Shown piece by piece: positions 1-64,000 of a stretch of DNA of 64,000 nt. Under the pieces are notes generated by a model that was not told the DNA's origin, did no database searches, and saw only the letters and a list, made by a program, of their open reading frames with translations. The DNA lies in NCBI RefSeq assembly GCF_022848905.1, contig NZ_JAFIRA010000006.1, positions 1 to 64,000 of the forward strand, in the 5' to 3' direction. Every line of letters starts with the position of its first letter. Within the stretch, counting starts at the first letter, position 1. The position numbers were made by a program, and so were the translations under genes. The DNA is from Thermostichus vulcanus str. 'Rupite' (lineage in GTDB: Bacteria > Cyanobacteriota > Cyanobacteriia > Thermostichales > Thermostichaceae).

Positions 1-129
1 AACATCTTGCGTAGAGGGTTGCGTACCGTGGGGCACACGGGAACGGGGTTGCTAGACAACCGAAACGCTTGGGGAGAGACGACCTCTACGGGTTCCCACT
101 CCGGTGGGGAGCAGCAAGTTGGCTCGTAG
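1..129 (+). CDS. TnpB-family RNA-guided nuclease, C-terminal fragment (cut by window edge)
   Basis: The plus-strand frame beginning at base 1 encodes about 42 residues (NILRRGLRTVGHTGTGLL..., then NAWGETTSTGSHSGG, ending QQVGS) and stops at TAG 127-129. The tail NAWGE-TTSTG with a short Ser/Gly-rich end is typical of the C-terminus of TnpB (OrfB) of IS200/IS605-group elements. The typical transposon right end follows directly. The catalytic RuvC residues would lie to the left of the window, so integrity cannot be judged. TnpB is an RNA-guided nuclease whose guide (omega RNA) overlaps this 3' region. Confidence 0.75.
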   Translation, partial: NILRRGLRTVGHTGTGLLDNRNAWGETTSTGSHSGGEQQVGS

Positions 130-178
130 AACCAAGAATCCCACGTCTTTAGGCGTGTGGAGTGTCAACCCAATTTCC
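130..178 (+). mobile_element. Right end of a TnpB-type IS200/IS605-group element
   Basis: After the tnpB stop comes GAATCCCACG-TCTTTAGG-CGTGTGGAGTGTCAA, an imperfect hairpin followed by GGAGTGTCAA. The complete element at 60660-61962, read on its own strand, ends in the same way: GAATCCC, hairpin, GGGGGAGTGTCAA. TCAA is the right cleavage tetranucleotide I recall for IS608-like elements, which would put the element end at 178. This region would also form the 3' end of the omega RNA. Confidence 0.65.
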
Positions 179-2926
179 CTGCTGCAACTGGAGGGCAGTC
201 CAAACCCGTTCCGGGGTCAGGGGCAATTGGCGAAAGCGGATCCCTGTGGCCTGAAACACGGCATTGGCAATCGCAGGAGCTGTGCAGTTGGTGGTGATCT
301 CCCCGACTCCTTTGGCCCCAAAAGGCCCATAGGGATCCGGCTGTTGAATGAGATGCACCCGCATCGGCGGCACATCCTTGGCTGTAGGGATGCGGTAGTA
401 GCGGAAGCCAGGGTTGAGGATTTGCCCCTGCTCATCCTGGATCAACTCCTCCGAAAGAGCGTAGCCAATGCCCATGGCGGTGCCACCTGTAACTTGTCCA
501 TGACAGATGCGCGGGTTAATCGCTGTGCCCAAGTCGATGGCCTGCACACTGTTAAGCAGCTCAATCTGCCCTGTTTCCATATCCACCGCCACTTCCACCC
601 CCGCCACCGCAAAGGTGAGGGAAGACTCATCGGCAGCATGATGCAGCTCCACTTCAATCGGATCCGCTGCTTGTTCCGCCAATTCCGCCAAGGTCAGGGA
701 TCCCTGGGAACTGGAGAAGATCCCATGGGCAAACTGCACCCGTTCTGGATCCGTTTGTAACCTCAGGGCGGCAGCCTGGATCAGCTTCTCCCGCAGGGCC
801 TCGGCAGCACGGCGACTGGCTTGGCCGGAAATGAACAGGGTAGCGGAAGCGTAGGATCCGGCATCAAAGGGGGTTTGTCCGGTATCGGCGGCAATCAGGT
901 CGATCTGATGCAAAGGGATCCCCAACACTTGGGCAACAATTTGGCGCAGCGTGGTATCGGAGCCAGTACCCACATCCACGGCGCCGCTGCGCATCAGGAT
1001 CCGCCCCGAGGGGAGAAGGGTCAATTTCAGGCCGGCAACATGAATCTTGGAAAGACCGCTCCCCTGCATAGAAACAGCAATGCCACGGCCATAACGGCGG
1101 GATCCCTGCGGGGGCGGAAGCGGGGTGGCAAAGGCGGCCTGGATTTTCTGGAAGCACTCCTGTAGGCCGTAGCTGCCGATGAGGTTGAAGTGGGAATCCT
1201 TGAGGTCGGCCTGCTGTTGATCCCGATAGCCCAGGGCCAAGGCATCTCCAGGGCGAATCACATTTTTTAGGCGCAACGCGATCGGATCCAACCCCAACTT
1301 GTGGGCAATCTCATCCATCTGGGACTCCATGGCGAAGGTGCCTTGGGTAGCCCCATAGCCACGAAAGGCCCCCGCTGGCATGGAGTTGGTGTAAACAGCA
1401 AAGCCCTCAAAGCGTTTGTGGGGACAACGGTACAACCCCAGGGGCACGTAGCCCGCCAAAAACACCACCGTCTGGCTGTGGTTGCCATAGGCCCCAGCAT
1501 TGCCGTAGGCGGTTATCTCCTGGGCAACCAGGGATCCATCCGCTTTCACGCCGGTTTTGATGCGGATCTGCATGGCATGACGGCTGTTGGTGGCGGTGAA
1601 CTCTTCACTGCGGGTCAGTTCCCATTGCACCGGGCGGCCTGTTTTCAGGGTTGCCAGAGCACAGAGGGGTTCGGTGAGAATTTCCTGTTTGTTGCCAAAG
1701 CCGCCCCCGATTTTGCCCTTAATCACCCGAATGCGGTCGCGGGGGATCCGAAAAACTTCGGAGAGAACCCGCTGACAATGAAAGGGAACCTGGGTGCTGG
1801 AACGCACCACTAAGCTGCCATCGGCTGCCAGCCAACTGGTGCTGACGTGGGGTTCCAAATGGGCATGTTGAACAGCAGGGAGCTGATAGGTGTTCTCCAG
1901 GATCAGATCCGCTTCGGCAAATCCCTGCTCGGGGTCACCCTTTTGCAAATGGACATAGCCGGCCAGGTTGCGGCTGGCATCGTAAATTTGTCGGGCCTCC
2001 GGTTCGTCGTGCAGGATGGGGGATCCCGGTTGCATGGCTGACAACGGATCCAGCACATGGGGCAGCACCTCATAGTCCACCCGGATCAGCTCACAAGCTT
2101 GCTCAGCAATTGCCACTGACTCAGCCACCACCGCCGCTACTACATCCCCAACAAAGCGCACCTTCTTGTCCAGCACAAAGCGATCCAACGGATCCGGCAC
2201 AGGTTCCGCATGGCCGGCGGTACTGTAGATCTGGCGAGGACTATCCTGGTGGGTGAGCACAGCCACCACACCGGGCAAAGCTTGGGCTGAGGTCGTGTCT
2301 AGGCCACGGATGCGGGCATGGGCATGGGGAGAGCGCAGCACTCGTAAATGCAGTAACCCAGCAGGGGTAAAATCGCCGGTGTAGGCGGGTTGTCCAGAGA
2401 CGATCTCCGGCCCATCCTGCTTGGGAATGTTGCGTCCCACACTCTCCAAATCGGATTCAGGCAGCTCTGCCGGGATCCCTTGAATGCTTTCTAGAATCGC
2501 CTGGTAGCCGGTGCAGCGACAAAGATTACCCCGCAGTTGATCTCGCAACTGGGCTTCCGACGGGATCCCTTCCCGACACAGTTGACGCGCACTCAGGATC
2601 AGACCCGGCGTGCAAAAGCCGCACTGAAACCCTTGCCCTGCCAAAAACCGGGCCTGCATCGGATCCCATTCCCCATCCTTGGCCAACCCTTCAATGGTGG
2701 TGATCCGCTGGCCCTGCAGCCGGGCCGCCGGATACAGACAGCTGTGGATGGCCTCCCCCTCCAGCAGCACCGTGCAGGCGCCGCAATCCCCCGATTCACA
2801 GGCGCGGTGTACCCCCACCCACCCCAGCTCCCGCAACAGACTGAGCAAGCTGGATCCCGGTAAAACCGATTCGCTGTAGGAGTGGCCGTTAACTTGCAGG
2901 TGAATGGCAATCAAGGGGGAGTGCAT
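149..2926 (-). CDS. Xanthine dehydrogenase/aldehyde oxidase-family hydroxylase, fused [2Fe-2S] and molybdopterin subunits
   Basis: Molybdenum hydroxylase of the xanthine oxidase family, predicted to hydroxylate a purine, aldehyde or N-heterocycle. The N-terminal ferredoxin domain binds one [2Fe-2S] with Cys43, 48, 51 and 63; the second Fe-S domain has Cys102, 105, 136 and 138. The molybdopterin domain follows directly, with GGGFGNKQ, AFRGYGATQ and, near the C-terminus, GVGE carrying the expected catalytic Glu. There is no FAD domain, so the layout resembles Desulfovibrio aldehyde oxidoreductase or E. coli XdhD more than classical XDH. The residue matching the purine-binding Glu of bovine XDH (GGFGGKE) is Gln here, which weakens a xanthine assignment. 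I chose the ATG at 2926 because it fits the ferredoxin N-terminus; an upstream in-frame ATG lies at 2941. No clear ribosome-binding site is visible. The stop codon lies inside the neighbouring transposon end. Confidence 0.85.
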   Translation of the reverse strand: MHSPLIAIHLQVNGHSYSESVLPGSSLLSLLRELGWVGVHRACESGDCGACTVLLEGEAIHSCLYPAARLQGQRITTIEGLAKDGEWDPMQARFLAGQGFQCGFCTPGLILSARQLCREGIPSEAQLRDQLRGNLCRCTGYQAILESIQGIPAELPESDLESVGRNIPKQDGPEIVSGQPAYTGDFTPAGLLHLRVLRSPHAHARIRGLDTTSAQALPGVVAVLTHQDSPRQIYSTAGHAEPVPDPLDRFVLDKKVRFVGDVVAAVVAESVAIAEQACELIRVDYEVLPHVLDPLSAMQPGSPILHDEPEARQIYDASRNLAGYVHLQKGDPEQGFAEADLILENTYQLPAVQHAHLEPHVSTSWLAADGSLVVRSSTQVPFHCQRVLSEVFRIPRDRIRVIKGKIGGGFGNKQEILTEPLCALATLKTGRPVQWELTRSEEFTATNSRHAMQIRIKTGVKADGSLVAQEITAYGNAGAYGNHSQTVVFLAGYVPLGLYRCPHKRFEGFAVYTNSMPAGAFRGYGATQGTFAMESQMDEIAHKLGLDPIALRLKNVIRPGDALALGYRDQQQADLKDSHFNLIGSYGLQECFQKIQAAFATPLPPPQGSRRYGRGIAVSMQGSGLSKIHVAGLKLTLLPSGRILMRSGAVDVGTGSDTTLRQIVAQVLGIPLHQIDLIAADTGQTPFDAGSYASATLFISGQASRRAAEALREKLIQAAALRLQTDPERVQFAHGIFSSSQGSLTLAELAEQAADPIEVELHHAADESSLTFAVAGVEVAVDMETGQIELLNSVQAIDLGTAINPRICHGQVTGGTAMGIGYALSEELIQDEQGQILNPGFRYYRIPTAKDVPPMRVHLIQQPDPYGPFGAKGVGEITTNCTAPAIANAVFQATGIRFRQLPLTPERVWTALQLQQGNWVDTPHA

Positions 2927-3074
2927 GGGGGGTCTTGGCATGATGCCTGTTGGTAAAAAGTGGGCTTCCGGGATCCCGTTTTCACATCTACGACATTTCG
3001 TTCGGCTGCCAATGTTTTTGACGAACAATCTGAGCAGGTGATGGGATCCTCCCCTCGCCGGATCGGTTTGCCCT

Positions 3075-3089
3075 CCCTGATCATCAGGG
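3075..3089. promoter_or_regulatory. Palindrome CCCTGATcATCAGGG, candidate operator
   Basis: A perfect 7-1-7 inverted repeat lies in the divergent intergenic region between the molybdenum hydroxylase gene (minus) and hsp20 (plus). It is about 150 bp upstream of either start. The position and symmetry fit a repressor or activator site. No transcription factor can be named. Confidence 0.35.
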
Positions 3090-3214
3090 ATTCTTTTCCA
3101 TGATCAAAACAGGATTTTTGGGATCTGGATTGCGGGCCAAAATAACTTTATTAATGTTCCTTTTCCTTCCCCGTCTGGATCCCTTCTCTATTTACCACTA
3201 CCCTAGGAGCCACC

Positions 3215-3688
3215 ATGCCACGCCTCCATTTCAACCCCATTCTCGAAGTGGGATCCTTACAACGGGATCTCAACCGCCTACTGGAATGGCCCACCGAGCG
3301 CCCCAGCGCCACTGTTCCTGCTGCCCCGCTACAGGTTTGGGAAAGTGCTGAAGCCTACACAGTTCATCTGTTGATCCCTGGCGCGGATCGGGAGAGCCTA
3401 AATATCGAAGCGGCTCCCCATCAGCTCTCGGTCAGCGGTGAGATCAAGCTAAGTGGCCCTGCCGGTGCCGAACTGCGCTACCAAGAGGTAGAAGGCAAAT
3501 CCTTTCAGCGCAGCCTGAAGTTGGCCCGTCGCATCCAACCGGAAAAGGTAGCCGCCACTTATACCGATGGCATTCTCAGCCTCACCCTGCCCAAGGCCGA
3601 AGCCGCCCGGGCGGTGAAAGTGCAAGTGAGTGCCCCAGGGGAAGCGCCTGCATCCAAAACCGTGGCTGTTGAAGGCCAATCTGCCTGA
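3215..3688 (+). CDS. hspA: Small heat shock protein, Hsp20/alpha-crystallin family
   Basis: Cytosolic ATP-independent holdase that binds unfolding proteins and, in cyanobacteria, helps protect thylakoid membranes. At 157 residues it is a typical size. The alpha-crystallin domain spans roughly residues 35-140: VWESAEAYTVHLLIPG begins it, and the GILSLTLPKAE strand (A-x-x-x-G-I-L-x-[IL]-x-[IL]-P signature) closes it. The N-terminus (MPRLHFNPILEVGSLQRDLN) resembles cyanobacterial HspA proteins. TAGGAG lies 6 bases before the ATG. The gene is monocistronic and convergent with the next gene. An AT-rich stretch at 3110-3200 probably carries its promoter. The symbol is by family resemblance. Confidence 0.9.
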   Translation: MPRLHFNPILEVGSLQRDLNRLLEWPTERPSATVPAAPLQVWESAEAYTVHLLIPGADRESLNIEAAPHQLSVSGEIKLSGPAGAELRYQEVEGKSFQRSLKLARRIQPEKVAATYTDGILSLTLPKAEAARAVKVQVSAPGEAPASKTVAVEGQSA

Positions 3689-3753
3689 TGGCGTTCTGGC
3701 GGATCACAGTCAGAAAGTTCAGATCACAGTCAAAAAGCTGGTGAAATCCTGGC

Positions 3754-4539
3754 TTAAGCCCAGTCCACCCGGATCTCATCCCCTACCCTGAGGTGCAATG
3801 CCTGGCTGGCATTGCCTTGATTTTGGGCAATCTCTAGCCAGCCAGAGCTACCCACCACAGCAATTAGGTTCCCCACAGAACTGCTGGCAAAAGTAGAACC
3901 CAGAGGGATCCAGGTTTCTCTTACCCAGACTCTCCAGTTGCGCCCCCGCAAGAGAGATTCTGGCAGAGTGGTAATGCAATTGCCAAAGTGATCAATGGCT
4001 TGGATCACCGCTTGGTAGCCGCTGGGTGTGGGCTGGGGTTCCGGCCAGTCTAGCCTCGTCAATTCTGCCGGGTTGAGGGGATCCCCCAGTTCCGACAAAG
4101 GGATCCCATTGGCCAAGTGGGCCGCGGCGGGGGCAAAAATATCTCGCCCATGAAAAGTTGAGCTGGGTGTAGGGGTGCGCCAATAGCGGGAGTTGTTCAG
4201 TTGCACAGCTGCCAGGGGAGGGGACTGAGCCAAAACACCGCTAAAAAGGCCATTGTCAGGGCCGACCAGATAACCTTGTGTAATTTGCAGGGCAACAGCA
4301 CGGCGGTTGCTACCCACCCCGGGATCCACCACTGCCAAATGGATTGTCCCTTGCGGCAGATAGGAATAAGCCGTCATCAGGGCAAAGCGGGCAGCAGCCA
4401 CATCCTGGGGAGGGATCCCGTGGGTCAGGTCGATCAGTTCAGCCTGCGGGGCAAGGGTATGGATCACCCCCTTCATGATGCCGACATAGGGATCCTGAAG
4501 GCCAAAATCCGTCAGTAGGCTAATCCATGGATTTTGCAA
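3754..4539 (-). CDS. SAM hydroxide adenosyltransferase (DUF62, SAM hydrolase)
   Basis: Member of the chlorinase/fluorinase-like DUF62 family, which cleaves S-adenosylmethionine with water to adenosine and methionine. LLTDFGLQDPYVGIMKG opens the fold. VVDPGVGSNRRA supplies the Asp and Arg, and FHGRDIFAPAAAHLA the His, of the Asp-Arg-His set known for the hydrolase branch. The length (261 residues) is normal. The ATG at 4539 follows GGTGAGGGCG on the coding strand, a usable ribosome-binding site. The gene is convergent with hsp20 and lies just downstream of argZ on the same strand (about 80 bp gap), so co-transcription is possible. Confidence 0.85.
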   Translation of the reverse strand: MQNPWISLLTDFGLQDPYVGIMKGVIHTLAPQAELIDLTHGIPPQDVAAARFALMTAYSYLPQGTIHLAVVDPGVGSNRRAVALQITQGYLVGPDNGLFSGVLAQSPPLAAVQLNNSRYWRTPTPSSTFHGRDIFAPAAAHLANGIPLSELGDPLNPAELTRLDWPEPQPTPSGYQAVIQAIDHFGNCITTLPESLLRGRNWRVWVRETWIPLGSTFASSSVGNLIAVVGSSGWLEIAQNQGNASQALHLRVGDEIRVDWA

Positions 4540-4620
4540 TCGCCCTCACCTCCTCGATGGAAAGGGGTCACTAGCGTTCCTGCCGCACTGCCGTGAAATG
4601 GATCAGCATCCTACAAGAAC

Positions 4621-6729
4621 CTAACGAGAGGTCAGTACAGGTTGTGGGCGCTCATACCCTTGCCCCAAACGAGCCAACTGCTGCACCAGTAAGCTCAAGA
4701 ACAAGCCCACATCCGTCACGATCCCCACCGACTCCAGGGATCCCCGATCCGCCAGCTTGGTCACCACCGCTGGGTTGATATCCACACAGATCAGCTTCAC
4801 CCCTGCGGGAGTCATGTTGCCAACACCAATTGAGTGCAACATGCTAGAGAGCATCAACACCATATCTGCCCCCTGGATCAAGCGGGCATAGTCTTGCTGC
4901 GCCTTGACCAAGTCCATCTCCGTATCCGGCAGCGGCCCATCATCCCGAATCGATCCTGCCAGTGAGAAAGGCACCCCAGCACGAATACACTCGTAGAAAA
5001 CGCCTCCAGTGATCACCCCCGCTTCCACCGCCGCCCGAATGCTGCCGTGCTTGCGGATGAGATTGATGGTCTTGAGGTGATGCTTGTGCCCCCCCTTAAC
5101 AGCATTGCCCCGCACCAGATCCACTCCCAGCGAGGTGCCGTAGAGATTTTGTTCCAGGTCGTGTACAGCAATGGCATTGCCCCCCAACAGAGCCTGTACA
5201 TAGCCTCCGCGGATCAAAGTAGCCAAATGGGATCCCCCGCCGGTATGGATCACCACCGGCCCCGCCACCACCACGGTTTTGCCACCCCGCTCTTTGATGC
5301 GGCGCAATTCCCAGGCAATCTGTTCCACCAGGATCTCCACCCGCCGCTCACTGGATACCCCCGATCCCATAAAGGTAAATTCCTGGGATCCCCGTTCTTT
5401 GCTGGCTTGGCGCAGGGTACGGATCCCTTCCACGCCACAGACCACCGCATCCCCCACCTGCAAATCGCGGATCAGGGTGCAATAGGCTGCGGATCCCTTA
5501 ACCACAATCACCCCGTCCATCCGCTGCCGTTGCACCGGGATCCATTGGCCCGCTACCCGCACTTCCGTGGGATAAATGGTGGTGACATAGAAATCATCCG
5601 GAGCCACCCCTGATTTTTGCACCCGTTCTAGGCGGGCATCCTGATGGCTTTGCTCCGCTAGCCGGGCTCCCCGCTCGATCAAACCACTGAGAATGGTATC
5701 CAGCATTTCCTCAGTTGGAGCAGAAACCGACAGTTCCACCGTCGAAGTGCTTTGGCGCTTTTCTCCCAAATGGAACTTGAGGATCTGGAAGCTGCCGCCA
5801 TTTTCCACGATGCAATCGACCGCCTCCGTGAGAAGGGCACTGTCCACCAAGTGACCTTGGAGGGTTACAGTTCGGCTCAATACGGTGGCGACCGGATCCG
5901 TTTGGGGAGCAACGGTCTCGTTCAACCGCAGCGTTAAACACTTGGCCGCCCCACCTGCTTTCAAAAACTCCGTCAGATCAGTCTGGACTACCGTGAAGCC
6001 CCGCTCCTGCAAGGTGGCCTCCAGCTCGGGGCTGACCCAATTCACCAGAATCGTGCCGTTGACATCCACCGCATTGCAGGCAAAGTGGATGGCATCCGCC
6101 TCCTGAACAGGGATCCGTTTTTCAGGGGGCACCCGCATCTCGATCAAACGATTGGAATAGGCATCAAAAGCTGCCGGATAGTAGAGCAAATACCCTTCCG
6201 AAAGCGGGCAGAAGCAGGTGTCTAGGTGGTAGAACCGCTCATCCACCAGCCTTAGGGACAACACCTCAATCTCCAGCCACTTGGCCAGGTAGGGGTGAGA
6301 CTCTAGCATGGAGCGAAAGCCATAACCGGCCCACAGCCAGCGCCCCGCCCGATCCAACAGGGCATCACCAGCCCCCTCAAAAGCCAGTGCAGGTGGCAAT
6401 TCATAGACGGTGTACCCCTGCTTCTCAAACCAGGCCTTGAAATGGGGTTGTTCCCCCTGCCGTTCTGGGTGATAAAAGCGGCTCAGCACCACTGTAGATC
6501 CAAGAATTAACCCGGCATTGGCAGTAAAGACCATATCTGGCCACCCCTGAACAGGCTCCACCAAATGAACCTTGGCCCGCTGCGAGAGGTGTTGGTACAA
6601 AGCCTGCCATTGCTGCACCGCCCGTTCCCGCGAGGATCGATGCACATTCCCCACCATCCAGGGGTTGATCACATAGTCCACCTCGTAATGGTCAGGTGGG
6701 CACATTAAATACTGAATCAGACTAGACAT
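4621..6729 (-). CDS. argZ: Bifunctional arginine dihydrolase / ornithine cyclodeaminase
   Basis: Cyanobacterial ArgZ (Synechocystis)/AgrE (Anabaena) type enzyme. The N-terminal guanidine-modifying domain converts arginine to ornithine, CO2 and ammonia; the C-terminal part resembles the LOR/SDH-linked ornithine cyclodeaminase region that makes proline. Counting from the ATG at 6729, Asn71 (FTAN), His168 (YHLD) and Cys264 (AAKC) fall at the positions I recall for the dihydrolase active site; Asn71 is reported to separate dihydrolases from deiminases. The C-terminal half contains VVAGPVVIHTGGG and the nucleotide-binding-like TEMDLV/VDINPAVV segments. The length (702) matches the family. The enzyme supports nitrogen release from arginine or cyanophycin. 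No nitrogen-control site was recognised upstream. Confidence 0.9.
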   Translation of the reverse strand: MSSLIQYLMCPPDHYEVDYVINPWMVGNVHRSSRERAVQQWQALYQHLSQRAKVHLVEPVQGWPDMVFTANAGLILGSTVVLSRFYHPERQGEQPHFKAWFEKQGYTVYELPPALAFEGAGDALLDRAGRWLWAGYGFRSMLESHPYLAKWLEIEVLSLRLVDERFYHLDTCFCPLSEGYLLYYPAAFDAYSNRLIEMRVPPEKRIPVQEADAIHFACNAVDVNGTILVNWVSPELEATLQERGFTVVQTDLTEFLKAGGAAKCLTLRLNETVAPQTDPVATVLSRTVTLQGHLVDSALLTEAVDCIVENGGSFQILKFHLGEKRQSTSTVELSVSAPTEEMLDTILSGLIERGARLAEQSHQDARLERVQKSGVAPDDFYVTTIYPTEVRVAGQWIPVQRQRMDGVIVVKGSAAYCTLIRDLQVGDAVVCGVEGIRTLRQASKERGSQEFTFMGSGVSSERRVEILVEQIAWELRRIKERGGKTVVVAGPVVIHTGGGSHLATLIRGGYVQALLGGNAIAVHDLEQNLYGTSLGVDLVRGNAVKGGHKHHLKTINLIRKHGSIRAAVEAGVITGGVFYECIRAGVPFSLAGSIRDDGPLPDTEMDLVKAQQDYARLIQGADMVLMLSSMLHSIGVGNMTPAGVKLICVDINPAVVTKLADRGSLESVGIVTDVGLFLSLLVQQLARLGQGYERPQPVLTSR

Positions 6730-6805
6730 AAAAACCAGTTATCCCAGGGATCCGCAGCAGGGCATCCCCTAGATTAGCAGTTGATGGAAACAGCGTCCTC
6801 AACGG

Positions 6806-7090
6806 TTACTTGAAGCTCTCTTTGGCCAGTTCCGGTTGCAGTTGGCTTGAGTCAGCGATGTTGGGTAACTCCAGGCAGTACCCTGCCCCGTGAACCGTTT
6901 TGATGTATTGCGGATGGCAGGGATCCGGCTCCAGCTTGCTGCGCAAGTGGCAAGTGGGGACGCGGATGGTCTCAATATCCTCGTCCGGTGCGTAACCCCA
7001 CACCTCTGGCAAGATCTCGCTAGGAGAAACCGTCTGGCCATGGCGCTGCATCAAGCAATGGAGGAGGTCAAACTCCAGGTGGGTTAGTTG
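6806..7090 (-). pseudogene. Decayed duplicate of the rpaB DNA-binding domain
   Basis: The minus strand encodes about 82-95 residues ([20 protein letters not shown] ... [17 protein letters not shown]) that match the winged-helix C-terminus of the intact rpaB at 7638-8390 almost residue for residue. The DNA is also clearly related, with long identical blocks such as the one around GGGTAACTCCAGGCAG. The receiver domain is missing: similarity ends near 7090. Key recognition-helix residues differ (VPTCHLRSK in place of VHIRHLRTK). No start context is visible. This looks like a partial segmental duplication followed by drift. A short expressed DNA-binding decoy cannot be excluded. Confidence 0.75.
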
Positions 7091-7141
7091 GCAGACTGAT
7101 CAAGGGCATTTGGGAGACCACGAACTTCTTTCAGCTTCCTC

Positions 7142-7501
7142 CTAGCGTAGCCCCGCTTGCCTCAGCCCATCGAAGTAAAACCAAGCGAACATTCCCAGCG
7201 TCCATCCCAGAGCAACAAGGATCCCTACCCCCCATACCCAAGGCACCTGATGGCGTAGCGGTAACATTACCAAGTAGCCCCAGAAGCATCCCAAAGGATA
7301 GAGAACATTCAAAACAATCGCCATGAACAGCCCCCCCAGTTCTAACCCTTCTCCAAAAGAATGGCCAAACCTATGCTTAAACAGTTTGGAATAAAACTCA
7401 GTCAACCAAAACCCTATCCCTAAAAACGAGAGGGGAATACTCCCCATCACCGAAAGGAATAGAACCCACCACCAGGCTGTTGCATCAGGGGGCAAAGGCA
7501 T
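7142..7501 (-). CDS. Small three-helix membrane protein, unknown function
   Basis: A 119-residue protein from ATG 7501; GAGG lies 9 bases upstream and favours it over the TTG at 7516. Three hydrophobic segments are visible: about residues 8-32 (WWWVLFLSVMGSIPLSFLGI), 52-80 (GGLFMAIVLNVLYPLGCFWG) and 86-112 (WVWGVGILVALGWTLGMFAW). The N-terminus MPLPPDATA and the short loops give no known motif. I do not recognise the family. It lies between rpaB and the rpaB fragment on the same strand, so it may have been trapped or brought in when that segment duplicated. Confidence 0.55.
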   Translation of the reverse strand: MPLPPDATAWWWVLFLSVMGSIPLSFLGIGFWLTEFYSKLFKHRFGHSFGEGLELGGLFMAIVLNVLYPLGCFWGYLVMLPLRHQVPWVWGVGILVALGWTLGMFAWFYFDGLRQAGLR

Positions 7502-7637
7502 GTAGGTGAACCTCAAACCATTCTTCTCTGCATTTCAAGGCAGCCTGGAGCTACCCTAGCAAAACAACCCAGCTCCTGACACTTGTCCTAGTCCCAAAGG
7601 TCAGCAAGATAGAGACTGACTTATACAGCTAGTGCAG

Positions 7638-8390
7638 CTATTTGAGACCCTCTTTGGCCAGTTCCGGCTGCCCTTGACCAGGTTCGGCAATGTTGGGTAA
7701 CTCCAGGCAGTACCCTGCCCCATAGACTGTTTTGATGTATTGCGGATGGCGAGGATCCGGCTCCAGTTTAGTACGCAGGTGGCGAATATGGACGCGAATG
7801 GTTTCAATGTCGTCGTCCGGTTCGTAACCCCATACCTCTTGCAAAATTTCGCTGGGGGAAACCGTCTGGCCGTGGCGCTGCATCAAGCAATGGAGCAAAT
7901 CAAACTCCAGGTGAGTGAGCTTAATGGTTTTGCCAAACCATACCACCTCGAAGCGCTCTGGTACTAAGGTAAGTGGCCCATAGCTGAGAATTTCGCTGTG
8001 CTTAGCAGTCTGCGGGATCCGATCCGAGCGGCGCAACAAAGCCCGTACCCGCACCAGCAACTCCTGTACCTCAAAGGGTTTGGTCAGGTAGTCGTCTGCG
8101 CCAGCATTAAAGCCTTCAATCTTGTCCTGGGTTTGCCCAAGGGCGGTGAGCATCAAAATGGGGATCTCACTGGTGCGCTCTTCTCGCCGCAAGCGCTGAC
8201 AGATGGTCAGGCCATCCACTTGAGGCAGCATCAGATCGAGGATGATCAGGTCGGGGATCACTTGCAAGGCCATTGCCTGCCCGCGTACCCCATCGCTAGC
8301 CTTTACCACTTCGTAGCCCGCTAACTCCAGGTTGATGCGCAGGATATCCAGGATAGAAGGATCATCTTCAATGACGAGTATGCGAGCCAT
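7638..8390 (-). CDS. rpaB: OmpR-family response regulator RpaB
   Basis: Essential cyanobacterial and plastid (Ycf27) regulator that, under the NblS kinase, controls high-light and photosystem genes through HLR1 sites. The receiver domain has Asp9-Asp10, phosphoacceptor Asp52 (LIILDLMLP), the LMLTALG Thr and the DYLTKPF Lys. The winged helix ends with [15 protein letters not shown], a C-terminus I associate with RpaB rather than Rpa[21 protein letters not shown] is the recognition region. The start is ATG 8390. It is the intact copy of the domain fragment at 6806-7090. The upstream region holds an HLR1-like repeat, so autoregulation is plausible. Confidence 0.92.
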
Positions 8391-8809
8391 AGGTCAGATT
8401 GCAGCCCAAACTGCGGATAAAGCGTTTTATTAAATATCCTGACAAGGAGTCCAAAGCTTTACGACTCAAAGTTTACTTAATTTTACCCCCATTGCAAATC
8501 TCCTGCCGAAAAGGCTGTGTTGGCAGGTTTTTTGTGTTTGTGGCTACCTCTACCAGGCTCTACCTTTGTCTGGGGCAGATTGTGACTCCAGAGAGGGTGT
8601 TTTCCCGGAGGGTTAGCTCGTTTACCCAGAAGTCCGCCGTGGGAGTTTCCCAACTCAAGTAGACTCAAGCGGGGCAAAGTGAAGCCAGGGGCTTGCCACA
8701 GCTTGGCTAAAATTAAATTTAGGAGTATCAGAGATTCAAAGCTGGTGGGGGAGCAAGAGGCTGTGGGGCTACTCCCCTGTTGGTTGTTGTATAAACTCAA
8801 AGAAGGGAT
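8391..8809. other. Intergenic region between rpaB and the small conserved gene
   Basis: About 420 bp separates the two divergent genes. It is AT-rich near rpaB, where it holds the HLR1-like repeat. Near 8700-8715 AAAATTAAATTTAGG is another AT-rich block that could be a promoter for the plus-strand gene. Frames crossing the region lack start sites and family resemblance, so I do not call a gene. Confidence 0.5.
8472..8487. promoter_or_regulatory. HLR1-like direct repeat upstream of rpaB
   Basis: TTTACTTAATTTTACC contains two TTTAC hexamers ten bases apart, matching the HLR1 consensus (G/T)TTACA(T/A)(T/A)NN(G/T)TTACA except for the last base of each hexamer. A third partial TTTAC lies at 8458-8462. 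The site is about 85 bp upstream of the rpaB start. HLR1 is the binding site of RpaB itself, so this would be an autoregulatory site. Confidence 0.4.
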
Positions 8810-9271
8810 ATGGCTGCCCCAAACCAAGTCCAAGCCTATGTGGCCTGCTGGTTGCAATTGGGTAAGGTAGTGTTGTGCAACCATCCGGCTGGCGTTGAGT
8901 GCCTGCGACCGGAGCCGCTCCTGAGCTTGGGATCCTTAAGCCAGGAATTTCAACTCAGCTGGCAGCGCATGAGCATGGATCCCTGGCGTTGTCACCTGGA
9001 AGGGACTGATCAGTCCTTGGGGCAGTTGCTTAGCCCTGCTTGGGAGATCAGTCCCTGCAGTCGTTGCGGCTTACCTGTCCCTTTGCCAGCCACCCCGGCG
9101 ACTGCTATTGGACCTTGCCCCTGTTCGGATCTCAAGGGGTGGCCAAACCCAACAACAGTGCCTCCGCGCGTTCAGAATGAGCAGTTTTCACAGGTGGCTA
9201 CACTGAGATCTATACATCAGCGCCTCATGGATCGAGACAGAATGCTCAACCAAGTAGAGAGACAGAGATAA
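8810..9271 (+). CDS. Conserved cyanobacterial protein with C-x2-C and C-x-C motifs
   Basis: A 153-residue protein from the ATG at 8810, preceded by AGAAGGGAT. The start MAAPNQVQAYVACWLQLGK, the middle EGTDQSLGQLLSPAWEISPC, and a cysteine pair set (PCSRCGLPVP, then GPCPCSD) resemble a conserved hypothetical family that I recall beside rpaB in other cyanobacteria. The four Cys could bind a metal, probably zinc. The C-terminus is basic and helical (LRSIHQRLMDRDRMLNQVE). The divergent position next to rpaB suggests shared regulation. The function is unknown. Confidence 0.65.
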   Translation: MAAPNQVQAYVACWLQLGKVVLCNHPAGVECLRPEPLLSLGSLSQEFQLSWQRMSMDPWRCHLEGTDQSLGQLLSPAWEISPCSRCGLPVPLPATPATAIGPCPCSDLKGWPNPTTVPPRVQNEQFSQVATLRSIHQRLMDRDRMLNQVERQR

Positions 9272-9424
9272 ACTTTGTGATTCAGAGAGATGTCTAAAGT
9301 CAGGCTCACTCTCTATCCTAGCTGACTAGGACTTTTGTAATTAGCTGCCGAAAGAGCTGTGATATTACGGCCTGTTCTCTAGTCATCTGCCGTAGGTGTG
9401 TTGGCGCGGTGAGATATTCACAAG

Positions 9425-9735
9425 CTACCAGGCAACCCTAATCCCACCCATACAACCAACTAGGCCAAACCCAATCAACAAACCTCCCGAAAGGCGATCA
9501 ATAGCGCGAAAATGCTTTGAGGAGAGACCTGCACCCCAGCGATTGAGGCCATAGGCGACTGCACCACAGAGCAACAGCCACCAGAGGCAAGAACCGATAA
9601 ATATCCCCAAAACCCAAAACCAAGGATATCGGAGCACCCACATCAGCCTTTTCTCCCAACCCCAGGCCAGCAAAAATGGCCAAAAACGGGAGGATGGTGA
9701 GGGGATTGGATAGGGTGAGCAGGGGGGCCGATCCA
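9425..9735 (-). pseudogene. LysE/RhtB-family exporter remnant, truncated and frameshifted
   Basis: On the minus strand, APLLTLSNPLTILPFLAIFA then GLGLGEK appears in one frame from about 9730 to 9655, which is the hallmark NP-x-x-I-x-F-F/L-A-I-F-A-G region of LysE-type amino-acid exporters. The match continues in another frame as WVLGIFIGSCLWWLLLCG and ends AIDRLSGGLLIGFGL, the usual C-terminal helices. The N-terminal half is missing and at least one frameshift lies near 9650. It is a decayed gene, not a functional exporter. Confidence 0.75.
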
Positions 9736-9743
9736 TCCCAGAT

Positions 9744-9857
9744 CTAGAGCAGTTGATCGGGCAATTCAGCAGCTATGGCACCACCTCAACCTCGGTCGTG
9801 CTTTCCAGCCCTGTGCGGGGTCGGGTCTTCACTCAGCCCGATATCCCCAACTCCTGA
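9744..9857 (+). pseudogene. Possible gene-end fragment, unidentified
   Basis: A plus-strand frame reads LEQLIGQFSSYGTTSTSVVL then SSPVRGRVFTQPDIPNS and stops at 9855-9857. It looks protein-like but has no start and abuts the LysE remnant, with an in-frame stop at 9711. It may be the tail of a gene destroyed by the same rearrangement. I do not recognise the family. Confidence 0.25.
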
Positions 9858-9888
9858 TTAACCCCCTAAAAATACACCTGCCCATTTC

Positions 9889-10824
9889 TCAAGAAACTTG
9901 TTCAAACGCCCCCAATCGCTTAGCCACCAACAAATAGACAATCATGATCCCCATCGGCACCACCGTGAAGGCCGCCGCCAGTGGAATATTTCCAGAGGTG
10001 CCTTGAAAAGCCAGAACCGCTTGTCCAATAAAGTAGCTGGAATTACCCAGTGAATAGGGCACCACAAAATCCCCTAGGGTTAGGGAAAAAGTAAAGACAG
10101 ATCCCGCCAGGATCCCGGGCAACGTGAGGGGGAAAATCACATGACGAAAGGTTTGCCATCCCCTAGCGCCCAAATCTCCAGAAGCCTCAATCAAGCTATC
10201 GGGAACCCGCTCCAGAGCCGCATGAATAGGAAGAATCATATAGGGCAGCCAAACGTAGAGAAACACCAAAAAAATGCCCAAATTGGAGACTGCCAGCGAT
10301 GGCCCACCAATCCCAGGTAAATGTAAAATCTTCTCCACCCAGCCTTGCAGCCCTAAATGGGTCAACAGATAAGTGAGGATCCCTTCTTTGGCCAAGATCA
10401 ACTTCCAGGCGTAGACCCGAATCAAATAGCTAGACCAGAGCGGCAAGAGCACCAATAGATACAAAAACCCTTTCCAACGGGGAGAGGCCAGCCGCACCAT
10501 TGTATAAGCCAAAGGCAAAGCCAACACAATTGCCGCCACAGTCACCACCAGAGCCATGACAAAGCTGCGAGCAAAAATATCCAAATTGGCAGATGTGAGC
10601 AAGTCCCGATAGGTGGCCAAGGTGAATTGACGTAGCACCAGACCCGTAAAGGGATCCAAATGATAAAAACTCTGTAGCAGCAGGGTGAACAGGGGCCCCA
10701 AATACAAAACCAACAGCCAGAGTAAGGGTGGCCCCAACAGGATGATAAGGGTGAGGAAAGGTCGGCGATAGAGAATTCCGAACAGATCGGCTTTATCCGT
10801 TGTCTGAGTTGTTTGGGTCATCAT
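9889..10824 (-). CDS. ABC transporter permease, PotB-like (polyamine/iron type)
   Basis: Inner-membrane permease of the binding-protein-dependent type, 311 residues with about six hydrophobic helices starting near residue 22 (FLTLIILLGPPLLWLLVLYL). The EAA loop is present (EASGDLGARGWQTFRHVIFP), as is the PLPLAYTM-like segment characteristic of PotB/PotH. The family imports spermidine/putrescine or related small cations. The start ATG 10824 lies inside the end of the upstream gene (32 bp overlap), so the two are translationally coupled. No second permease (PotC) or binding protein is present; the ATPase at 13465 could be a partner, but it is on the other strand. Confidence 0.8.
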   Translation of the reverse strand: MMTQTTQTTDKADLFGILYRRPFLTLIILLGPPLLWLLVLYLGPLFTLLLQSFYHLDPFTGLVLRQFTLATYRDLLTSANLDIFARSFVMALVVTVAAIVLALPLAYTMVRLASPRWKGFLYLLVLLPLWSSYLIRVYAWKLILAKEGILTYLLTHLGLQGWVEKILHLPGIGGPSLAVSNLGIFLVFLYVWLPYMILPIHAALERVPDSLIEASGDLGARGWQTFRHVIFPLTLPGILAGSVFTFSLTLGDFVVPYSLGNSSYFIGQAVLAFQGTSGNIPLAAAFTVVPMGIMIVYLLVAKRLGAFEQVS

Positions 10825-11770
10825 TGGATCCCTGCAAAGATAAACTTTTTACCCAATTTCGGTAGCGTCGGTTGAGGTTGTGGGCCGCTGGATATATAGA
10901 ATTGGGGCTGAGAAAGTGTGAATACTCGAAGGTAATTAACTTATCTACCCCTGCTGCTTGAGCGGCTTCTAGCTTAAACCGCAACTTCGGCCAGGCAATT
11001 GGTGGAAACTTGATATGCACATCTCGATCAAAGCTTTCGATATTCGACCAACAAGCGATACCATATCGTTGGGCCAGAGCAGCATTAACTGCCAAATAGT
11101 CTGGCAACTCGGCAAAGTCTATCTGTCCATCTTGAAAGGCAACACAATCCACTTTGCCTTGCAAACGGGCAAAGACTTGATCCCATTCTCGTTCGTGTTC
11201 TTCTAGGGAAATGGCCTGTGCAAATTGCTTGCGGCCCCGAATATAGGGAGAGATCAAAATCGGCAAGGGCTTGAGGCAGCGGAGATGTTGAGAAAGCTGC
11301 TCATACACTTGCATCATGCCCAAATCAAAGGTGTTGATTTCGTGGCTGATGTACCAACCCCCAAAAGCTGGGCTAGAACCATAGCGCTCCCAAACTTCGT
11401 CGGCAAACGCCAGATTCAGGTCGATCTCCGCTTGATAGTTTCCCTGTAACCAATAATCACCAGAATCATAAGTGCCCAGGAAGAAGGTCATGCCCTCCTG
11501 TTCTGCCAAGCCCAAAAACAGCGCCACCAAGTCCTCATCCACGATTAAAGTGGGGTGGAGTTTGGCCAGCACCTTTGAAGGGAAGGTGGCTCGATCCCGG
11601 TAACCCGCCCGAATCAAGATCACCGTATCAATGCCGTCTTGACGCATGGCGGCAAAGTCCTTAGCCCAATCTTCGCATCCCCAGTTGGCAGAGGGGATAT
11701 CATGGCTGATTTCATCCAGGAAAGTGCCTGTAATCGCAAGCGGGGATCCGGTTAAACCTTTTGAGTCCAT
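10793..11770 (-). CDS. DUF4434-like TIM-barrel protein (putative glycoside hydrolase fold)
   Basis: A 325-residue soluble protein resembling DUF4434 proteins, which adopt a glycoside-hydrolase-like (beta/alpha)8 barrel. Visible features: ITGTFLDEISHDIPSANWG at the N-terminus (usual T-F-x-D-E-x start), IDTVILIRAGYRD, FGGWYISHEIN with an acidic residue at a strand end, ILISPYIRG, VDCVAFQDG and a C-terminal ITFEYSHFLSP. These acidic strand ends are where barrel hydrolases place their catalytic residues. No signal peptide is visible. It overlaps the permease gene downstream, which hints at a shared substrate, perhaps a sugar or amine conjugate. Confidence 0.65.
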   Translation of the reverse strand: MDSKGLTGSPLAITGTFLDEISHDIPSANWGCEDWAKDFAAMRQDGIDTVILIRAGYRDRATFPSKVLAKLHPTLIVDEDLVALFLGLAEQEGMTFFLGTYDSGDYWLQGNYQAEIDLNLAFADEVWERYGSSPAFGGWYISHEINTFDLGMMQVYEQLSQHLRCLKPLPILISPYIRGRKQFAQAISLEEHEREWDQVFARLQGKVDCVAFQDGQIDFAELPDYLAVNAALAQRYGIACWSNIESFDRDVHIKFPPIAWPKLRFKLEAAQAAGVDKLITFEYSHFLSPNSIYPAAHNLNRRYRNWVKSLSLQGSNDDPNNSDNG

Positions 11771-11811
11771 GGACAGTCAGATTAAGCAAGGTCGAGAGGG
11801 AGCAACAAGCT

Positions 11812-12384
11812 GTGCAGGCGGCGAGGGATACATTCAATGCAGACAAGGCAGAGGATGCCGAGCTGATCCAACGTTGCCTGAACGGGGATAGCCAAAGCTT
11901 TCGCCAACTTTACCGCAAATACCAGCGGTCGGTGCGCAACATTCTCTACCCCTTGTGTGGAGCGGATCCTTTGGACGATCTGGTGCAGGAGGTGTTTCTG
12001 CGGGCGTGGAAAGGATTGCCCCACTTCCGGGGTTCAGCCCAATTTTCCACCTGGCTCTACCGCATCTGCTGGAATGTGGCCTCGGATCAACGGCGGCGCC
12101 ATGCCCGTCAGCGATCCCAAACCCAAGAGCTGACACTGTCCGCGTCAGCGGCTTATCCTGGCCCAGACATGATGCAGTTGCACCATCAGCAAGCCTTACA
12201 ACGGGGCATGGCTCAGCTTAGCCCGGAACACAGCATGGTGCTGGTTTTACATGATCTCGAAGATCTGCCCCAGAGGGAAATTGCCCACATTTTGGGGATC
12301 CCGGTGGGAACGGTAAAGTCCCGACTGTTTCATGCCCGTGCCACCATTCGCAAACACCTACTTCAGGAGGGAATTACCCCATGA
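11812..12384 (+). CDS. ECF-type RNA polymerase sigma factor
   Basis: Sigma-70 family group 4 protein with region 2 (RQLYRKYQRSVRNILYPLCG ... DDLVQEVFLRAWKGLPHFRG, STWLYRICWNVASDQRRR) and region 4 (QLSPEHSMVLVLHDLEDLPQ, REIAHILGIPVGTVKSRLFH). I prefer the GTG at 11812, which has GAGAGGGAG 9 bases upstream, over the TTG at 11761, which would overlap the divergent DUF4434 gene. That gives 190 residues, normal for ECF factors. It overlaps the next gene by 4 bases (ATGA), as sigma/anti-sigma pairs usually do. Confidence 0.9.
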   Translation: MQAARDTFNADKAEDAELIQRCLNGDSQSFRQLYRKYQRSVRNILYPLCGADPLDDLVQEVFLRAWKGLPHFRGSAQFSTWLYRICWNVASDQRRRHARQRSQTQELTLSASAAYPGPDMMQLHHQQALQRGMAQLSPEHSMVLVLHDLEDLPQREIAHILGIPVGTVKSRLFHARATIRKHLLQEGITP

Positions 12385-12740
12385 GCCAACCTCCCTTTGA
12401 ACCCAACTTCTCTGAAGAGGAGCGCCTGCGGCAGTTTTTGCGCCAATCCCGCACTCCTCCCCCTCCCCCCTCCTCCGATTTGGAGGATCGGATCTTGCGG
12501 AGTGTGGCTGCCCATCCCCTGCAACGGCGTTCGCGGCTGTTTTGGGGTTGGGTTGGGATCCCGATTTTGGTGGGGACGTTGCTGGCTTGGGCTGGATATC
12601 AACGCTGGCAAGCCCAGATGGTAGCTCAGGAAACCGAAGCCCTAGAAACCTTTTTGGTCAGCACTTGGGGAGGCCTGCTCGGCCAAGACGGGGTGGAAGC
12701 CGAAACCTGGTGGATCGAACTGGGCCCAGAGGGATCCTAA
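12381..12740 (+). CDS. Putative membrane anti-sigma factor
   Basis: A 119-residue protein with a Pro-rich cytosolic N-terminus (NFSEEERLRQFLRQSRTPPP), one membrane helix at about residues 53-70 (LFWGWVGIPILVGTLLAWAG) and a short outer domain containing TWGGLLGQDGVEAETWW. There is no zinc motif (HxxxCxxC). The role is inferred from its 4-bp overlap with the ECF sigma gene and its topology: it would hold the sigma factor at the membrane until a stress signal. Confidence 0.7.
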   Translation: MSQPPFEPNFSEEERLRQFLRQSRTPPPPPSSDLEDRILRSVAAHPLQRRSRLFWGWVGIPILVGTLLAWAGYQRWQAQMVAQETEALETFLVSTWGGLLGQDGVEAETWWIELGPEGS

Positions 12741-12829
12741 TTGTCGGAAGGTTGCCCGACGTCTGCCATTACCCCTGACCGATTGGACTGTTTGGATTGT
12801 TGAAACCTTGCCAGGAGAACAATGAACCA

Positions 12830-13249
12830 ATGAAAAGAACTCTGGTGTGGATCCCTCTTTTGAGTTTGGGCCTGCTGTACTTGGGAGCTGTGAATCAATC
12901 CACAGTAGCCCAGCCAAGTCGCCCACGGGTCACAGAGCTGCGCCGCAACCTGCGGGATCTAAACCTATCTGCCGAGCAATTGCGCCAACTGCAACAAATC
13001 CGCCACCGCAAACAAGAGGAGCTCCTGGATCGCACCCTCGAGCTGAGAACCGCCCGTCGCCAACTGCGAGAGCTACTGGTCAGCGATGCCCCCGAATCGG
13101 AAGTAGAAGCTCAATTTCAGCGGGTACAACGGCTAGCCCAAGAAGTGAATGCCAGTCGCTTTGAAGCCGTTTTGGAAATGCGCCAAGTCCTCAGCCCAGA
13201 ACAACGACAACAACTGTTACAGGCGATTGAAGATCTCTTGCCACTCTAA
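12830..13249 (+). CDS. Periplasmic Spy/CpxP-like protein
   Basis: From ATG 12830 a signal peptide (MKRTLVWIPLLSLGLLYLGA, cleavage probably after TVAQ) precedes a highly charged helical protein of about 115 residues. LNLSAEQLRQLQQIRHRKQE and VLSPEQRQQLLQAIEDL are the paired L-[ST]-x-E/x-Q helical motifs of Spy/CpxP and heavy-metal-resistance proteins. Such proteins act as periplasmic chaperones or stress sensors. It lies 89 bp after the anti-sigma gene, so the three genes look like one envelope-stress module. The weak TTG start at 12797 is less likely. Confidence 0.75.
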   Translation: MKRTLVWIPLLSLGLLYLGAVNQSTVAQPSRPRVTELRRNLRDLNLSAEQLRQLQQIRHRKQEELLDRTLELRTARRQLRELLVSDAPESEVEAQFQRVQRLAQEVNASRFEAVLEMRQVLSPEQRQQLLQAIEDLLPL

Positions 13250-13352
13250 TGGTGACTGTTAGCTTTGGGGAGGATCCTTAACCATTTAGGTGGTTATTGC
13301 TACGCACGACCTGTGGTCTACTGGTGAGTCTAACCTTGGATCCTTCCTCCCA

Positions 13353-13378
13353 AGATCATCAGATCATCTAGATCATCT
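13353..13378. repeat. Three tandem AGATCATC(T) units
   Basis: AGATCATC, AGATCATCT and AGATCATCT follow each other directly about 90 bp upstream of the ABC ATPase gene. The nine-base period is close to a helical turn, so a regulator-binding role is possible. It could equally be chance slippage. Confidence 0.4.
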
Positions 13379-13464
13379 GACCCAGATTGTCCAAGGGTGG
13401 GCTGGGGGTATGGTAGAGTGCTGTGTAGTGAAAATCTTTTGCAACAACTCCTTTGCTCTATCGT

Positions 13465-14682
13465 ATGGCTGAGTCTCTGTTCACCTCAACATCCGCTGCT
13501 GCTCACCAAACTTCCTCTTGCATTCTCCAGCTCGATGGCGTTAGCAAAGGGTTTCCTGGTCAGCAGCAACTGGTTTTAAGTGAAATCCAGTTTCGCCTGC
13601 CCAAAGGGGATCTATTGGGGATTGTCGGTCCTTCCGGGTGTGGCAAGACGACGCTGCTACGCACCATTGCAGGCTTTGAGCAACCGGATGCCGGCCGTAT
13701 CATCATAGGAGATCGGGTTGTGGCTGGGGCTGGGCAGTGGATCCCACCGGAGCAGCGGGGGGTGGGGCTGGTGTTTCAGGATTTTGCCCTTTTCCCACAC
13801 TTGGACGTGTTGGCGAATGTGATGTTTGGCCTCCGGCCCACTGGCGTGAATGGCCTCCGGCCCACTGGCGTGAATGGCCTCCGGCCCACTGGCGTGAATG
13901 GCCTCCGGAAGGTGAATGGTTCACAGTGGGCTGAAGGCACTGCCCAAGGGGCGAGGGAACGGGCTTATGAAGTCTTGCGGTTGGTGGGATTAGAGGAGTT
14001 CGCCCGGCGCTATCCGCACGAGCTTTCAGGAGGGCAGCAACAACGGGTCGCTTTGGCCCGTGCTTTGGCTCCGAATCCCAGCTTGATTCTCTTGGATGAG
14101 CCCCTGAGCAACTTGGATGTGCAGGTGCGCCACTACCTCCGGGAAGAGATCCGCAGAATTCTGAAGGAAACCCAGACTTCTGCCATTTTTGTTACCCACG
14201 ATCAAGAGGAGGCCCTTTGCCTTTCCGATTGGGTGGCGGTGATGAGGCAGGGTCGCATTGAACAATGGGGATCCCCGGAGGAAATCTATCGGGATCCGGC
14301 TACCCGCTTTGTGGCGGAATTTATTACCCAGGCCAATTTTTTAGCCTGTAAACGACAGGATCAAGGTTGGCAAGCTGAGAATTTGCTGCGGATCCCAACG
14401 CAAGTTTTAAAAGCTCCCCTAGATCCCGAACTCCACCGAGGAGAGTTGATGGTGCGGCAGGAGGACTTACAGCTGTATCCGGATCCAACTGGGGAGATCA
14501 CCATTCGAGATCGGCAGTTTTTGGGACGGGAGTATCGCTATTGCCTGATTTCCGATGCTGGGAAGGAATTGCATGCGCTGACACGAGAGGTGCTGCCGAT
14601 TGGATCCCGTGTTCAGATTGCTGTGGAGGAAGCTCGTCTTTTCCCAGTGCATGAGGCCGTTCAACAGGTTGCTTCTCGATAG
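13465..14682 (+). CDS. ABC transporter ATP-binding protein, FbpC/FutC- or PotA-like
   Basis: ATPase of an importer in the iron(III)/polyamine group. Walker A GPSGCGKTT, Q-loop FQDFALFPHLDV, signature LSGGQQQRVALARAL, Walker B LILLDEPLSNLD and switch His VTHDQEEAL are all present. The C-terminal 110 residues resemble a TOBE domain. Start ATG 13465; a TTG lies at 13453. Between the Q-loop and the signature the protein carries GLRPTGVN three times, plus a degenerate fourth copy, an in-frame expansion of a helical-domain loop. No permease or binding protein is adjacent; the minus-strand permease at 9889-10824 is the nearest candidate partner. Confidence 0.85.
   Translation: MAESLFTSTSAAAHQTSSCILQLDGVSKGFPGQQQLVLSEIQFRLPKGDLLGIVGPSGCGKTTLLRTIAGFEQPDAGRIIIGDRVVAGAGQWIPPEQRGVGLVFQDFALFPHLDVLANVMFGLRPTGVNGLRPTGVNGLRPTGVNGLRKVNGSQWAEGTAQGARERAYEVLRLVGLEEFARRYPHELSGGQQQRVALARALAPNPSLILLDEPLSNLDVQVRHYLREEIRRILKETQTSAIFVTHDQEEALCLSDWVAVMRQGRIEQWGSPEEIYRDPATRFVAEFITQANFLACKRQDQGWQAENLLRIPTQVLKAPLDPELHRGELMVRQEDLQLYPDPTGEITIRDRQFLGREYRYCLISDAGKELHALTREVLPIGSRVQIAVEEARLFPVHEAVQQVASR
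13828..13917 (+). repeat. In-frame 24-bp tandem repeat inside the ABC ATPase gene
   Basis: Three exact copies of a 24-base unit (13828-13851, 13852-13875, 13876-13899) are followed by an 18-base degenerate copy at 13900-13917. Each unit encodes GLRPTGVN, so the reading frame is kept. The identity of the copies suggests recent slippage. Confidence 0.95.
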
Positions 14683-14703
14683 GTTCTTCAACAGGGCTGT
14701 AAC

Positions 14704-15183
14704 CTAGATGGGTTTCTTCCAATACACCCAACCATCTTCGCCGTTGTAGTAGCCTTTGCGTTCTCCCAACTTTTGAAACCCGACTGACTCGTAGAGATGA
14801 AGAGCCGCTTGATTGGAGGCTTTGACCTCCAGCGTTGCCCAAGCACAACCCAAGCTTCTGGCTTGATGTAGAAGTTCTAGCAGAATGGTTCTCCCCAAAC
14901 CTCGTCTTTGATGGGCAGGATGAACCGCTAGAGAGATGATATGGGCTTCCTCCTCAATGCGCCAAAGAATGCCAAATCCTACCAAGTCTTGACCAGAGGA
15001 ATTGGGGAACCATTCCTCTAGGAAAGCGCCTAGCACGATGCTACTGGGCCGTTCCAACTCCGTTTGATACCCTTGTTCTCCCCAATGACCGCCAAAACAC
15101 AGCTGATCCAACTGCAACAGTTGCGGCAAAGCTGTACTATCCAGTACTTCCAAACGGTAGGCAACACCGCTACTCAAGTTCAA
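14704..15183 (-). CDS. rimI: Ribosomal protein alanine N-acetyltransferase RimI
   Basis: GNAT-fold acetyltransferase of 159 residues that would acetylate the N-terminus of ribosomal protein S18. IISLAVHPAHQRRGLGRTIL is the acetyl-CoA-binding beta4-alpha3 motif (Q-x-x-G-x-G/A), and ASNQAALHLYESVGFQKLGE ... GYYNGEDGWVYWKK is the RimI C-terminal pattern. It starts at TTG 15183, overlapping the upstream stop (TTGA). It is the last gene of the purK-hyp-rimI operon. Confidence 0.85.
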   Translation of the reverse strand: MNLSSGVAYRLEVLDSTALPQLLQLDQLCFGGHWGEQGYQTELERPSSIVLGAFLEEWFPNSSGQDLVGFGILWRIEEEAHIISLAVHPAHQRRGLGRTILLELLHQARSLGCAWATLEVKASNQAALHLYESVGFQKLGERKGYYNGEDGWVYWKKPI

Positions 15184-15587
15184 TCTCGCAATTCACAACA
15201 TTCGGCTAGCAATAATTGCCCAAACGGGTCATCATCCGGAGCGGCATAGGGTAAGGCTTTACGGCTAATGCTGAGGACACCCCCTTTGATCTCATAGTCC
15301 GTTCCTTCCACAAATCCTGCTTCCTGGAGATACTCCTGAGCTGCCTTGAGGATCCCTTCTTGAAGTTGGGCTTTGGCCCGCGGATCCATCAAATAGCGGA
15401 CAAACCACTGAGCACTGGCGGGATCCACCTCCGCAAGATGTTCCAGCGCGGGGGTTAAGACCTTGGATCGTTCTGAAGGGGCTAGGCCATTCACCTGTTG
15501 GGCCACTGCCGGCACATCCCGCCGTTGCATGGCCTCGATCAGGGCTTGGATTGCTGCAGACAAAGCGGGATCCCGGTCTTGCATCAT
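15180..15587 (-). CDS. Conserved hypothetical protein between purK and rimI
   Basis: A 135-residue acidic, mostly helical protein. The first half has repeating helices (ALSAAIQALIEAMQRRDVPA, LTPALEHLAEVDPASAQWFV). The second half, AQEYLQEAGFVEGTDYEIKG ... GVLSISRKALPY, could be a beta hairpin. It overlaps purK upstream (ATGA) and rimI downstream (TTGA), so it is translated from the same mRNA. No enzyme motif is visible. The function is unknown. Confidence 0.7.
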   Translation of the reverse strand: MMQDRDPALSAAIQALIEAMQRRDVPAVAQQVNGLAPSERSKVLTPALEHLAEVDPASAQWFVRYLMDPRAKAQLQEGILKAAQEYLQEAGFVEGTDYEIKGGVLSISRKALPYAAPDDDPFGQLLLAECCELRD

Positions 15588-16816
15588 AGCTGTTCATACC
15601 ATAGGGATTCGATCTGGGTGGCCAGAGCTTCTGCCTGGAACCCATCAGCTGCTGTGGGCAAGCAAACGGTAACATGCCCTAATTTTCGACCGGGACGGGC
15701 TGGGGTTTTGTCGTACCAATGAACGGTGGCATTCGGGATCCGCGCCAGTGCAGCCCGTTTCTCAGCATAGTCCGACTGAGAATGTTCGTAGCCCAAAAGG
15801 TTCACCATCACGGCCCCCGCGCAGCGAAGGGAGGGATCCCCTAGCGGTAAGCCCGTGATCGCCCGCAGGTGCTGCTCAAATTGGGAAGTCAAGCAGGCCT
15901 CCAACGTGTAGTGACCGGAGTTGTGAACCCGTGGGGAGAGTTCATTGATCCAAATCCCGGCCTTAGTGCTCCGCATCGCTGACGCGAAAGGTTGACCCTC
16001 TGGCACCCAAAACAGCTCTAGACCAAAAACCCCGACGGCCTCCAGTTTTTCCATCAGATCCGTGGCAATCTCTTGCACCTTGACCGTAATCGGTTCGGGA
16101 ATGCGAGCAGGCACAATCACCCGCCGACAGATTTGCTCCACCTGCAGCGTTTCCACCACTGGGTAAACCCGGATCTCTCCGGTTATGCTGCGTGCCACCA
16201 CAACCGCCAACTCCCGCTCAAACGGGATCCATTCCTCCAACAGGAAAGGGATCCCAGGCTGTTGTTGCAGGGCCTGCTGCAAAGCCTGAGTGTTTTGGAG
16301 AATTTGCGTGCCCTGGCCATCGTAGCCATGGCGCCGTTGTTTGAGCACAACCGGGAAACGGTTGCCGCCACTGACCCGACTCAGGCGATCAACCAGAGAA
16401 TCTAAACTTGCAAGATCTGCCCTCTCAGCCCAGTCCGGCAGGAGTTGAAACGCAGGCACAGGCAACCCTAAGTGAGCCAAGAACTTTCGTTGCTCCCCTT
16501 TATCCAGCAGCGGCTTGAGAGTATTTAGGCTGGGGCGAAACCGGGATCCCTCGGGATCCAGGGGCAAAAGCTCAGACAGCGGAATAAACTCATTTTCAAA
16601 AGTGACCACAGGGCATCGCTCCAGCAGTTGGGCTGTTGCTGCCACATCGGTAACCGAGCCCCAAATTACCTCCTGCGCCACCGCCACTGCCGGATCGGTG
16701 GGAGCCGCCGTTTGGACCACCCAAGGGATCCCCAACTGGCGGGCGGCCAGACCCATCATCTGCGCCAACTGACCGCCGCCAATCACCCCAACCGGTTGTG
16801 ATGTCTGTTGTTCCAC
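15584..16816 (-). CDS. purK: N5-carboxyaminoimidazole ribonucleotide synthase
   Basis: ATP-grasp enzyme of purine synthesis that uses bicarbonate and ATP to carboxylate aminoimidazole ribonucleotide. PVGVIGGGQLAQMM is the N-terminal signature, VTFENEFIP the characteristic second motif (usually TxExE), FPVVLKQRRHGYDGQGT the ATP-grasp lysine loop and NELSPRVHNSGHYTLEAC the metal/substrate site (usual N-E-x-A-P-R-P-H-N-S-G-H). The length (410) is slightly above average. The start is GTG 16816. First gene of a three-gene operon with 4-bp overlaps. Confidence 0.93.
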   Translation of the reverse strand: MEQQTSQPVGVIGGGQLAQMMGLAARQLGIPWVVQTAAPTDPAVAVAQEVIWGSVTDVAATAQLLERCPVVTFENEFIPLSELLPLDPEGSRFRPSLNTLKPLLDKGEQRKFLAHLGLPVPAFQLLPDWAERADLASLDSLVDRLSRVSGGNRFPVVLKQRRHGYDGQGTQILQNTQALQQALQQQPGIPFLLEEWIPFERELAVVVARSITGEIRVYPVVETLQVEQICRRVIVPARIPEPITVKVQEIATDLMEKLEAVGVFGLELFWVPEGQPFASAMRSTKAGIWINELSPRVHNSGHYTLEACLTSQFEQHLRAITGLPLGDPSLRCAGAVMVNLLGYEHSQSDYAEKRAALARIPNATVHWYDKTPARPGRKLGHVTVCLPTAADGFQAEALATQIESLWYEQL

Positions 16817-16916
16817 AAGCCTACCGCTATACTGAGCAACGAACCGCTATCCGCTATATCTATATTCTGGAACCCTATTATGGGATCCCTGCCCCGCAAG
16901 CACTAGGAGAAAAACG

Positions 16917-17102
16917 GTGGAGATAACTGAATTAAAAGCGCTGATCAACCGGGCGCTGGCGGATAAGGTTTTAACCCGCGCCGAACAACAACAAATCCTC
17001 AATGCCGTTACTGCCGATCAAGAGGTCTCTCCGGAAGAACACGAGTTACTAGAGTTAATTGTGGAGCGCCTCAGCAGTGGCGAGATCCGGGCTGTGGACT
17101 GA
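16917..17102 (+). CDS. Small conserved acidic helical protein
   Basis: A 61-residue protein from GTG 16917 with AGGAG 9 bases upstream. It is almost entirely helical: MEITELKALINRALADKVLT, then RAEQQQILNAVTADQEVSPE, then HELLELIVERLSSGEI. The pattern, two helix pairs with the D-x-x-V-S-x-E-E turn, resembles small cyanobacterial hypothetical proteins and loosely an EF-hand or TerB-like half. Function unknown. It is divergent from purK and 50 bp upstream of the thioesterase gene. Confidence 0.6.
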   Translation: MEITELKALINRALADKVLTRAEQQQILNAVTADQEVSPEEHELLELIVERLSSGEIRAVD

Positions 17103-17152
17103 TCTCTCCTGATACTGGGTTCCGGTTGACAGCCAAGGATAAGCAACCCTCC

Positions 17153-17566
17153 ATGACACATCCCTTTCAGGTCTCTTTGTCCATCCAAGTCAAAACCTAC
17201 GATACCGACTACGCGGGGGTGGTGAGCAACCTCGTCTACCTGCGTTGGTTAGAGGATTTGCGACTGGCGCTACTGGATGCCTATTTCCCCTTGCAAGGAC
17301 AGTTGGCCCAAGGGTACACCCCGGTGCTGCGACGCACAGAAATTGACTACCGGCGGCCTGTGCGGCTGTTCGATCCCGTGATCGGGCGCATGTGGCTTCC
17401 CAAAATCTCCCACATGAAGTGGTACATCTCCGCCGAGTTTGAAGTGGAGGGATCCCTGGTAGCCACGGCAGAGCAAGTGGGGGCTTTTTTGGATCTCAAC
17501 ACCTGGAAACCGATCCCGGTACCGCCGGATTTTGCCCGTGGGTTTTCTTCATTAAAATCTGAATGA
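17153..17566 (+). CDS. Hotdog-fold acyl-CoA thioesterase (4-hydroxybenzoyl-CoA thioesterase type)
   Basis: Single-domain hotdog protein. YDTDYAGVVSNLVYLRWLED is the 4HBT active-site motif with the catalytic Asp in D-x-A-G-V-V and the following helix. VLRRTEIDYRRPVRLFDPV and MKWYISAEFEVEG form the central strands. In cyanobacteria this family includes the 1,4-dihydroxy-2-naphthoyl-CoA thioesterase of phylloquinone synthesis, but I cannot assign the substrate. I use ATG 17153; the frame also opens at TTG 17126. Transcribed in the same direction as the small gene before it and convergent with wzt. Confidence 0.8.
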   Translation: MTHPFQVSLSIQVKTYDTDYAGVVSNLVYLRWLEDLRLALLDAYFPLQGQLAQGYTPVLRRTEIDYRRPVRLFDPVIGRMWLPKISHMKWYISAEFEVEGSLVATAEQVGAFLDLNTWKPIPVPPDFARGFSSLKSE

Positions 17567-17614
17567 AAATGAACAAAAAGGATAAAAACTCCTGGGAGGG
17601 GGCGGATTCAGTTC

Positions 17615-18916
17615 CTAAGCCCCTAGACTGGAACCGGGGATCACCTGCCAAGAGCGCGGCTGATAAAATAAGCATTGGCTAACCAGCCGACCGGGATGAA
17701 CGGCAAAGCGAAAGTACTCGACAATATCCAGCGAAGAAACCCCCTCTTTCACATACACCTTGAGGTTGTAGACCCCCGGCAACAGCCCCATATTCGGCAG
17801 GTGCATCAAAACACGGGATCGACCCGCAGGTAGCGTCAGGTATTCGTCCTCAGCGGCACAGGTCAGGGTTAATACCCGTTCCGTTTCCCCCGCCACTGCT
17901 GAGATCAACACCCCGACATTGGCCCGCTGGATCGGTCGATGACTGAACACTTCTACACACAAGCTGATTGGATCCCCGCTAGTGGGATGGCGTTGCCAGT
18001 TCCCCTCCCCATCTTGAAAACCGAGAGCAGTAATATCCACACCCAAACTTTCGTCGGGATCCTTGGCAGGCAAGCGCAAAAACTCTGCCGTAGATTGGCC
18101 ATCTCCCAAACTGAGATCCGCTTCGTACTGCCGCAAAATCTGCTCAGTCGGGCCAACCGCCACCAACTGACCCTTTTTCAGGTATACGGATTGCTCGCAG
18201 ACATTCAGAATGGCATTGGGATTATGGGATACCAACACAAACGCCGTGCCTTGATCCCGCAAGCGAGCCAACCGTTGGTAACATTTCATGCGAAAGCGCA
18301 CATCCCCCACCGCCAACACCTCGTCGATGAGAAGAATCTCCGGCTCAATGTGTACCGCACAGGCAAACCCCAACCGAGCCGTCATCCCAGAACTATAGGT
18401 TTGCACAGGTGCATCAATGGCCTCCCAAATTTCGGCAAAATCCACCACAGCATCGAATCGAGCCTGAATCTGTCGGGTGGAGAGGCCCAAAATAGACATA
18501 TTGGCGTAGATGTTTTCTCGCCCCGTCAAAATGGGGTTAAACCCTGCCCCCAAGGCAATCAAGGGAGCCAACCGCCCCCGCACCCGTACCTGACCCAAAT
18601 CCGGCTTGATCAGGCCACTGATGATGCGCAACAGAGTACTTTTGCCAGCTCCATTGGATCCCACCAGTCCCAGAGCCTGTCCAGGCAGCAACTGAAAGCT
18701 GACCCCTTGCAAAGCCCAAAATTCCTTGGGTCGCAGCCGATCCCCCTGACGGGATCCCCCGACCAAATCCGTGGCAATATCTTGTACCCCGTACCATAGG
18801 GAGCGCCGCAGCTGCCGACAAAATTTTTTGCTCACTCCCTCCGCTGTGACAACCGCTTCCGGGCTAAAGCCTTCAACCGCTAAATGACCGGAGGACCGTA
18901 CCAGGGATCCAACCAT
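17615..18916 (-). CDS. wzt: Polysaccharide ABC exporter ATPase, Wzt type with C-terminal substrate domain
   Basis: ATPase of an ABC-2 exporter for O-antigen-like polysaccharide. Walker A GLVGSNGAGKST, signature YSSGMTARLGFA, Walker B EILLIDEVLAVGD and VLVSHNPN are present. The extra ~150 C-terminal residues (from about residue 280, VDITALGFQDGEG onward) form a Wzt-like beta-sandwich that recognises the capped end of the glycan. The start is ATG 18916 with AGGAGAGAGG upstream. It lies 24 bp after wzm and is the last gene of the polysaccharide operon. Confidence 0.9.
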   Translation of the reverse strand: MVGSLVRSSGHLAVEGFSPEAVVTAEGVSKKFCRQLRRSLWYGVQDIATDLVGGSRQGDRLRPKEFWALQGVSFQLLPGQALGLVGSNGAGKSTLLRIISGLIKPDLGQVRVRGRLAPLIALGAGFNPILTGRENIYANMSILGLSTRQIQARFDAVVDFAEIWEAIDAPVQTYSSGMTARLGFACAVHIEPEILLIDEVLAVGDVRFRMKCYQRLARLRDQGTAFVLVSHNPNAILNVCEQSVYLKKGQLVAVGPTEQILRQYEADLSLGDGQSTAEFLRLPAKDPDESLGVDITALGFQDGEGNWQRHPTSGDPISLCVEVFSHRPIQRANVGVLISAVAGETERVLTLTCAAEDEYLTLPAGRSRVLMHLPNMGLLPGVYNLKVYVKEGVSSLDIVEYFRFAVHPGRLVSQCLFYQPRSWQVIPGSSLGA

Positions 18917-18940
18917 GCTTTTCCTCTCTCCTGACTGTCT

Positions 18941-19786
18941 TCAAGAACTGACCCGCTCGATCACATAGGGCATAGCCAACCGGAAGCCGATCCAAGTGAG
19001 CAACAGGCCCACCCAAACCAACCCACTCACCCACCAGAAACTGGGGATTTGCGTCAGAATGCCAGTCGTAGCCAACTCACGGGTGGTCACCAGCAAAGGG
19101 GTAACCGGGTTCAGGTTGACCAGCATCTCCAGGCGTCCACTGGTGGGCACGGGATACACCACCGGCGTCAGAAACAGCCAAAACCCTGTTACCAACGTGA
19201 TCCCCTTCGAGACATCTTGATACAGTGCCCCCAAAGGGGAAAGCAATGTACCCACCATTGTGCCCAGCAGGATCAGATGGATCAGGGCCACAGGAGCCAA
19301 GAGGGCCGATGGCCCCACGGGGATCCGATACACCCCAAAAAGCCCCACGATCAAAATCAGCTTGATGGCAAAGTTGAACCCCACCTCCCCCAGCTTGGCC
19401 AGGATGATCGCCTCACGTGGGAAGTTCACCCGAGTCAGCATGGGCTTGGCCTGAGTCACCGCTTGAATAGGCCCATTGAGCGCCTCCACAAAGGTCTGCC
19501 AGAGGGAGGTACTAAACATCACATAAGCGGGATAGGGCAGATCCGTCTGACCGGGAGTAAACACCTCCGCTTCACTGGCAAGGCTAAAACTGAAGGCCAT
19601 GACAATCGGGGGGATGAAAGCCCAAACAAAACCCAGCAAAGAGGCCCGGTACTGAGCACTGATATCCCGTAGCATCAACCGCCAGGCCAATTCTCGACTG
19701 GCCAGCAGATCGGATCCCATCGCCCGCAACAGCTTCAGCGGAGCACGCAAAGGGCTGGCGGGAGTATGAACGACCTCGTAGGTCAT
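18941..19786 (-). CDS. wzm: Polysaccharide ABC exporter permease, Wzm type
   Basis: ABC-2 membrane protein of 281 residues. The cytosolic N-terminus has the RDISAQYRASLLGFVWAFIP signature (R-D-x-x-x-R-Y-x-x-S-x-L-G-x-x-W). About six membrane helices follow, with a periplasmic loop EAEVFTPGQTDLPYPAYVMF. It pairs with the Wzt ATPase downstream to export lipid-linked glycan. The start overlaps the stop of the upstream glycosyltransferase by 4 bases (ATGA), and GAGG lies just before it. Confidence 0.9.
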   Translation of the reverse strand: MTYEVVHTPASPLRAPLKLLRAMGSDLLASRELAWRLMLRDISAQYRASLLGFVWAFIPPIVMAFSFSLASEAEVFTPGQTDLPYPAYVMFSTSLWQTFVEALNGPIQAVTQAKPMLTRVNFPREAIILAKLGEVGFNFAIKLILIVGLFGVYRIPVGPSALLAPVALIHLILLGTMVGTLLSPLGALYQDVSKGITLVTGFWLFLTPVVYPVPTSGRLEMLVNLNPVTPLLVTTRELATTGILTQIPSFWWVSGLVWVGLLLTWIGFRLAMPYVIERVSS

Positions 19787-20850
19787 ACTGACCTCTGACC
19801 GCTAGAGAGCACGGGATCCTTGACCTGGATCTGAGGCGGTTGGGCTGAGTTCTGCCGCCGATAGGTGTGAATCAGCCAGCCTTCGATGAAACGATCCAAG
19901 GGATATAACACCCATTGGTTCAGACGATCACTGGTACGACCCCGAGTGAGCCTGCGATTTAGCGGTTGCCAAAGGGTCATCCGCCGCCGCCAGCCCAGTT
20001 TTTTCAGCTTTGTCTTAAAGTAGCTGTCTTCGGCCAAGCCCCATTTCCGCCGCAGGTGCTCCAGGCTGGCTTGTGTCCAATGGTTGCTCCAGCGCAGCAT
20101 ATAAAAGGCAACATCACTCCAGTCCGCAGGCGGGCCAGGCACATAGGTAACAAGACTCTTGGGCTCAAAGTAGATCAATTCACCGGCAGCCATCACCGTC
20201 ATGCAAAAATCCAGATGCTCTTTGGTATTGAGCATTCCCTCATCCAAAAAACCGACTTTCTCTCGCAGATCGGTGCGCAAGAACATACAGTGAAACTCCG
20301 CCAGTTCGGTGGGCTGAGCGTGCAGTTGAGCACGAACCTGCTCCACCTTTTGGCCTTGTTTGTACATTTTTTCCCGCAAATGTCGGGATCCCTTGCCATC
20401 TTGCCAAACGTGATTTTCGCCACCAGCACAGTGAACGATTGTATGGACGGGTTCGCGCTCACACATCAGCGGCCCTACAATGGCAGCCCCGGTCTCTTCA
20501 GCGCACTGAAGCATCGACTCTAGCCAGCCGGATGAAACAATGACATCGTTATCCACAAAGGCCATATAGGGGGTTCGTACTGCTTTCCAGCCCATATTTC
20601 GAGCTTGATTCGGGGATAAATAGTGCTCGGTGCGAATCAACTGAAAGCCTCGCGCTTGGGATTGCTCCTGCAAATAGCGCCGGATATGGGCAGGAGAATT
20701 GCCATCCACATAGATAAGGTGAAACGGGATCCGTGTGTGGGCATAAAGACTTTCCAAAGAAGCCTGAGTACAGCTAAAGCGCTCCCTTGGCACGACGACT
20801 AAGGTAATTTGTGGTTGCTCCGGGTTGGAATTGAAATCGGCTTGCAACAT
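19783..20850 (-). CDS. Glycosyltransferase family 2
   Basis: GT-A fold enzyme using a nucleotide sugar. ITLVVVPRERFSCTQASLES opens the domain, SPNQARNMGWKAVRTPYMAF then VDNDV gives the D-N-D metal-binding motif (position of DXD), and a second acidic region follows at LDEGMLNTKEHLDFCM. I chose ATG 20850, which has AGGAG 5 bases upstream, over GTG 20856. The C-terminal 100 residues are basic (KLKKLGWRRRMTLWQPLNRR) and may bind the membrane. It overlaps wzm. Confidence 0.85.
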   Translation of the reverse strand: MLQADFNSNPEQPQITLVVVPRERFSCTQASLESLYAHTRIPFHLIYVDGNSPAHIRRYLQEQSQARGFQLIRTEHYLSPNQARNMGWKAVRTPYMAFVDNDVIVSSGWLESMLQCAEETGAAIVGPLMCEREPVHTIVHCAGGENHVWQDGKGSRHLREKMYKQGQKVEQVRAQLHAQPTELAEFHCMFLRTDLREKVGFLDEGMLNTKEHLDFCMTVMAAGELIYFEPKSLVTYVPGPPADWSDVAFYMLRWSNHWTQASLEHLRRKWGLAEDSYFKTKLKKLGWRRRMTLWQPLNRRLTRGRTSDRLNQWVLYPLDRFIEGWLIHTYRRQNSAQPPQIQVKDPVLSSGQRSV

Positions 20851-20908
20851 AACCACTCCTGATCGAAAAACTGAGAAGAAACCGGTTAAGAACCCAAAAT
20901 AAAACGGC

Positions 20909-22177
20909 TCAAGCAGAAGGCTGTGGGGTGGGGTCAGCTAGCGCATCTAGGGCGTCCTCCCGCAATAGCTTTTGATAATGCCGTATCAGTTCATCATTAA
21001 GAGTCTCCAAATCAAACACTCGTTCAACAAAACTGCGCCCAGCTCGGCCCATTTCCGGCCAACGTTCAGGGTGTTGAATGAGATCAAGCAACCGCTCGGC
21101 CAAAGCTCCGGGATCCCGCTCGGGGACCAGGAAACCTGAGAGGCCCTCTTGCACCAATTCTGGAATGCCCCCATGCCAGGTGCTGATCACCGGCAAGCCC
21201 ATTGCCATCGCTTCCTTCAGCACATTCACCGGCGCATCCTGGTTGCCATCGGCTGCCGTCACGCTGGGAGCCAAAAAGAGGTGCGAGCGCGACAAAATCT
21301 CAACAATCTCCGTTTGATTCTTTTGCCCCAGCAGATGAATCTGCTCCTGCATACCCAATTCCTGGATCAAGGCTTCCAGCAAGGGGCGCTGCTCTCCCTC
21401 TCCAATGATGTTGAACTCCAAATTCGGGTACGTTTTGGCCACCTGAGCCACTGCCTGGACGGCATCCGGGATCCCCTTTTTTTCCACCAATCGCCCTGTC
21501 AAGGCAATGCGCACCCGCCCATCTTCCGGGAAATGACGCACCTGAAAGGGAAACTGCTTCGGGTTCAGCCCTGAATAGAGCACCTTTAACTGCCCTGCAG
21601 GGCAACCCATCGCCAAGAGCCGCCGTTGAAAAAACCCACAGTTGGTCAAACACAAATCGGCAGCAGAAAAGAGTGTGTTGTAAACCGCCTCTCCCTGCTC
21701 CTGCACATATTGGCTGATGTCATGTCCTCGGAAGGAAACGACCAACTTGCCGCTATTGACTGCCTGAAAGGCGATGCCCAGCTCCCCCAAGGTGCCGAAC
21801 TGGCAATGAACAATGTCGTAAGGAGCCCTGCCAACAGCAGCCTGAGCAACCATTAAACGATCAGCCAGGGATCCCTCTGAGCCCCAAAAAACTCGTATCA
21901 AACGAGGTAGTCGGAAGGGATCCATCAGGCTCTGACGCAATAAAGTCTTGACAACGCGTTTCAGTTGGCCTGGCAGCGTTGTAGGCTTACCTGGCAAAAG
22001 ATAAGTGCATTTGAGCAAATCATAGGCAATAACCTCAGGGTGCAACTTGCTTTGCTCACCCAACCTACGAGTATAAATATCTACCTCATGCCCACGCCTG
22101 ATCAGGCCAACGATCTGGTTGATCACAAAGGTTTCGGAGAGGAGTGGGAAATGGCCCACAATCATCGCAATTCTCAC
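20909..22177 (-). CDS. Glycosyltransferase family 4 (GT-B fold)
   Basis: A 422-residue retaining glycosyltransferase. The N-terminal domain carries HFPLLSETFVINQIVGLIRR (typical of WcaL/AmsK-like enzymes) and FRGHDIS. The C-terminal Rossmann domain has VRIALTGRLVEKKGIPDAVQ, FNIIGEGEQRPLLEALIQEL, LHLFLAPS-like positions (SHLFLAPSVTAADGNQDAP) and the E-x7-E motif (VNVLKEAMAMGLPVISTWHG), whose second Glu contacts the donor nucleotide. The start is GTG 22177 after GAGGAGGAG. A 59-bp gap separates it from the GT2 gene. Confidence 0.88.
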   Translation of the reverse strand: MRIAMIVGHFPLLSETFVINQIVGLIRRGHEVDIYTRRLGEQSKLHPEVIAYDLLKCTYLLPGKPTTLPGQLKRVVKTLLRQSLMDPFRLPRLIRVFWGSEGSLADRLMVAQAAVGRAPYDIVHCQFGTLGELGIAFQAVNSGKLVVSFRGHDISQYVQEQGEAVYNTLFSAADLCLTNCGFFQRRLLAMGCPAGQLKVLYSGLNPKQFPFQVRHFPEDGRVRIALTGRLVEKKGIPDAVQAVAQVAKTYPNLEFNIIGEGEQRPLLEALIQELGMQEQIHLLGQKNQTEIVEILSRSHLFLAPSVTAADGNQDAPVNVLKEAMAMGLPVISTWHGGIPELVQEGLSGFLVPERDPGALAERLLDLIQHPERWPEMGRAGRSFVERVFDLETLNDELIRHYQKLLREDALDALADPTPQPSA

Positions 22178-22290
22178 AACTCCTCCTCACGGGGAAAACC
22201 CTTCTCTAGACCCATAGACCGCTACCAGCGAATTGCTCGGCACAAAGCTAAGTCACTTCTATCGCCTCAACCTTGAACAGTACATCTTTC

Positions 22291-23418
22291 TTAAGATTTA
22301 CTTAAGACTTGCCCTTGGGGAGGGATTTTCTCTTCGCACCAGTGGGATCCCCCTACCTTAGGGAGTCTTGTCTTCATGTTCACCAGAAGATTGGCAAGAC
22401 GTTCCAGATTAGCGCTGGGTTCTAATGCAGATAGATCCGGCCTCTCTCCAGTCAGAGAACGAGCGCTGATAGCCGCCTTAGCCAACGTAAGCGTAGAAAT
22501 CTCCCCGTCGTAAGTGATTACCCAATCAGACCCTACCGCTTCGACCAAATCGCAGGTAAACGGTACCCTTGGGGCAACGACCACACACCCACAGGAGAGG
22601 GCATGAATCAGCGCTCCGGAATGGAGAAAGTTACCATAGGGAGCAATGAACACATCCAAAGCTGTCAAGACCCGTTCGAACTCTTCTGAGGTAAGGCTGC
22701 CCGGTCTAAAATCTAATGCATCTCTAGTGTTTGAGAGCTTTGCGAGTGCGCTGTCAACGCCATCCTTGGCCAAACCAGCAATCAAAAGCTGAGAGCCAGG
22801 TGGCGCGATTTGCTCAAACCTCTCCGCCAACGGCACGAGTTTCTTGTAGGGCCTAAGCTGTCCAACATGCCCGTAAATCAATGCGGAAGATGTCAAACTC
22901 AGCTCTTGCCTAGCCTGCTCACAGTTGCCGCTATAGCTGATCAAATAAGGTGGATGCCAAATAAAGGCTTGAGGCTTTCTAGACAATTCTGGGTAGCGCT
23001 CAACCACCACTCCAGCAGTAGAGGGAGAGAGAGTGATCCACCCATCAATAAGTTGCAAAAGAGCACTCACGTAAACACCCCAAGCACGGTGGTGCTCAGG
23101 ATGGAGATCATGGGGTTGAAGGTTGTGCACAAACCAAAGTACCCGTGTGCCCCGTAACTTCAGAAACATTAAGTTTGTAACTACTTGTAAAATTGAAAAC
23201 CACAATTGGGTCGCTGACCTTGACGACCAAAAAATTGCATCAGGCCAATGGATGACAAAGAGGTCTGCCTTTTGGATTGAGGTCTTCCAAAAGGTAGGAT
23301 TACTGTTGCACACAGACATGCCCAGATGGGTTAGCATTCTACAGGCAGTGTCAACAAAAGCATTTTCATGGGGTGCAGCAGGCCAAGAAAATGCTACAGG
23401 CTTCCTACTGTTGCTCAA
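22291..23418 (-). CDS. Glycosyltransferase, GT-B type
   Basis: A 375-residue protein with VLWFVHNLQPHDLHPEHHR and LLQLIDGWITLSPSTAG in the acceptor domain, and a donor domain with IYGHVGQLRPYKKLVPLAER, GSQLLIAGLAKDG, LTALDVFIAPYGNFLHSGAL and HALSCGCVVVAPRVPF. The overall pattern fits GT4/GumI-like enzymes. The start is TTG 23418, overlapping the upstream stop (TTGA). This gene and the next two have fewer GGATCC sites and lower GC than the rest of the operon. A 113-bp gap follows before the GT4 gene. Confidence 0.8.
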   Translation of the reverse strand: MSNSRKPVAFSWPAAPHENAFVDTACRMLTHLGMSVCNSNPTFWKTSIQKADLFVIHWPDAIFWSSRSATQLWFSILQVVTNLMFLKLRGTRVLWFVHNLQPHDLHPEHHRAWGVYVSALLQLIDGWITLSPSTAGVVVERYPELSRKPQAFIWHPPYLISYSGNCEQARQELSLTSSALIYGHVGQLRPYKKLVPLAERFEQIAPPGSQLLIAGLAKDGVDSALAKLSNTRDALDFRPGSLTSEEFERVLTALDVFIAPYGNFLHSGALIHALSCGCVVVAPRVPFTCDLVEAVGSDWVITYDGEISTLTLAKAAISARSLTGERPDLSALEPSANLERLANLLVNMKTRLPKVGGSHWCEEKIPPQGQVLSKS

Positions 23419-24239
23419 ACTGAAGTATCCTCAAAACATTCATAGGGGAAAGCGGCAAGCATCTCTGATACGGAATACTCGGGTGGATCCGGACTCTGTC
23501 CATCCATTGCGGCCTGAACAGTTTCGTAGGAAGGATAGTGGGATCTTCCGGTTCCTAAGAAATAATCTTCATACTTGAAGCTTGGCTCCGCGCTTGATTT
23601 GAGCACTCTGACGGGCACCCCAAAAGCTTCAGCAACAACAATGCCATGGAGGGAGGAGCTGATGACTAGTTCACTTTGGGCAATGCGCCTAAGAATGCTG
23701 GACAGTGAGTCTGTGGGGCTTTTGAGCATAGTGGGTTGAACATTCAAAATCCTATCGTTTAAGTTACCAATTACCGTGATCTTGTGAATCCTAGTATTTC
23801 TGAGGGCCAGATATTCCGGGAAAAGATATCCGACTAGCAGTCCAGGATCCCCAAAAATCTTAGGAGCAAAAACGCCGCGCTCTGCCAAAAAAACATGAGT
23901 TAAGGGGCCACGCAGCATCCTCACGTCAAGGTTGCTGAAACGATGCTCCTCGCTCGAGATTTTCCCATTGCGACCACTTCCCCAGATAATGTCACCATTT
24001 TTTGCAAAATGAAGGATAGACCCTACGGTTAGGAGGGATTGATTGGCCGAGTCTGGATCTCCGGTGGTTCGGATTTTTCTTGTCACCCCTCTTTGAGCCA
24101 ATACTCTTTCCACAATGAGGGGGCCAAGGAGATCCCCAAAATTGTTGGGGCGACTGTAGAAGGGGAGATTCTTGCCAAACCTACCCTTCCACCGGCGCCG
24201 TTTGGGATTCCAGAAATACAAAGAAAGGGTTTGAGACAT
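23415..24239 (-). CDS. Polysaccharide pyruvyl transferase family protein
   Basis: A GT-B-like pyruvyl transferase, 274 residues, that would add pyruvate ketals to glycan sugars. NNFGDLLGPLIVERVLAQRG is the N-terminal signature, IWGSGRNGKI and VRMLRGPLTHVFLAERGV the central region, FGDPGLLVGYLFPEY the D-P-G/A-L-L motif, and SELVISSSLHGIVVAEAFGV the highly diagnostic S-x-R/S-L-H-G motif. I use ATG 24239 (a GTG lies at 24242). First gene of the polysaccharide operon on this strand. Confidence 0.85.
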   Translation of the reverse strand: MSQTLSLYFWNPKRRRWKGRFGKNLPFYSRPNNFGDLLGPLIVERVLAQRGVTRKIRTTGDPDSANQSLLTVGSILHFAKNGDIIWGSGRNGKISSEEHRFSNLDVRMLRGPLTHVFLAERGVFAPKIFGDPGLLVGYLFPEYLALRNTRIHKITVIGNLNDRILNVQPTMLKSPTDSLSSILRRIAQSELVISSSLHGIVVAEAFGVPVRVLKSSAEPSFKYEDYFLGTGRSHYPSYETVQAAMDGQSPDPPEYSVSEMLAAFPYECFEDTSV

Positions 24240-24242
24240 CAC

Positions 24243-24780
24243 TTACACAAAAGCCAGTATGGTGTTCCTTTTAGCTTTAGGATCAAGGATCCCATTAGCA
24301 TAAACAGTGAAGGACAAAGCCAGTGATTTCAACATTAACCACCCTGCTCAGTAAAGCAAGGCCGTTCATAGCACAATCCACGTAAACAAAAACACCTCTA
24401 TCCGCCTTTATCCAAGGGTGGAGCTTGTGTTTTACCTATGTTAGGTGGGCAGCCCTAAATAATTAGTGTGCTGACCATAGTGCAGTAAGAGCTGATTTAT
24501 AAAAAGAATCTAAAGGTAATCAGTCTGAGATGGATCAGGTTTTAGGCTCAACTCAGGACAATTTTTTGATGCATGAGGATGAGCCGTTTATCTGAAGTTT
24601 CCAACCCGTACCACAAACCTTACCTGACTCTCTCGAAAACGTGGTGGAGGTGGCTCATCCCGTACTCTGAGATCCTTGCCCCATCAGGTGTTGACATCAT
24701 GCATCCTGCTACGCATCGCTAACACGAACAGGAAATTCTAGTACTATCACCATAAAAAAGTCAGGAGATTCACCTACCTA
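24243..24780. other. Intergenic region upstream of the polysaccharide operon
   Basis: About 540 bp without a credible gene. It contains a nested inverted repeat (24577-24660), AT-rich stretches near 24450-24570 that could carry the operon promoter, and at 24708-24733 CTACGCATCGCTAACACGAA, similar to CCGCATCGCTGACGCGAA at 15970-15990 inside purK. No tRNA or terminator was recognised. Confidence 0.5.
24577..24660. repeat. Nested inverted repeat, possible structured leader RNA
   Basis: GGATGAGCC (24577-24585) pairs perfectly with GGCTCATCC (24652-24660). Inside it, ACCAC (24610-24614) pairs with GTGGT (24641-24645). The structure lies about 335 bp upstream of the pyruvyl transferase gene. It has no U-run, so it is not an ordinary terminator. 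Confidence 0.5.
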
Positions 24781-24781
24781 T

Positions 24782-25588
24782 TTATTGAGAACTTAGTCCG
24801 GGCAAGAGGACACTAAAAACCCTCTTCAATTTCTGAGGTAATTTGTAAAACTTTCTTGACTGATATCTGATCAGTTGAATCACCCGATCAAACGGCCTCA
24901 TCTGCAGAGACTTCGGAAGCAGGAGCGTGGAAGATGACTTTTCTGCAAGATTACAAAGCTCAAGAGGAATAGAGGTATGCTCATTGAACTCTATAGCCTC
25001 AAATAGAGACTGAGCCAATATCGGAAAACCCAGCTCAAGAGCTAAATTCCTAATTGCAATACTATCGTGTTTCAAGTATCGCTGACCCTTTTCCATTCCA
25101 TTGTAGACCATGCCGCAATCAAGATATTCCTCAAGCTCGTTTGCCAATCGAATTAAAAGCACATCTTTATCTTTTTGGTCAAGTTCTTCCATCCGACTCA
25201 AAAGTCTTGCAGGGGCATCGGGATCCCACTTGAGTTTTGCATACTGTTCAATATAGGACTCAACTCTATTCCCCAATCGAGACTGAAGATAGAAACGCTT
25301 AGCGGGTGTGATACCTTTTCGGCCCCCAACACCAAAGTCTCCATTAGCATAAGCGGCATGAAGTAAACCAGCTATGACAACATCAATGGATAGATTGAGG
25401 GAAGCAAGGATACTCGCAGTGCCAACGAGGTGAGCAACAAAGGTTTTGCCGGAAGGCCGAAACATGCCCGTAAAGAGCTCAATTGTAACTCGATAGGCTT
25501 TTGCTAGTTGTTGCAAGTCTTCCAAGCTATAGTTCTGTTGGAGTACTTGGTTGAAGAGCTGCAGATTAGTTTGTGCGTAGCTTTGCAT
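24782..25588 (-). CDS. HD-domain-like protein, probably degenerate (RelA/SpoT-hydrolase-like)
   Basis: From ATG 25588, with GAGG 5 bases upstream, a 268-residue protein. TFVAHLVGTASILASLNLSI ... AGLLHAAYANGDFG resembles the first metal motifs of HD domains in (p)ppGpp hydrolases, but the His-Asp pair reads His-Ala. DVLLIRLANELEEYLDCG resembles the later R-L-A-D-R motif, with Asn in place of Asp. A metal-dependent hydrolase activity is therefore doubtful. The C-terminus is basic. It lies upstream of the polysaccharide operon on the same strand. The family resembles DUF6817 as I recall it. Confidence 0.6.
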   Translation of the reverse strand: MQSYAQTNLQLFNQVLQQNYSLEDLQQLAKAYRVTIELFTGMFRPSGKTFVAHLVGTASILASLNLSIDVVIAGLLHAAYANGDFGVGGRKGITPAKRFYLQSRLGNRVESYIEQYAKLKWDPDAPARLLSRMEELDQKDKDVLLIRLANELEEYLDCGMVYNGMEKGQRYLKHDSIAIRNLALELGFPILAQSLFEAIEFNEHTSIPLELCNLAEKSSSTLLLPKSLQMRPFDRVIQLIRYQSRKFYKLPQKLKRVFSVLLPGLSSQ

Positions 25589-25815
25589 ACCACCTCGCAA
25601 ATCTTCATGGATTCAGAACCACACCCACATACCATGCACGATCGGTCATCAAAGTTCCATCTTTCTTTAGATTTACTTAATATTTATTTTGATTCTCATA
25701 GCTGATTTAGCAGGACGGCGGTGAGGACTATGGGGCTGTTGACTTCTCCCGATTTAGAGACCGGGGAAGGGCTATCGCCTAGAATCGGTTCAGAATTGAA
25801 AGGATCTCTGCTGCC

Positions 25816-26289
25816 ATGAGTTCTAACTCTTCTGACTGGTTTACCCGTGCCCGCCACATCTTCTATGGCACAGCCACCGCTCTGGTTGAGATTCTCCAAG
25901 ATCCAGAAAAGCGCACGGAAAATCTAAACCGTCTGTCGATGGATTTGGGACAGCTAGCAGAGGAGTTGGAGCAAAAGGGAGAGCTGACCGAGCAAGAGGC
26001 GATTCGCTATCTGGAGGGCCTTAAGGATGCCACTGCCAATGCTCCCTCTACAGCCCCGGATAGCGAAACTCCCATCAGCACTCCTAGCGAAGTTGCTTCT
26101 AGCTCGCCACCGACTTCTGCCCCCCCTGTTTCCAGTACAGTCAGCTCGACGCCCATCTCAAAAGAAGAGATTGCTGAGTTGATGGAGTTGACCCACCAAA
26201 TTGAGTCGTTGCGCCTAGATCTGGAGCGGCTGCGCACGGATCCTACTTCTCCACCTTCCAAAACTTCCAATGCGGATCAGGCAGAGTAA
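25816..26289 (+). CDS. Conserved hypothetical protein with Pro/Ser linker
   Basis: A 157-residue protein starting ATG 25816. The N-terminal domain is helical (SDWFTRARHIFYGTATALVE ... LSMDLGQLAEELEQKGELTE), followed by a Ser/Pro/Thr-rich linker at about 72-115 and a C-terminal coiled helix (EEIAELMELTHQIESLRLDL). The layout resembles small cyanobacterial proteins sometimes likened to phasins or membrane-associated coiled coils. It lies 31 bp before trmD and may share its mRNA. Function unknown. Confidence 0.6.
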   Translation: MSSNSSDWFTRARHIFYGTATALVEILQDPEKRTENLNRLSMDLGQLAEELEQKGELTEQEAIRYLEGLKDATANAPSTAPDSETPISTPSEVASSSPPTSAPPVSSTVSSTPISKEEIAELMELTHQIESLRLDLERLRTDPTSPPSKTSNADQAE

Positions 26290-26320
26290 AGAATCCTGAC
26301 AAGTTTTTGGCCTGTAACTT

Positions 26321-27103
26321 GTGCGTCTCGATATCATCACCCTGTTTCCAGACTTCTTCGAGGCTCCTCTGCAAATTGGGCTGCTGGGGAAGGCTTTGCA
26401 GCAAGGCATTGCTCAGGTGAATTGCATCAACCCGAGGGACTTCGCCACCGATAAACACCGCCGTGTTGATGATGAGCCCTACGGGGGTGGGGTGGGTATG
26501 GTGCTCAAACCAGAGCCTTTTTTCGCTGCCGTGGGATCCCTACCCCGCTGGGATCCCTACGAGATCATTTTGCTCACTCCCCAGGGGCAGCCCCTTAACC
26601 AGGAGGTATTACGGGAGTTGGCCCAGAAGGCGCAGTTGATTCTCATTTGTGGCCAGTACGAAGGCTTTGATGAGCGGATTCGCCAAAATCTGGCTACCCG
26701 TGAGATTTCTTTGGGGGACTTTGTACTCACGGGGGGAGAGATTCCTGCCCTAGCTTTAATCAACGGCGTGGTGCGGCTCTTGCCAGGCACAGTCGGTAAG
26801 GTAGACTCACTGAAGAGCGAGAGCTTCGAGTCCGGGTTGTTGGAGTACCCTCAGTACACCCGTCCGCCGGAGTTTCAGGGCCATCGGGTGCCGGATGTGC
26901 TGCTCTCAGGGGATCACCAGGCCATTGCCCGTTGGCGTCAGCAGCAGCAGTTGATTCGCACTTGGCAGCGGCGACCTGATCTGTTGGCCAAACGCTCCCT
27001 CACTCCCCAAGAACAACACCTATTGGAGACTGGGTTGGCCGGGGAGAGAACAGATGCTGTGGATGTGGAGGAACCCACCGATGCGCAGAAACCATCTATC
27101 TAA
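26321..27103 (+). CDS. trmD: tRNA (guanine-37-N1)-methyltransferase
   Basis: SPOUT-family methyltransferase that methylates G37 of tRNAs and prevents frameshifting. MRLDIITLFPDFFEAPL is the N-terminus, DDEPYGGGVGMVLKPEP the conserved loop, ICGQYEGFDERI and SLGDFVLTGGEIPAL the knotted SAM-binding site, and YTRPPEFQGHRVPDVLLSGD the catalytic Asp region. The start is GTG 26321. The length (260) is slightly above the usual value because of a short C-terminal tail (TDAVDVEEPTDAQKPSI). The next gene starts inside its end. Confidence 0.95.
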   Translation: MRLDIITLFPDFFEAPLQIGLLGKALQQGIAQVNCINPRDFATDKHRRVDDEPYGGGVGMVLKPEPFFAAVGSLPRWDPYEIILLTPQGQPLNQEVLRELAQKAQLILICGQYEGFDERIRQNLATREISLGDFVLTGGEIPALALINGVVRLLPGTVGKVDSLKSESFESGLLEYPQYTRPPEFQGHRVPDVLLSGDHQAIARWRQQQQLIRTWQRRPDLLAKRSLTPQEQHLLETGLAGERTDAVDVEEPTDAQKPSI

Positions 27104-27443
27104 CCCATCTTGTATTGGTTTGTACGGGATCCCTTTGGCGGTGGTTCTCCTAGGGATCTCCATGGGTCAGATTCTGGCCAGCCCTACACCTGCCTTGGCT
27201 CAAAACGAGAACGTTAACGATGCCATTCGCCGCGATGGCAATACCAACTTGTTCGATGGCAGCAGCATTGACATGAACGATCTGTTTCGCGCTGCCGACT
27301 TTCTCTCCAACCAAAATGCGGCCTCCCGCTGGGATAGCACGGCTGGACTTGATGCTGCCGTGGAGCAATTCAATCAATCCCGTCGCCGCCCCCTACAACT
27401 TTCTCCCGGGTCTTTGCGGCCTGAGCCCCCAACGACGCCTTAA
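27081..27443 (+). CDS. Secreted small protein, unknown function
   Basis: From ATG 27081, with GGAGG 9 bases upstream inside trmD, 120 residues. A signal peptide runs to about residue 41 (GIPLAVVLLGISMGQIL then ASPTPALAQN, cleavage after ALA). The mature part is polar: DLFRAADFLSNQNAASRWDS then AVEQFNQSRRRPLQ, with a Pro-rich end. It overlaps trmD by 23 bases. No family recognised; likely periplasmic or lumenal. Confidence 0.6.
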   Translation: MRRNHLSNPSCIGLYGIPLAVVLLGISMGQILASPTPALAQNENVNDAIRRDGNTNLFDGSSIDMNDLFRAADFLSNQNAASRWDSTAGLDAAVEQFNQSRRRPLQLSPGSLRPEPPTTP

Positions 27444-27544
27444 ATGGGATCCCATCCCCAATAAATTCTGTTAGGATCGCAAAGCCGATCCTGAGTACGC
27501 TCAGATCCGGTGCGTCGTTTGGGATCCATCAGGAGAGTACTGCT

Positions 27545-27814
27545 GTGGTCAAGAGCACCCCTTCTAGCAAAGTCGATACGGAGCAACGTCTGGATCCCTC
27601 TAGCCGGGGCAACTCTAAAGAAAGTTCCGCTGAATCCAAAGGGATTCTGGGCTTTGTGAAAGAGACCCGTGAGGAATTGGGCAAAATTGTGTGGCCGAGT
27701 CGTCAGCAACTGATCAGTGAATCAGTGGGCGTTTTGCTGATTGTGCTGGCTTTTGCCTCCTTTATTTACTTGGTCGATCAACTGTTTAGCTGGATAGCGA
27801 TTCAATTGTTCTAA
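27545..27814 (+). CDS. secE: Preprotein translocase subunit SecE
   Basis: An 89-residue single-helix SecE that clamps SecY in the Sec translocon. GFVKETREELGKIVWPSRQQ is the amphipathic signature helix (E-L-x-K-V-x-W-P-x-R) and SVGVLLIVLAFASFIYLVDQ the membrane helix. The start is GTG 27545 with AGGAG upstream. It heads the classic secE-nusG-rplKAJL cluster. No tRNA-Trp gene was found before it. Confidence 0.93.
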   Translation: MVKSTPSSKVDTEQRLDPSSRGNSKESSAESKGILGFVKETREELGKIVWPSRQQLISESVGVLLIVLAFASFIYLVDQLFSWIAIQLF

Positions 27815-27937
27815 CTGGTCTAATTTTGGCCTAATTGGCTATTTCAGGGGCATCCCTGTCACCATAGGTACGGGATAGATACAGGATAGACAAGCGCAGG
27901 TACGGATCGAAATCAATCAGGCGGAGGAAGATAGGTG

Positions 27938-28576
27938 ATGAGCCTAGAGCCGGAGCACCACGAAGTGTATGATAGGGCACCTGAATCCTCAGAGGCTGAG
28001 GGGCAAAGTCCGCGCACCTTACGTTGGTATGCCGTGCAGGTGGCTTCAGGTTGTGAAAACAAGGTTAAAAGCACCCTGATGCAGCGGGCTGCCGCTCTGG
28101 ATGTGGCGGATCAAATTGTGGAGGTGGTGATCCCGAAGCGGCTGGGGTTCAAGCTGGATCGGGCTGGCAAACGCCAAGAGCAAGAGGAAAAAGTTTTCCC
28201 TGGCTATGTACTGGTGCGCATGGACATGAACGATGATTCTTGGATGGTGGTGAAAAGTACCCCAAACGTCATCAATTTTGTCGGCACCGAAGAGAAACGC
28301 GCCTACGGTCGCGGTCGCGGGCATGTCACCCCCCGTCCCCTAAGCCACGGGGAGATTCAGCGTATCTTCAGCAGTGTCGAGGTGGAGGAAGTGCCTCTCA
28401 AAATCGATATGGCCGCTGGGGATCGAATTGAGGTGCTATCAGGCCCATTCCAGGGTTTCTACGGCGAGGTGGTAGAAGTCAGCCCAGAACGAGGCAAGCT
28501 AAAGGCTCTGATCTCAATTTTCGGGCGCGATACCCCGGTAGAATTAGAGTTTGGTCAAGTGCGAAAAGAGGTGTAA
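27938..28576 (+). CDS. nusG: Transcription antitermination/elongation factor NusG
   Basis: NusG binds RNA polymerase and tunes pausing. The NGN domain begins WYAVQVASGCENKVKSTLMQ and includes KVFPGYVLVRMDMND and the VINFVGTEE strand. The KOW domain is AAGDRIEVLSGPFQGFYGEV. The N-terminus has about 30 extra acidic residues (EPEHHEVYDRAPESSEAEG), common in cyanobacteria. I use ATG 27938; the GTG immediately before it (27935) fits the GGAGG spacing equally well. Confidence 0.95.
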   Translation: MSLEPEHHEVYDRAPESSEAEGQSPRTLRWYAVQVASGCENKVKSTLMQRAAALDVADQIVEVVIPKRLGFKLDRAGKRQEQEEKVFPGYVLVRMDMNDDSWMVVKSTPNVINFVGTEEKRAYGRGRGHVTPRPLSHGEIQRIFSSVEVEEVPLKIDMAAGDRIEVLSGPFQGFYGEVVEVSPERGKLKALISIFGRDTPVELEFGQVRKEV

Positions 28577-28585
28577 CAGCGTTCC

Positions 28586-29011
28586 ATGGCAAAGAAATTG
28601 GTGGCAGTGGTCAAGCTGGCCATTCAAGCGGGCAAAGCCACCCCCGCACCCCCGATCGGCCCAGCACTGGGTCAGCACGGGGTCAACATCATGGCCTTCT
28701 GCAAAGAATATAACGCCAAAACGGCGGATCAGTCGGGGATGGTTGTACCGGTTGAGATCTCCATTTTTGAGGATCGCAGCTTTACCTTCATCCTCAAAAC
28801 ACCGCCCGCATCCGTGTTGATTAAAAAGGCTCTTGGCATTGAGTCGGGTTCTAGTGAGCCCCACAAAACCAAAGTGGGATCCCTAACCCAAGCTCAGTTG
28901 CGTCAGATTGCCGAGCAGAAGCTGCCGGATTTGAATGCCAATGATGTGGAAGCGGCCATGAAGATCATCGCTGGCACCGCCCGCAGCATGGGTGTGACGG
29001 TAGCCGATTGA
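28586..29011 (+). CDS. rplK: 50S ribosomal protein L11
   Basis: L11 of the GTPase-associated centre, 141 residues. [20 protein letters not shown] is the diagnostic proline-rich switch region that binds 23S rRNA and thiopeptides. [20 protein letters not shown] and the C-terminal rRNA-binding end [17 protein letters not shown] are complete. It starts 9 bases after the nusG stop and is co-transcribed with it. Confidence 0.97.
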
Positions 29012-29110
29012 GGTTGAATGGCTTTCCGTCCACCGTTGTTCAATTGTTAGATTATTCAAACAAACCATTGTGGGGGAGAGACATTCTCGCTAGCACCCCA
29101 AGGAGAAACT

Positions 29111-29821
29111 ATGGCTCGAAAGATTTCCAAACGTATGCAGGCTTTGCGGGAGAAAGTGAAGCCCATTGCCTATGCCCCTGAGGCGGCCTTGGCCCTGATG
29201 AAGGAGACCGCCACCGCCAAATTTGAAGAAGCGGCAGAAGTCCATATCCGCCTCGGCATCGATCCCAAATATGCCGACCAACAACTGCGAACCACGGTGG
29301 TTCTACCCAAGGGCACCGGCCAAGAGATCCGGGTAGCGGTGATCGCCCGTGGTGAAAAAGTGACAGAAGCTCAAAATGCAGGTGCCGATCTGGTGGGCTA
29401 CGAGGAACTCATCGACGAAATCAGCAAAGGCATGATGGATTTTGACCTGTTGATTGCCACTCCTGATGTCATGCCACAGGTGGCCAAGTTGGGTCGGTTG
29501 TTGGGGCCGCGTGGCCTGATGCCTTCTCCCAAGGGAGGGACTGTTACTGCGGATTTGACCCAGGCAATTCGTGAATTCAAGGCCGGTAAATTGGAATATC
29601 GGGCTGATCGCACCGGCATCGTGCATATGATGTTCGGCAAGTGCAAATTCCCAGTGGAGGCTCTGCTGGAGAACCTTAAAGCGGTGCAAGAGTCAATTGA
29701 TCGCAACCGTCCCTCGGGGGCCAAGGGCAAGTATTGGCGAACCTTGCATGTTTCTGCTACAATGGGGCCCTCAATCGAGGTTGATATCAATGCCCTGCGA
29801 GACCTGAAATTGGCAGCCTAA
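29111..29821 (+). CDS. rplA: 50S ribosomal protein L1
   Basis: L1 of the L1 stalk, 236 residues. The start ([16 protein letters not shown]) follows [51 protein letters not shown] and HMMFGKCKF are the conserved blocks of the two-domain fold. The length matches bacterial L1. It lies 99 bp after rplK. L1 is also a translational repressor in several bacteria, but no clear L1-binding mimic was seen here. Confidence 0.97.
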
Positions 29822-29889
29822 AGGCTGAGCCAGGTTCAGGGTTGCGGTAGGTTAAAGACTGTTGCTTTTGAGTTTGGATTGGTGAATTA

Positions 29890-30138
29890 GGAGACCCGAG
29901 ACAGAACACGCTTCCTACAGTCGAATCATCGAGCCGAAGACAGCAGGTGCCCACAGGCTTAATGTCCTGCCGAGGTTTGAGTGGAGTGCAGAGGGATCCT
30001 TTGCGGGTTCTTGTTCTGTCTGTTCTCGCCTCAATGCGTCTTGGCTTCGGCTGGGACGCATTCTGTTTTGAGCGACCGGGATCCACCCCCAAATGGAGCA
30101 ACACACAGGTTCATCCATTCAAATCAGGAGGTGAGCGC
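29890..30138 (+). promoter_or_regulatory. Ribosomal protein L10 leader (rplJ-rplL autoregulatory element)
   Basis: The 317-base gap between rplA and rplJ contains GAAGACAGCAGGTGCCCACA then GGCTTAATGTCCTGCCGAGG at 29935-29975. This is the conserved L10-binding core, with GCAGG (29943-29947) pairing with CCTGC (29966-29970). In other bacteria excess L10-(L12)4 binds this leader and lowers rplJL expression. The rest of the leader (29990-30090) holds GC-rich segments that could form alternative structures. Confidence 0.75.
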
Positions 30139-30702
30139 ATGGGCAAGCAACCTGTAGCGAAGAAGGCGGAGGTCGTCGATGAAGTACGATCCCTGCTGCA
30201 AGCCAGCCAAATGGTGCTGGTGATCGACTACAAGGGGCTGACTGTTTCGGAAATGAACCAGCTGCGGGCAGAGTTACGCAAGTCGGATTCTGTGTGCATG
30301 GTGGTCAAAAATACCCTAATGCGGCGGGCCATCGCCGACCAAAAAGCTTGGGCAGGGATTCAACCCTTCTTGGCAGGGCCATCGGCCTTTATCTTGATTC
30401 GGGGGGATATTTCAGCCGCCCTGAAGACCTATCAGGATTTCGCCAAGCAAACCAAGAAAACCGAGTTCCGGGGTGCGGGCATTGAGGGGCTGTCCCTGAC
30501 ATTGGATCAGGCCAAAGCCATCGCCGATCTACCCCCCAAAGAGGTGTTGATGGCCCAAGTAGCGGGCGGCCTCAACTCGGTGGCAACCAAGTTGGCCGTT
30601 GGACTCAATGCCGTGCCTACCCAGGTGGCGCGTGGCATCCACGAGATCCCAGCTTCACTGGGACGGGCCATTCAGGCCATTGCCGACAAAGAGGCCGCTT
30701 AG
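30139..30702 (+). CDS. rplJ: 50S ribosomal protein L10
   Basis: L10 forms the base of the L7/L12 stalk. From ATG 30139, preceded by GGAGGTGAGCGC, the protein has 187 residues: VDEVRSLLQASQMVLVIDYK, VVKNTLMRRAIAD and GPSAFILIRGDISAALKTYQ, followed by a C-terminal helix series (GGLNSVATKLAVGLNAVPTQ) that anchors L12 dimers. The ORF is open further upstream, but the leader element and ribosome-binding site fix this start. Confidence 0.96.
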   Translation: MGKQPVAKKAEVVDEVRSLLQASQMVLVIDYKGLTVSEMNQLRAELRKSDSVCMVVKNTLMRRAIADQKAWAGIQPFLAGPSAFILIRGDISAALKTYQDFAKQTKKTEFRGAGIEGLSLTLDQAKAIADLPPKEVLMAQVAGGLNSVATKLAVGLNAVPTQVARGIHEIPASLGRAIQAIADKEAA

Positions 30703-30857
30703 GGGGATTCCTTGCACATCCCCTACCTTTCCGTTCCACTGTCAGACCTAACATCGTCCATCAGTTGAAACGGATCGTGAACCCACACCGGACACTTGTC
30801 CAATTCCCACCCTAGAGCACAAGTCACACCCAAGTTACCCATAAGGAGAACAACACC

Positions 30858-31268
30858 ATGGCTTCTGAGCGCGTTGAAAAAATCCTCGAAGACCTGAAAG
30901 CCCTGAGCTTGTTGGAAGCTTCGGAATTGGTGAAAGCCATCGAAGAAGCATTCGGCGTCAGTGCTGCAGCCCCCGCCGGTGGCATGATGATGGCTGCTCC
31001 CGTGGCAGCAGCAGCAGCAGCTCCAGCAGCAGCAGCTGAGCCTGTAGAAGAACAAACGGCCTTTGATGTCATTCTTGAGGCTGTCCCCGCTGATAAGAAG
31101 ATCGCCATTCTTAAGGTGGTGCGCGAGTTGACAGGCTTAGGGCTGAAAGATGCCAAAGACCTCGTGGAAGCTGCTCCCAAAGCCGTTAAGGAAGGGGCGG
31201 CCAAAGAGGAAGCCAACGAAATTAAGAAGAAGCTAGAAGAGGCTGGTGCTACTGTCAAAGTGAAGTAA
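30858..31268 (+). CDS. rplL: 50S ribosomal protein L7/L12
   Basis: Multicopy stalk protein that recruits translation GTPases. The N-terminal dimer domain ([20 protein letters not shown]) is followed by a long Ala-rich hinge at about residues 35-62 and the C-terminal domain [40 protein letters not shown]. The length (136) is slightly above average because of the hinge. The start ATG 30858 follows AAGGAGAACAACACC. Last gene of the cluster; a terminator-like hairpin follows. Confidence 0.97.
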
Positions 31269-31280
31269 TTTGAGCCTTCT

Positions 31281-31308
31281 GGGAGAGGGATCCCCCATTC
31301 TCTCTCCC
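31281..31308 (+). terminator. Hairpin after rplL, probable terminator
   Basis: GGGAGAG (31281-31287) pairs with CTCTCCC (31302-31308) around a 14-base loop. The T-run is weak (GTTTTG 7 bases later), so efficiency is uncertain. Confidence 0.5.
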
Positions 31309-31336
31309 GCCAACGTTTTGTATGGAACACAGCCTA

Positions 31337-31540
31337 CTAGTGCCCTCTAGAAGCCGCAGAAACAGGCGAGATTGGTTCGCATGTAGACTCCTCCTCCATC
31401 GAGGGGTCTTTCCAGGTTGAGGGTGGTGGCTTAGGTGGTGAACTCACCCGTTTCATCAATCCTGCTGCCGGCTCTTCCCAGAGCCGTATCACTCGATAGT
31501 GATGCCGCGTCCTCTGGCTGATAAATTCCTTCACTCTCAC
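31337..31540 (-). CDS. Possible small basic protein in an unexplained hairpin-rich region
   Basis: The minus strand from GTG 31540 could encode 67 residues: MRVKEFISQRTRHHYRVIRL WEEP, then a Pro-rich middle (SSPPKPPPSTWKDPSMEE) and a Ser-rich end. The first 25 residues look protein-like; the rest does not match a known family. Three short hairpins overlap the same DNA, so a structured RNA is an equally good explanation. I see no other gene in 31321-31781. Confidence 0.25.
   Translation of the reverse strand: MRVKEFISQRTRHHYRVIRLWEEPAAGLMKRVSSPPKPPPSTWKDPSMEEESTCEPISPVSAASRGH
31437..31503. ncRNA. Cluster of three short hairpins, possible structured RNA
   Basis: GGTGA-AC-TCACC (31437-31448), CGGCTCT-TCCC-AGAGCCG (31469-31486) and ATCACT-CGAT-AGTGAT (31488-31503) are perfect stems, the last two separated by one base. 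On the minus strand the second has a GGGA loop, a GNRA-type tetraloop. No match to a known riboswitch or RNA was recognised and the strand is undecided. Confidence 0.3.
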
Positions 31541-31781
31541 CTGTGGCGATTAGGTTGGATGCAAGAAAAGAATGAAGAGCGACAGGAGAGAACAAAACAC
31601 CCTCAAGGAACGGATCAACTGACCCGCTTGAAGTGGATTCAGTGTGTGGACTCAATCCAACCTCAAGTTTGTAACCTATGCAGAGACAGGGGAATGATGC
31701 GTAGGAAAACCCTCCTGCCGTAGCAAGGGGATCCAACATGAATTCAACTATTCACATGACTGTTTGGGGTGAAATTCCAAC

Positions 31782-32066
31782 TCAGTCGCGCACAGAACCC
31801 CTATTACGAGCCTGTTGCACCAGTGCACGGATGCGGGAGGATTGGCCGGGTTCCATAATCGGGCTATCGGTGATCAAGCTGGCGCGCAATTCGGGTTGAA
31901 CTCTAGCGGTATCCACGTCAAAGTTGCCACCGTTGTCACGGGTTTGGCTGGCTTGAATTTGCAGCGCGCGCAGGGTGGAGGTGGCAGCACTGGCCAGAGA
32001 AGCAGAGCCATTCACCAACACAACAGCCGACAGAAGGCCGAAAGCAATACGGGTAACGGTATTCAT
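31782..32066 (-). CDS. Small secreted protein, unknown function
   Basis: From ATG 32066, preceded by AAGGAGATTTGACC, 94 residues. A signal peptide (MNTVTRIAFGLLSAVVLVNG then SASLASA, cleavage after ASA) precedes a polar mature part: ALQIQASQTRDNGGNFDVDT, then SSRIRALVQQARNRGSVRD. The end resembles the end of the next protein (SALRQLVQEAHSSKKN), so the two may be distant paralogues. Likely periplasmic. Function unknown. Confidence 0.6.
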   Translation of the reverse strand: MNTVTRIAFGLLSAVVLVNGSASLASAATSTLRALQIQASQTRDNGGNFDVDTARVQPELRASLITDSPIMEPGQSSRIRALVQQARNRGSVRD

Positions 32067-32261
32067 GGTCAAATCTCCTTGAGAGTAGGGTGAGAGGTGA
32101 GGTTGAGGTGAGGAGTGAAGTTCTCTTTCCTCGTCATGATTTGATTAAACGAGTCCAGCCTGAGAAGGGTTTGAGTACAAACTGTGGGTGAGTGAAGAGT
32201 TTACTGAGAAGGTGCTAAGCTGGGATCCAGTCTGAACTCAGGTTGTGTTCTGCTCCGGGCA

Positions 32262-32459
32262 TCAATTCTTTTTGGAGCTGTGAGCCTCCTGAACCAGCTG
32301 ACGCAGAGCGGATTGATTTTGCTCAGGATTTTGAGGCTTCCACTCACTGCTAGGGGTGCTGGAGCTGTTGCTGGCCTGACCATAGGCTTGAGCAAAACCT
32401 GGATTGGCCATCAAGAGGGTGGCCAGAGCGGCCAGAGCCAAGAAAGACTTAGAAATCAT
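32262..32459 (-). CDS. Very small secreted protein, unknown function
   Basis: From ATG 32459, with AGGAG at normal distance, 65 residues. The signal peptide is MISKSFLALAALATLLMANP then GFAQA (cleavage after AQA). The mature part has only about 40 residues: NSSSTPSSEWKPQNPEQNQS followed by the helix ALRQLVQEAHSSKKN. It lies upstream of the similar protein at 31782-32066 on the same strand, about 195 bp away. Confidence 0.6.
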   Translation of the reverse strand: MISKSFLALAALATLLMANPGFAQAYGQASNSSSTPSSEWKPQNPEQNQSALRQLVQEAHSSKKN

Positions 32460-32707
32460 GTACCGATCTCCTGAAGAGGGTTGTCGATGAGGGTGAAAAG
32501 CCAAGGGCGAAGGGGAAGTGTTTCATCCCAACCCTGTCTGGCTTCTATAGGGAGTACGGCGGCCATTCTCTTTGGATGCGTGATTTGCATCACATCAGGG
32601 GGTGGCGACCCGGATCCCGGGATCCCTGGAGATCAGGCCATTGAGCTTGTTACAGAAATTTAGAATCGTTACAATAGTTGCTATCTTTGCATTGCAGGTT
32701 TCATCTC

Positions 32708-33286
32708 ATGGCACTTATTCAGCAGTTTCCGGTGCTGCTTGCTTCGGCTTTGCGCCACGACAGCGTTGCCCCGCGCTGGTCTCAACTCGGTTGGGCCGTT
32801 TTGCGGGTGGTGGCGGGGTTATTCATGATTCATAACGGCCTAGACAAATTGGCAGATATCGAGGGCTTTGCGGTAGCTTACGTTGAAGTCATCGGGTTGC
32901 CTTTCCCGATCTTTTTTGCGTATGTGGCTGCTTTCACCGAGTTGATCGCGGCTCCGATGGTGGCGTTGGGGTTGTTGACCCGAGTGGCAGCTTTTGGTCT
33001 GTTGAGCACGATGGCTGTGGCCATGTTTCATCACATCAAGGTGGCAGGCTTTAGCGTTCCTTACCTGGAGCTATCGGCCATTTATGCGGCTATCTTCTTG
33101 GCTTTTACTGTGAATGGTGGAGGGATGTTCTCCTTGGATCAGCTGTTGGTGAAGGGGATCGAAGCAGGTTTGAATCGTTCTAGCCGTCAACGATTAGAGA
33201 GTCTGCAATCTTCTTTGGAAGCCACCGAGCGGGTGATTGCGTTGGGGGAAGAAGAAGCTGAGGCTGCTAAAGCGGCTCAGTCTTGA
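32708..33286 (+). CDS. DoxX-family membrane protein
   Basis: Four-helix membrane protein of the DoxX family, often linked to redox stress. RVVAGLFMIHNGLDKLADIE carries the typical helix 1 with H-N-G-x-D-K; FFAYVAAFTELIAAPMVALG carries the helix-2 Glu; two more helices follow (VAAFGLLSTMAVAMFHHIK, SAIYAAIFLAFTVNGGGMF), the last ending G-G-G-x-x-S-L-D as usual. A basic then acidic helical tail of about 50 residues is added. I use ATG 32708; the frame is open from 32678. Confidence 0.85.
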   Translation: MALIQQFPVLLASALRHDSVAPRWSQLGWAVLRVVAGLFMIHNGLDKLADIEGFAVAYVEVIGLPFPIFFAYVAAFTELIAAPMVALGLLTRVAAFGLLSTMAVAMFHHIKVAGFSVPYLELSAIYAAIFLAFTVNGGGMFSLDQLLVKGIEAGLNRSSRQRLESLQSSLEATERVIALGEEEAEAAKAAQS

Positions 33287-33326
33287 GAACTTTAGAGTTA
33301 ATTAAAATAATTCGAGCCAATTGGAA

Positions 33327-33374
33327 AAGAAAGGGATCCCCTCTGGCTGAGGCAGGATCCCCTTTTTTGTTTTC
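33327..33374 (+). terminator. Bidirectional-looking terminator between doxX-like gene and ppk
   Basis: AAAGGGATCC (33331-33339) pairs with GGATCCCCTTTTTT (33355-33368) across a CTCTGGCTGAGGCA loop, with one bulge, and a T-run follows (CCTTTTTTGTTTTC). It suits termination of the plus-strand gene and, through the A-rich left arm, of the opposing ppk gene. The stem is built from two GGGATCC elements. Confidence 0.75.
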
Positions 33375-33412
33375 GTTGGATTTTTTAGAAAAATCATCAA
33401 AGGATCTTTACC

Positions 33413-35569
33413 CTAAATGCGGCTGGCTGACCGTTCCATCAGGCGTTGGTGGGTAGAGCGTACCTCTTCTCCTGCCTGCGGTTGCCGCTGAACGTAGGTA
33501 CCATCGGCGTGCAGTTCCCAAGCTTGTCGATTATCGCTCAAGCAGATCTCCAAAATGGCTTTCAACTCCTGCTGCAACAAGGGATCCTCCACAGGGGTGA
33601 CCACCTCGACCCGTCGGTCCAAATTGCGAGTCATGTAGTCAGCACTGCCTATAAAATATTCTTCCTGGCCATCGTTGTGAAAATAAAAAATGCGGGAATG
33701 CTCCAGAAACCGCCCAATAATGCTGATCACCCGAATTCGTTCGCTCAGGCCCGGGATCCCCGGTTTGAGGCAACACATCCCCCGCACGATCAAGTCGATC
33801 TCTACCCCCGCTTGGCTGGCTTCGTAGAGCACCTGGATCATCTGCGGATCCACCAAGGAATTCACCTTGACAATGATTCGGGCGGTTTTGCCCGCTTGAG
33901 CATGTCGTATCTCTCGTCGGATCAGGGCTTCCATCCCTTGACGAAGGGTTCTGGGGGCTACCAACAGCTTACGGAATTGCCGTTGCCGCGAATAGCCCGT
34001 CAGCAGGTTAAACAACTCCGTCACATCGTTGCCTAAGGTCTCATCACAGGTAAACAGGCCCAGATCGGTGTAGATGCGGGCCGTTTTGGAGTTGTAGTTG
34101 CCGGTGCCAATGTGCAAGTACCGCCGCAGGGATCCCCCTTCTTGCCGCACCACCAAAGCCAATTTGCAATGGATCTTCAGCCCTGGTAGTCCATAGGCTA
34201 CATGTACCCCGGCTTTTTCCAGCTTTTTGGCCCAGAGGATGTTGTTTTCTTCGTCGAAGCGGGCCTTGAGCTCCACCAGTGCCGCCACCTGTTTGCCGTT
34301 TTCTGCCGCCTGGATCAGGGATCCCACCACCGGAGAATCGCCGGAAGTGCGGTAGAGAGTTTGTTTAATGGTCAGCACCTGCGGGTCATTGGCTGCCTCT
34401 TCCAAGAAGCGCTCCACACTAGCACTGAAGGAATCGTAGGGGTGGTGGACCAGCAGATCCCCCTCCCGGATAATCGAGAAGATATCCACCGGCTCCTCGC
34501 TGACCGAGGGTGTGCGCAGGCGAATGGGGCTGACTGCTCCCCAAGGGGGATCCTTCAAATCGGGACGATCCAGGCTCATAAAAGCCATTAATCCCCCCAT
34601 ATTCAGAAGGCCATCCACCTCATACACCGAGTCGCTGTCGAGGCGCATCTCTTCACTTAGCCGCTGCCGGATCGCCGCTGGGGTGTGCCTGGCGATCTCC
34701 ATCCGCACCACCGAACCAAAGCGACGTTTGCGCAGTTCCTCCTGAATGGCTGAGAGCAGATCATCGGCTTCATCCTCTTGGATTTCCAGATCAGCATCGC
34801 GGGTAATGCGGAAGGGATAGTATTCCAGCACCTGCATGCCGACGAACAACGACTCCAGGTTGTGGGCAATCACCTGCTCCAGCGGTACAAAGCTCAGCCC
34901 ATCCTTGAGCGGAACAAAGCGGGGCAAGGTATTGGGCACTTTCACACGGGCAAAATGTTCCTTGCCGGTTTCTGGATCCCGTACCACCACTGCCAGACTC
35001 AGGCTGAGATTGGAAATATAAGGAAACGGATGCCCTGGGTCCACCGCCAAAGGCGTGAGGACCGGAAACAAGCGGCTCTCAAAGTAATCCCGCAGCTCCT
35101 GCCGTTCCGACTCCGCCAGATCTGAAAACTCGCGGATGTGGATCCCCTGTTCCGCCAGCTTGGGCAACAGATCTTGTCGGAAGCAAGTGTGCAACTTTTG
35201 AATCAGGGGCCGTAGGTGCTGCGAGATCTGCCGCAACTGTTGCTGCGGGGTGAGGCCATCCGGGGTCAAGGTCAAAACGCCCGTTTCCAACTGGCGGCGA
35301 ATCACCGCCACCCGCACCATAAAAAACTCATCCAGGTTGGTCTCGAAAATAGCCAGAAATTTTAACCGTTCCAGCAGTGGCGTGCGCTCATCTAGAGCCT
35401 CATGCAAAACCCGTGCGTTGAATTCAATCCAGCTCAGCTCCCGGTTAAAGTACTGATCCGGTCGGGCATAGCCTTCTTTGATCGGAGTCGCCGGGATCCC
35501 TGGATGGCCAGCGGAAACCTCTGGGTTGAAGTCTAACGACGGGTCAGTTTCCCTGGGGTGCGACATCAT
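33413..35569 (-). CDS. ppk1: Polyphosphate kinase 1
   Basis: Makes polyphosphate from ATP. The 718-residue protein has the N-terminal domain (YFNRELSWIEFNARVLHEAL), the head domain, and the two phospholipase-D-like catalytic domains. LKIHCKLALVVRQEGGSLRR then YLHIGTGNYNSKTARIYTDL contains the histidine autophosphorylated in PPK1, and IGSADYMTRNLDRRVEVVTP the second catalytic block. The length is normal. The start is ATG 35569. Polyphosphate stores phosphate and serves in stress survival. It is convergent with the DoxX gene. Confidence 0.95.
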   Translation of the reverse strand: MMSHPRETDPSLDFNPEVSAGHPGIPATPIKEGYARPDQYFNRELSWIEFNARVLHEALDERTPLLERLKFLAIFETNLDEFFMVRVAVIRRQLETGVLTLTPDGLTPQQQLRQISQHLRPLIQKLHTCFRQDLLPKLAEQGIHIREFSDLAESERQELRDYFESRLFPVLTPLAVDPGHPFPYISNLSLSLAVVVRDPETGKEHFARVKVPNTLPRFVPLKDGLSFVPLEQVIAHNLESLFVGMQVLEYYPFRITRDADLEIQEDEADDLLSAIQEELRKRRFGSVVRMEIARHTPAAIRQRLSEEMRLDSDSVYEVDGLLNMGGLMAFMSLDRPDLKDPPWGAVSPIRLRTPSVSEEPVDIFSIIREGDLLVHHPYDSFSASVERFLEEAANDPQVLTIKQTLYRTSGDSPVVGSLIQAAENGKQVAALVELKARFDEENNILWAKKLEKAGVHVAYGLPGLKIHCKLALVVRQEGGSLRRYLHIGTGNYNSKTARIYTDLGLFTCDETLGNDVTELFNLLTGYSRQRQFRKLLVAPRTLRQGMEALIRREIRHAQAGKTARIIVKVNSLVDPQMIQVLYEASQAGVEIDLIVRGMCCLKPGIPGLSERIRVISIIGRFLEHSRIFYFHNDGQEEYFIGSADYMTRNLDRRVEVVTPVEDPLLQQELKAILEICLSDNRQAWELHADGTYVQRQPQAGEEVRSTHQRLMERSASRI

Positions 35570-35626
35570 AGTGGTGGGGGTTAGGTTGTCTGGGACACAT
35601 CAACAATGGTTTGAGTCGCCCCAATC

Positions 35627-36604
35627 CTACCCTGCTGGATCCTGGTTGTGGGAGAGATCCTGCCTCTGGCCCATTGATGCCGACAGAATCGGCTTCGGCG
35701 GGCGTTCTGGCAACAGTCCTTGGGAGCGAGTCAGAAGAATTACCTGGAGGAGGATCCCAATGAGCAAAATGCGCAGTGGGCCAGCCCGCGTCGTCCATTG
35801 AGCCGGCAAGCGGTTGGTCAACAGTTCACTCCCCGACCACACCCCCCAAATCACCAGTGCTCCTAACAGAGACCCGCGATTGTTGCCACTGCCCCCCGCG
35901 ATCAACATCACCCAAACAATAAAAGTGGCAAACTCCGGCTGAAACGCCTCCGGGCTGATGAAATTGACAAAATGGGCGTAGAGGGCTCCCGCCAATCCCA
36001 TTACCATGGATCCGAGCACAAACGCCTGCAAGCGAAATTTCAGCACACTCTTGCCCGCCGCCAGGGTAGCCGGTTCATCCTCCCGAATTGCCCGCAGCAC
36101 CCGGCCCCAGGGGGAGCGATAGGCCCGCTCACTGCCCCAGTACACCACCAGCAAAATCAGCAGCACCAACCCCAGGTAGAGCAGCGTATCTTGCCCTGGG
36201 ATCCAACCGCGAAAGGGGCGAGGAATGCGGGTAATGCCCCGTACCCCATTGGTCAGCCAGCCCTCATTTTTCAGGATTTGGCTGATGATCTCAGCGATGC
36301 CGATGGTGGCAATGGCTAGGTAGTCAGAGCGGAGCTTGAGGGTGATGAGGCCAATTAAGAAGGCGATGGATCCCGCTGCTGCCAAAGCCGTGAGAAACCC
36401 CACCCAAAAGGGCAGGCCAAACCCACCCAAGTGATCGCTGGTGAGGGGAGTGGTCACAATGGCACTGGCATAAGCCCCTACCGCAAAAAAAGCCCCGACC
36501 CCAATGTTGAACATGCCCGCGTAGCCCCACTGCAAATTCAGGCCCAACACCAGCACGCCGTAGATCCCGACCAAAATTAAAAAGAAAATGCCATAGCTCA
36601 GCAT
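35627..36604 (-). CDS. livM: Branched-chain/neutral amino acid ABC permease, LivM type
   Basis: Membrane permease of the HAAT family. GLNLQWGYAGMFNIGVGAFF is the LivM signature (N-L-x-x-G-Y-x-G-x-x-x-x-G), IGLITLKLRSDYLAIATIGI the conserved cytosolic loop, and PWGRVLRAIREDEPATLAAG the EAA-like coupling segment. About eight helices. In cyanobacteria the NatC/NatD pair of the N-I neutral amino acid transporter, or the Urt urea permeases, look like this; the order cannot be settled here. The start overlaps the livH stop by 1 base (TGATG). The ATPases and binding protein are not in the window. Confidence 0.88.
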   Translation of the reverse strand: MLSYGIFFLILVGIYGVLVLGLNLQWGYAGMFNIGVGAFFAVGAYASAIVTTPLTSDHLGGFGLPFWVGFLTALAAAGSIAFLIGLITLKLRSDYLAIATIGIAEIISQILKNEGWLTNGVRGITRIPRPFRGWIPGQDTLLYLGLVLLILLVVYWGSERAYRSPWGRVLRAIREDEPATLAAGKSVLKFRLQAFVLGSMVMGLAGALYAHFVNFISPEAFQPEFATFIVWVMLIAGGSGNNRGSLLGALVIWGVWSGSELLTNRLPAQWTTRAGPLRILLIGILLQVILLTRSQGLLPERPPKPILSASMGQRQDLSHNQDPAG

Positions 36605-37461
36605 CAGGCACGTCCTCCAAACAGTCCGGTGGGCCGAATGATCAGCATCAGCACCAAAATGGCAAAGGCCACCGCCGTCTTGTAGGCAGGGCTAATCACC
36701 AACGTCGAGAGTTCCTCCGCCACGCCGATCACCAAGCCCCCTGCGATCGCCCCATACGGACGACCAATCCCTCCCAAGATCGTCGCCGCAAAGATCGGCA
36801 ACAACAGCCGCCAGCCCATGGTGGGGTGCAGACGGGTATCCATGCCCAGAAACATGCCCGCCGCACAGGCCAAAATGGCGCCAATGGCCCAGGTCCAGAG
36901 GATAATGCTCTCCGTATCAATGCCAGTGACCTTGGCCAAATCAAAATTGTCAGCCATGGCTCGCATCGCTTTGCCCACTCGGGTGCGTTGCAGGAAGAAA
37001 TGCAGCGCCACCACCAACAGGGCTGTCCCGAGCAAGATGACCGCCCAGTCGGGTTTGAGTCGTAGCCCCCAAAACCGCCAAGGTAGTTGAAGGCTGCTGC
37101 GATACACTTGATTGTTGGGCCCCCAAATAATTTGCACCAAGCTGCGCAAAATCAAGGCTGTGCCAAAAGAGGAGATGAGCAAAATCACCGGGGCTTCCCG
37201 ACGTAAACGCCGATAGATCAATTGGTCAATCACAACGGCACAGAGTACCGTGGCCAGCGCTGCCGGGATCAAGCTCACCCCGATGGGCCAACCCAAGGAC
37301 ACAAAGCTGAGGCCGAAGTAAGCCCCAAGAGTCATCAAGTCGCCATGGGCAAAATTGGCAAAGCGCAAAATGCCAAACGTGAGGGATACCCCAATGGCCC
37401 CCAAGGCATAAATACTGCCCAACACCAGACCATAGATGAGAAGTTGCAACAAACTGGTCAC
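36604..37461 (-). CDS. livH: Branched-chain/neutral amino acid ABC permease, LivH type
   Basis: Partner permease of the LivM gene that follows. LLIYGLVLGSIYALGAIGVS and LTFGILRFANFAHGDLMTLG are the LivH N-terminal signature, VGKAMRAMADNFDLAKVTGI the coupling loop, and GGIGRPYGAIAGGLVIGVAE the last conserved region. I place the start at GTG 37461 (VTSLLQLLIYG) because the upstream extension to 37545 is not family-like. The substrate cannot be told from sequence. Confidence 0.88.
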   Translation of the reverse strand: MTSLLQLLIYGLVLGSIYALGAIGVSLTFGILRFANFAHGDLMTLGAYFGLSFVSLGWPIGVSLIPAALATVLCAVVIDQLIYRRLRREAPVILLISSFGTALILRSLVQIIWGPNNQVYRSSLQLPWRFWGLRLKPDWAVILLGTALLVVALHFFLQRTRVGKAMRAMADNFDLAKVTGIDTESIILWTWAIGAILACAAGMFLGMDTRLHPTMGWRLLLPIFAATILGGIGRPYGAIAGGLVIGVAEELSTLVISPAYKTAVAFAILVLMLIIRPTGLFGGRA

Positions 37462-37696
37462 GTGAATGCCATAGAGAGAGACTTTGCACTGATGATGACA
37501 CGGGATCCACCTCAGCAGGGATCCGACTGGGGAGGATCTGCTCACTTAGGGTTGATTAGAGAAGCCGGCGCTGTATGCAGAGCATCAGTTTGGCCGGTGG
37601 ATCTCGTGGCTCTCTTTTTTGGGGATTGTGACGGGGAGCAGGCTAAGTTTGACTTCTCTGTTGGCTTTTGATTGTTCACTTCCAACCTCTGGCGAC

Positions 37697-38572
37697 ATGA
37701 GTTCTCCGGCCATCCAGTGGTATCCCGGCCATATTGCCAAGGCCATCAGCCAGTTGCGCGAACAGTTGCAGCGGGTGGATGTGGTGATTGAGGTCTTGGA
37801 TGCGCGGATCCCGTTGGCCAGTCGTCATCCAGAGTTGGGTCAGTGGTTGGGAGAAAAGCCGCGAGTTTTGGCCCTGAACAGGGTGGATTGTGTGGATCCC
37901 TCCGCTCTCAAGGCTTGGCAGGATTGGTTTACTGGGCAAGGGATCCCGGTTTATCCCACCAATGGCCAGTCGGGAGAAGGGGTAAATCGTCTCAAACAGG
38001 CGATCCTGCAGCTGGGGCAATCGGTCAACGCACGGCGCCAACAACGGGGGATGCGACCTCGCGCCATTCGAGCGGTGGTGGTAGGTTTTCCCAACGTGGG
38101 CAAATCCGCCCTGTTGAATCGCCTCTTGGGGCGGAGAGTGGCGGAGAGTGCGGCTCGACCGGGGGTGACACGGCAACTGCGCTGGGTGCGCTTGGGTGGC
38201 GATCTGGATTTGCTGGATTCGCCGGGGATCATCCCCCCCCTGTTGCCGGATCAAGAGGCTGCAACCAAACTGGCCATCTGTGATGATATTGGCGAGGCCG
38301 CCTACACACCAGAGTTGGTGGCAGCCCATTTTTTGGATCACGTGCGGATGGTTCATCCTCAGGCAGAGGCGATTTTGCAAAAGCGCTATGGTTGGTCAGC
38401 AGGGATCCCAACCGGAGAAGTGGCTGTGCATGAGTTGGCAGAGCGGCACTACCAAGGGGATCTGGAACGGGCGGCACGGCAGATCCTGAACGACTATCGC
38501 AAGGGGTTGTTGGGGCCACTGGCGCTGGAGTTACCCTCGACCCCTCAGGCAACAGCTGGCCCGCAGGAGTGA
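37697..38572 (+). CDS. rbgA: Ribosome biogenesis GTPase YlqF/RbgA
   Basis: Circularly permuted GTPase needed for late 50S assembly. From ATG 37697, 291 residues: IQWYPGHIAKAISQLREQL is the family N-terminus; the G4 motif LNRVD comes before G1 GFPNVGKSALLNRL, then G3 LDSPGIIPP, the permuted order. The C-terminal helical domain contains LHxLA-type helices (VAVHELAERHYQGDLERAAR). The frame is open further upstream but the extra 26 residues are not conserved in kind. Confidence 0.92.
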   Translation: MSSPAIQWYPGHIAKAISQLREQLQRVDVVIEVLDARIPLASRHPELGQWLGEKPRVLALNRVDCVDPSALKAWQDWFTGQGIPVYPTNGQSGEGVNRLKQAILQLGQSVNARRQQRGMRPRAIRAVVVGFPNVGKSALLNRLLGRRVAESAARPGVTRQLRWVRLGGDLDLLDSPGIIPPLLPDQEAATKLAICDDIGEAAYTPELVAAHFLDHVRMVHPQAEAILQKRYGWSAGIPTGEVAVHELAERHYQGDLERAARQILNDYRKGLLGPLALELPSTPQATAGPQE

Positions 38573-38630
38573 ACAGCCCTACTGTGAACACCCCTAAAAT
38601 GGAAATTGAGCATCATTGCTGTGATCCCCC

Positions 38631-39929
38631 ATGATCCCTTCGCACCTCTCCGTCTCCTCAACGGTCTCCACCTATTCTGTTGACTTGGATTGTGATGTGG
38701 GAATTGTAGGGGCCGGTATGGTGGGATCCACCCTGGCAGTTGCTCTGGGTCAAGCTGGGATCCGAGTCGCATTGATCGAAAGCCGCGATCTGGGTCAGGG
38801 GGTCGGGCCGGATGGACGCGCCAGTGCGCTGGCTTTGGGAACGGCGCGTATTCTGGAACGGCTTGGGGTGTGGCCTCTAATGCAGTCTTGGGGGGTTTCC
38901 CCCATTCACCGCATTCAAGTCTCGGATGGAGAGAGCCCACTGGTGGCTCAGTTGCGCCGCGAAATGATCCAAGCGCCCGCTCTGGGTTACATCGTGGAGA
39001 ACCAGATCACCCAAAAAGCCCTGTTGCAGCGGATCCGGGAGTGCCCTTCCGTAACGGTTTTGAGCCCAGCCCAAGTGCAAGGGTTTTCGGCTCGACCCGA
39101 TCATATGCAGGTGGAGCTGTCCCAGGAGGGATCCCGACACACCCTGCGAACCGCTGTGTTGGTAGGGGCGGATGGAGCTCGTTCACAGCTACGGGAATGG
39201 GCGGGGATCCCGGTATCCCGTTGGGGCTATGGGCAGGTGTGCATTGTTTCCACCCTTACCCACGAGTTGCCCCATGCCCAAGTGGCTTACGAACGGTTTC
39301 AGCCCAGTGGCCCCTTCGCCATTTTGCCCACCCCCGATCCGCACCGAAGTTGTGTGGTTTGGACCGCCCGACAGTCAGACCGAGAGCGATTGATGAGCCT
39401 GCCGGAGGAGGAGTTTTTACAGGCCATTCAGCCCTCCTTTGGCTCCCAGTTGGGGGCTTTGCTGGCGGCTTCCCCCAGGGCTTGTTACGAACCGCAGCGA
39501 TCCCATGCCCAAACCTATATCGGATCCCGGCTGGCCTTAGTTGGGGATGCCGCCCACACCACCCACCCGGTAGGGGGGCAAGGGGTGAATTTGGGCATGA
39601 GGGATGTGGCCGCTTTGACCGCCCTGCTGATCGAGGCGAAAACCACGGGCAGGGATCCCGGTGCTCCGGCCCTACTGCAGGCCTACGAGCGCTGTCGCCG
39701 CCCAGAAAACGAACTTGTCCTGTTCGGAACCGATACTGCCAATCGCCTCTTCTCCAACCGGAACGGGCTGCTGCTGATCTTGCGTCGCCTTGGATTGTGG
39801 AGCCTGGACTCTCTGCCATTGCTCAAACCGGCATTGATGCGTCAGGCCATGGGGATCCGCCCTCAACAACCGCAATTGCAACAGCTCCCCAGCCTCAGCC
39901 ACCCGGAGCCGCTGCCCACCCCTGTCTAA
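38631..39929 (+). CDS. UbiH/Coq6-family FAD-dependent hydroxylase
   Basis: Flavoprotein monooxygenase, 432 residues. DVGIVGAGMVGSTLAVALGQ is the dinucleotide-binding G-x-G-x-x-G motif, VGADGARSQLREWAG the DG motif, and ALVGDAAHTTHPVGGQGVNL the FAD-binding G-D motif. The usual substrates are polyprenyl benzoquinol precursors. Cyanobacteria make plastoquinone instead, so the reaction here is uncertain. The start is ATG 38631, 58 bp after rbgA. A quinone or other aromatic ring hydroxylation is likely. Confidence 0.85.
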   Translation: MIPSHLSVSSTVSTYSVDLDCDVGIVGAGMVGSTLAVALGQAGIRVALIESRDLGQGVGPDGRASALALGTARILERLGVWPLMQSWGVSPIHRIQVSDGESPLVAQLRREMIQAPALGYIVENQITQKALLQRIRECPSVTVLSPAQVQGFSARPDHMQVELSQEGSRHTLRTAVLVGADGARSQLREWAGIPVSRWGYGQVCIVSTLTHELPHAQVAYERFQPSGPFAILPTPDPHRSCVVWTARQSDRERLMSLPEEEFLQAIQPSFGSQLGALLAASPRACYEPQRSHAQTYIGSRLALVGDAAHTTHPVGGQGVNLGMRDVAALTALLIEAKTTGRDPGAPALLQAYERCRRPENELVLFGTDTANRLFSNRNGLLLILRRLGLWSLDSLPLLKPALMRQAMGIRPQQPQLQQLPSLSHPEPLPTPV

Positions 39930-40041
39930 TCCATCCTGAATCCATCCTGTTTTGAAAGCTACAAAAGTTCAGCCGGGGATCCTCTACTGTGTCTCCACCG
40001 CATTTTATGCGACCAAAAACTGACATTCACGGTGGGATCCC

Positions 40042-41481
40042 ATGACCCCAGGACTCCGTCCCGCAGATTTCAAGATCTCTGAGCGCTCTACTGCCCTGAC
40101 CGCCCTGCAGGAGGAGCTAGAAGGGATCCCTTGCACCACCGAGCCGCAACAACTGAGCAAGCTGTCCATCGACTGGCATACCTTTAGCCCGGTTCTGAGC
40201 GAGAAACTGGCTGGCAAGCGGGCGGATATTGTCTATTTCCCCACCAGCGAAGCCGAGGTGATTCGCATCATCCAAGCCTGTGTCCGTCATCGGATCCCCC
40301 TCACCCCCCGTGGTGCCGGTACCGGCAACTATGGACAAGCCGTACCTCTAGAAGGCGGTGTGGTGCTGGATATAACCCGCATGCAGTCGATTCTCTGGAC
40401 GAAAGGGGGAATCATGCGGGTTCAGCCGGGAGTCAAACTGATGGCCATGGAAAAAGAGGCCCGCAAAACGGGGTGGGAGGTGCGCATGGCTCCTTCTACC
40501 TTTCGGACGGCCACGGTGGGAGGATTTGTTTCCGGTGGGTTTGGTGGCATTGGCTCCATTACCTACGGGGTGCTACGGGAACGGGGCAATATCCTCGGTC
40601 TGCAGGTGGTCACCATGGAAGCCGAGCCGCAAATCTTAGAGCTACGCGGGGAGGCTGTGCATCAGGTCAGTCACGCTTGGGGGGTTAACGGTATCATCAC
40701 CGAGATGGAAATGCCCCTGGGCATGGCCTATCCCTGGGCGGAGTGCATTGTGGTCTTCGATGATTTTATGCAGTCGGCCCGTTTCTGTCAGCGGTTGGGA
40801 GAGTCGGACGGCATCGTCAAGCGGATGATCAGCCTCCATGCCTGGCCAATCCCCAGCTACTTTGTCGCCCTTAAGCCCTATCTACCAGAGGGATCCCATG
40901 CGGCCCTATTGCTAATCGCCGAAAACTCCTTGGAACCGCTGGCGGATTTGGTCAAGGAGTGGGGAGGCCAAATCACCTATACCAAGCCGGCTGCCGTTTG
41001 CGTCGGCGGGACGACATCCTCAACCGGTAAGGGCATCACCCTAATGGAATATGGCTACAATCACACCACCTTGCATGCCCGCACTGCGGATCCCAGCCTG
41101 ACCTACATCGACTGCCTCTTCCCTGCCGATCCGGACCTCAAGGCGATGGAATACCTCTACAGAACGTTGGCGGAAGAGATGATGATCCACATCGAGTACC
41201 TGCGTCTGAATGGCAAAGTCACCGCCCTCGGCGGTCAGTTGGTGCGCTATACCAGCGAAGCTCGCCTGCGGGAGATCATGCAAATCCATCGGGATCAAGG
41301 GGTGCATGTCCACGATTGCCACGATTTCACCCTCGATAGCCTACAGAAGAAAGATGCCAGCAACCGCAACCAACAATTGGAACTGAAAAAACGCACGGAT
41401 CCCTTGGGTTTGCTGAACCCCGGCAAGCTAAAAGCTTGGATGGAATGGCAAGCGCAACAAACAGGGTCGCCGAGCATGTAA
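40042..41481 (+). CDS. FAD-linked oxidase/dehydrogenase (GlcD-like, FAD_binding_4)
   Basis: A 479-residue flavoenzyme of the vanillyl-alcohol oxidase fold. VYFPTSEAEVIRIIQACVRH then IPLTPRGAGTGNYGQAVPLE contains the pyrophosphate-binding P-R-G-x-G-T, with further FAD-binding blocks GVVLDITRMQSI, MRVQPGVKLMAMEK and TATVGGFVSGGFGGIGSITY. The C-terminus (DPLGLLNPGKL) is typical of lactate, glycolate and D-2-hydroxyacid dehydrogenases. The substrate is unknown. It lies 112 bp after the UbiH-like gene in the same direction. Confidence 0.85.
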   Translation: MTPGLRPADFKISERSTALTALQEELEGIPCTTEPQQLSKLSIDWHTFSPVLSEKLAGKRADIVYFPTSEAEVIRIIQACVRHRIPLTPRGAGTGNYGQAVPLEGGVVLDITRMQSILWTKGGIMRVQPGVKLMAMEKEARKTGWEVRMAPSTFRTATVGGFVSGGFGGIGSITYGVLRERGNILGLQVVTMEAEPQILELRGEAVHQVSHAWGVNGIITEMEMPLGMAYPWAECIVVFDDFMQSARFCQRLGESDGIVKRMISLHAWPIPSYFVALKPYLPEGSHAALLLIAENSLEPLADLVKEWGGQITYTKPAAVCVGGTTSSTGKGITLMEYGYNHTTLHARTADPSLTYIDCLFPADPDLKAMEYLYRTLAEEMMIHIEYLRLNGKVTALGGQLVRYTSEARLREIMQIHRDQGVHVHDCHDFTLDSLQKKDASNRNQQLELKKRTDPLGLLNPGKLKAWMEWQAQQTGSPSM

Positions 41482-41561
41482 CGACCATCAGCGGCTTTGG
41501 ATGGGTGGGCATTCTTAGCCGCCTGATTGTAGCCTAGTCAAGTGTTTTTATTCCTCCACCC

Positions 41562-42464
41562 ATGTTGGTTGCTCACGATTTGCACAAAACTTATACCAAC
41601 GTGGAAGTGGTACGCGGCGTAGAACTCACCCTGGATACGGGCGAGGTGCTGGGGTTGCTGGGGCCGAATGGAGCCGGCAAAAGTACCACTATGGGTATGC
41701 TCTACGGCATGGTGGTGCCCACACAGGGATTTGTCCGCCTGGATCACCTCGATATCCACACTCAGGGATCCTTGGCCCGCCGCCAAATGGGCGTGGTTAC
41801 CCAAGATGACAACCTGGATCCAGACTTGAATGTCTACGAGAACCTGATCTGCTTTGCCCGCCATTGTCGCCTCATCGGGCGTGAGGCCAACCATCGGGTG
41901 GCGGAGGTGATGGAGCAAGTAAGCTTGCTCGGGCGAGAAAAGGCCAACGTAGAGGAGCTTTCCGGCGGATTAAAACGGCGGTTGGTGCTGGCACGGGCAT
42001 TGTTGAACAACCCGAAAATTGTCTTTTTGGATGAGCCCACCACCGGATTGGATCCCGATGCCCGCCAAGACTTTTGGAAATTGGTGACCCAACTGCGGCA
42101 GGCGGGGCGGGGGGTGTTGCTCACCACCCACTACATGGACGAGGCAGAACGGTTGTGCGACCGGCTGTTGTTGATGCAGCAGGGGCAAATTGTGGATCGG
42201 GGCACTCCAGCCCAGCTGATCGAACGGGTGGTGGGGCAGGAGGTTTTGGAGGTGGAAGGGATCCCGGCGGAGCGGATAGAAGCGTTGGCAGAACGGGCGG
42301 GGATGTGGTGGCGCCCCTTCAGCACCGGTTTTTTGGTGGTCTTGCCCAGCACCGATCCGCAATCTTTTTTCCATCGCGTTGAAGATGAACAGCCGAGCCG
42401 ACTGTTGCGCCGCAAAGCCAACCTAGAAGATGTCTTCCTGCGTCTGACCGGGGATCGCCTCTAG
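41562..42464 (+). CDS. ABC-2 type exporter ATPase (DrrA/CcmA-like)
   Basis: A 300-residue ATPase. Walker A GLLGPNGAGKSTT, Q-loop VTQDDNLD, signature ELSGGLKRRLVLARAL (SGGLK variant seen in DrrA-like proteins), Walker B IVFLDEPTTGLD and switch TTHYMDEAE. The C-terminal 70 residues, ending LEDVFLRLTGDRL, resemble the DrrA regulatory domain. The matching ABC-2 permease is not adjacent: the next gene is a complete half-transporter. The partner is therefore elsewhere or lost. Confidence 0.88.
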   Translation: MLVAHDLHKTYTNVEVVRGVELTLDTGEVLGLLGPNGAGKSTTMGMLYGMVVPTQGFVRLDHLDIHTQGSLARRQMGVVTQDDNLDPDLNVYENLICFARHCRLIGREANHRVAEVMEQVSLLGREKANVEELSGGLKRRLVLARALLNNPKIVFLDEPTTGLDPDARQDFWKLVTQLRQAGRGVLLTTHYMDEAERLCDRLLLMQQGQIVDRGTPAQLIERVVGQEVLEVEGIPAERIEALAERAGMWWRPFSTGFLVVLPSTDPQSFFHRVEDEQPSRLLRRKANLEDVFLRLTGDRL

Positions 42465-42541
42465 AGAACCCAGATAGATCCCTACCGGGGGGATCCGGCT
42501 CAGCGCTAGAGTGAGAGAAGACGCAGGGAGTAAGTAAGCAA

Positions 42542-44308
42542 TTGGCCCGATCCAGATCCCATTTACAGCAACTGGCCCACTACCTGCGCCCCTACCAACG
42601 GCAAGTGGCTTTGGGGATTGGATCCCTGATGTTGGTGAACGGCTTTGGGGTTTTTCTGCCCTGGTACATCAAGCTGGTGATCGATGATCTGAGCCAAAAT
42701 CTGGCCTCTTTGCAGGCTCAGCGCATTGTCCTTTATGCCCTGACGGTGTTGGTTGTCTCCAGCCTGATGATGGGGATCCGCATCGCCTCGCGAGTCTGGA
42801 TGTTTGGGGTGGGTCGGCAGGTGGAGTTTCACCTCAAACAAGCGATCTTCGAACATTTGCTCACCCTGCAACCCTCCTACTTTGCGCAGCAGACCATTGG
42901 CGATATCCTTACCCGCATTACCAGCGATGTGGAAAATATCCGGCGGCTACTCGGATTTGCCCTGCTCAATTTGGCCAACACCATCTTTGCCTATGGCACC
43001 ACCTTGCCGGCCATGTTTTGGATTAATCCGCGCCTGAGCACCTTGGCCCTGTCGGTGTTTCCGGTGATGCTGGTGCTGGTGAAGCTAACCAGTGCCCGGC
43101 TACAACAGCAACAATTGCGGGTGCAACAGCGGTTGGCGGAGCTGAGCGATTTGATTCAGGAGGATATAAACGGCATCACCCTGATCAAGGTCTACGGCCA
43201 GGAACACCACGAACAAGCGGAATTTCGCCGCCAAAATCAACAGCTTTTACAGGCCAACTTGCGCCTAGCCCTGACCCGCAACCTCCTGTTCCCCTCTCTG
43301 GTGGCCTTGGTCAGCCTCAGCTTGTTGGTGTTATTGGCGGTGGGAGGGCCACAAATTGCCTCAGGTGTGCTGACGATCGGCGATTTTTCCGCCCTGACTC
43401 TCTACATCGAGCGGCTGGTTTTCCCAACGGCTCTGCTGGGCTTTACCATCACCGCCTATCAACGGGGGCAGGTGAGCCTGGAGCGGATCGATGCCCTGCT
43501 GGCGGTAGAACCCACGATTCAAGATGCCCCAACGGCTTTGCCGCTGCTGCCGGAAAGCGTGCGCGGCCAGATCGAAGCCCGTGGTCTGACCTTCTCTTTT
43601 GCTGACGCCAAGACCCCGGCTTTGGATCAGTTGCAGTTTCGCATTGAACCGGGCCAGATGGTAGCGATTGTCGGGCCGATTGGAGCTGGCAAATCCACCC
43701 TCGCCAATGCGATTCCCCATCTGCTGGAAATTCAGCCGGGGCAACTGTTTTTGGATGGCCGGGATATCACCCAAATTCAACTGGGATCCCTGCGCCAGGC
43801 CATCGCCTATGTACCCCAGGAGAGCTTTCTGTTCAGCGCCACGGTCCGTGACAATATCCGCTACGGCAAACCGGAAGCGGAAGATTGGGAAGTGGAGCTA
43901 GCAGCCAAAGCCGCCCATATCCACCCGGAAATCCTCAATTTCCCCAAAGGTTATGACACACTCGTCGGGGAGCGGGGGATCACCCTTTCGGGCGGGCAAC
44001 GGCAACGGGTGGCTCTAGCCCGCGCCTTGCTGGTGGATGCGCCCATTTTAATCCTGGATGACTCCCTCTCCAGCGTCGATAATCAAACCGCCCAGTCGAT
44101 TCTCTACACCCTGCGCCACGCCACTGCCCAGAAGACGGTGATTTTCATCGCCCATCGCCTTACAGCAGTTGTGGATGCTGATCAAATTTTGGTCATGGAA
44201 GGGGGACGGATTGTGCAAAGGGGATCCCATGCGGAGCTGCTGGCCGATACCGAGGGGTTATATGCCTCCCTTTGGGCCAAACAGAAGTTGGAAGAGGTGC
44301 TGGTTTGA
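42542..44308 (+). CDS. ABC half-transporter, MsbA/multidrug type
   Basis: A 588-residue protein with a six-helix transmembrane domain (about 15-310) and an ATPase domain. PSYFAQQTIGDILTRITSDV is the TMD coupling signature. Walker A GPIGAGKSTL, Q-loop VPQESFLF, signature LSGGQRQRVALARAL, Walker B ILILDDSLSSVD and AHRLTAVVDAD are intact. Walker B ends in Asp (DDSLS) rather than the common Glu, which occurs in one subunit of heterodimeric exporters. The start appears to be TTG 42542 with CAGGGAG upstream; the first in-frame ATG (residue 31) is too late. Confidence 0.88.
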   Translation: MARSRSHLQQLAHYLRPYQRQVALGIGSLMLVNGFGVFLPWYIKLVIDDLSQNLASLQAQRIVLYALTVLVVSSLMMGIRIASRVWMFGVGRQVEFHLKQAIFEHLLTLQPSYFAQQTIGDILTRITSDVENIRRLLGFALLNLANTIFAYGTTLPAMFWINPRLSTLALSVFPVMLVLVKLTSARLQQQQLRVQQRLAELSDLIQEDINGITLIKVYGQEHHEQAEFRRQNQQLLQANLRLALTRNLLFPSLVALVSLSLLVLLAVGGPQIASGVLTIGDFSALTLYIERLVFPTALLGFTITAYQRGQVSLERIDALLAVEPTIQDAPTALPLLPESVRGQIEARGLTFSFADAKTPALDQLQFRIEPGQMVAIVGPIGAGKSTLANAIPHLLEIQPGQLFLDGRDITQIQLGSLRQAIAYVPQESFLFSATVRDNIRYGKPEAEDWEVELAAKAAHIHPEILNFPKGYDTLVGERGITLSGGQRQRVALARALLVDAPILILDDSLSSVDNQTAQSILYTLRHATAQKTVIFIAHRLTAVVDADQILVMEGGRIVQRGSHAELLADTEGLYASLWAKQKLEEVLV

Positions 44309-44365
44309 AGCTGTCCTGGCATCCGACTCCAAACTCCAAAACGAGCTGGAGAGTCCTAAAGACCA

Positions 44366-46720
44366 CTAGGAAGGGCGCTCAGTTTGTTGGGCTTGTGTAA
44401 AGGTATGGGCAAAGTAGTTGGCGGTGCTGGGCCGGATCAACCCCTGCTGGACAAGGGTTTCCCCTAGCCGCAGGCCACTTTGCCGATGAACTTGCAGGGC
44501 CTGTTGCAGCTGTTCAGCGCTCACCAACCCAGCCGCCTGCAGGTATTCCCCCAATCGCTGACATCCGCCCAATCGCGCCGCATACCCTTCATCACTAAAA
44601 AACCGGATGGTGGCCACTTGCAAACCCAGGTGGGCGGTAAGGATATCCGTTAGCCTTCCCCCCTGCCGCTGCCACAGATCTAACACCTCCTGTACCTGCT
44701 GCCGGGTGATCAAATCGGCTTTGCGCAAACGGATAAACAGTTGCCGAGACCAAGGAGTAAGCACCGGGGATCCCGTCACCGGATCGGCTTGTAGGGTGCC
44801 ATCGTCGCTAGGGTCTAGGGCGGGTGTTGGGATCCCTTGAGAAGCTCCAGAAAAGTTGGAGGAGTTAGAAGAGATCCGTTGCTGCCGTTCCAGTTGGGCT
44901 TGCAGTAAGCGATTGCGCATCTGCTCCGCCTTCAGTTCCTGTTGCAGAGTTTCCAAACTCTGGCGATAGGACTTCATCAGTTGCTGGGCATTCTGCAGCT
45001 GTTGGGCCAGTTGCTGTTGCTCTGCAAAAGTTGCCAGTTTTTTTTGAACGGCTGATAGTTCCTGTCTCAGCCGAGCGGTGGTGGCTTGCGCCTGTTGCAG
45101 TTGGGTCTGTTGTTTTTGAGCCAGTTGTTGGTAGTGTTGCTGTGAGGTTTGCGACCGTTGGAGCGCTTCGCCCAATTTGGCGATGTGAGTTTTGGCCTGG
45201 TTGAGTTTTTGCACCAGCGGTTGTACCTGCTGAGTCAGGGCCTGGTAGCGCTGTTGCAACGGCTGCATCTGTTTCAAGGTTTGGCTCAGCTTCTGGAGCT
45301 GGGTGCGCAGATGTTCCACCTCTTGTCGGGCTTGTTGGGCCTGTTGGCTGGCCTGCTGCTGTTCTGCCAGTTGGGCCTGCAGTTGGTTGATGTGCTCTTG
45401 ATGGTGCTGCAGTAGAGCTTGCCGCTCTTGGGAGTGTGCTTCTGCCTGTTGAGTTAAGTTGGCTTCCAGCTCATCGATATTGCGATAGAGCTGCAGCACC
45501 AACTTTTCCTGCTGAGCAGTTCGCTGTTGCTGTTCAGCCAGGGCTGCTCGCTCACTTTGCAGGGTTTGTTTCAATTGGAGCCATTGAGCTTGCTGGGATC
45601 CCTCCCCTTGGGCAACCGCCTGCTGCAGCTTGGCCAGTTGAGCTTCCAACTCCTGAATGCGCCGCTGATAACTACTCACCAAAGCCGCATGGGCATTGGC
45701 CTGCTGGGACTGTTGATCGAGGCGACTTTGCAGCTCCGCCTGCCGTTCCGCCAGCAGTTCCCGCAACTGAAAAACCTGCTGTTGATGCACCCGCACCAAT
45801 TCGGCTTCCGCTTCCGAACGTTCCTGTTGTACCTGTTGCAGGCGGTTTTCCAGGGTTTGGATACGTTCTTCGTAGGCCCGCTGAAATTCCAGCACCTGCT
45901 CATTCATACGCTGGATGCTGGCATCCCATTCCCGCTGCTGTAACTCCAGTTCCAGTTCCAGAGCGGCAATGCGGTTGCGATAGCCCATCAACTGGGTGGT
46001 GGGAGTGCCCGTTTCCAACTCCAAGTTAGAAAAAGGGATCTCCGTTGGATCCGGCAGGATCACGGGTTTGGGAGTAGGAGCCAAGGACTCCAGGGATCCC
46101 TGGTCGCCATAACTTAGCGGCCCCCTGACCACCAACTCTGCTTGCCCGGCTTCGGATTCGCCGACTGAAGGTATGGCCAAATCGACGAGCTCATCCAGTT
46201 CTTCTGCATCGGCTGCTTCCACTGGGTCGAACCCTTCCGGCACTGCGCGACTCAGGGCTTGCCAGGCATTGACCCCGGATATCCCTCGCAGTTGTTCTTG
46301 TTCGCTCAGGATGTGTTCCAGAACCGCCGGCTGAATCCAGCCTTTCCAGATTAGGATTTCTCCCAATTTGCGCCCATAGCGTCGTTGTTGGGCGAGGGCA
46401 ATGCGCAGTTGATCAAACTCGATGTAACCGCGGGCCACCAAAATTTCCCCTAAACAGAGGGATTGGCTGGAGGTGAATTGGTACAGTTGCTGCGGTGAAA
46501 TCCACTGTTTTTCTAGGCAAACCTCGCCAAAGCGCAGATGGGTTTGTTGCTGCTCTCGCAAGGCTTGGGCCAACTGAGCCTGGGTCAATAGGCCAGCCCG
46601 TACCAACTGCTGCCCCAAGGGAATGGGCTCTTTCACCCGTGAAACCGGCGATCCAGCAGTACTTTCCCCTAACCCGGTCATATCGCTAGGGGGCTCGGGG
46701 ATATGGGAAAAGCCAGTCAT
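44366..46720 (-). CDS. Large coiled-coil protein with MshEN-like motifs at both ends
   Basis: A 784-residue protein without signal peptide. At the N-terminus (about 33-135) four copies of the R-L-G-x-x-L-x-x-x-G-L-[LI]-x-x-x-Q-L helical motif appear (PLGQQLVRAGLLTQAQLAQA, LRFGEVCLEKQWISPQQL, CLGEILVARGYIEFDQL, KLGEILIWKGWIQPAVL), as in the GspE/PilB N-terminal (MshEN) domain that can bind c-di-GMP. A Gln-rich coiled coil covers about 245-615. The C-terminus (about 655-770) has three or four further motifs (RLGEYLQAAGLVSAEQL, RLGETLVQQGLIRPSTA). No ATPase domain is present. A scaffold for pili or another surface machine is a guess. Confidence 0.7.
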   Translation of the reverse strand: MTGFSHIPEPPSDMTGLGESTAGSPVSRVKEPIPLGQQLVRAGLLTQAQLAQALREQQQTHLRFGEVCLEKQWISPQQLYQFTSSQSLCLGEILVARGYIEFDQLRIALAQQRRYGRKLGEILIWKGWIQPAVLEHILSEQEQLRGISGVNAWQALSRAVPEGFDPVEAADAEELDELVDLAIPSVGESEAGQAELVVRGPLSYGDQGSLESLAPTPKPVILPDPTEIPFSNLELETGTPTTQLMGYRNRIAALELELELQQREWDASIQRMNEQVLEFQRAYEERIQTLENRLQQVQQERSEAEAELVRVHQQQVFQLRELLAERQAELQSRLDQQSQQANAHAALVSSYQRRIQELEAQLAKLQQAVAQGEGSQQAQWLQLKQTLQSERAALAEQQQRTAQQEKLVLQLYRNIDELEANLTQQAEAHSQERQALLQHHQEHINQLQAQLAEQQQASQQAQQARQEVEHLRTQLQKLSQTLKQMQPLQQRYQALTQQVQPLVQKLNQAKTHIAKLGEALQRSQTSQQHYQQLAQKQQTQLQQAQATTARLRQELSAVQKKLATFAEQQQLAQQLQNAQQLMKSYRQSLETLQQELKAEQMRNRLLQAQLERQQRISSNSSNFSGASQGIPTPALDPSDDGTLQADPVTGSPVLTPWSRQLFIRLRKADLITRQQVQEVLDLWQRQGGRLTDILTAHLGLQVATIRFFSDEGYAARLGGCQRLGEYLQAAGLVSAEQLQQALQVHRQSGLRLGETLVQQGLIRPSTANYFAHTFTQAQQTERPS

Positions 46721-46940
46721 GGATGACTCAATTCCTCAGAGGGATGGGAACAGGAGGGAAAGCAGAAGGCTAGCCAGATTATAGATCAGACGTTTTGAGA
46801 TACTGGTGTTTTTGCGGTTGCTTAATGGTTAGGTTATACACTTTTTTGGAGTCATTACACGGACGATAAGCTAAACTACCCCTAGTCAGGTGAGTCGCCC
46901 AAGAGGTAGCGTAGGCTCCAGGGATATGGGGGCTAGGGGG

Positions 46941-48536
46941 ATGGAAGCGGTCAGTATCGATCTTCAGAACTTGTTCAAACAGGCAGGGATCCAACCGCAC
47001 TTGGCCCAGGGATCCCTCAATGGGGTGAGGGTGAGGGGTCTCTGTACCGACTCTCGCCAGGTAAAAGCAGGGGATCTGTTTTTTGGGGTGTTGGGCACTC
47101 AGGTGGATGGAGGGCGGTTTGTTCACGCAGCTCTACAGGCCGGGGCTGGGGCAGCCTTGATCTCCCAAGAGGCTTGGGCCAGCGTCGGTTCTGAATCTTT
47201 ACAAGTCTTCTCCGCGCCGATCGCGACAGCGGGACGTAGTCCTATTTTTCTCCTGCCTGCTGCTGCTCTCTCCCAAGGGATAGCCCAGGTGGCGGCTGCT
47301 TTCTATGGCTTTCCCGCTCGCCATCTCACTCTAGTAGGGGTAACCGGCACCAACGGCAAAACCACCACCACCCATTTGATCGAATATCTTTTGCAGGCAG
47401 CGGGCCGGCCTACTGCCCTACTCGGCACCCTCTACAACCGCTGGCCTGGACATAGCCAGATGGCCACACACACCACCCTGTTTCCCATCGAGCTACAGCG
47501 GAGCTTAAACGAGGCTTACAGCGCCGGGGCGCAAGTGGCGGTGATGGAGGTGAGTTCTCATGCCCTTGCCCAGGATCGGGTATGGGGCTGTTCGTTTCAG
47601 GCGGCGGTTTGGACGAACCTGACCCAGGATCATCTGGACTTTCACCCCACCCTGGAAGACTATTGGCAGGCGAAAGCCACCCTCTTCCAGCCGGAGTATC
47701 TCCAGGGGCGGGCCTTGATTAACTGGGATGATGCCGGCGGCCGACGGCTCTTGGCAGGATGGGATCCCGCACAGGCCGGTGCTACCCAGCCGGAACCTTG
47801 GGCTTATTCTTTACAGCCGCTACAAGGGCTCCCGGGATTATGGCCCACTGAGGTGGAGTTGCACGCCACAGGTCTGAAAGCAACCCTCCACACCCCGGTT
47901 GGTTCTGGTGCGGTCGAGGCCCCCCTCGTGGGATCCTTTAACCTGTCCAATCTCTTGGCAGCCGTAGGGGTAGCCCTGCACTTGGGGATCCCCCTCGAAA
48001 CCATTCAAGCGGCTTTGCCCCATTTTCCAGGTGTACCGGGGCGGGTGGAACGGGTGACGGTGCCGGGGCAGGACATTACCGTGATTGTGGACTATGCCCA
48101 TACACCCGATGGGTTGGACAACCTGTTGCGGGCAATCCGACCGCAGGTGCAAGGACAACTGATCTGTGTGTTTGGCTGTGGGGGGGATCGGGATCGGGGA
48201 AAACGACCCCAGATGGGCCGCATTGCTGCCGAATGGGCAGATCAGGTGATTGTCACCTCCGATAATCCCCGTACCGAGGATCCGCAGCGGATTTTAACGG
48301 ATATTGTCGCTGGGATCCCGCTGTCCCCTAAGTTGGTCGAGGTGGATCGTCGTCAGGCCATCCAACAGGCCATTCTCTCGGCCCAGCCCGGAGATACGGT
48401 GGTGATTGCCGGCAAAGGCCACGAAGACTATCAAATTCTCGGTACCCAAAAGATCCACTTCGATGACCGCGAAGAAGCCCGCCGTGCCCTTGCCCTGCGC
48501 ACCTGTGGATCAGAGGGGATCCCGAACCCAGACTAA
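46941..48536 (+). CDS. murE: UDP-MurNAc-tripeptide synthetase MurE
   Basis: Mur ligase adding the third amino acid to the peptidoglycan precursor. [20 protein letters not shown] is the ATP loop, [16 protein letters not shown] and [10 protein letters not shown]-like ([13 protein letters not shown]) the conserved blocks, [20 protein letters not shown] and [17 protein letters not shown] the C-terminal domain. The D-N-P-R motif ([11 protein letters not shown]) indicates meso-diaminopimelate as substrate, as expected in a cyanobacterium. I use ATG 46941, closest to the family N-terminus; the frame opens at 46890. It overlaps the end of carA by 4 bases, tail to tail. Confidence 0.95.
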
Positions 48537-49735
48537 GCGCCAGACTGGGAACGATTCTTCAGCATCAATTCCACAAACTCCTGGAACAGGTAGTCTGCAT
48601 CATGGGGGCCGGGACTGGCCTCTGGGTGATACTGCACCGAAAACAGGGGCAACTGCCGGTGCCGGATCCCGGCCACGGTACGATCGTTCAAGTTCAAATG
48701 GCTAATCGCCGCCAGTTCAGACGGGATCGACTCTGCATCGACGGCAAAGCCGTGGTTTTGGCTGGTGATCTCCACTTGCCGCTCCAATCCACAGGGATGA
48801 TTCAGCCCGCGATGGCCAAATTTCAGCTTAAAGGTGGATCCGCCCAGGGCGAGGTTGAGGATCTGATGCCCCAGACAAATGCCAAATAGGGGTTTCTGGG
48901 TTTGCAGCAGCGCTTGGGCCGTTCGAATCGCTTGCGTTTCCGCAGCGGGATCCCCTGGCCCATTGGAAAGAAAGACCCCATCCGGCGCGTAACTGAGCAC
49001 CTGTTCCGGCGTGGCATCGGCAGGCAACACCATCACCCGGCAGCCGTAACGGGTCAACCGCCGCAGGATATTCCGCTTAATGCCAAAGTCCAAAGCCACC
49101 ACCCGCAACGGCGGATCCGGCACTGGGATCCCTTGGCTGCGCCCATAATCCCAGTCGGCAGGGGTGGGTTCCAGCCATTCATAGGGTTGGGGAGTGGTAA
49201 CCTCCGCCACCAAACTCAGCCCCTGCATGGAAGGTGCTGCCCGTACCTGCTCCAGCAATGCTTTTGGATCCAAAATCTCGGTGGAAATGGCCCCATTCAT
49301 CACCCCTTGCGAGCGCAGCCGCCGCGCCAGAGCGCGGGTATCCACACCGGTAATGCCCGGGATCCCGTGCTGGCGTAGGTATTCGGGCAGACTGCCGGTG
49401 GCTCGCCAAGAGCTAACCAACCGGGATACATTGCGAGCAATAACCCCCTTGGCCTGGGGCCTAGCCGACTCTTCATCCAGGTTGTTCACGCCAGTATTGC
49501 CCAATTCCGGGCAGGTAAAGGTAATCAGCTGCCCCCGGTAGCTGGGATCCGTGATCACTTCCTGGTAACCGGTCATGCCGGTGTTGAAGACCACTTCGCC
49601 AATAGCAGTGCCAGATGCACCAAATGACCACCCTGAAAAAGAGGTACCATCAGCCAGTACCAGCAGCGCCGGTCGAAGAGTCTGCCGAAGCTTTTCAAGC
49701 TTGTTTTCCTGTGCAAGTGCTGGTGAACTAGCCAT
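48533..49735 (-). CDS. carA: Carbamoyl-phosphate synthase small subunit
   Basis: Glutamine amidotransferase subunit that supplies ammonia for carbamoyl phosphate (arginine and pyrimidine synthesis). [20 protein letters not shown] ... [20 protein letters not shown] is the N-terminal domain; [18 protein letters not shown] contains the nucleophile Cys, and [13 protein letters not shown] the catalytic His-x-Glu. The length from ATG 49735 is 400, typical. It follows the minor pilin genes on the same strand at 63 bp; whether they share a transcript is unknown. Confidence 0.95.
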
Positions 49736-49797
49736 GCAGCATCCAATCAATCTAAGCTTTACTGCCTGACCATAATACCTTTCTTAGCAAACCGACA

Positions 49798-50346
49798 CTA
49801 GCTAGCTTCCTCATTATCTGTTGCACCAGCACAGGCAGGGTTGTTATCCTTACGAACTGTACCCAAAAGGGTACTGACTATGACACAACGATTTTCCCCC
49901 TGAGAATAGGTGCTGCTCACAACAAACCGACCCAAGAAACGGGCCCGACCCTCTGAGTCAAAAACAGCTCTTCCACCATTAAAGTTGTTGGCCACCGTTA
50001 CATAATTATTCAATCGAACTCGCTGACAAGAAGCCGGTTCATCACACAGAGCATTTTCATCTTCAATAACAAGCGTAGGCACGTTGGGATCCGTATTATC
50101 AACAGCAACCACCCAAGCTCTACCTCGTAGAGATGCTCTCGCATTGGTGCGGGCAGTACGTAAAGCTCTCTCAACACGATTTTGTGCATCATCCAACTGG
50201 ATCCGTGCCCATATGTTGATCCCAGACGGAATAGTGATCACAGCCAGAATGCCAACAATAACAATGACGGCCAAGACCTCTGTTAGCGTGAAGCCTCTTG
50301 CTCGAACAGTTCTACTCAGGCTAGACATCTTAATAGGGGCAAACAT
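49798..50346 (-). CDS. Minor pilin, GspH/FimT-like (hps-type pseudopilin)
   Basis: A 182-residue type IV pilin-like protein. The prepilin site is RARG/FTLTEVLAVIVIVGIL with Glu at +5, followed by one hydrophobic helix. The body has GspH-like beta features and Cys pairs (ALCDEPASC; NRCVIVS ... NPAC) that could form disulfides. GGGAG lies 9 bases before ATG 50346. Last of four genes reading from the giant protein at 59846; it would be processed by PilD and placed at a pilus tip or pseudopilus. Confidence 0.82.
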   Translation of the reverse strand: MFAPIKMSSLSRTVRARGFTLTEVLAVIVIVGILAVITIPSGINIWARIQLDDAQNRVERALRTARTNARASLRGRAWVVAVDNTDPNVPTLVIEDENALCDEPASCQRVRLNNYVTVANNFNGGRAVFDSEGRARFLGRFVVSSTYSQGENRCVIVSTLLGTVRKDNNPACAGATDNEEAS

Positions 50347-50375
50347 AGGTACGCACTCCCACTTGATCGAGTAGT

Positions 50376-51482
50376 TCAGGCTTGTCGATTAAACACGCCA
50401 CGGGACAAAACCTGAGTTTGCATGGTTGTCAGATAGCGAGAGATCTGCTCTGCATCAACACTGGTTGCGTCCTGAATATATCGCCGGAAAAGGCCAGGAT
50501 TTGAGCGCTCCATAGCCGTCGCAGTGATATTAATAATCACATCCTGAGGTAGATTTGCAGCGGCACTGCGGCGAACACAGACATAAAAACCCACGTCATT
50601 TTCGTTCGTATTCAGTCCACTAAAAGTTACTGATGCAGGCTTACCTCCCCCAAACGCATATCCTTGAGGGCAAGCAGGAGCCACCTGTGGACTCCCTTGA
50701 CGGCTGCTAAAGATATTCGAGACTAAGGAACGTGGTACACCTCCAGTTGTACCTGCCTGATTGGCAATGGGAGTCTGATCATCCGGAACCCGAGGCCAAC
50801 TCAAGAAACCGGCCTGAAAGGGATCCGGATCCTCTACAAAGAATGGGCTACGGGCAGTACAGTCTTCATTGAAAGGTTGCAACTCAAAACGAGTAATCCG
50901 GGCATTTCCCTCCCAAGGAGTTGTTGAGCCATCCGCTAAATTGCCAGCATTATTGTAGTTACGTCGTAAGTAGTAAACCACTAAGGTGTATATGTTGCGC
51001 CTACGGCGAATATTTTCCCAATCACCTACATTGTTTGGCAAGAATCCAGCAGGTGGGTTGGCAGGTAAGATTGCGCGACCCTCTCGAATGTCCTGTAGTG
51101 TTGGATCGCCTGCATAACAGGCTTGAGGAATCGGGCTAAGTTTCCAGAAAGCAACAACAGGGATGCTTCCAGCAGGTCTGCGAATCCAACCTGGATCGTA
51201 AAGCTCCTCAATTAGATCAGGGATCCCATCTCCATTAGGCTGCTCAGCATCATTATAAATATAGAGCGCTTCGGCCAAATCTTGCTGAATATACTGCATA
51301 GCTTGGGTAAGCTCTGCTTGTACCTGAGTTCGCCCGGTCTCTTCTCGATCTACCCGCATCGTTTGGATAACGATGCCACCGGTGGCAGCTAGAAAGATGG
51401 ATGCCATCAATGCAGCAACCAACAACTCGATCAGAGTAAAGCCCAAAACACGCTTGAAGCTTTGGCGAAAGAGTTTACCCAT
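50376..51482 (-). CDS. Minor pilin, PilW/GspJ-like (hps-type pseudopilin)
   Basis: A 368-residue prepilin-type protein. KRVLG/FTLIELLVAALMASIF is the peptidase site and helix with Glu at +5. The large soluble part includes Cys pairs (PQACYAGD; NEDCTARS; PACPQG; FYVCVRRS) and ends without known enzyme motifs. Its size and helix fit PilW-like minor pilins, and its place in the cluster fits the pseudopilins encoded next to hpsA in filamentous cyanobacteria. It lies 29 bp before the GspH-like gene. Confidence 0.82.
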   Translation of the reverse strand: MGKLFRQSFKRVLGFTLIELLVAALMASIFLAATGGIVIQTMRVDREETGRTQVQAELTQAMQYIQQDLAEALYIYNDAEQPNGDGIPDLIEELYDPGWIRRPAGSIPVVAFWKLSPIPQACYAGDPTLQDIREGRAILPANPPAGFLPNNVGDWENIRRRRNIYTLVVYYLRRNYNNAGNLADGSTTPWEGNARITRFELQPFNEDCTARSPFFVEDPDPFQAGFLSWPRVPDDQTPIANQAGTTGGVPRSLVSNIFSSRQGSPQVAPACPQGYAFGGGKPASVTFSGLNTNENDVGFYVCVRRSAAANLPQDVIINITATAMERSNPGLFRRYIQDATSVDAEQISRYLTTMQTQVLSRGVFNRQA

Positions 51483-51537
51483 GGCTCAATACCGTTGATC
51501 GTGTTGCTTGTCTTGTAGAGTTGTGTACACTCAATAT

Positions 51538-52281
51538 CTAAAGGCTAGGAACAGGAACAGGGAAGGCATCACAGCTATTAGTTGGGTTGGCAGTAGTAGC
51601 CAAAATTCCCCGACAAACATCTCCCAAATCAGCAGCCAAGTTAATTTCTAAAATTGAGCTCGCCATCGGAAACAGCCAAACATCGGCGTTGGCTAAGTTC
51701 TGATTAGCTGAAACTGACTCAGTCCGCAACCCAGGAAGCGCTTCTCGTGTCGCTTGGTTAAAAGAAAAACGGTGGTAAACCCTTACCCCCATCAAGAATG
51801 TGCAGGGGACTCCGACAATGACAGTGTTGTTGCGTCGGTCAATACAGTCTCCACCACTGTTTCGAAAGCTTTGGATGACATACTCCTCGGGGTTGCGCCC
51901 AGGCAGCTCAATTTGGGCCAAGCGAATAGAGTAATTTCCACCATCAGTATCCATATTGGCTGGCGGTGGGGTGCTATCTAAGGGATCCGCTCCAATTCTG
52001 GGTAGCCGAGCCAGTTGAACGGGATTCTGAAAAGCACCCGGACTCGCCGCTAGCTCCAGATCAACCAGAGTCCGAATGCGATCAACCTCTGCTTGGGCGA
52101 GTTGATTGGCGACTTCAACGCGCTCTGACATGGCACGACGATAGGCCACTAAGGTGAGGGCAGGGACAAGAGCCGCCATGGCGATGGCCACAATGATCAA
52201 AGAAGCCAAGACTTCGATAAGAGAAAACCCACCCTCTTGCCACCGATGGCGAAGGAGCAGCCAATTCGTCAACCGAGCCAT
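51538..52281 (-). CDS. Minor pilin, PilV/GspI-like (hps-type pseudopilin)
   Basis: A 247-residue prepilin-type protein. QEGG/FSLIEVLASLIIVAIAM carries the cleavage site and Glu at +5; the helix continues AALVPALTLVAYRRAMSERV. The soluble part has several Cys (GGDCIDRR; GVPCTFLMG; GDVCRGIL; NSCDAF). It lies 89 bp after the giant HpsA-like gene and 55 bp before the PilW-like gene. It would be an initiator or priming subunit of a pilus-like fibre. Confidence 0.82.
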   Translation of the reverse strand: MARLTNWLLLRHRWQEGGFSLIEVLASLIIVAIAMAALVPALTLVAYRRAMSERVEVANQLAQAEVDRIRTLVDLELAASPGAFQNPVQLARLPRIGADPLDSTPPPANMDTDGGNYSIRLAQIELPGRNPEEYVIQSFRNSGGDCIDRRNNTVIVGVPCTFLMGVRVYHRFSFNQATREALPGLRTESVSANQNLANADVWLFPMASSILEINLAADLGDVCRGILATTANPTNSCDAFPVPVPSL

Positions 52282-52370
52282 TGCCGGATTCTCCCTAACG
52301 ACCCTTTACCCTTTATCCAATACACACCTTTACTCTAACTGTACCCACAAGTCACAGAGGCGCCATCTCA

Positions 52371-55300
52371 TCAGTTGAATTCTCCACAACCGCCAATTTG
52401 TGCAGCACCCTCCAGGTTGACTCCTGCCTGAGCCTGTAAGGCACAGCGTAGGCGACGCACATACGGATCCTGTGGATCCAGTTCCCGCAAGAATTCTGTG
52501 CGGGTATTGGAGGGGAATTGGAAACGAGCCGACACAGGGCTGAAGCGACGGGCAATTTGCAAACCGACATCGTAGCCAAAGCGGCGGTTGGGTGGGAAGT
52601 AATAATCAAACCCAAGGACATTCGTTGGATCGGCCACCAGATTAGGCGGCTCAAAACTTCGCTGCAGGAATGGCCCGGTTGCATAGGTGCTGTAGTTCAG
52701 TTGAATCATGGATCCACTGAAGAACAGATCCTGATTCCGCCACAGCTCATTCAGGCGCAAGAAGTTGTGCATCCCACCACTGGGTTGGTTAAGCCGAGGG
52801 GGAACAATACCGCTAATGGCAACCGCATTGACCCGCGTTGACGAAGCCGGTTGCAACTGATAGTTGGTAGTTCCGTTATCATTGCGGCGTCGATTGGCAA
52901 GGGTGGCGGAGGCCAATTCTTGGAAATTGGGGATCGGTATCGGGCGGCGGGTCACTTCATCCAGAATCACGCCCAAAACTGGGTTGGTACCCGCAAAGCC
53001 AGTTGTTGCCGCATTGATGTTGAGCGTAAACGGCTCAACATTCACCCATTCCTGCTGTCCACCATCGCTGCCGTTGCGATCAACCTGAATCTGGATCGCA
53101 TTCCCACTCGGCTTGACATAGAAGCAGAGCCCATTCTGAATGCTCTCTACACCTTTATCGTCGATGTAGTAACCGTCCAGATAGGTAGAGGTCGGGGTGT
53201 AGGTTTGGGCCGTAGCGTTGTTCACACGGGCATAGGGGTTCAGCACCATCTGAGGTTGTACGCCAGGGATATTCCCAAACAGAGGATCCCGATCAACAAC
53301 AATATTGACGGTTGGATCTTTAGGATCAGGGACAAATTTTAGAGTGCTGGGGCGGCTGGCACCTGTATAGGCCGTGTACTTAAAGGTGGTATTGAAGTTG
53401 GGTCGGAACACTCCCGGCACCCAGAAACCTTTATCGATAGGATTAACCTCCTCTTCTCCACAGCGAATTTCTCCGCTGCTGTTGAGGAGTTGCCGCCGCA
53501 GTTGCCGCGCCCAATTATCGGTACCCGCAGCAGGAGTTCCGGGAATCTTAGCTCCAATATTCTCGGCGGGTCGGATGCCGGGTTCTTTGCTAGGATTGGC
53601 AATTTGGCTCGAAAGCAAGCCACTGGTTAAGCCATTGCGGGCGGCATAGGCTGGCTCTCCAAATACCCAATTAAAGGCAGCTTGCAAGGCTTCCGATACA
53701 CTCGGCCAGTGGGGTTCTACTTTGGCAGCTTTCACTTCCAGAACAGGTGAAAGCTCCGGCTGTAGAGCAATCGTTACACCTTCGGGAACAGGAGGGACAG
53801 CGGCTACTGTATTGACACTGATGGTCTCCGGCTCCGGCTCCACTTCAATTTCCCAAACCGGGCGCAGATCAAGAGTGTTGGGCTTAACGGCTACCCGTTC
53901 TCCCAACGGTGTGTCGAAGGGGGAGTCGGGAGCAAACGTAGTAGGTCCACAGGGCTTGCCGGTGCAGGTGATCGTCTGGGTCTCGGTCTTGGTGGCCGAA
54001 CAGGTGGGGCTGCTACCAGCAGCTAGAGTACCCGTTCGGGTTTGGTTGAGAGGCTGGCTGGTGCCGCAGGCAATAGTCAGGCTGTCGCAGGTAGGAGACC
54101 AAGGCCCGTACTCGTAATTGCACGTAGCTGGGCAAGTAACGGTTTGGCTTTGGCTTTCGGTATAGCTCCCTTTACAGACCGAAGTACAGGTGCGAGAACG
54201 AGTCTGGGTCACCTTGGTGCCACCATTGGCCACAGTACAGGCCGGACTCCAATCCGACCAGTTGCCACAAGTTGGGCTAGGTGGTGAGCAGGTGATGGTT
54301 TGGGTTTCAGTTTGGGTGAAGGGAGGATTGGTCGTACACAGAGGAGTGACTGTGCGGCTACGGGTTTGGGTAATCTGAGTCCCATTGCACTGCTGGGTTT
54401 GGGTACAAGCGGGCGACCAAGGCGACCAATTCCCATAAGTAAATTGAGGCTGACAGGTGACTAGTTGAGTTTGTGGTGTAGGAGGAGTACCAGGACATCC
54501 CGCAGGGAGCGTGGCCGTTTTGGTTTGGGTGATGGTGGTTGCAACACAGATTGTCGTATCACAGGCGGGTCCCCAACCAGTCCAAATGGGATCACAGTTC
54601 AGCGACGCAGCACATTTGGCTTGAACGGAGGGATCCTTGACGGTTTTGGTTTGATCCGGCTCACAGGGTTTGTTGACCGGCGGTATCGGTTTCAAATAGC
54701 GCAGATCGTAGCTTTCTGCAGATTGGCCATCGGGGTTGGTGCTAAAGCGAACAAAGGCATTCCCTCCGTTTTCGTAGGCTTGGATTTCCACTAGGTAAGG
54801 GGAGGGCTGGGATGGATCCGCACACTCCAACTCCACCCGTAAAGTCGTCTGGGCATTACCACTATCAAACCAAGACTCCACCCCGGCAGCATTCGGCCCC
54901 AAGTTCAGGAAAGTCCCACTCCCTGCTGAAGCATTTCTGAAGGTGGCTGTAGAGGCATCCCGCCGCCGAATCACAATTCTTCCGCCATCATCCGTATTCA
55001 GGTTGTAGTTCACCAATCCCGGATAACGGGGATAAAGCTCACCCACCCAGCGCACAACGAAAAAGTCATTCCCCTGGTTATTACCGCTGGGGCTTCCCCC
55101 ACTTCTGCGCCGCCAGCAAGAACGCAGATGGTTGAATTGATTGGCTTCAAAGGTGAAGTCCACTACACCATTGTTGGGAGGATTATTGTTATAGGCAATG
55201 CGAGGATTGCCCAGGGGCACATAGGAGTAGCCAATATCATCGGCATCGATGACCAGGCCACCTGTCTCGGGTTCACCACAACTGGGATCCCAGAAGAAAT

Positions 55301-58300
55301 CCCCACGATCCCGGCGATCTGGATCGGGATCCGGAGGGATGAAAGGAGCTACAGGGGGCCAAGGATTCGGAGGAGAGAGAATGGGCACCGACAGACGACA
55401 GGTGGGTAACAAGATATCAGCCAGAGAGCCGTTACAAGAAGTCAGTGCGTTGTTGTACAGTCGCCGCTTGAAGGGCGAGTTGGAGTCTATGGAACCACTA
55501 CCACCAAACTGGTAGTTAAAGCCTCCCCAGCTGGGGAAAGAACCTTCACTGCGAGCAAACCCTGCCAGATTGCTGACATTGTTGATGGCATCCCGCACAC
55601 AGGCCCATCTCTGCGCCGTGGTTGCTCCGCTGGCGAAGCTACAGGTGGGAGCACCTGTAGAGGCACCCACATTTTCAGGGATCCCTTGACCCGGATAAAT
55701 CGGATCCGGCCAGCGCACCGAACGCAAATAGGGCAGGTTGGCCGTTCGGGCAGCTGAATCCAACGGGCCAGCATTGCCGGTGGCCGCAAAGTTCGTTCCA
55801 TTGCGGTTGTACTGGTTCTGAGGACTGGAGAGCCAGCCGTTGTAGTACTCGGCCAGCAACCCAGACCCATTCGGCACAGGGCAAGGCCCAGGCGGAGCTA
55901 CCATCACCCAACGGGAGGTGTCTATCACCGGGTTACCCAGGGCAGAGATGCGGGTACCGAAGGCGGCATAGCCCAGATCGGGTGCTCGCAACTGCCGCAC
56001 CTGCGGCACTCCGCCTCCCGCTGTTCTGTCATCGTTGCTGGGATCCCCATCCGTATTGTCAAAGCGGGCAAAGACTGTATCTCTAGCAAACAGATCTGGC
56101 CAACCAGGCTGGTTGGTGTTGTTACCTAGGTTTTGCGCACCGCCGGTATTGTCAAAGCGAAGTACCCCTGCTCCTGCATTGTTGGGATCCGGAGCCGGCC
56201 AATTGTTGCCCCTGATCACCAGGGCTTGGTTGAGGAAGGAGGTATTGGCTCCCAAATTAGGCCCAGTGCAGCCGTAGTATTGGTTACGACGGGGAGCAGA
56301 AGCGCGTCCACTTTGATAGTCTCGATTCGCCACAAAGCTAGAACCACCCCCATTGAGGGTGCCATCCTGAATCAACCCATCGTCAATGCTGCCATCACAG
56401 AAATCTGATGAGAGGATATTCACCGAATCTCCCAAAATGTCAGCGGGCCGCCATAGATCCCCTAGAGCACGGGCAAAGTTCGCATTTTCATTTTGACGAA
56501 GCCGACCGTAGAAGTTGTTGTAGAGGCCATCTCCACCGAAAGTGAGCAAATTCGTAAATTCTTCCAGACGATTCCCATTAGCGTCTTGGTGGAGGTTAAA
56601 GTCCCCTTGAATGTAAACAGGGTTATCGGAGATAAAGGACAAACCAAATATAGCCTCGTCTGGATTTAAGCCTCCCCGCCGCAATACCGCCCCATTCCGC
56701 AGTCGGAATCCATAGGGCCGCCGATCCGGGTCGGCGTAGTAGTCCACTGGCTTTGGACTTAAGCCTGTGTTATCGGGAGGTACGTTGGATACTGGGGGAT
56801 CCCAAACTGTTTGGTTATTAACCGTACCCCGACCTGGCTGTCCTGCATTCATCACGCCAGCGCTACCCAACTCCCCTCTGGCATTGTTGTTGCGCCAGGC
56901 GGTTTGGTAACCGGCAAAGTTTCCAAGAGGTGGGCGTGCAATAGCATCTTCTCGCACAGCATCTTCCCGGAAGGCATAGAAAATCCCCCCTTCCCGATTC
57001 TCTTCAATCCCAGCAGGTAACCAGGTATCGCCACCAATTAGACCGTTGGCTTGATTGTTGACGTTGTTGGTCAGTAGAGCCAAGTCCACATTCAAGGCCC
57101 GAACCGCCATTGCTTCGCGCCCATCGTAAAAAACAGAATCCTTGAAGGGCACGCGATGACACTGTGTACCAATCCGAATCAGTTCAAACTGGTTGCTGTT
57201 AGGGCCTGGCTCAATTCCCCCAGATCCAGAAGGACAAGCTTGGGGCGCATGGGGCAAGGCCCAGTTGCCAATTCCAGCTCGAGGCTGTAAAGCAACTTGG
57301 CTTAAGTCATTTACAGCTTGATATCTGACTCTGTTAGGCAAGAAGGAGTAGGCTGCGCGTCGCTCTGTCTCTAGTGGATCCGTCTCATCAAAGAAAGAAG
57401 TAGTTGAAGGAGTGATTGGGAAGATATAGCGCAGAGGCAAGTAAAAACGATGAACAGGTTCCCCAGTAGCAGAATTGGTGTCTCGCTCCCCTCTCCGGCT
57501 TGCGTCAATGTCATTCCATAGGATCTGGGCTGCCGGATCCCCTTCCTCAGCAGCAGTCTGAATACGCAGGATATTGTCTGCCAACATCCCCAGCATGCAA
57601 CCTGCCGTTTGCAGAGTGGTCCGATCTGCCAAACTCAGCCCATTTAGATTGGCCGGGTCATTGTTGACAATCTCAATGGCTCGCCGCAGTTCCGAGAAGT
57701 TCCCAAAGGCAGTGATGAACGGATCCGGATGAATCCGTCCCGGCTCTTGGGTGGGAGGAAAGGCCCCTTGGGGATCCCCGGCGAAATTGGCCAAGTTGGT
57801 TAAGGCCGTCCACAGGGGAGTACCAGGAGTCAACCGATTCTGCATAGGAGCAGGATCATATTCCCAAACATTGGTTCCCTGACCTGTGAAGAAGTTGATC
57901 CCCAACTGATTGGTTTGGCTACCTAAGGGGAAAGTAGAGGCTCGTCTCAAGCTATCTGGGGAAGCAGGGTGAGCCACTGTCGCCAAACAGGCTACAGGGA
58001 AATTTCCATTATTTTGGCTGTAGTGATAAACAGCAGTTGCTTGAACTGCTGCTGGATTGTCTCGAAGGGTTAGGCGCTGCCGTGCTTCGTTGCTGATGAA
58101 AAAGGGCTGCAAACCCGTTAACTCGCTTGTAGGGGGAACCAGAGGCAAGGGCAGAGTATCTGTCCGAGTGAGTTCCAACCGCTGTCCAACAATGACCCGT
58201 AAGCCTTCAAACCGAGAACGTCTCTCCCAATAACCATCTAGCCCTACTTCAGACAAAGCCCCTGGAGCAGGGTTTTCCGCGGTTAAGGATTCATTCTGGT

Positions 58301-59846
58301 TATTTACAGCAGTTCCAGGAATCAATTCACCTGCGGTTTGATTAAAAGTTGCTGCAAAAGTTGGGACATCACAACCAGTATTGGGATCTGGTGTGATGGG
58401 TGGTCGGTCATAACTGGCTTTGGGACCAAATCGATTGTCCGCCCGATATACATCATCCACATAGGGGGGACAAACCTGTGTTGGGCCAGCTTCAAAACCA
58501 CCTGCATCCACACGTCCCGGTGGCCCAGAAGTGGGGCTTCTCCTTACATTAATGGGAGAAGTTGCCCACCCCTCAGGATCACGTGTATAGCTTCCTCGAT
58601 TACGAGTTCGGCCAAAAAGCTGAAGCTCGAGAGGATCTAGCGCTACATTCTCAGGAGTTGTACCGTTTTGAACCGAATCAAAATTCAGATTGTTGAGGCG
58701 CGGATAGGGTTGGCTCGGCTCTACATCCGCCAAGCCAGGGTGTGCATCGAAGATTAAATTGTCACTCGCTTCCTCTCCCGCATATCCAATAGCTCCTGCA
58801 ACCAGTTCTCCAAAGGCTTTAATTTCGGAGTTATCTGCAGGCATGTAGAAGCAAGACTGCTCGGAGCTAATGGTAAAGGCGCGAAACAGATTATTCGGCC
58901 CATAGCGGAAGAAGAGACTCCCTCCGGCATAAATGGCTCCGTTCCAGTTGTAGCCGGGAGTGAAGAAATACTCCATGTCTCCCCGACTAAATGCCCCCCA
59001 CTTATTCAACAAATCTCGCCGACGATCCTGCTGAAATTGCAAAGCAGAAATGGCGCGAGTTGTGGAGTCAGCCCCTTGAACCGGTAGAGTGACTGCATAA
59101 ACCTGGAAAGGCTTGTACAATGCAGAGCCAACTTGAAACCAGTCGCCGACATTAGGGTTGACGGTTTGGTCGGTCGGAGCATCTGTACACCCTGCTAAGG
59201 CTGACCCTTGCAGTGGGCCACTGCGGATCATTAACCGACGCGCCCGCTCAGTATCGGTCAAATCGTTGTCTTCAAAATCATTACCGGCAGCCCGACGCGT
59301 GCTGAGAATCGTATAAACGGTTACAGAGTCATCGGTGCCATTGTTGTCAGTGTCCACCAAGAACCACCAAGCGGGTGCCCGCACTGGGACATTAACAAAA
59401 TTCCCAGAATTAGGGGGATCCTCCACCTGAATATCAGTGGTGATCACAAATTGATTTTCATCAGGTAAGATATAAGGCTCGTCATCATTCCTAGTGACAA
59501 GAACCCCATCATTAATCAGAGCTGAGGAGAACTGAGCATCTGTGGGGGCACTGTTGGGAAGACGAGGATCCCGAATCAGGAAATCAATCTTGGCTCTAGC
59601 CCGATCAATGGCTGCATTTAGCTGTCGGCTAACGGTTTGGCCAGCCCGCTCCACTTGAGTTTGCACACTGCGCTGAGTCGAGCGGGTCAGCAAGCCCACC
59701 GTTACCAAGCTCAGAACAAGAACGATGAGAATTGCAATTGGCAGAACAAAGCCCTTCTGCCGAATCTTGTGGCGACTCACCCGTGTCTTCAAGGAGCCAA
59801 GCAAGCGCAGGGTAAGCTTGAGCAGCAGGGTGGAAGGAGCAGGCAT
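52371..59846 (-). CDS. Giant HpsA-like prepilin/adhesin with PA14-like and TSP1-like modules
   Basis: A 2,491-residue protein. The N-terminus RQKGFVLPIAILIVLVLSLV then TVGLLTRSTQ with AAIDRARAKIDFL matches HpsA (hormogonium polysaccharide) proteins and PilX-like prepilins; the hydrophobic helix is at 33-53. The body is Asn/Pro/Gly-rich and extracellular in style. A PA14-like module begins near 1322 (NGSGLLAEYYNGW) and, after an insert of about 190 residues, ends near 1700 (VRWVGELYPRYPG, YNLNTDDGGRIVIRR). Four W-x-x-W-x-P-x-C thrombospondin-like repeats fill about 1740-1965. The last 500 residues include FYVKPSGNAIQIQVDRNG. It heads the pilin operon. Role: probably a surface or tip protein for adhesion, motility or exopolysaccharide. 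Confidence 0.8.
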   Translation of the reverse strand: MPAPSTLLLKLTLRLLGSLKTRVSRHKIRQKGFVLPIAILIVLVLSLVTVGLLTRSTQRSVQTQVERAGQTVSRQLNAAIDRARAKIDFLIRDPRLPNSAPTDAQFSSALINDGVLVTRNDDEPYILPDENQFVITTDIQVEDPPNSGNFVNVPVRAPAWWFLVDTDNNGTDDSVTVYTILSTRRAAGNDFEDNDLTDTERARRLMIRSGPLQGSALAGCTDAPTDQTVNPNVGDWFQVGSALYKPFQVYAVTLPVQGADSTTRAISALQFQQDRRRDLLNKWGAFSRGDMEYFFTPGYNWNGAIYAGGSLFFRYGPNNLFRAFTISSEQSCFYMPADNSEIKAFGELVAGAIGYAGEEASDNLIFDAHPGLADVEPSQPYPRLNNLNFDSVQNGTTPENVALDPLELQLFGRTRNRGSYTRDPEGWATSPINVRRSPTSGPPGRVDAGGFEAGPTQVCPPYVDDVYRADNRFGPKASYDRPPITPDPNTGCDVPTFAATFNQTAGELIPGTAVNNQNESLTAENPAPGALSEVGLDGYWERRSRFEGLRVIVGQRLELTRTDTLPLPLVPPTSELTGLQPFFISNEARQRLTLRDNPAAVQATAVYHYSQNNGNFPVACLATVAHPASPDSLRRASTFPLGSQTNQLGINFFTGQGTNVWEYDPAPMQNRLTPGTPLWTALTNLANFAGDPQGAFPPTQEPGRIHPDPFITAFGNFSELRRAIEIVNNDPANLNGLSLADRTTLQTAGCMLGMLADNILRIQTAAEEGDPAAQILWNDIDASRRGERDTNSATGEPVHRFYLPLRYIFPITPSTTSFFDETDPLETERRAAYSFLPNRVRYQAVNDLSQVALQPRAGIGNWALPHAPQACPSGSGGIEPGPNSNQFELIRIGTQCHRVPFKDSVFYDGREAMAVRALNVDLALLTNNVNNQANGLIGGDTWLPAGIEENREGGIFYAFREDAVREDAIARPPLGNFAGYQTAWRNNNARGELGSAGVMNAGQPGRGTVNNQTVWDPPVSNVPPDNTGLSPKPVDYYADPDRRPYGFRLRNGAVLRRGGLNPDEAIFGLSFISDNPVYIQGDFNLHQDANGNRLEEFTNLLTFGGDGLYNNFYGRLRQNENANFARALGDLWRPADILGDSVNILSSDFCDGSIDDGLIQDGTLNGGGSSFVANRDYQSGRASAPRRNQYYGCTGPNLGANTSFLNQALVIRGNNWPAPDPNNAGAGVLRFDNTGGAQNLGNNTNQPGWPDLFARDTVFARFDNTDGDPSNDDRTAGGGVPQVRQLRAPDLGYAAFGTRISALGNPVIDTSRWVMVAPPGPCPVPNGSGLLAEYYNGWLSSPQNQYNRNGTNFAATGNAGPLDSAARTANLPYLRSVRWPDPIYPGQGIPENVGASTGAPTCSFASGATTAQRWACVRDAINNVSNLAGFARSEGSFPSWGGFNYQFGGSGSIDSNSPFKRRLYNNALTSCNGSLADILLPTCRLSVPILSPPNPWPPVAPFIPPDPDPDRRDRGDFFWDPSCGEPETGGLVIDADDIGYSYVPLGNPRIAYNNNPPNNGVVDFTFEANQFNHLRSCWRRRSGGSPSGNNQGNDFFVVRWVGELYPRYPGLVNYNLNTDDGGRIVIRRRDASTATFRNASAGSGTFLNLGPNAAGVESWFDSGNAQTTLRVELECADPSQPSPYLVEIQAYENGGNAFVRFSTNPDGQSAESYDLRYLKPIPPVNKPCEPDQTKTVKDPSVQAKCAASLNCDPIWTGWGPACDTTICVATTITQTKTATLPAGCPGTPPTPQTQLVTCQPQFTYGNWSPWSPACTQTQQCNGTQITQTRSRTVTPLCTTNPPFTQTETQTITCSPPSPTCGNWSDWSPACTVANGGTKVTQTRSRTCTSVCKGSYTESQSQTVTCPATCNYEYGPWSPTCDSLTIACGTSQPLNQTRTGTLAAGSSPTCSATKTETQTITCTGKPCGPTTFAPDSPFDTPLGERVAVKPNTLDLRPVWEIEVEPEPETISVNTVAAVPPVPEGVTIALQPELSPVLEVKAAKVEPHWPSVSEALQAAFNWVFGEPAYAARNGLTSGLLSSQIANPSKEPGIRPAENIGAKIPGTPAAGTDNWARQLRRQLLNSSGEIRCGEEEVNPIDKGFWVPGVFRPNFNTTFKYTAYTGASRPSTLKFVPDPKDPTVNIVVDRDPLFGNIPGVQPQMVLNPYARVNNATAQTYTPTSTYLDGYYIDDKGVESIQNGLCFYVKPSGNAIQIQVDRNGSDGGQQEWVNVEPFTLNINAATTGFAGTNPVLGVILDEVTRRPIPIPNFQELASATLANRRRNDNGTTNYQLQPASSTRVNAVAISGIVPPRLNQPSGGMHNFLRLNELWRNQDLFFSGSMIQLNYSTYATGPFLQRSFEPPNLVADPTNVLGFDYYFPPNRRFGYDVGLQIARRFSPVSARFQFPSNTRTEFLRELDPQDPYVRRLRCALQAQAGVNLEGAAQIGGCGEFN
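53945..54610 (-). repeat. Four thrombospondin-type-1-like repeats inside the giant gene
   Basis: Each unit has the form [NG]-W-S-x-W-S-P-A-C ... Q-T-[RK]-[ST]-x-T ... C ... T-E-[TS]-Q-[TS]-[IV]-T-C. Visible cores are WTGWGPACD, GNWSPWSPAC, GNWSDWSPAC and YGPWSPTCD, with closing segments TQLVTC, TETQTITC, ESQSQTVTC and TETQTITC. TSP1 repeats in known proteins bind glycans and matrix and form three disulfides. Confidence 0.75.
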
Positions 59847-60001
59847 GGCCGTATCTCAGATGACGGAAAGGAGAAAGACACCTAAAAACAAGGGATCCCT
59901 TGCCAAGATGCCAAACTAGCAACAGTATGCAGGTGATCATTGCCACCGGACATCCCCACCTCTGGGGGGAACCCAAGCCCCCTCTACACGTCCTTTACGA
60001 A

Positions 60002-60598
60002 TTACAAAAGGCCCAGTTGTTGGGCCTTAAATAGGGCGGTGACGCGGTCGCTAGCCTCTAGTTTGCGGTAGGCGGTGCTGGCATATTCCTTCACGGTTTC
60101 AATGCTCAGGCCGAGGCGACGGGCGATCTGTTTGTTGGCTAAGCCCTCCATCATCAGTTGCAGCACACACAGCTCGCGGGGGGTTAGTTTGGGCAGCTCT
60201 TGTTTGGCGGGTAACCAATCTTGTTCTGGTGCAGCCAAGATGTGCCGGATCATCTGGGCCAAGTCTGCCGGATCGGTTTCTTTGGACAGGTAGCCTTTGG
60301 CCCCCGCTTGGCGGGCTGCTTCGATCAAGGCCGGCTCTTGAAAGGTGGTCATCAACAGCACTACCAAGGGCAATCCCATCTCGGTAATCTGCTGGCAGGC
60401 AACAATACCATCTCCATCCGGCATCCGCACATCCAAAATGGCGACATCAATCGGGGCCTCTCGGCAACAGCGCACCGCCTGGGATCCCGTTTCTGCTTCT
60501 GCTACGACCTCAAACCCTTGCGCTTGCAGAGCAAACTTCAACCCCAGCCGGAACAGGGGATGATCGTCGGCGATGAGAATGCGAACGGGAGAGCTCAT
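60002..60598 (-). CDS. NarL/FixJ-family response regulator
   Basis: Two-domain regulator of 198 residues from ATG 60598. The receiver has Asp11-Asp12, phosphoacceptor Asp56 (AILDVRMPDGDG), the LLMTTFQ Thr and the YLSKETDP Lys. The LuxR-type helix-turn-helix is LTPRELCVLQLMMEGLANKQ IARRLGLSIETVKEYASTAY. The upstream ORF extension to 60649 has no family resemblance. A TnpB element of 1.3 kb separates it from the histidine kinase gene upstream on the same strand; without the element the gap would be about 80 bp, so the pair was probably one operon. Confidence 0.9.
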   Translation of the reverse strand: MSSPVRILIADDHPLFRLGLKFALQAQGFEVVAEAETGSQAVRCCREAPIDVAILDVRMPDGDGIVACQQITEMGLPLVVLLMTTFQEPALIEAARQAGAKGYLSKETDPADLAQMIRHILAAPEQDWLPAKQELPKLTPRELCVLQLMMEGLANKQIARRLGLSIETVKEYASTAYRKLEASDRVTALFKAQQLGLL

Positions 60599-60659
60599 GC
60601 CAGGAGGGATCCCAGGTGGAAGGTGGGCTGATCCTAGTCTGCCCAGCAACAGAACCCTA

Positions 60660-61962
60660 TTGACACTCCCCCGGTTAGAAACCGGGGGATTCTCCCTTCT
60701 AGCTCCCCACAGCTTGAAGTTGTGGAGGATTCATGGAGTTCAGGGGATTGCCAACTACCCCATCCCCTGAGCCGACCCTGCCTATTACGGGCAGGGCTTC
60801 TTTTAGACTCAAGGGACACGAAAAGCCGTCCCACCGAGCAATGTTTATTGCGGCATTCCAGTCCGCGTCACAGCAATACCCGTCCTGCCCAGTGAACAGA
60901 TGCCCACTCCTTTTCCCAATCAATCCTGTCCTGTGGTCGGTTTTGGATGTGTAGGCAGCCGGACGCTTGTGCAGCGTCCTACCCGCCATTTCCAGCTTGT
61001 AGGCAACCTTCCACTCCAGGTCGTAGTACGACCAGGTATGGCGCGATTTCCCGGCATCCGAACGCGCCTTCTGGCTCTGTCTGGATTGGCGGATACCCGA
61101 GAGGTCTTCCATCCACACATCTGCATTTACCGCATTGGCAAACCGTACAATGCGACGGCTAACGGTGTGGTTGACCGCCCTCATCCAACGGGCTTCTTTG
61201 CGCTCCAGTCGCTTGAGTGCTCGGTATTTACCCGCCTGTTGCAACTGGGCACGACGCTTCTGGAAACGCCGACGACGATAGGCTACCTCTCCACCCCCAA
61301 AAAACACCGCCCGACCCCAACGGGTGGCCGCCACTGCCAAACGGTTCTGCCCACGGTCAACACCCAGCCGCTCCGTACTCTTCACTTCGGGAACTTCCCA
61401 AGTGATAGATACAACCGCGTACCAACAGCCCCGTAGCTTCATGAGTTTCAAGGTTCCCCGTTCACAATCCTGTTCGGCCAGGATGCGCTCAAGACGCTCG
61501 GCATAGTAGGAACTGCTAACCTCAAGGGGAACCCGCTTGTCACCCTGAATCGTGGGAAAACTCACCGAGTAGGTGCTACCTACTTTGTGCAGCTTCCAGT
61601 TTTGGTTGTTGACCTCTGGCCAGAACACTTTGAAGTGCTTGACCCGCTGGCCGGCTTTCCCCTTCAGGACACGAATCACCTGGTTGGAGAGGGCCGACTT
61701 GAGTGGTGTCACCACTTTGGCGGTTGTCAAGGCTTTTCGTTCCTTCGGACTGATGCGGAGCAGTTCGTTTGCCAGTGCGGTTGTCGCACAAACCGTCTGG
61801 TTAAACATCTCTGCTTTGACCGCATTGAGGTCAAGAAACTTGAGCTTGAGTGTCGTGGTGACCCGTTTCATGGGGACTATTGTACTGTTTCTGTTGCTGA
61901 ATAAATTCAGCCTGTGCGCTTATATCCCCCGGTTAGAAACCGGGGGCTTTACGCTGCTCTTC
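60660..61962 (-). mobile_element. Complete TnpB-only IS200/IS605-group element
   Basis: About 1.3 kb with one gene (tnpB) and no tnpA. A 21-base hairpin, CCCCCGGTT-AGA-AACCGGGGG, occurs identically at both ends (60668-60688 and 61926-61946). Reading the element strand, the right end closes with GTGTCAA (TCAA at 60663-60660) and TTAC lies just before the left end (61966-61963), the tetranucleotides I recall as IS608-type cleavage sites. There are no inverted terminal repeats or target duplication, as expected. The element would need a TnpA in trans to move. Confidence 0.8.
60699..61871 (-). CDS. tnpB: TnpB-family RNA-guided nuclease, zinc-finger cysteines missing
   Basis: A 390-residue OrfB/TnpB. 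The RuvC-like catalytic residues are visible: Asp172 (LGVDRG), Glu255 (VWMEDLSGI) and Asp335/337 (CCDADWNAAINIA). The insert that normally holds a C-P-x-C-G ... C-x-x-C-G zinc finger reads YTSKTDHRTGLIGKRSGHLF then TGQDGYCC, so the usual four Cys are absent apart from a CysCys pair. The N-terminus and the basic helix FQKRRAQLQQAGKYRALKRL are normal. The start is ATG 61871. The C-terminal tail runs to 30 bases before the right-end hairpin, leaving the omega RNA region overlapping the gene end. Confidence 0.88.
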   Translation of the reverse strand: MKRVTTTLKLKFLDLNAVKAEMFNQTVCATTALANELLRISPKERKALTTAKVVTPLKSALSNQVIRVLKGKAGQRVKHFKVFWPEVNNQNWKLHKVGSTYSVSFPTIQGDKRVPLEVSSSYYAERLERILAEQDCERGTLKLMKLRGCWYAVVSITWEVPEVKSTERLGVDRGQNRLAVAATRWGRAVFFGGGEVAYRRRRFQKRRAQLQQAGKYRALKRLERKEARWMRAVNHTVSRRIVRFANAVNADVWMEDLSGIRQSRQSQKARSDAGKSRHTWSYYDLEWKVAYKLEMAGRTLHKRPAAYTSKTDHRTGLIGKRSGHLFTGQDGYCCDADWNAAINIARWDGFSCPLSLKEALPVIGRVGSGDGVVGNPLNSMNPPQLQAVGS

Positions 61963-61979
61963 GTAACGTGAAGAAAAGT

Positions 61980-64000
61980 TCACTGAGGTTGTAGAGGCAA
62001 CTCCAAAATAAAGCGGGTTTCGTTCTGCTCACTTTCGGCCCTAAGGGATCCCTGGAGGCGTTCGGCAACTTTTTGGCTTAAGGCCAAGCCCAGACCCGTA
62101 CCCCCATGTTTCCACGGATCGTTGTTGGGCACCCGGTAAAACTTATCAAACACCCGCGCCAGTTCTTCTGGGGGAATGACCACGCCTGTATTCACCACCT
62201 GCAGTTGCCAAGTATTCTCCAGAAATGCAACGGAGACTGTGATCCGTTCCCCGGCTGGGGTGTACTTGCAGGCATTGGTGAGCAGCTCTGTGAAAAGCCG
62301 CTCCAGATACCCTGCAGAGGTGATGATGGGGGGCAGCCTTTCTGGCAAAAACAGGGTGAGGCTTTGGGCGTGGGAGGCAGCCCGTTCCCGAAAGGGATCC
62401 AACTGTCGGGGCAGCCAGTCTTGGAGGTTAAGGGTGTCCCATTCCAGCGGTTGGGTATTGGCATCGAGGCGGGAAAGTTCCAAAAGGTCGTTGATCAAGT
62501 TGGTTTCTCGGGCACATTCCTGGTCGAGAATTGACAAATAGCGTTGGATGAGCGCTTCATTTTCGCCAGAAATATCGATTCGATCCAGCACCAGCGAGAG
62601 CATCTTGGCAGCCATTTTGATGCTGGCCATCGGGGAACGCAACTCATGAGAAACCGTGCTGAGGAAATCATCCTTTAGTTGGTTCAGTCGCTCCAGTTCT
62701 TGCACTTGGGCCAGAGAGGCTTTGTAGAGACGGGCTTGTCGCAGGGCAATGGCACATTGGTTGGCCACCTGCTGAATCATCCGCACTTCCGCATCGCTGA
62801 ACACCGCCAATGCGGGCTTGTAAAGCCACATATCCCCCAAGACTTGGTGCTCATCCTGAAGGGGGCAACTGAGCACCGTAAATCGTTCTGCGGGATCTGG
62901 GGAAGGGTTGCGATAGGAAGGGCTTTCCCGCAGACAAAATTGTATCGACTGGCCCTGCAAAAGTTGGTGATACAGATCGGGAAAGTCCTGGAAGGCGGTT
63001 ACTTTGCCCAAGGCAGGCAACAATCCTGGGCTATTGAGGTTGAGATATTCGTGATTGATCGTTGAGGATTGACTGTCGTGGTGATAGAGAGCGGTATCGC
63101 AGCAAATGATCTGAAGTTGACGGCCTAATTCTTCGACCGCAGTTTGTAGAATGTAGTCTTCATTCAGGCTGTCACGCACTTTTTCGATGATGCCTTTGAC
63201 CAGAGATTCAAACTCGAGGGCCTGTCGTAGTTGTCGGGTGCGCTCATCCACCATGTCTTCTAGGTCGGTGTTTAGTTGGCGTACCTGTTGGTAAAGCTGA
63301 GATTGGTGAATGGCGATGGCCACTTGGTCGGCTAAATGTTTGAGGAGATCCACCTCATGATTTTGCCAGTGGCGAGGGCCACGACAATGATGGGCGATCA
63401 ACAAACCCCACAGGGATCCCTCTTGCAAAATCGGCACCACCAAATTGGCCCGCACCTGATGTTGCTTGAGCAACTGAACATGGCAGGGATTAAGACCAGC
63501 AGTTTCTATATCTTCGATGGCTTTGACACGCCCTTGCTGATAAGGCGCAACAAAGGACTGGGCAAAGCAATTGTCATAAATGTTGGATCCTAAAATCGGT
63601 CGCCAGGGATCCGCTACAGCCTCGGTGACCACATCTCCACTCCAATCGGGCCGAAAGCGGAAGATAATGACCCGATCTGTTTGCAGTAGGGATCGTACTT
63701 CCGAAACGGTTGTGTTAAGAATTTGATCAAGATCCAAAGATTCACGGATGTGATGAGAAATTTCTGTAAGCAGCTTCGTTTGTTGCAGTTGCTGTTGTAA
63801 CGCTTGTTCCGTCGTTTTTAGTAGGCCGATATCTTGCGTGTTGCCAATGATGCGGATGATCTGTCCTTGCGGATCCCGTAGAGCTACCCCTCGATCCAAC
63901 ACAAACACATCAGATCCATCTCGATGGCGAACCCGGTATTCACACTGAAATTGGTCTTGCTTTCCGGCAAAAAGCTGTTCAAACTCAGCCATACAAGCCG
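61980..64000 (-). CDS. Cyanobacteriochrome-like sensor histidine kinase (5' end beyond the window)
   Basis: The reading frame is open at the right edge; the ATG at 63992 gives 670 residues but the true start is probably outside. Order, counted from that ATG: end of a PAS/PAC domain (1-60); GAF1 (about 80-235) with the DXCF motif Asp140-Asn-Cys142-Phe and Cys170-His171 in GLNPCHVQLL, and RANLVVPILQEGSLWGLLIA, all cyanobacteriochrome marks; GAF2 (about 275-425); HisKA with His449 (FLSTVSHELRSP); ATPase N-box LLTNACKYTP and G2 box HGGTGLGLALS. The G1 box reads VVNTGVVIP, with Asn at the usual Asp. Predicted blue/green-type bilin photosensor acting with the NarL-type regulator downstream. Confidence 0.85.
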   Translation of the reverse strand, partial: ACMAEFEQLFAGKQDQFQCEYRVRHRDGSDVFVLDRGVALRDPQGQIIRIIGNTQDIGLLKTTEQALQQQLQQTKLLTEISHHIRESLDLDQILNTTVSEVRSLLQTDRVIIFRFRPDWSGDVVTEAVADPWRPILGSNIYDNCFAQSFVAPYQQGRVKAIEDIETAGLNPCHVQLLKQHQVRANLVVPILQEGSLWGLLIAHHCRGPRHWQNHEVDLLKHLADQVAIAIHQSQLYQQVRQLNTDLEDMVDERTRQLRQALEFESLVKGIIEKVRDSLNEDYILQTAVEELGRQLQIICCDTALYHHDSQSSTINHEYLNLNSPGLLPALGKVTAFQDFPDLYHQLLQGQSIQFCLRESPSYRNPSPDPAERFTVLSCPLQDEHQVLGDMWLYKPALAVFSDAEVRMIQQVANQCAIALRQARLYKASLAQVQELERLNQLKDDFLSTVSHELRSPMASIKMAAKMLSLVLDRIDISGENEALIQRYLSILDQECARETNLINDLLELSRLDANTQPLEWDTLNLQDWLPRQLDPFRERAASHAQSLTLFLPERLPPIITSAGYLERLFTELLTNACKYTPAGERITVSVAFLENTWQLQVVNTGVVIPPEELARVFDKFYRVPNNDPWKHGGTGLGLALSQKVAERLQGSLRAESEQNETRFILELPLQPQ

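Follow-up and report, generated by a model that had tools for sequence, protein, structure and literature searches.

Many type IV pilins are modular, and lectin, vWA and PA14 modules on them are widespread (PMC8179133). PilB and PilC of Streptococcus sanguinis are class III prepilins of about 50 kDa in which a vWA or ConA-like lectin module follows a small pilin, and both have been argued to belong to a tip complex (PMC8179133, PMC9934059). The HIJK minor pilins are encoded in one operon and cap the pilus tip, with a K subunit that has no Glu5; PilA of S. sanguinis has Pro4 and likewise lacks Glu5 (PMC9934059). Among cyanobacteria, Synechocystis cannot flocculate without its minor-pilin operon pilA9-slr2019 (PMC6755745), and in hot springs piliated Thermosynechococcus ties Chloroflexus filaments into aggregates (PMC11434263). 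HpsA, a prepilin family described from hormogonium-forming cyanobacteria, was previously termed functionally unknown (PMC4284469).

Here we describe a member of that family from Thermostichus vulcanus str. 'Rupite', encoded on the reverse strand at 52371..59846 of the window, by which we mean the whole stretch of DNA analysed, 64,000 nucleotides in length. Like PilB and PilC of S. sanguinis, it starts as a class III prepilin onto which a candidate binding module has been grafted; unlike them, it holds a PA14-like module and a series of repeats resembling those of thrombospondin (TSR-like repeats) inside a protein of 2,491 residues. The association of PA14 with pilins in general is already known (PMC8179133). 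The literature searched yielded no HpsA protein that combines PA14 with TSR-like repeats.

HpsA and the prepilins encoded beside it

The open reading frame begins with ATG and runs without an internal stop, and its product is a member of the HpsA family. The NCBIfam model NF038301 matches it with an E-value of 1.5e-153 and 513.3 bits, above the curated cut-off of 400, in three blocks, all on the reverse strand: residues 13-768 (block 1; 57543..59810, model positions 28-720), residues 907-1157 (block 2; 56376..57128, model positions 881-1073) and residues 2317-2474 (block 3; 52425..52898, model positions 1317-1487). The HMM search bears out the original prediction of an HpsA-like N-terminus, block 1 beginning at residue 13. 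The same prediction had seen an oddity in the presence of a hormogonium-type protein in what looked like a unicellular organism. That part of it falls away: HpsA matches occur in 51 of the 59 genomes sampled from relatives and in 37 of 42 genera, above the cut-off in 38 genomes, so that HpsA is nothing odd here and the "hormogonium" name is misleading.

As in the HpsA of hormogonium formers (NF038301; Npun_F0066 type), there is a prepilin start, with putative relatives of hpsB and hpsC encoded downstream. The class III leader, residues 1-32 (59751..59846, reverse strand), ends in HKIRQKG immediately before FVLPIAIL. The resulting G-F-V-L-P motif occurs in 37 of 38 aligned HpsA proteins; Pro4 is present in all of those 37, Glu5 in none. 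Next comes the pilin alpha-1 helix, approximately residues 33-91 (59574..59750, reverse strand), transmembrane at first and then amphipathic, which the AF2 model of residues 1-1195 renders as a 57-residue helix covering residues 35-91. A prepilin-like helix at the N-terminus had been expected, and leader, motif and model agree with it.

Three further prepilins, each with Glu5, are encoded directly downstream of hpsA on the same strand. HpsB (51538..52281) is GspI/PilV-like, matching NF038303 with an E-value of 1.9e-11 (44.3 bits, below the cut-off of 150) and the PilV model TIGR02523 at 1.5e-4; its best generic matches are ComGE and PilV, GspI being weaker. HpsC (50376..51482) is GspJ-like, with E-values of 3.9e-27 for NF038304 (95.7 bits, below the cut-off of 200) and 1.3e-4 for GspJ. 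For both, gene order and best match fit the names given. The fourth gene (49798..50346) encodes a GspH-like prepilin, with matches to TIGR01708 (6.9e-6) and TIGR01710 (2.3e-6) and a match to PF07963 above its cut-off. Pilins of the H, I and J types are thus co-encoded with HpsA, the individual assignments being weak matches, and the order HpsA-B-C-H recurs in loci of the same genus and in several distant cyanobacteria. Judged by sequence, the set made up of HpsA, HpsB, HpsC and the GspH-like pilin has the apparent anatomy of a K-I-J-H pilus-tip complex.

The published HIJK pilins form one operon, cap the tip and include a K subunit without Glu5 (PMC9934059). HpsA likewise lacks Glu5, has Pro4 and is encoded together with I-, J- and H-like prepilins, from which we infer that it is the K-equivalent; it is probably a minor pilin of the pilus tip. 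With GspK/PilX, the K of HIJK, it shares the lack of Glu5, a bulky ectodomain and the co-encoded H-, I- and J-like prepilins; it differs in that the gene order here is K-I-J-H and in that the HpsA core has no structural match in the PDB. A Foldseek search of the PDB with the core model (residues 1-1195) returned no match, the best E-value being 0.14, and revealed no GspK-like ectodomain fold, so that K-subunit equivalence rests on the sequence motif and the operon, not on the fold. A known pilin-tip or PilY1 fold for the core was considered and is unsupported by the same search. A PilY1 model searched against the organism's own genome found no match, the controls being equally silent. The genome encodes a homologue of the PilB-type motor ATPase that scores below the model's own cut-off. 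The Synechocystis pilA9-pilA10-pilA11-slr2018 operon, required for flocculation (PMC6755745), similarly combines minor pilins with one further gene.

Directly upstream of hpsA and on the same strand lies a response regulator gene (60002..60649; receiver motif IADDHPLF). It holds the same place in all five same-genus loci compared (L034-L038), making it a candidate for control of the pilin genes. A histidine kinase is encoded further on, at 61980-63992, and the space between the two genes holds an open reading frame (60699-61871) that, as judged from its sequence, resembles a TnpB-type transposase of IS200/IS605. A promoter scan of the operon region returned fewer sites than shuffled sequences did, and no promoter is therefore claimed for the operon.

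Modules inserted between HpsA blocks 2 and 3

What distinguishes this protein from the HpsA of hormogonium formers is how far block 3 lies from block 2: by hand calculation about 1,050-1,175 aa, both in this genus and in G007, compared with 33-263 aa in most other HpsA proteins that have both blocks in one frame. The PA14-like and repeat modules occupy about 650 residues of the insertion (1316-1966).

The PA14-like module is split. Its first half, residues 1325-1382 (GLLAEYYNGW ... RWPD; 55701..55874, reverse strand), is marked by invariant residues in an alignment of seven sequences, and its first strand (GLLAEYYNGW) stands well ahead of the core, residues 1560-1728 (FFVVRWVGELYP...DDGGRIVI...YLVEIQAYENGGNA; 54663..55169, reverse strand). 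The splitting insertion of about 180 residues, 1383-1559 (55170..55700, reverse strand), is predicted to have no stable structure, with pLDDT mostly below 40, and is much shorter in the relative L040. Pfam searches with the whole protein and with pieces of the module detected neither PA14 (PF07691) nor TSP1. A profile of the seven sequences over residues ~1530-1735, however, matches PA14 proteins of solved structure (6qe7, E-value 3.1e-8; 6qdi, 9.4e-6), and the relative in G006 (L039) provides a bridge to PF07691 with a sub-threshold match (E-value 0.0075; 16.5 bits, gathering cut-off 24). In the AF2 model of the insertion, built from only seven sequences, residues 1595-1720 form a beta-rich PA14 core of moderate confidence (block pLDDT ~54-82). 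Foldseek matches the model to the sugar-binding PA14 domains of 6m8m, Epa1A and MpAFP with probabilities near 1.00 and E-values of about 2e-3 and worse; for 6m8m the probability is 1.00, the E-value 1.7e-3 and the TM score by target length 0.43. The RsgI PA14 domains (6qe7, 6qdi) are similar by profile, and 6qdi together with the RTX and yeast adhesins (6m8m, MpAFP, Epa1) by fold, whereas the module here differs from all of them in its split by some 180 residues and in lying below Pfam detection. Profile, Pfam bridge and fold all agree with the split module foreseen in the original prediction, and we are confident that a PA14-like module is present. A DDG pair, which in PA14 lectins forms the site for calcium and sugar, is kept in most members of the genus, absent in L040 and altered in L039. 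PA14 domains are known in non-lectin contexts as well.

Exactly four repeats of about 45-50 aa, spaced 50-56 aa, follow on the reverse strand. A profile built from the repeats (A7) identifies them at residues 1754-1798 (54453..54587, E-value 1.6e-14), 1804-1853 (54288..54437, 2.4e-20), 1860-1905 (54132..54269, 9.9e-18) and 1912-1961 (53964..54113, 5.5e-17). Each runs from W..W.P.C through I-T-Q-T-R to a Thr-rich strand ending in Cys, the pattern being partly degenerate. Within the 256-residue region the motif W..W.P.C is found three times; none of 20,000 shuffles had as many, the maximum being one. The W..W..C of strand A and the R.R of strand B of TSP1 are present, in degenerate form in repeats 1 and 4; repeat 4 reads YGPWSPTC. 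Across relatives, P, C, Q and C positions are invariant and the W..W / TQTR pattern is retained; clear copies number two to four among genus members and three in G007.

The AF2 model predicts a three-strand layout for the repeats with pLDDT of ~80-88. For the whole model, Foldseek returned three PDB matches with E-values below 0.001, all of them to properdin (3.3e-6 to 1.5e-4). For both modules, model and structure search yield the folds that had been predicted. The thrombospondin repeats of properdin share the predicted three-strand layout together with W..W..C and TQTR.R, but no sequence match, and here only the first and last cysteines are invariant: two over 21 repeats, not the six that form three disulphides in TSP1. 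The TSP_1 profile (PF00090) found no sequence match in the repeats, the repeat profile found nothing beyond a chance match among PDB sequences, and a TSR query found no match among plasmids and phages. The TSP_1 model also found nothing in 386 cyanobacterial genomes, an absence that is weak because the controls were silent too. With no sequence link to TSP1 and two invariant cysteines, the repeats are called TSR-like rather than TSP1. Of the four TSP1-like repeats originally predicted, the count and the predicted fold stand; sequence does not show membership of the TSP1 family. On the strength of the model, a TSR-like fold is likely for all four. The TSR fold is best known from adhesion proteins of animals and parasites.

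The insertion is carried by orthologues in five same-genus genomes, and G007, from another genus of the same family, has a diverged version. In G006, from a third genus, the PA14 part is present and the contig then ends; its hpsA breaks (end of L039, start of L053) at a proline-rich stretch just past PA14. When a profile of the whole insertion was searched against 386 cyanobacterial genomes, the combination of PA14 and repeats was absent from other families; two other matches covered PA14 only, in one case (L060) in a protein where Pfam clearly detects three PA14 domains. Another genus (G030, G057) has HpsA proteins of 3,160 aa (L042) and 2,822 aa (L045) with big insertions near the same site. 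Neither insertion gave a PA14 or TSR signal, and they were rejected as instances of the same arrangement. Modules may be exchanged at this site of HpsA more generally.

Proposed role and competing explanations

By analogy with other modular pilins, the Synechocystis flocculation operon and piliated Thermosynechococcus, this HpsA would most likely act at the pilus tip as an adhesin, with glycans of the mat, or of slime made by the cell itself, as its targets. The large pilus-tip or surface adhesin of the original prediction thus survives as the likeliest role, the function itself being a presumed one. We think it reasonably probable that HpsA is a giant, tip-capping K-type minor pilin into whose ectodomain a lectin-like PA14 module and a TSR-like stalk have been inserted; for glycan adhesion as such, the balance tips only a little in favor. 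In the mechanism proposed, prepilin peptidase would remove the 32-residue leader, and the alpha-1 helix would assemble with HpsB, HpsC and the GspH-like pilin into a tip complex, where HpsA, having no Glu5, would take the top position and prime the pilus. Extension of the pilus would carry the PA14/TSR arm outward, PA14 might bind a glycan of the mat, of slime or of a neighboring cell, and retraction would then pull cells together or along a surface, with a putative part in aggregation or motility. It is a tentative idea, and a rather doubtful one, that functional bacterial TSR-type repeats beside a lectin module on a pilus-tip subunit serve mat building and phototaxis as an arm that binds ligands.

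That the open reading frame is an assembly chimera or a decayed gene might be supposed from two MAGs of other genera in the same family (G006, G007), in which hpsA is broken across contigs or frames. This explanation is refuted by the existence of full-length orthologues of 2,413-2,505 aa in five further genomes, including the single-contig assemblies G001 and G005, and by dN/dS values for hpsA far below 1, and its probability is negligible. The HpsA head has dN/dS values of 0.07-0.09; those of the insertion, where they can be estimated, mostly lie at 0.11-0.22, and one short piece of 76 codons gives 0.28-0.33 in two pairs. Because synonymous changes approach or exceed saturation in several of the pairs, these values are rough. 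The insertion is kept as protein under purifying selection, and it evolves faster than the HpsA core. That faster evolution, the copy number of two to four, the lack of a TSP1 sequence match and the proline stretch that may take the place of the repeats, wholly or in part, in the G006 relative would all suit repeats that serve as a disulphide-braced, Thr/Pro-rich spacer, their TSR likeness convergent, projecting PA14 and binding nothing. To this we give slightly less than an even chance, as the unchanging residues P, C, Q and C, the W..W / TQTR pattern kept across relatives and dN/dS near 0.12-0.22 where estimable weigh on the other side. A spacer role is in any case compatible with a tip adhesin and does not exclude one.

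HpsA might instead be a pseudopilin that resides in the envelope and takes part in polysaccharide secretion, its PA14/TSR arm guiding or sensing the cell's own exported polysaccharide. The literature on hps genes of Nostoc and the family name tie hpsA-D to polysaccharide secretion (PMC6495340, PMC4284469), a glycan made by the cell itself could be the ligand of PA14, and the genome encodes several glycosyltransferases. However, the operon has no hps glycosyltransferase gene next to it, the best match to HpsE in the genome reaches 77.8 bits against a cut-off of 300, and a 2025 review regards polysaccharide export through the pilus pore as unproven (PMC12288463). Nor does the guiding of polysaccharide by itself account for the anatomy of a tip set, and we consider this explanation unlikely.

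The lack of Glu5, the presence of Pro4 and the I-, J- and H-like prepilins encoded alongside suggest that HpsA proteins as a whole family would cap the tip of cyanobacterial pili, and the lineage-specific PA14/TSR insertion would provide a natural module-swap system for pilus function. TSR folds, if confirmed, would be unusual for a bacterial pilin and would make convergence or transfer of the fold a question to study.

Other features of the window

About 30 kb from the pilin operon, positions 17615-24242 hold ABC exporter genes and glycosyltransferases, in appearance a surface polysaccharide locus. A perfect 24-bp tandem repeat of 3.4 copies, TGGCCTCCGGCCCACTGGCGTGAA, lies at 13827-13908, inside an ABC transporter ATPase open reading frame (13453-14682); it is in frame and encodes a repeating GLRPTGVN. 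A ribosomal protein L10 leader RNA (RF00557, 64.1 bits) is found at 29916-30074.
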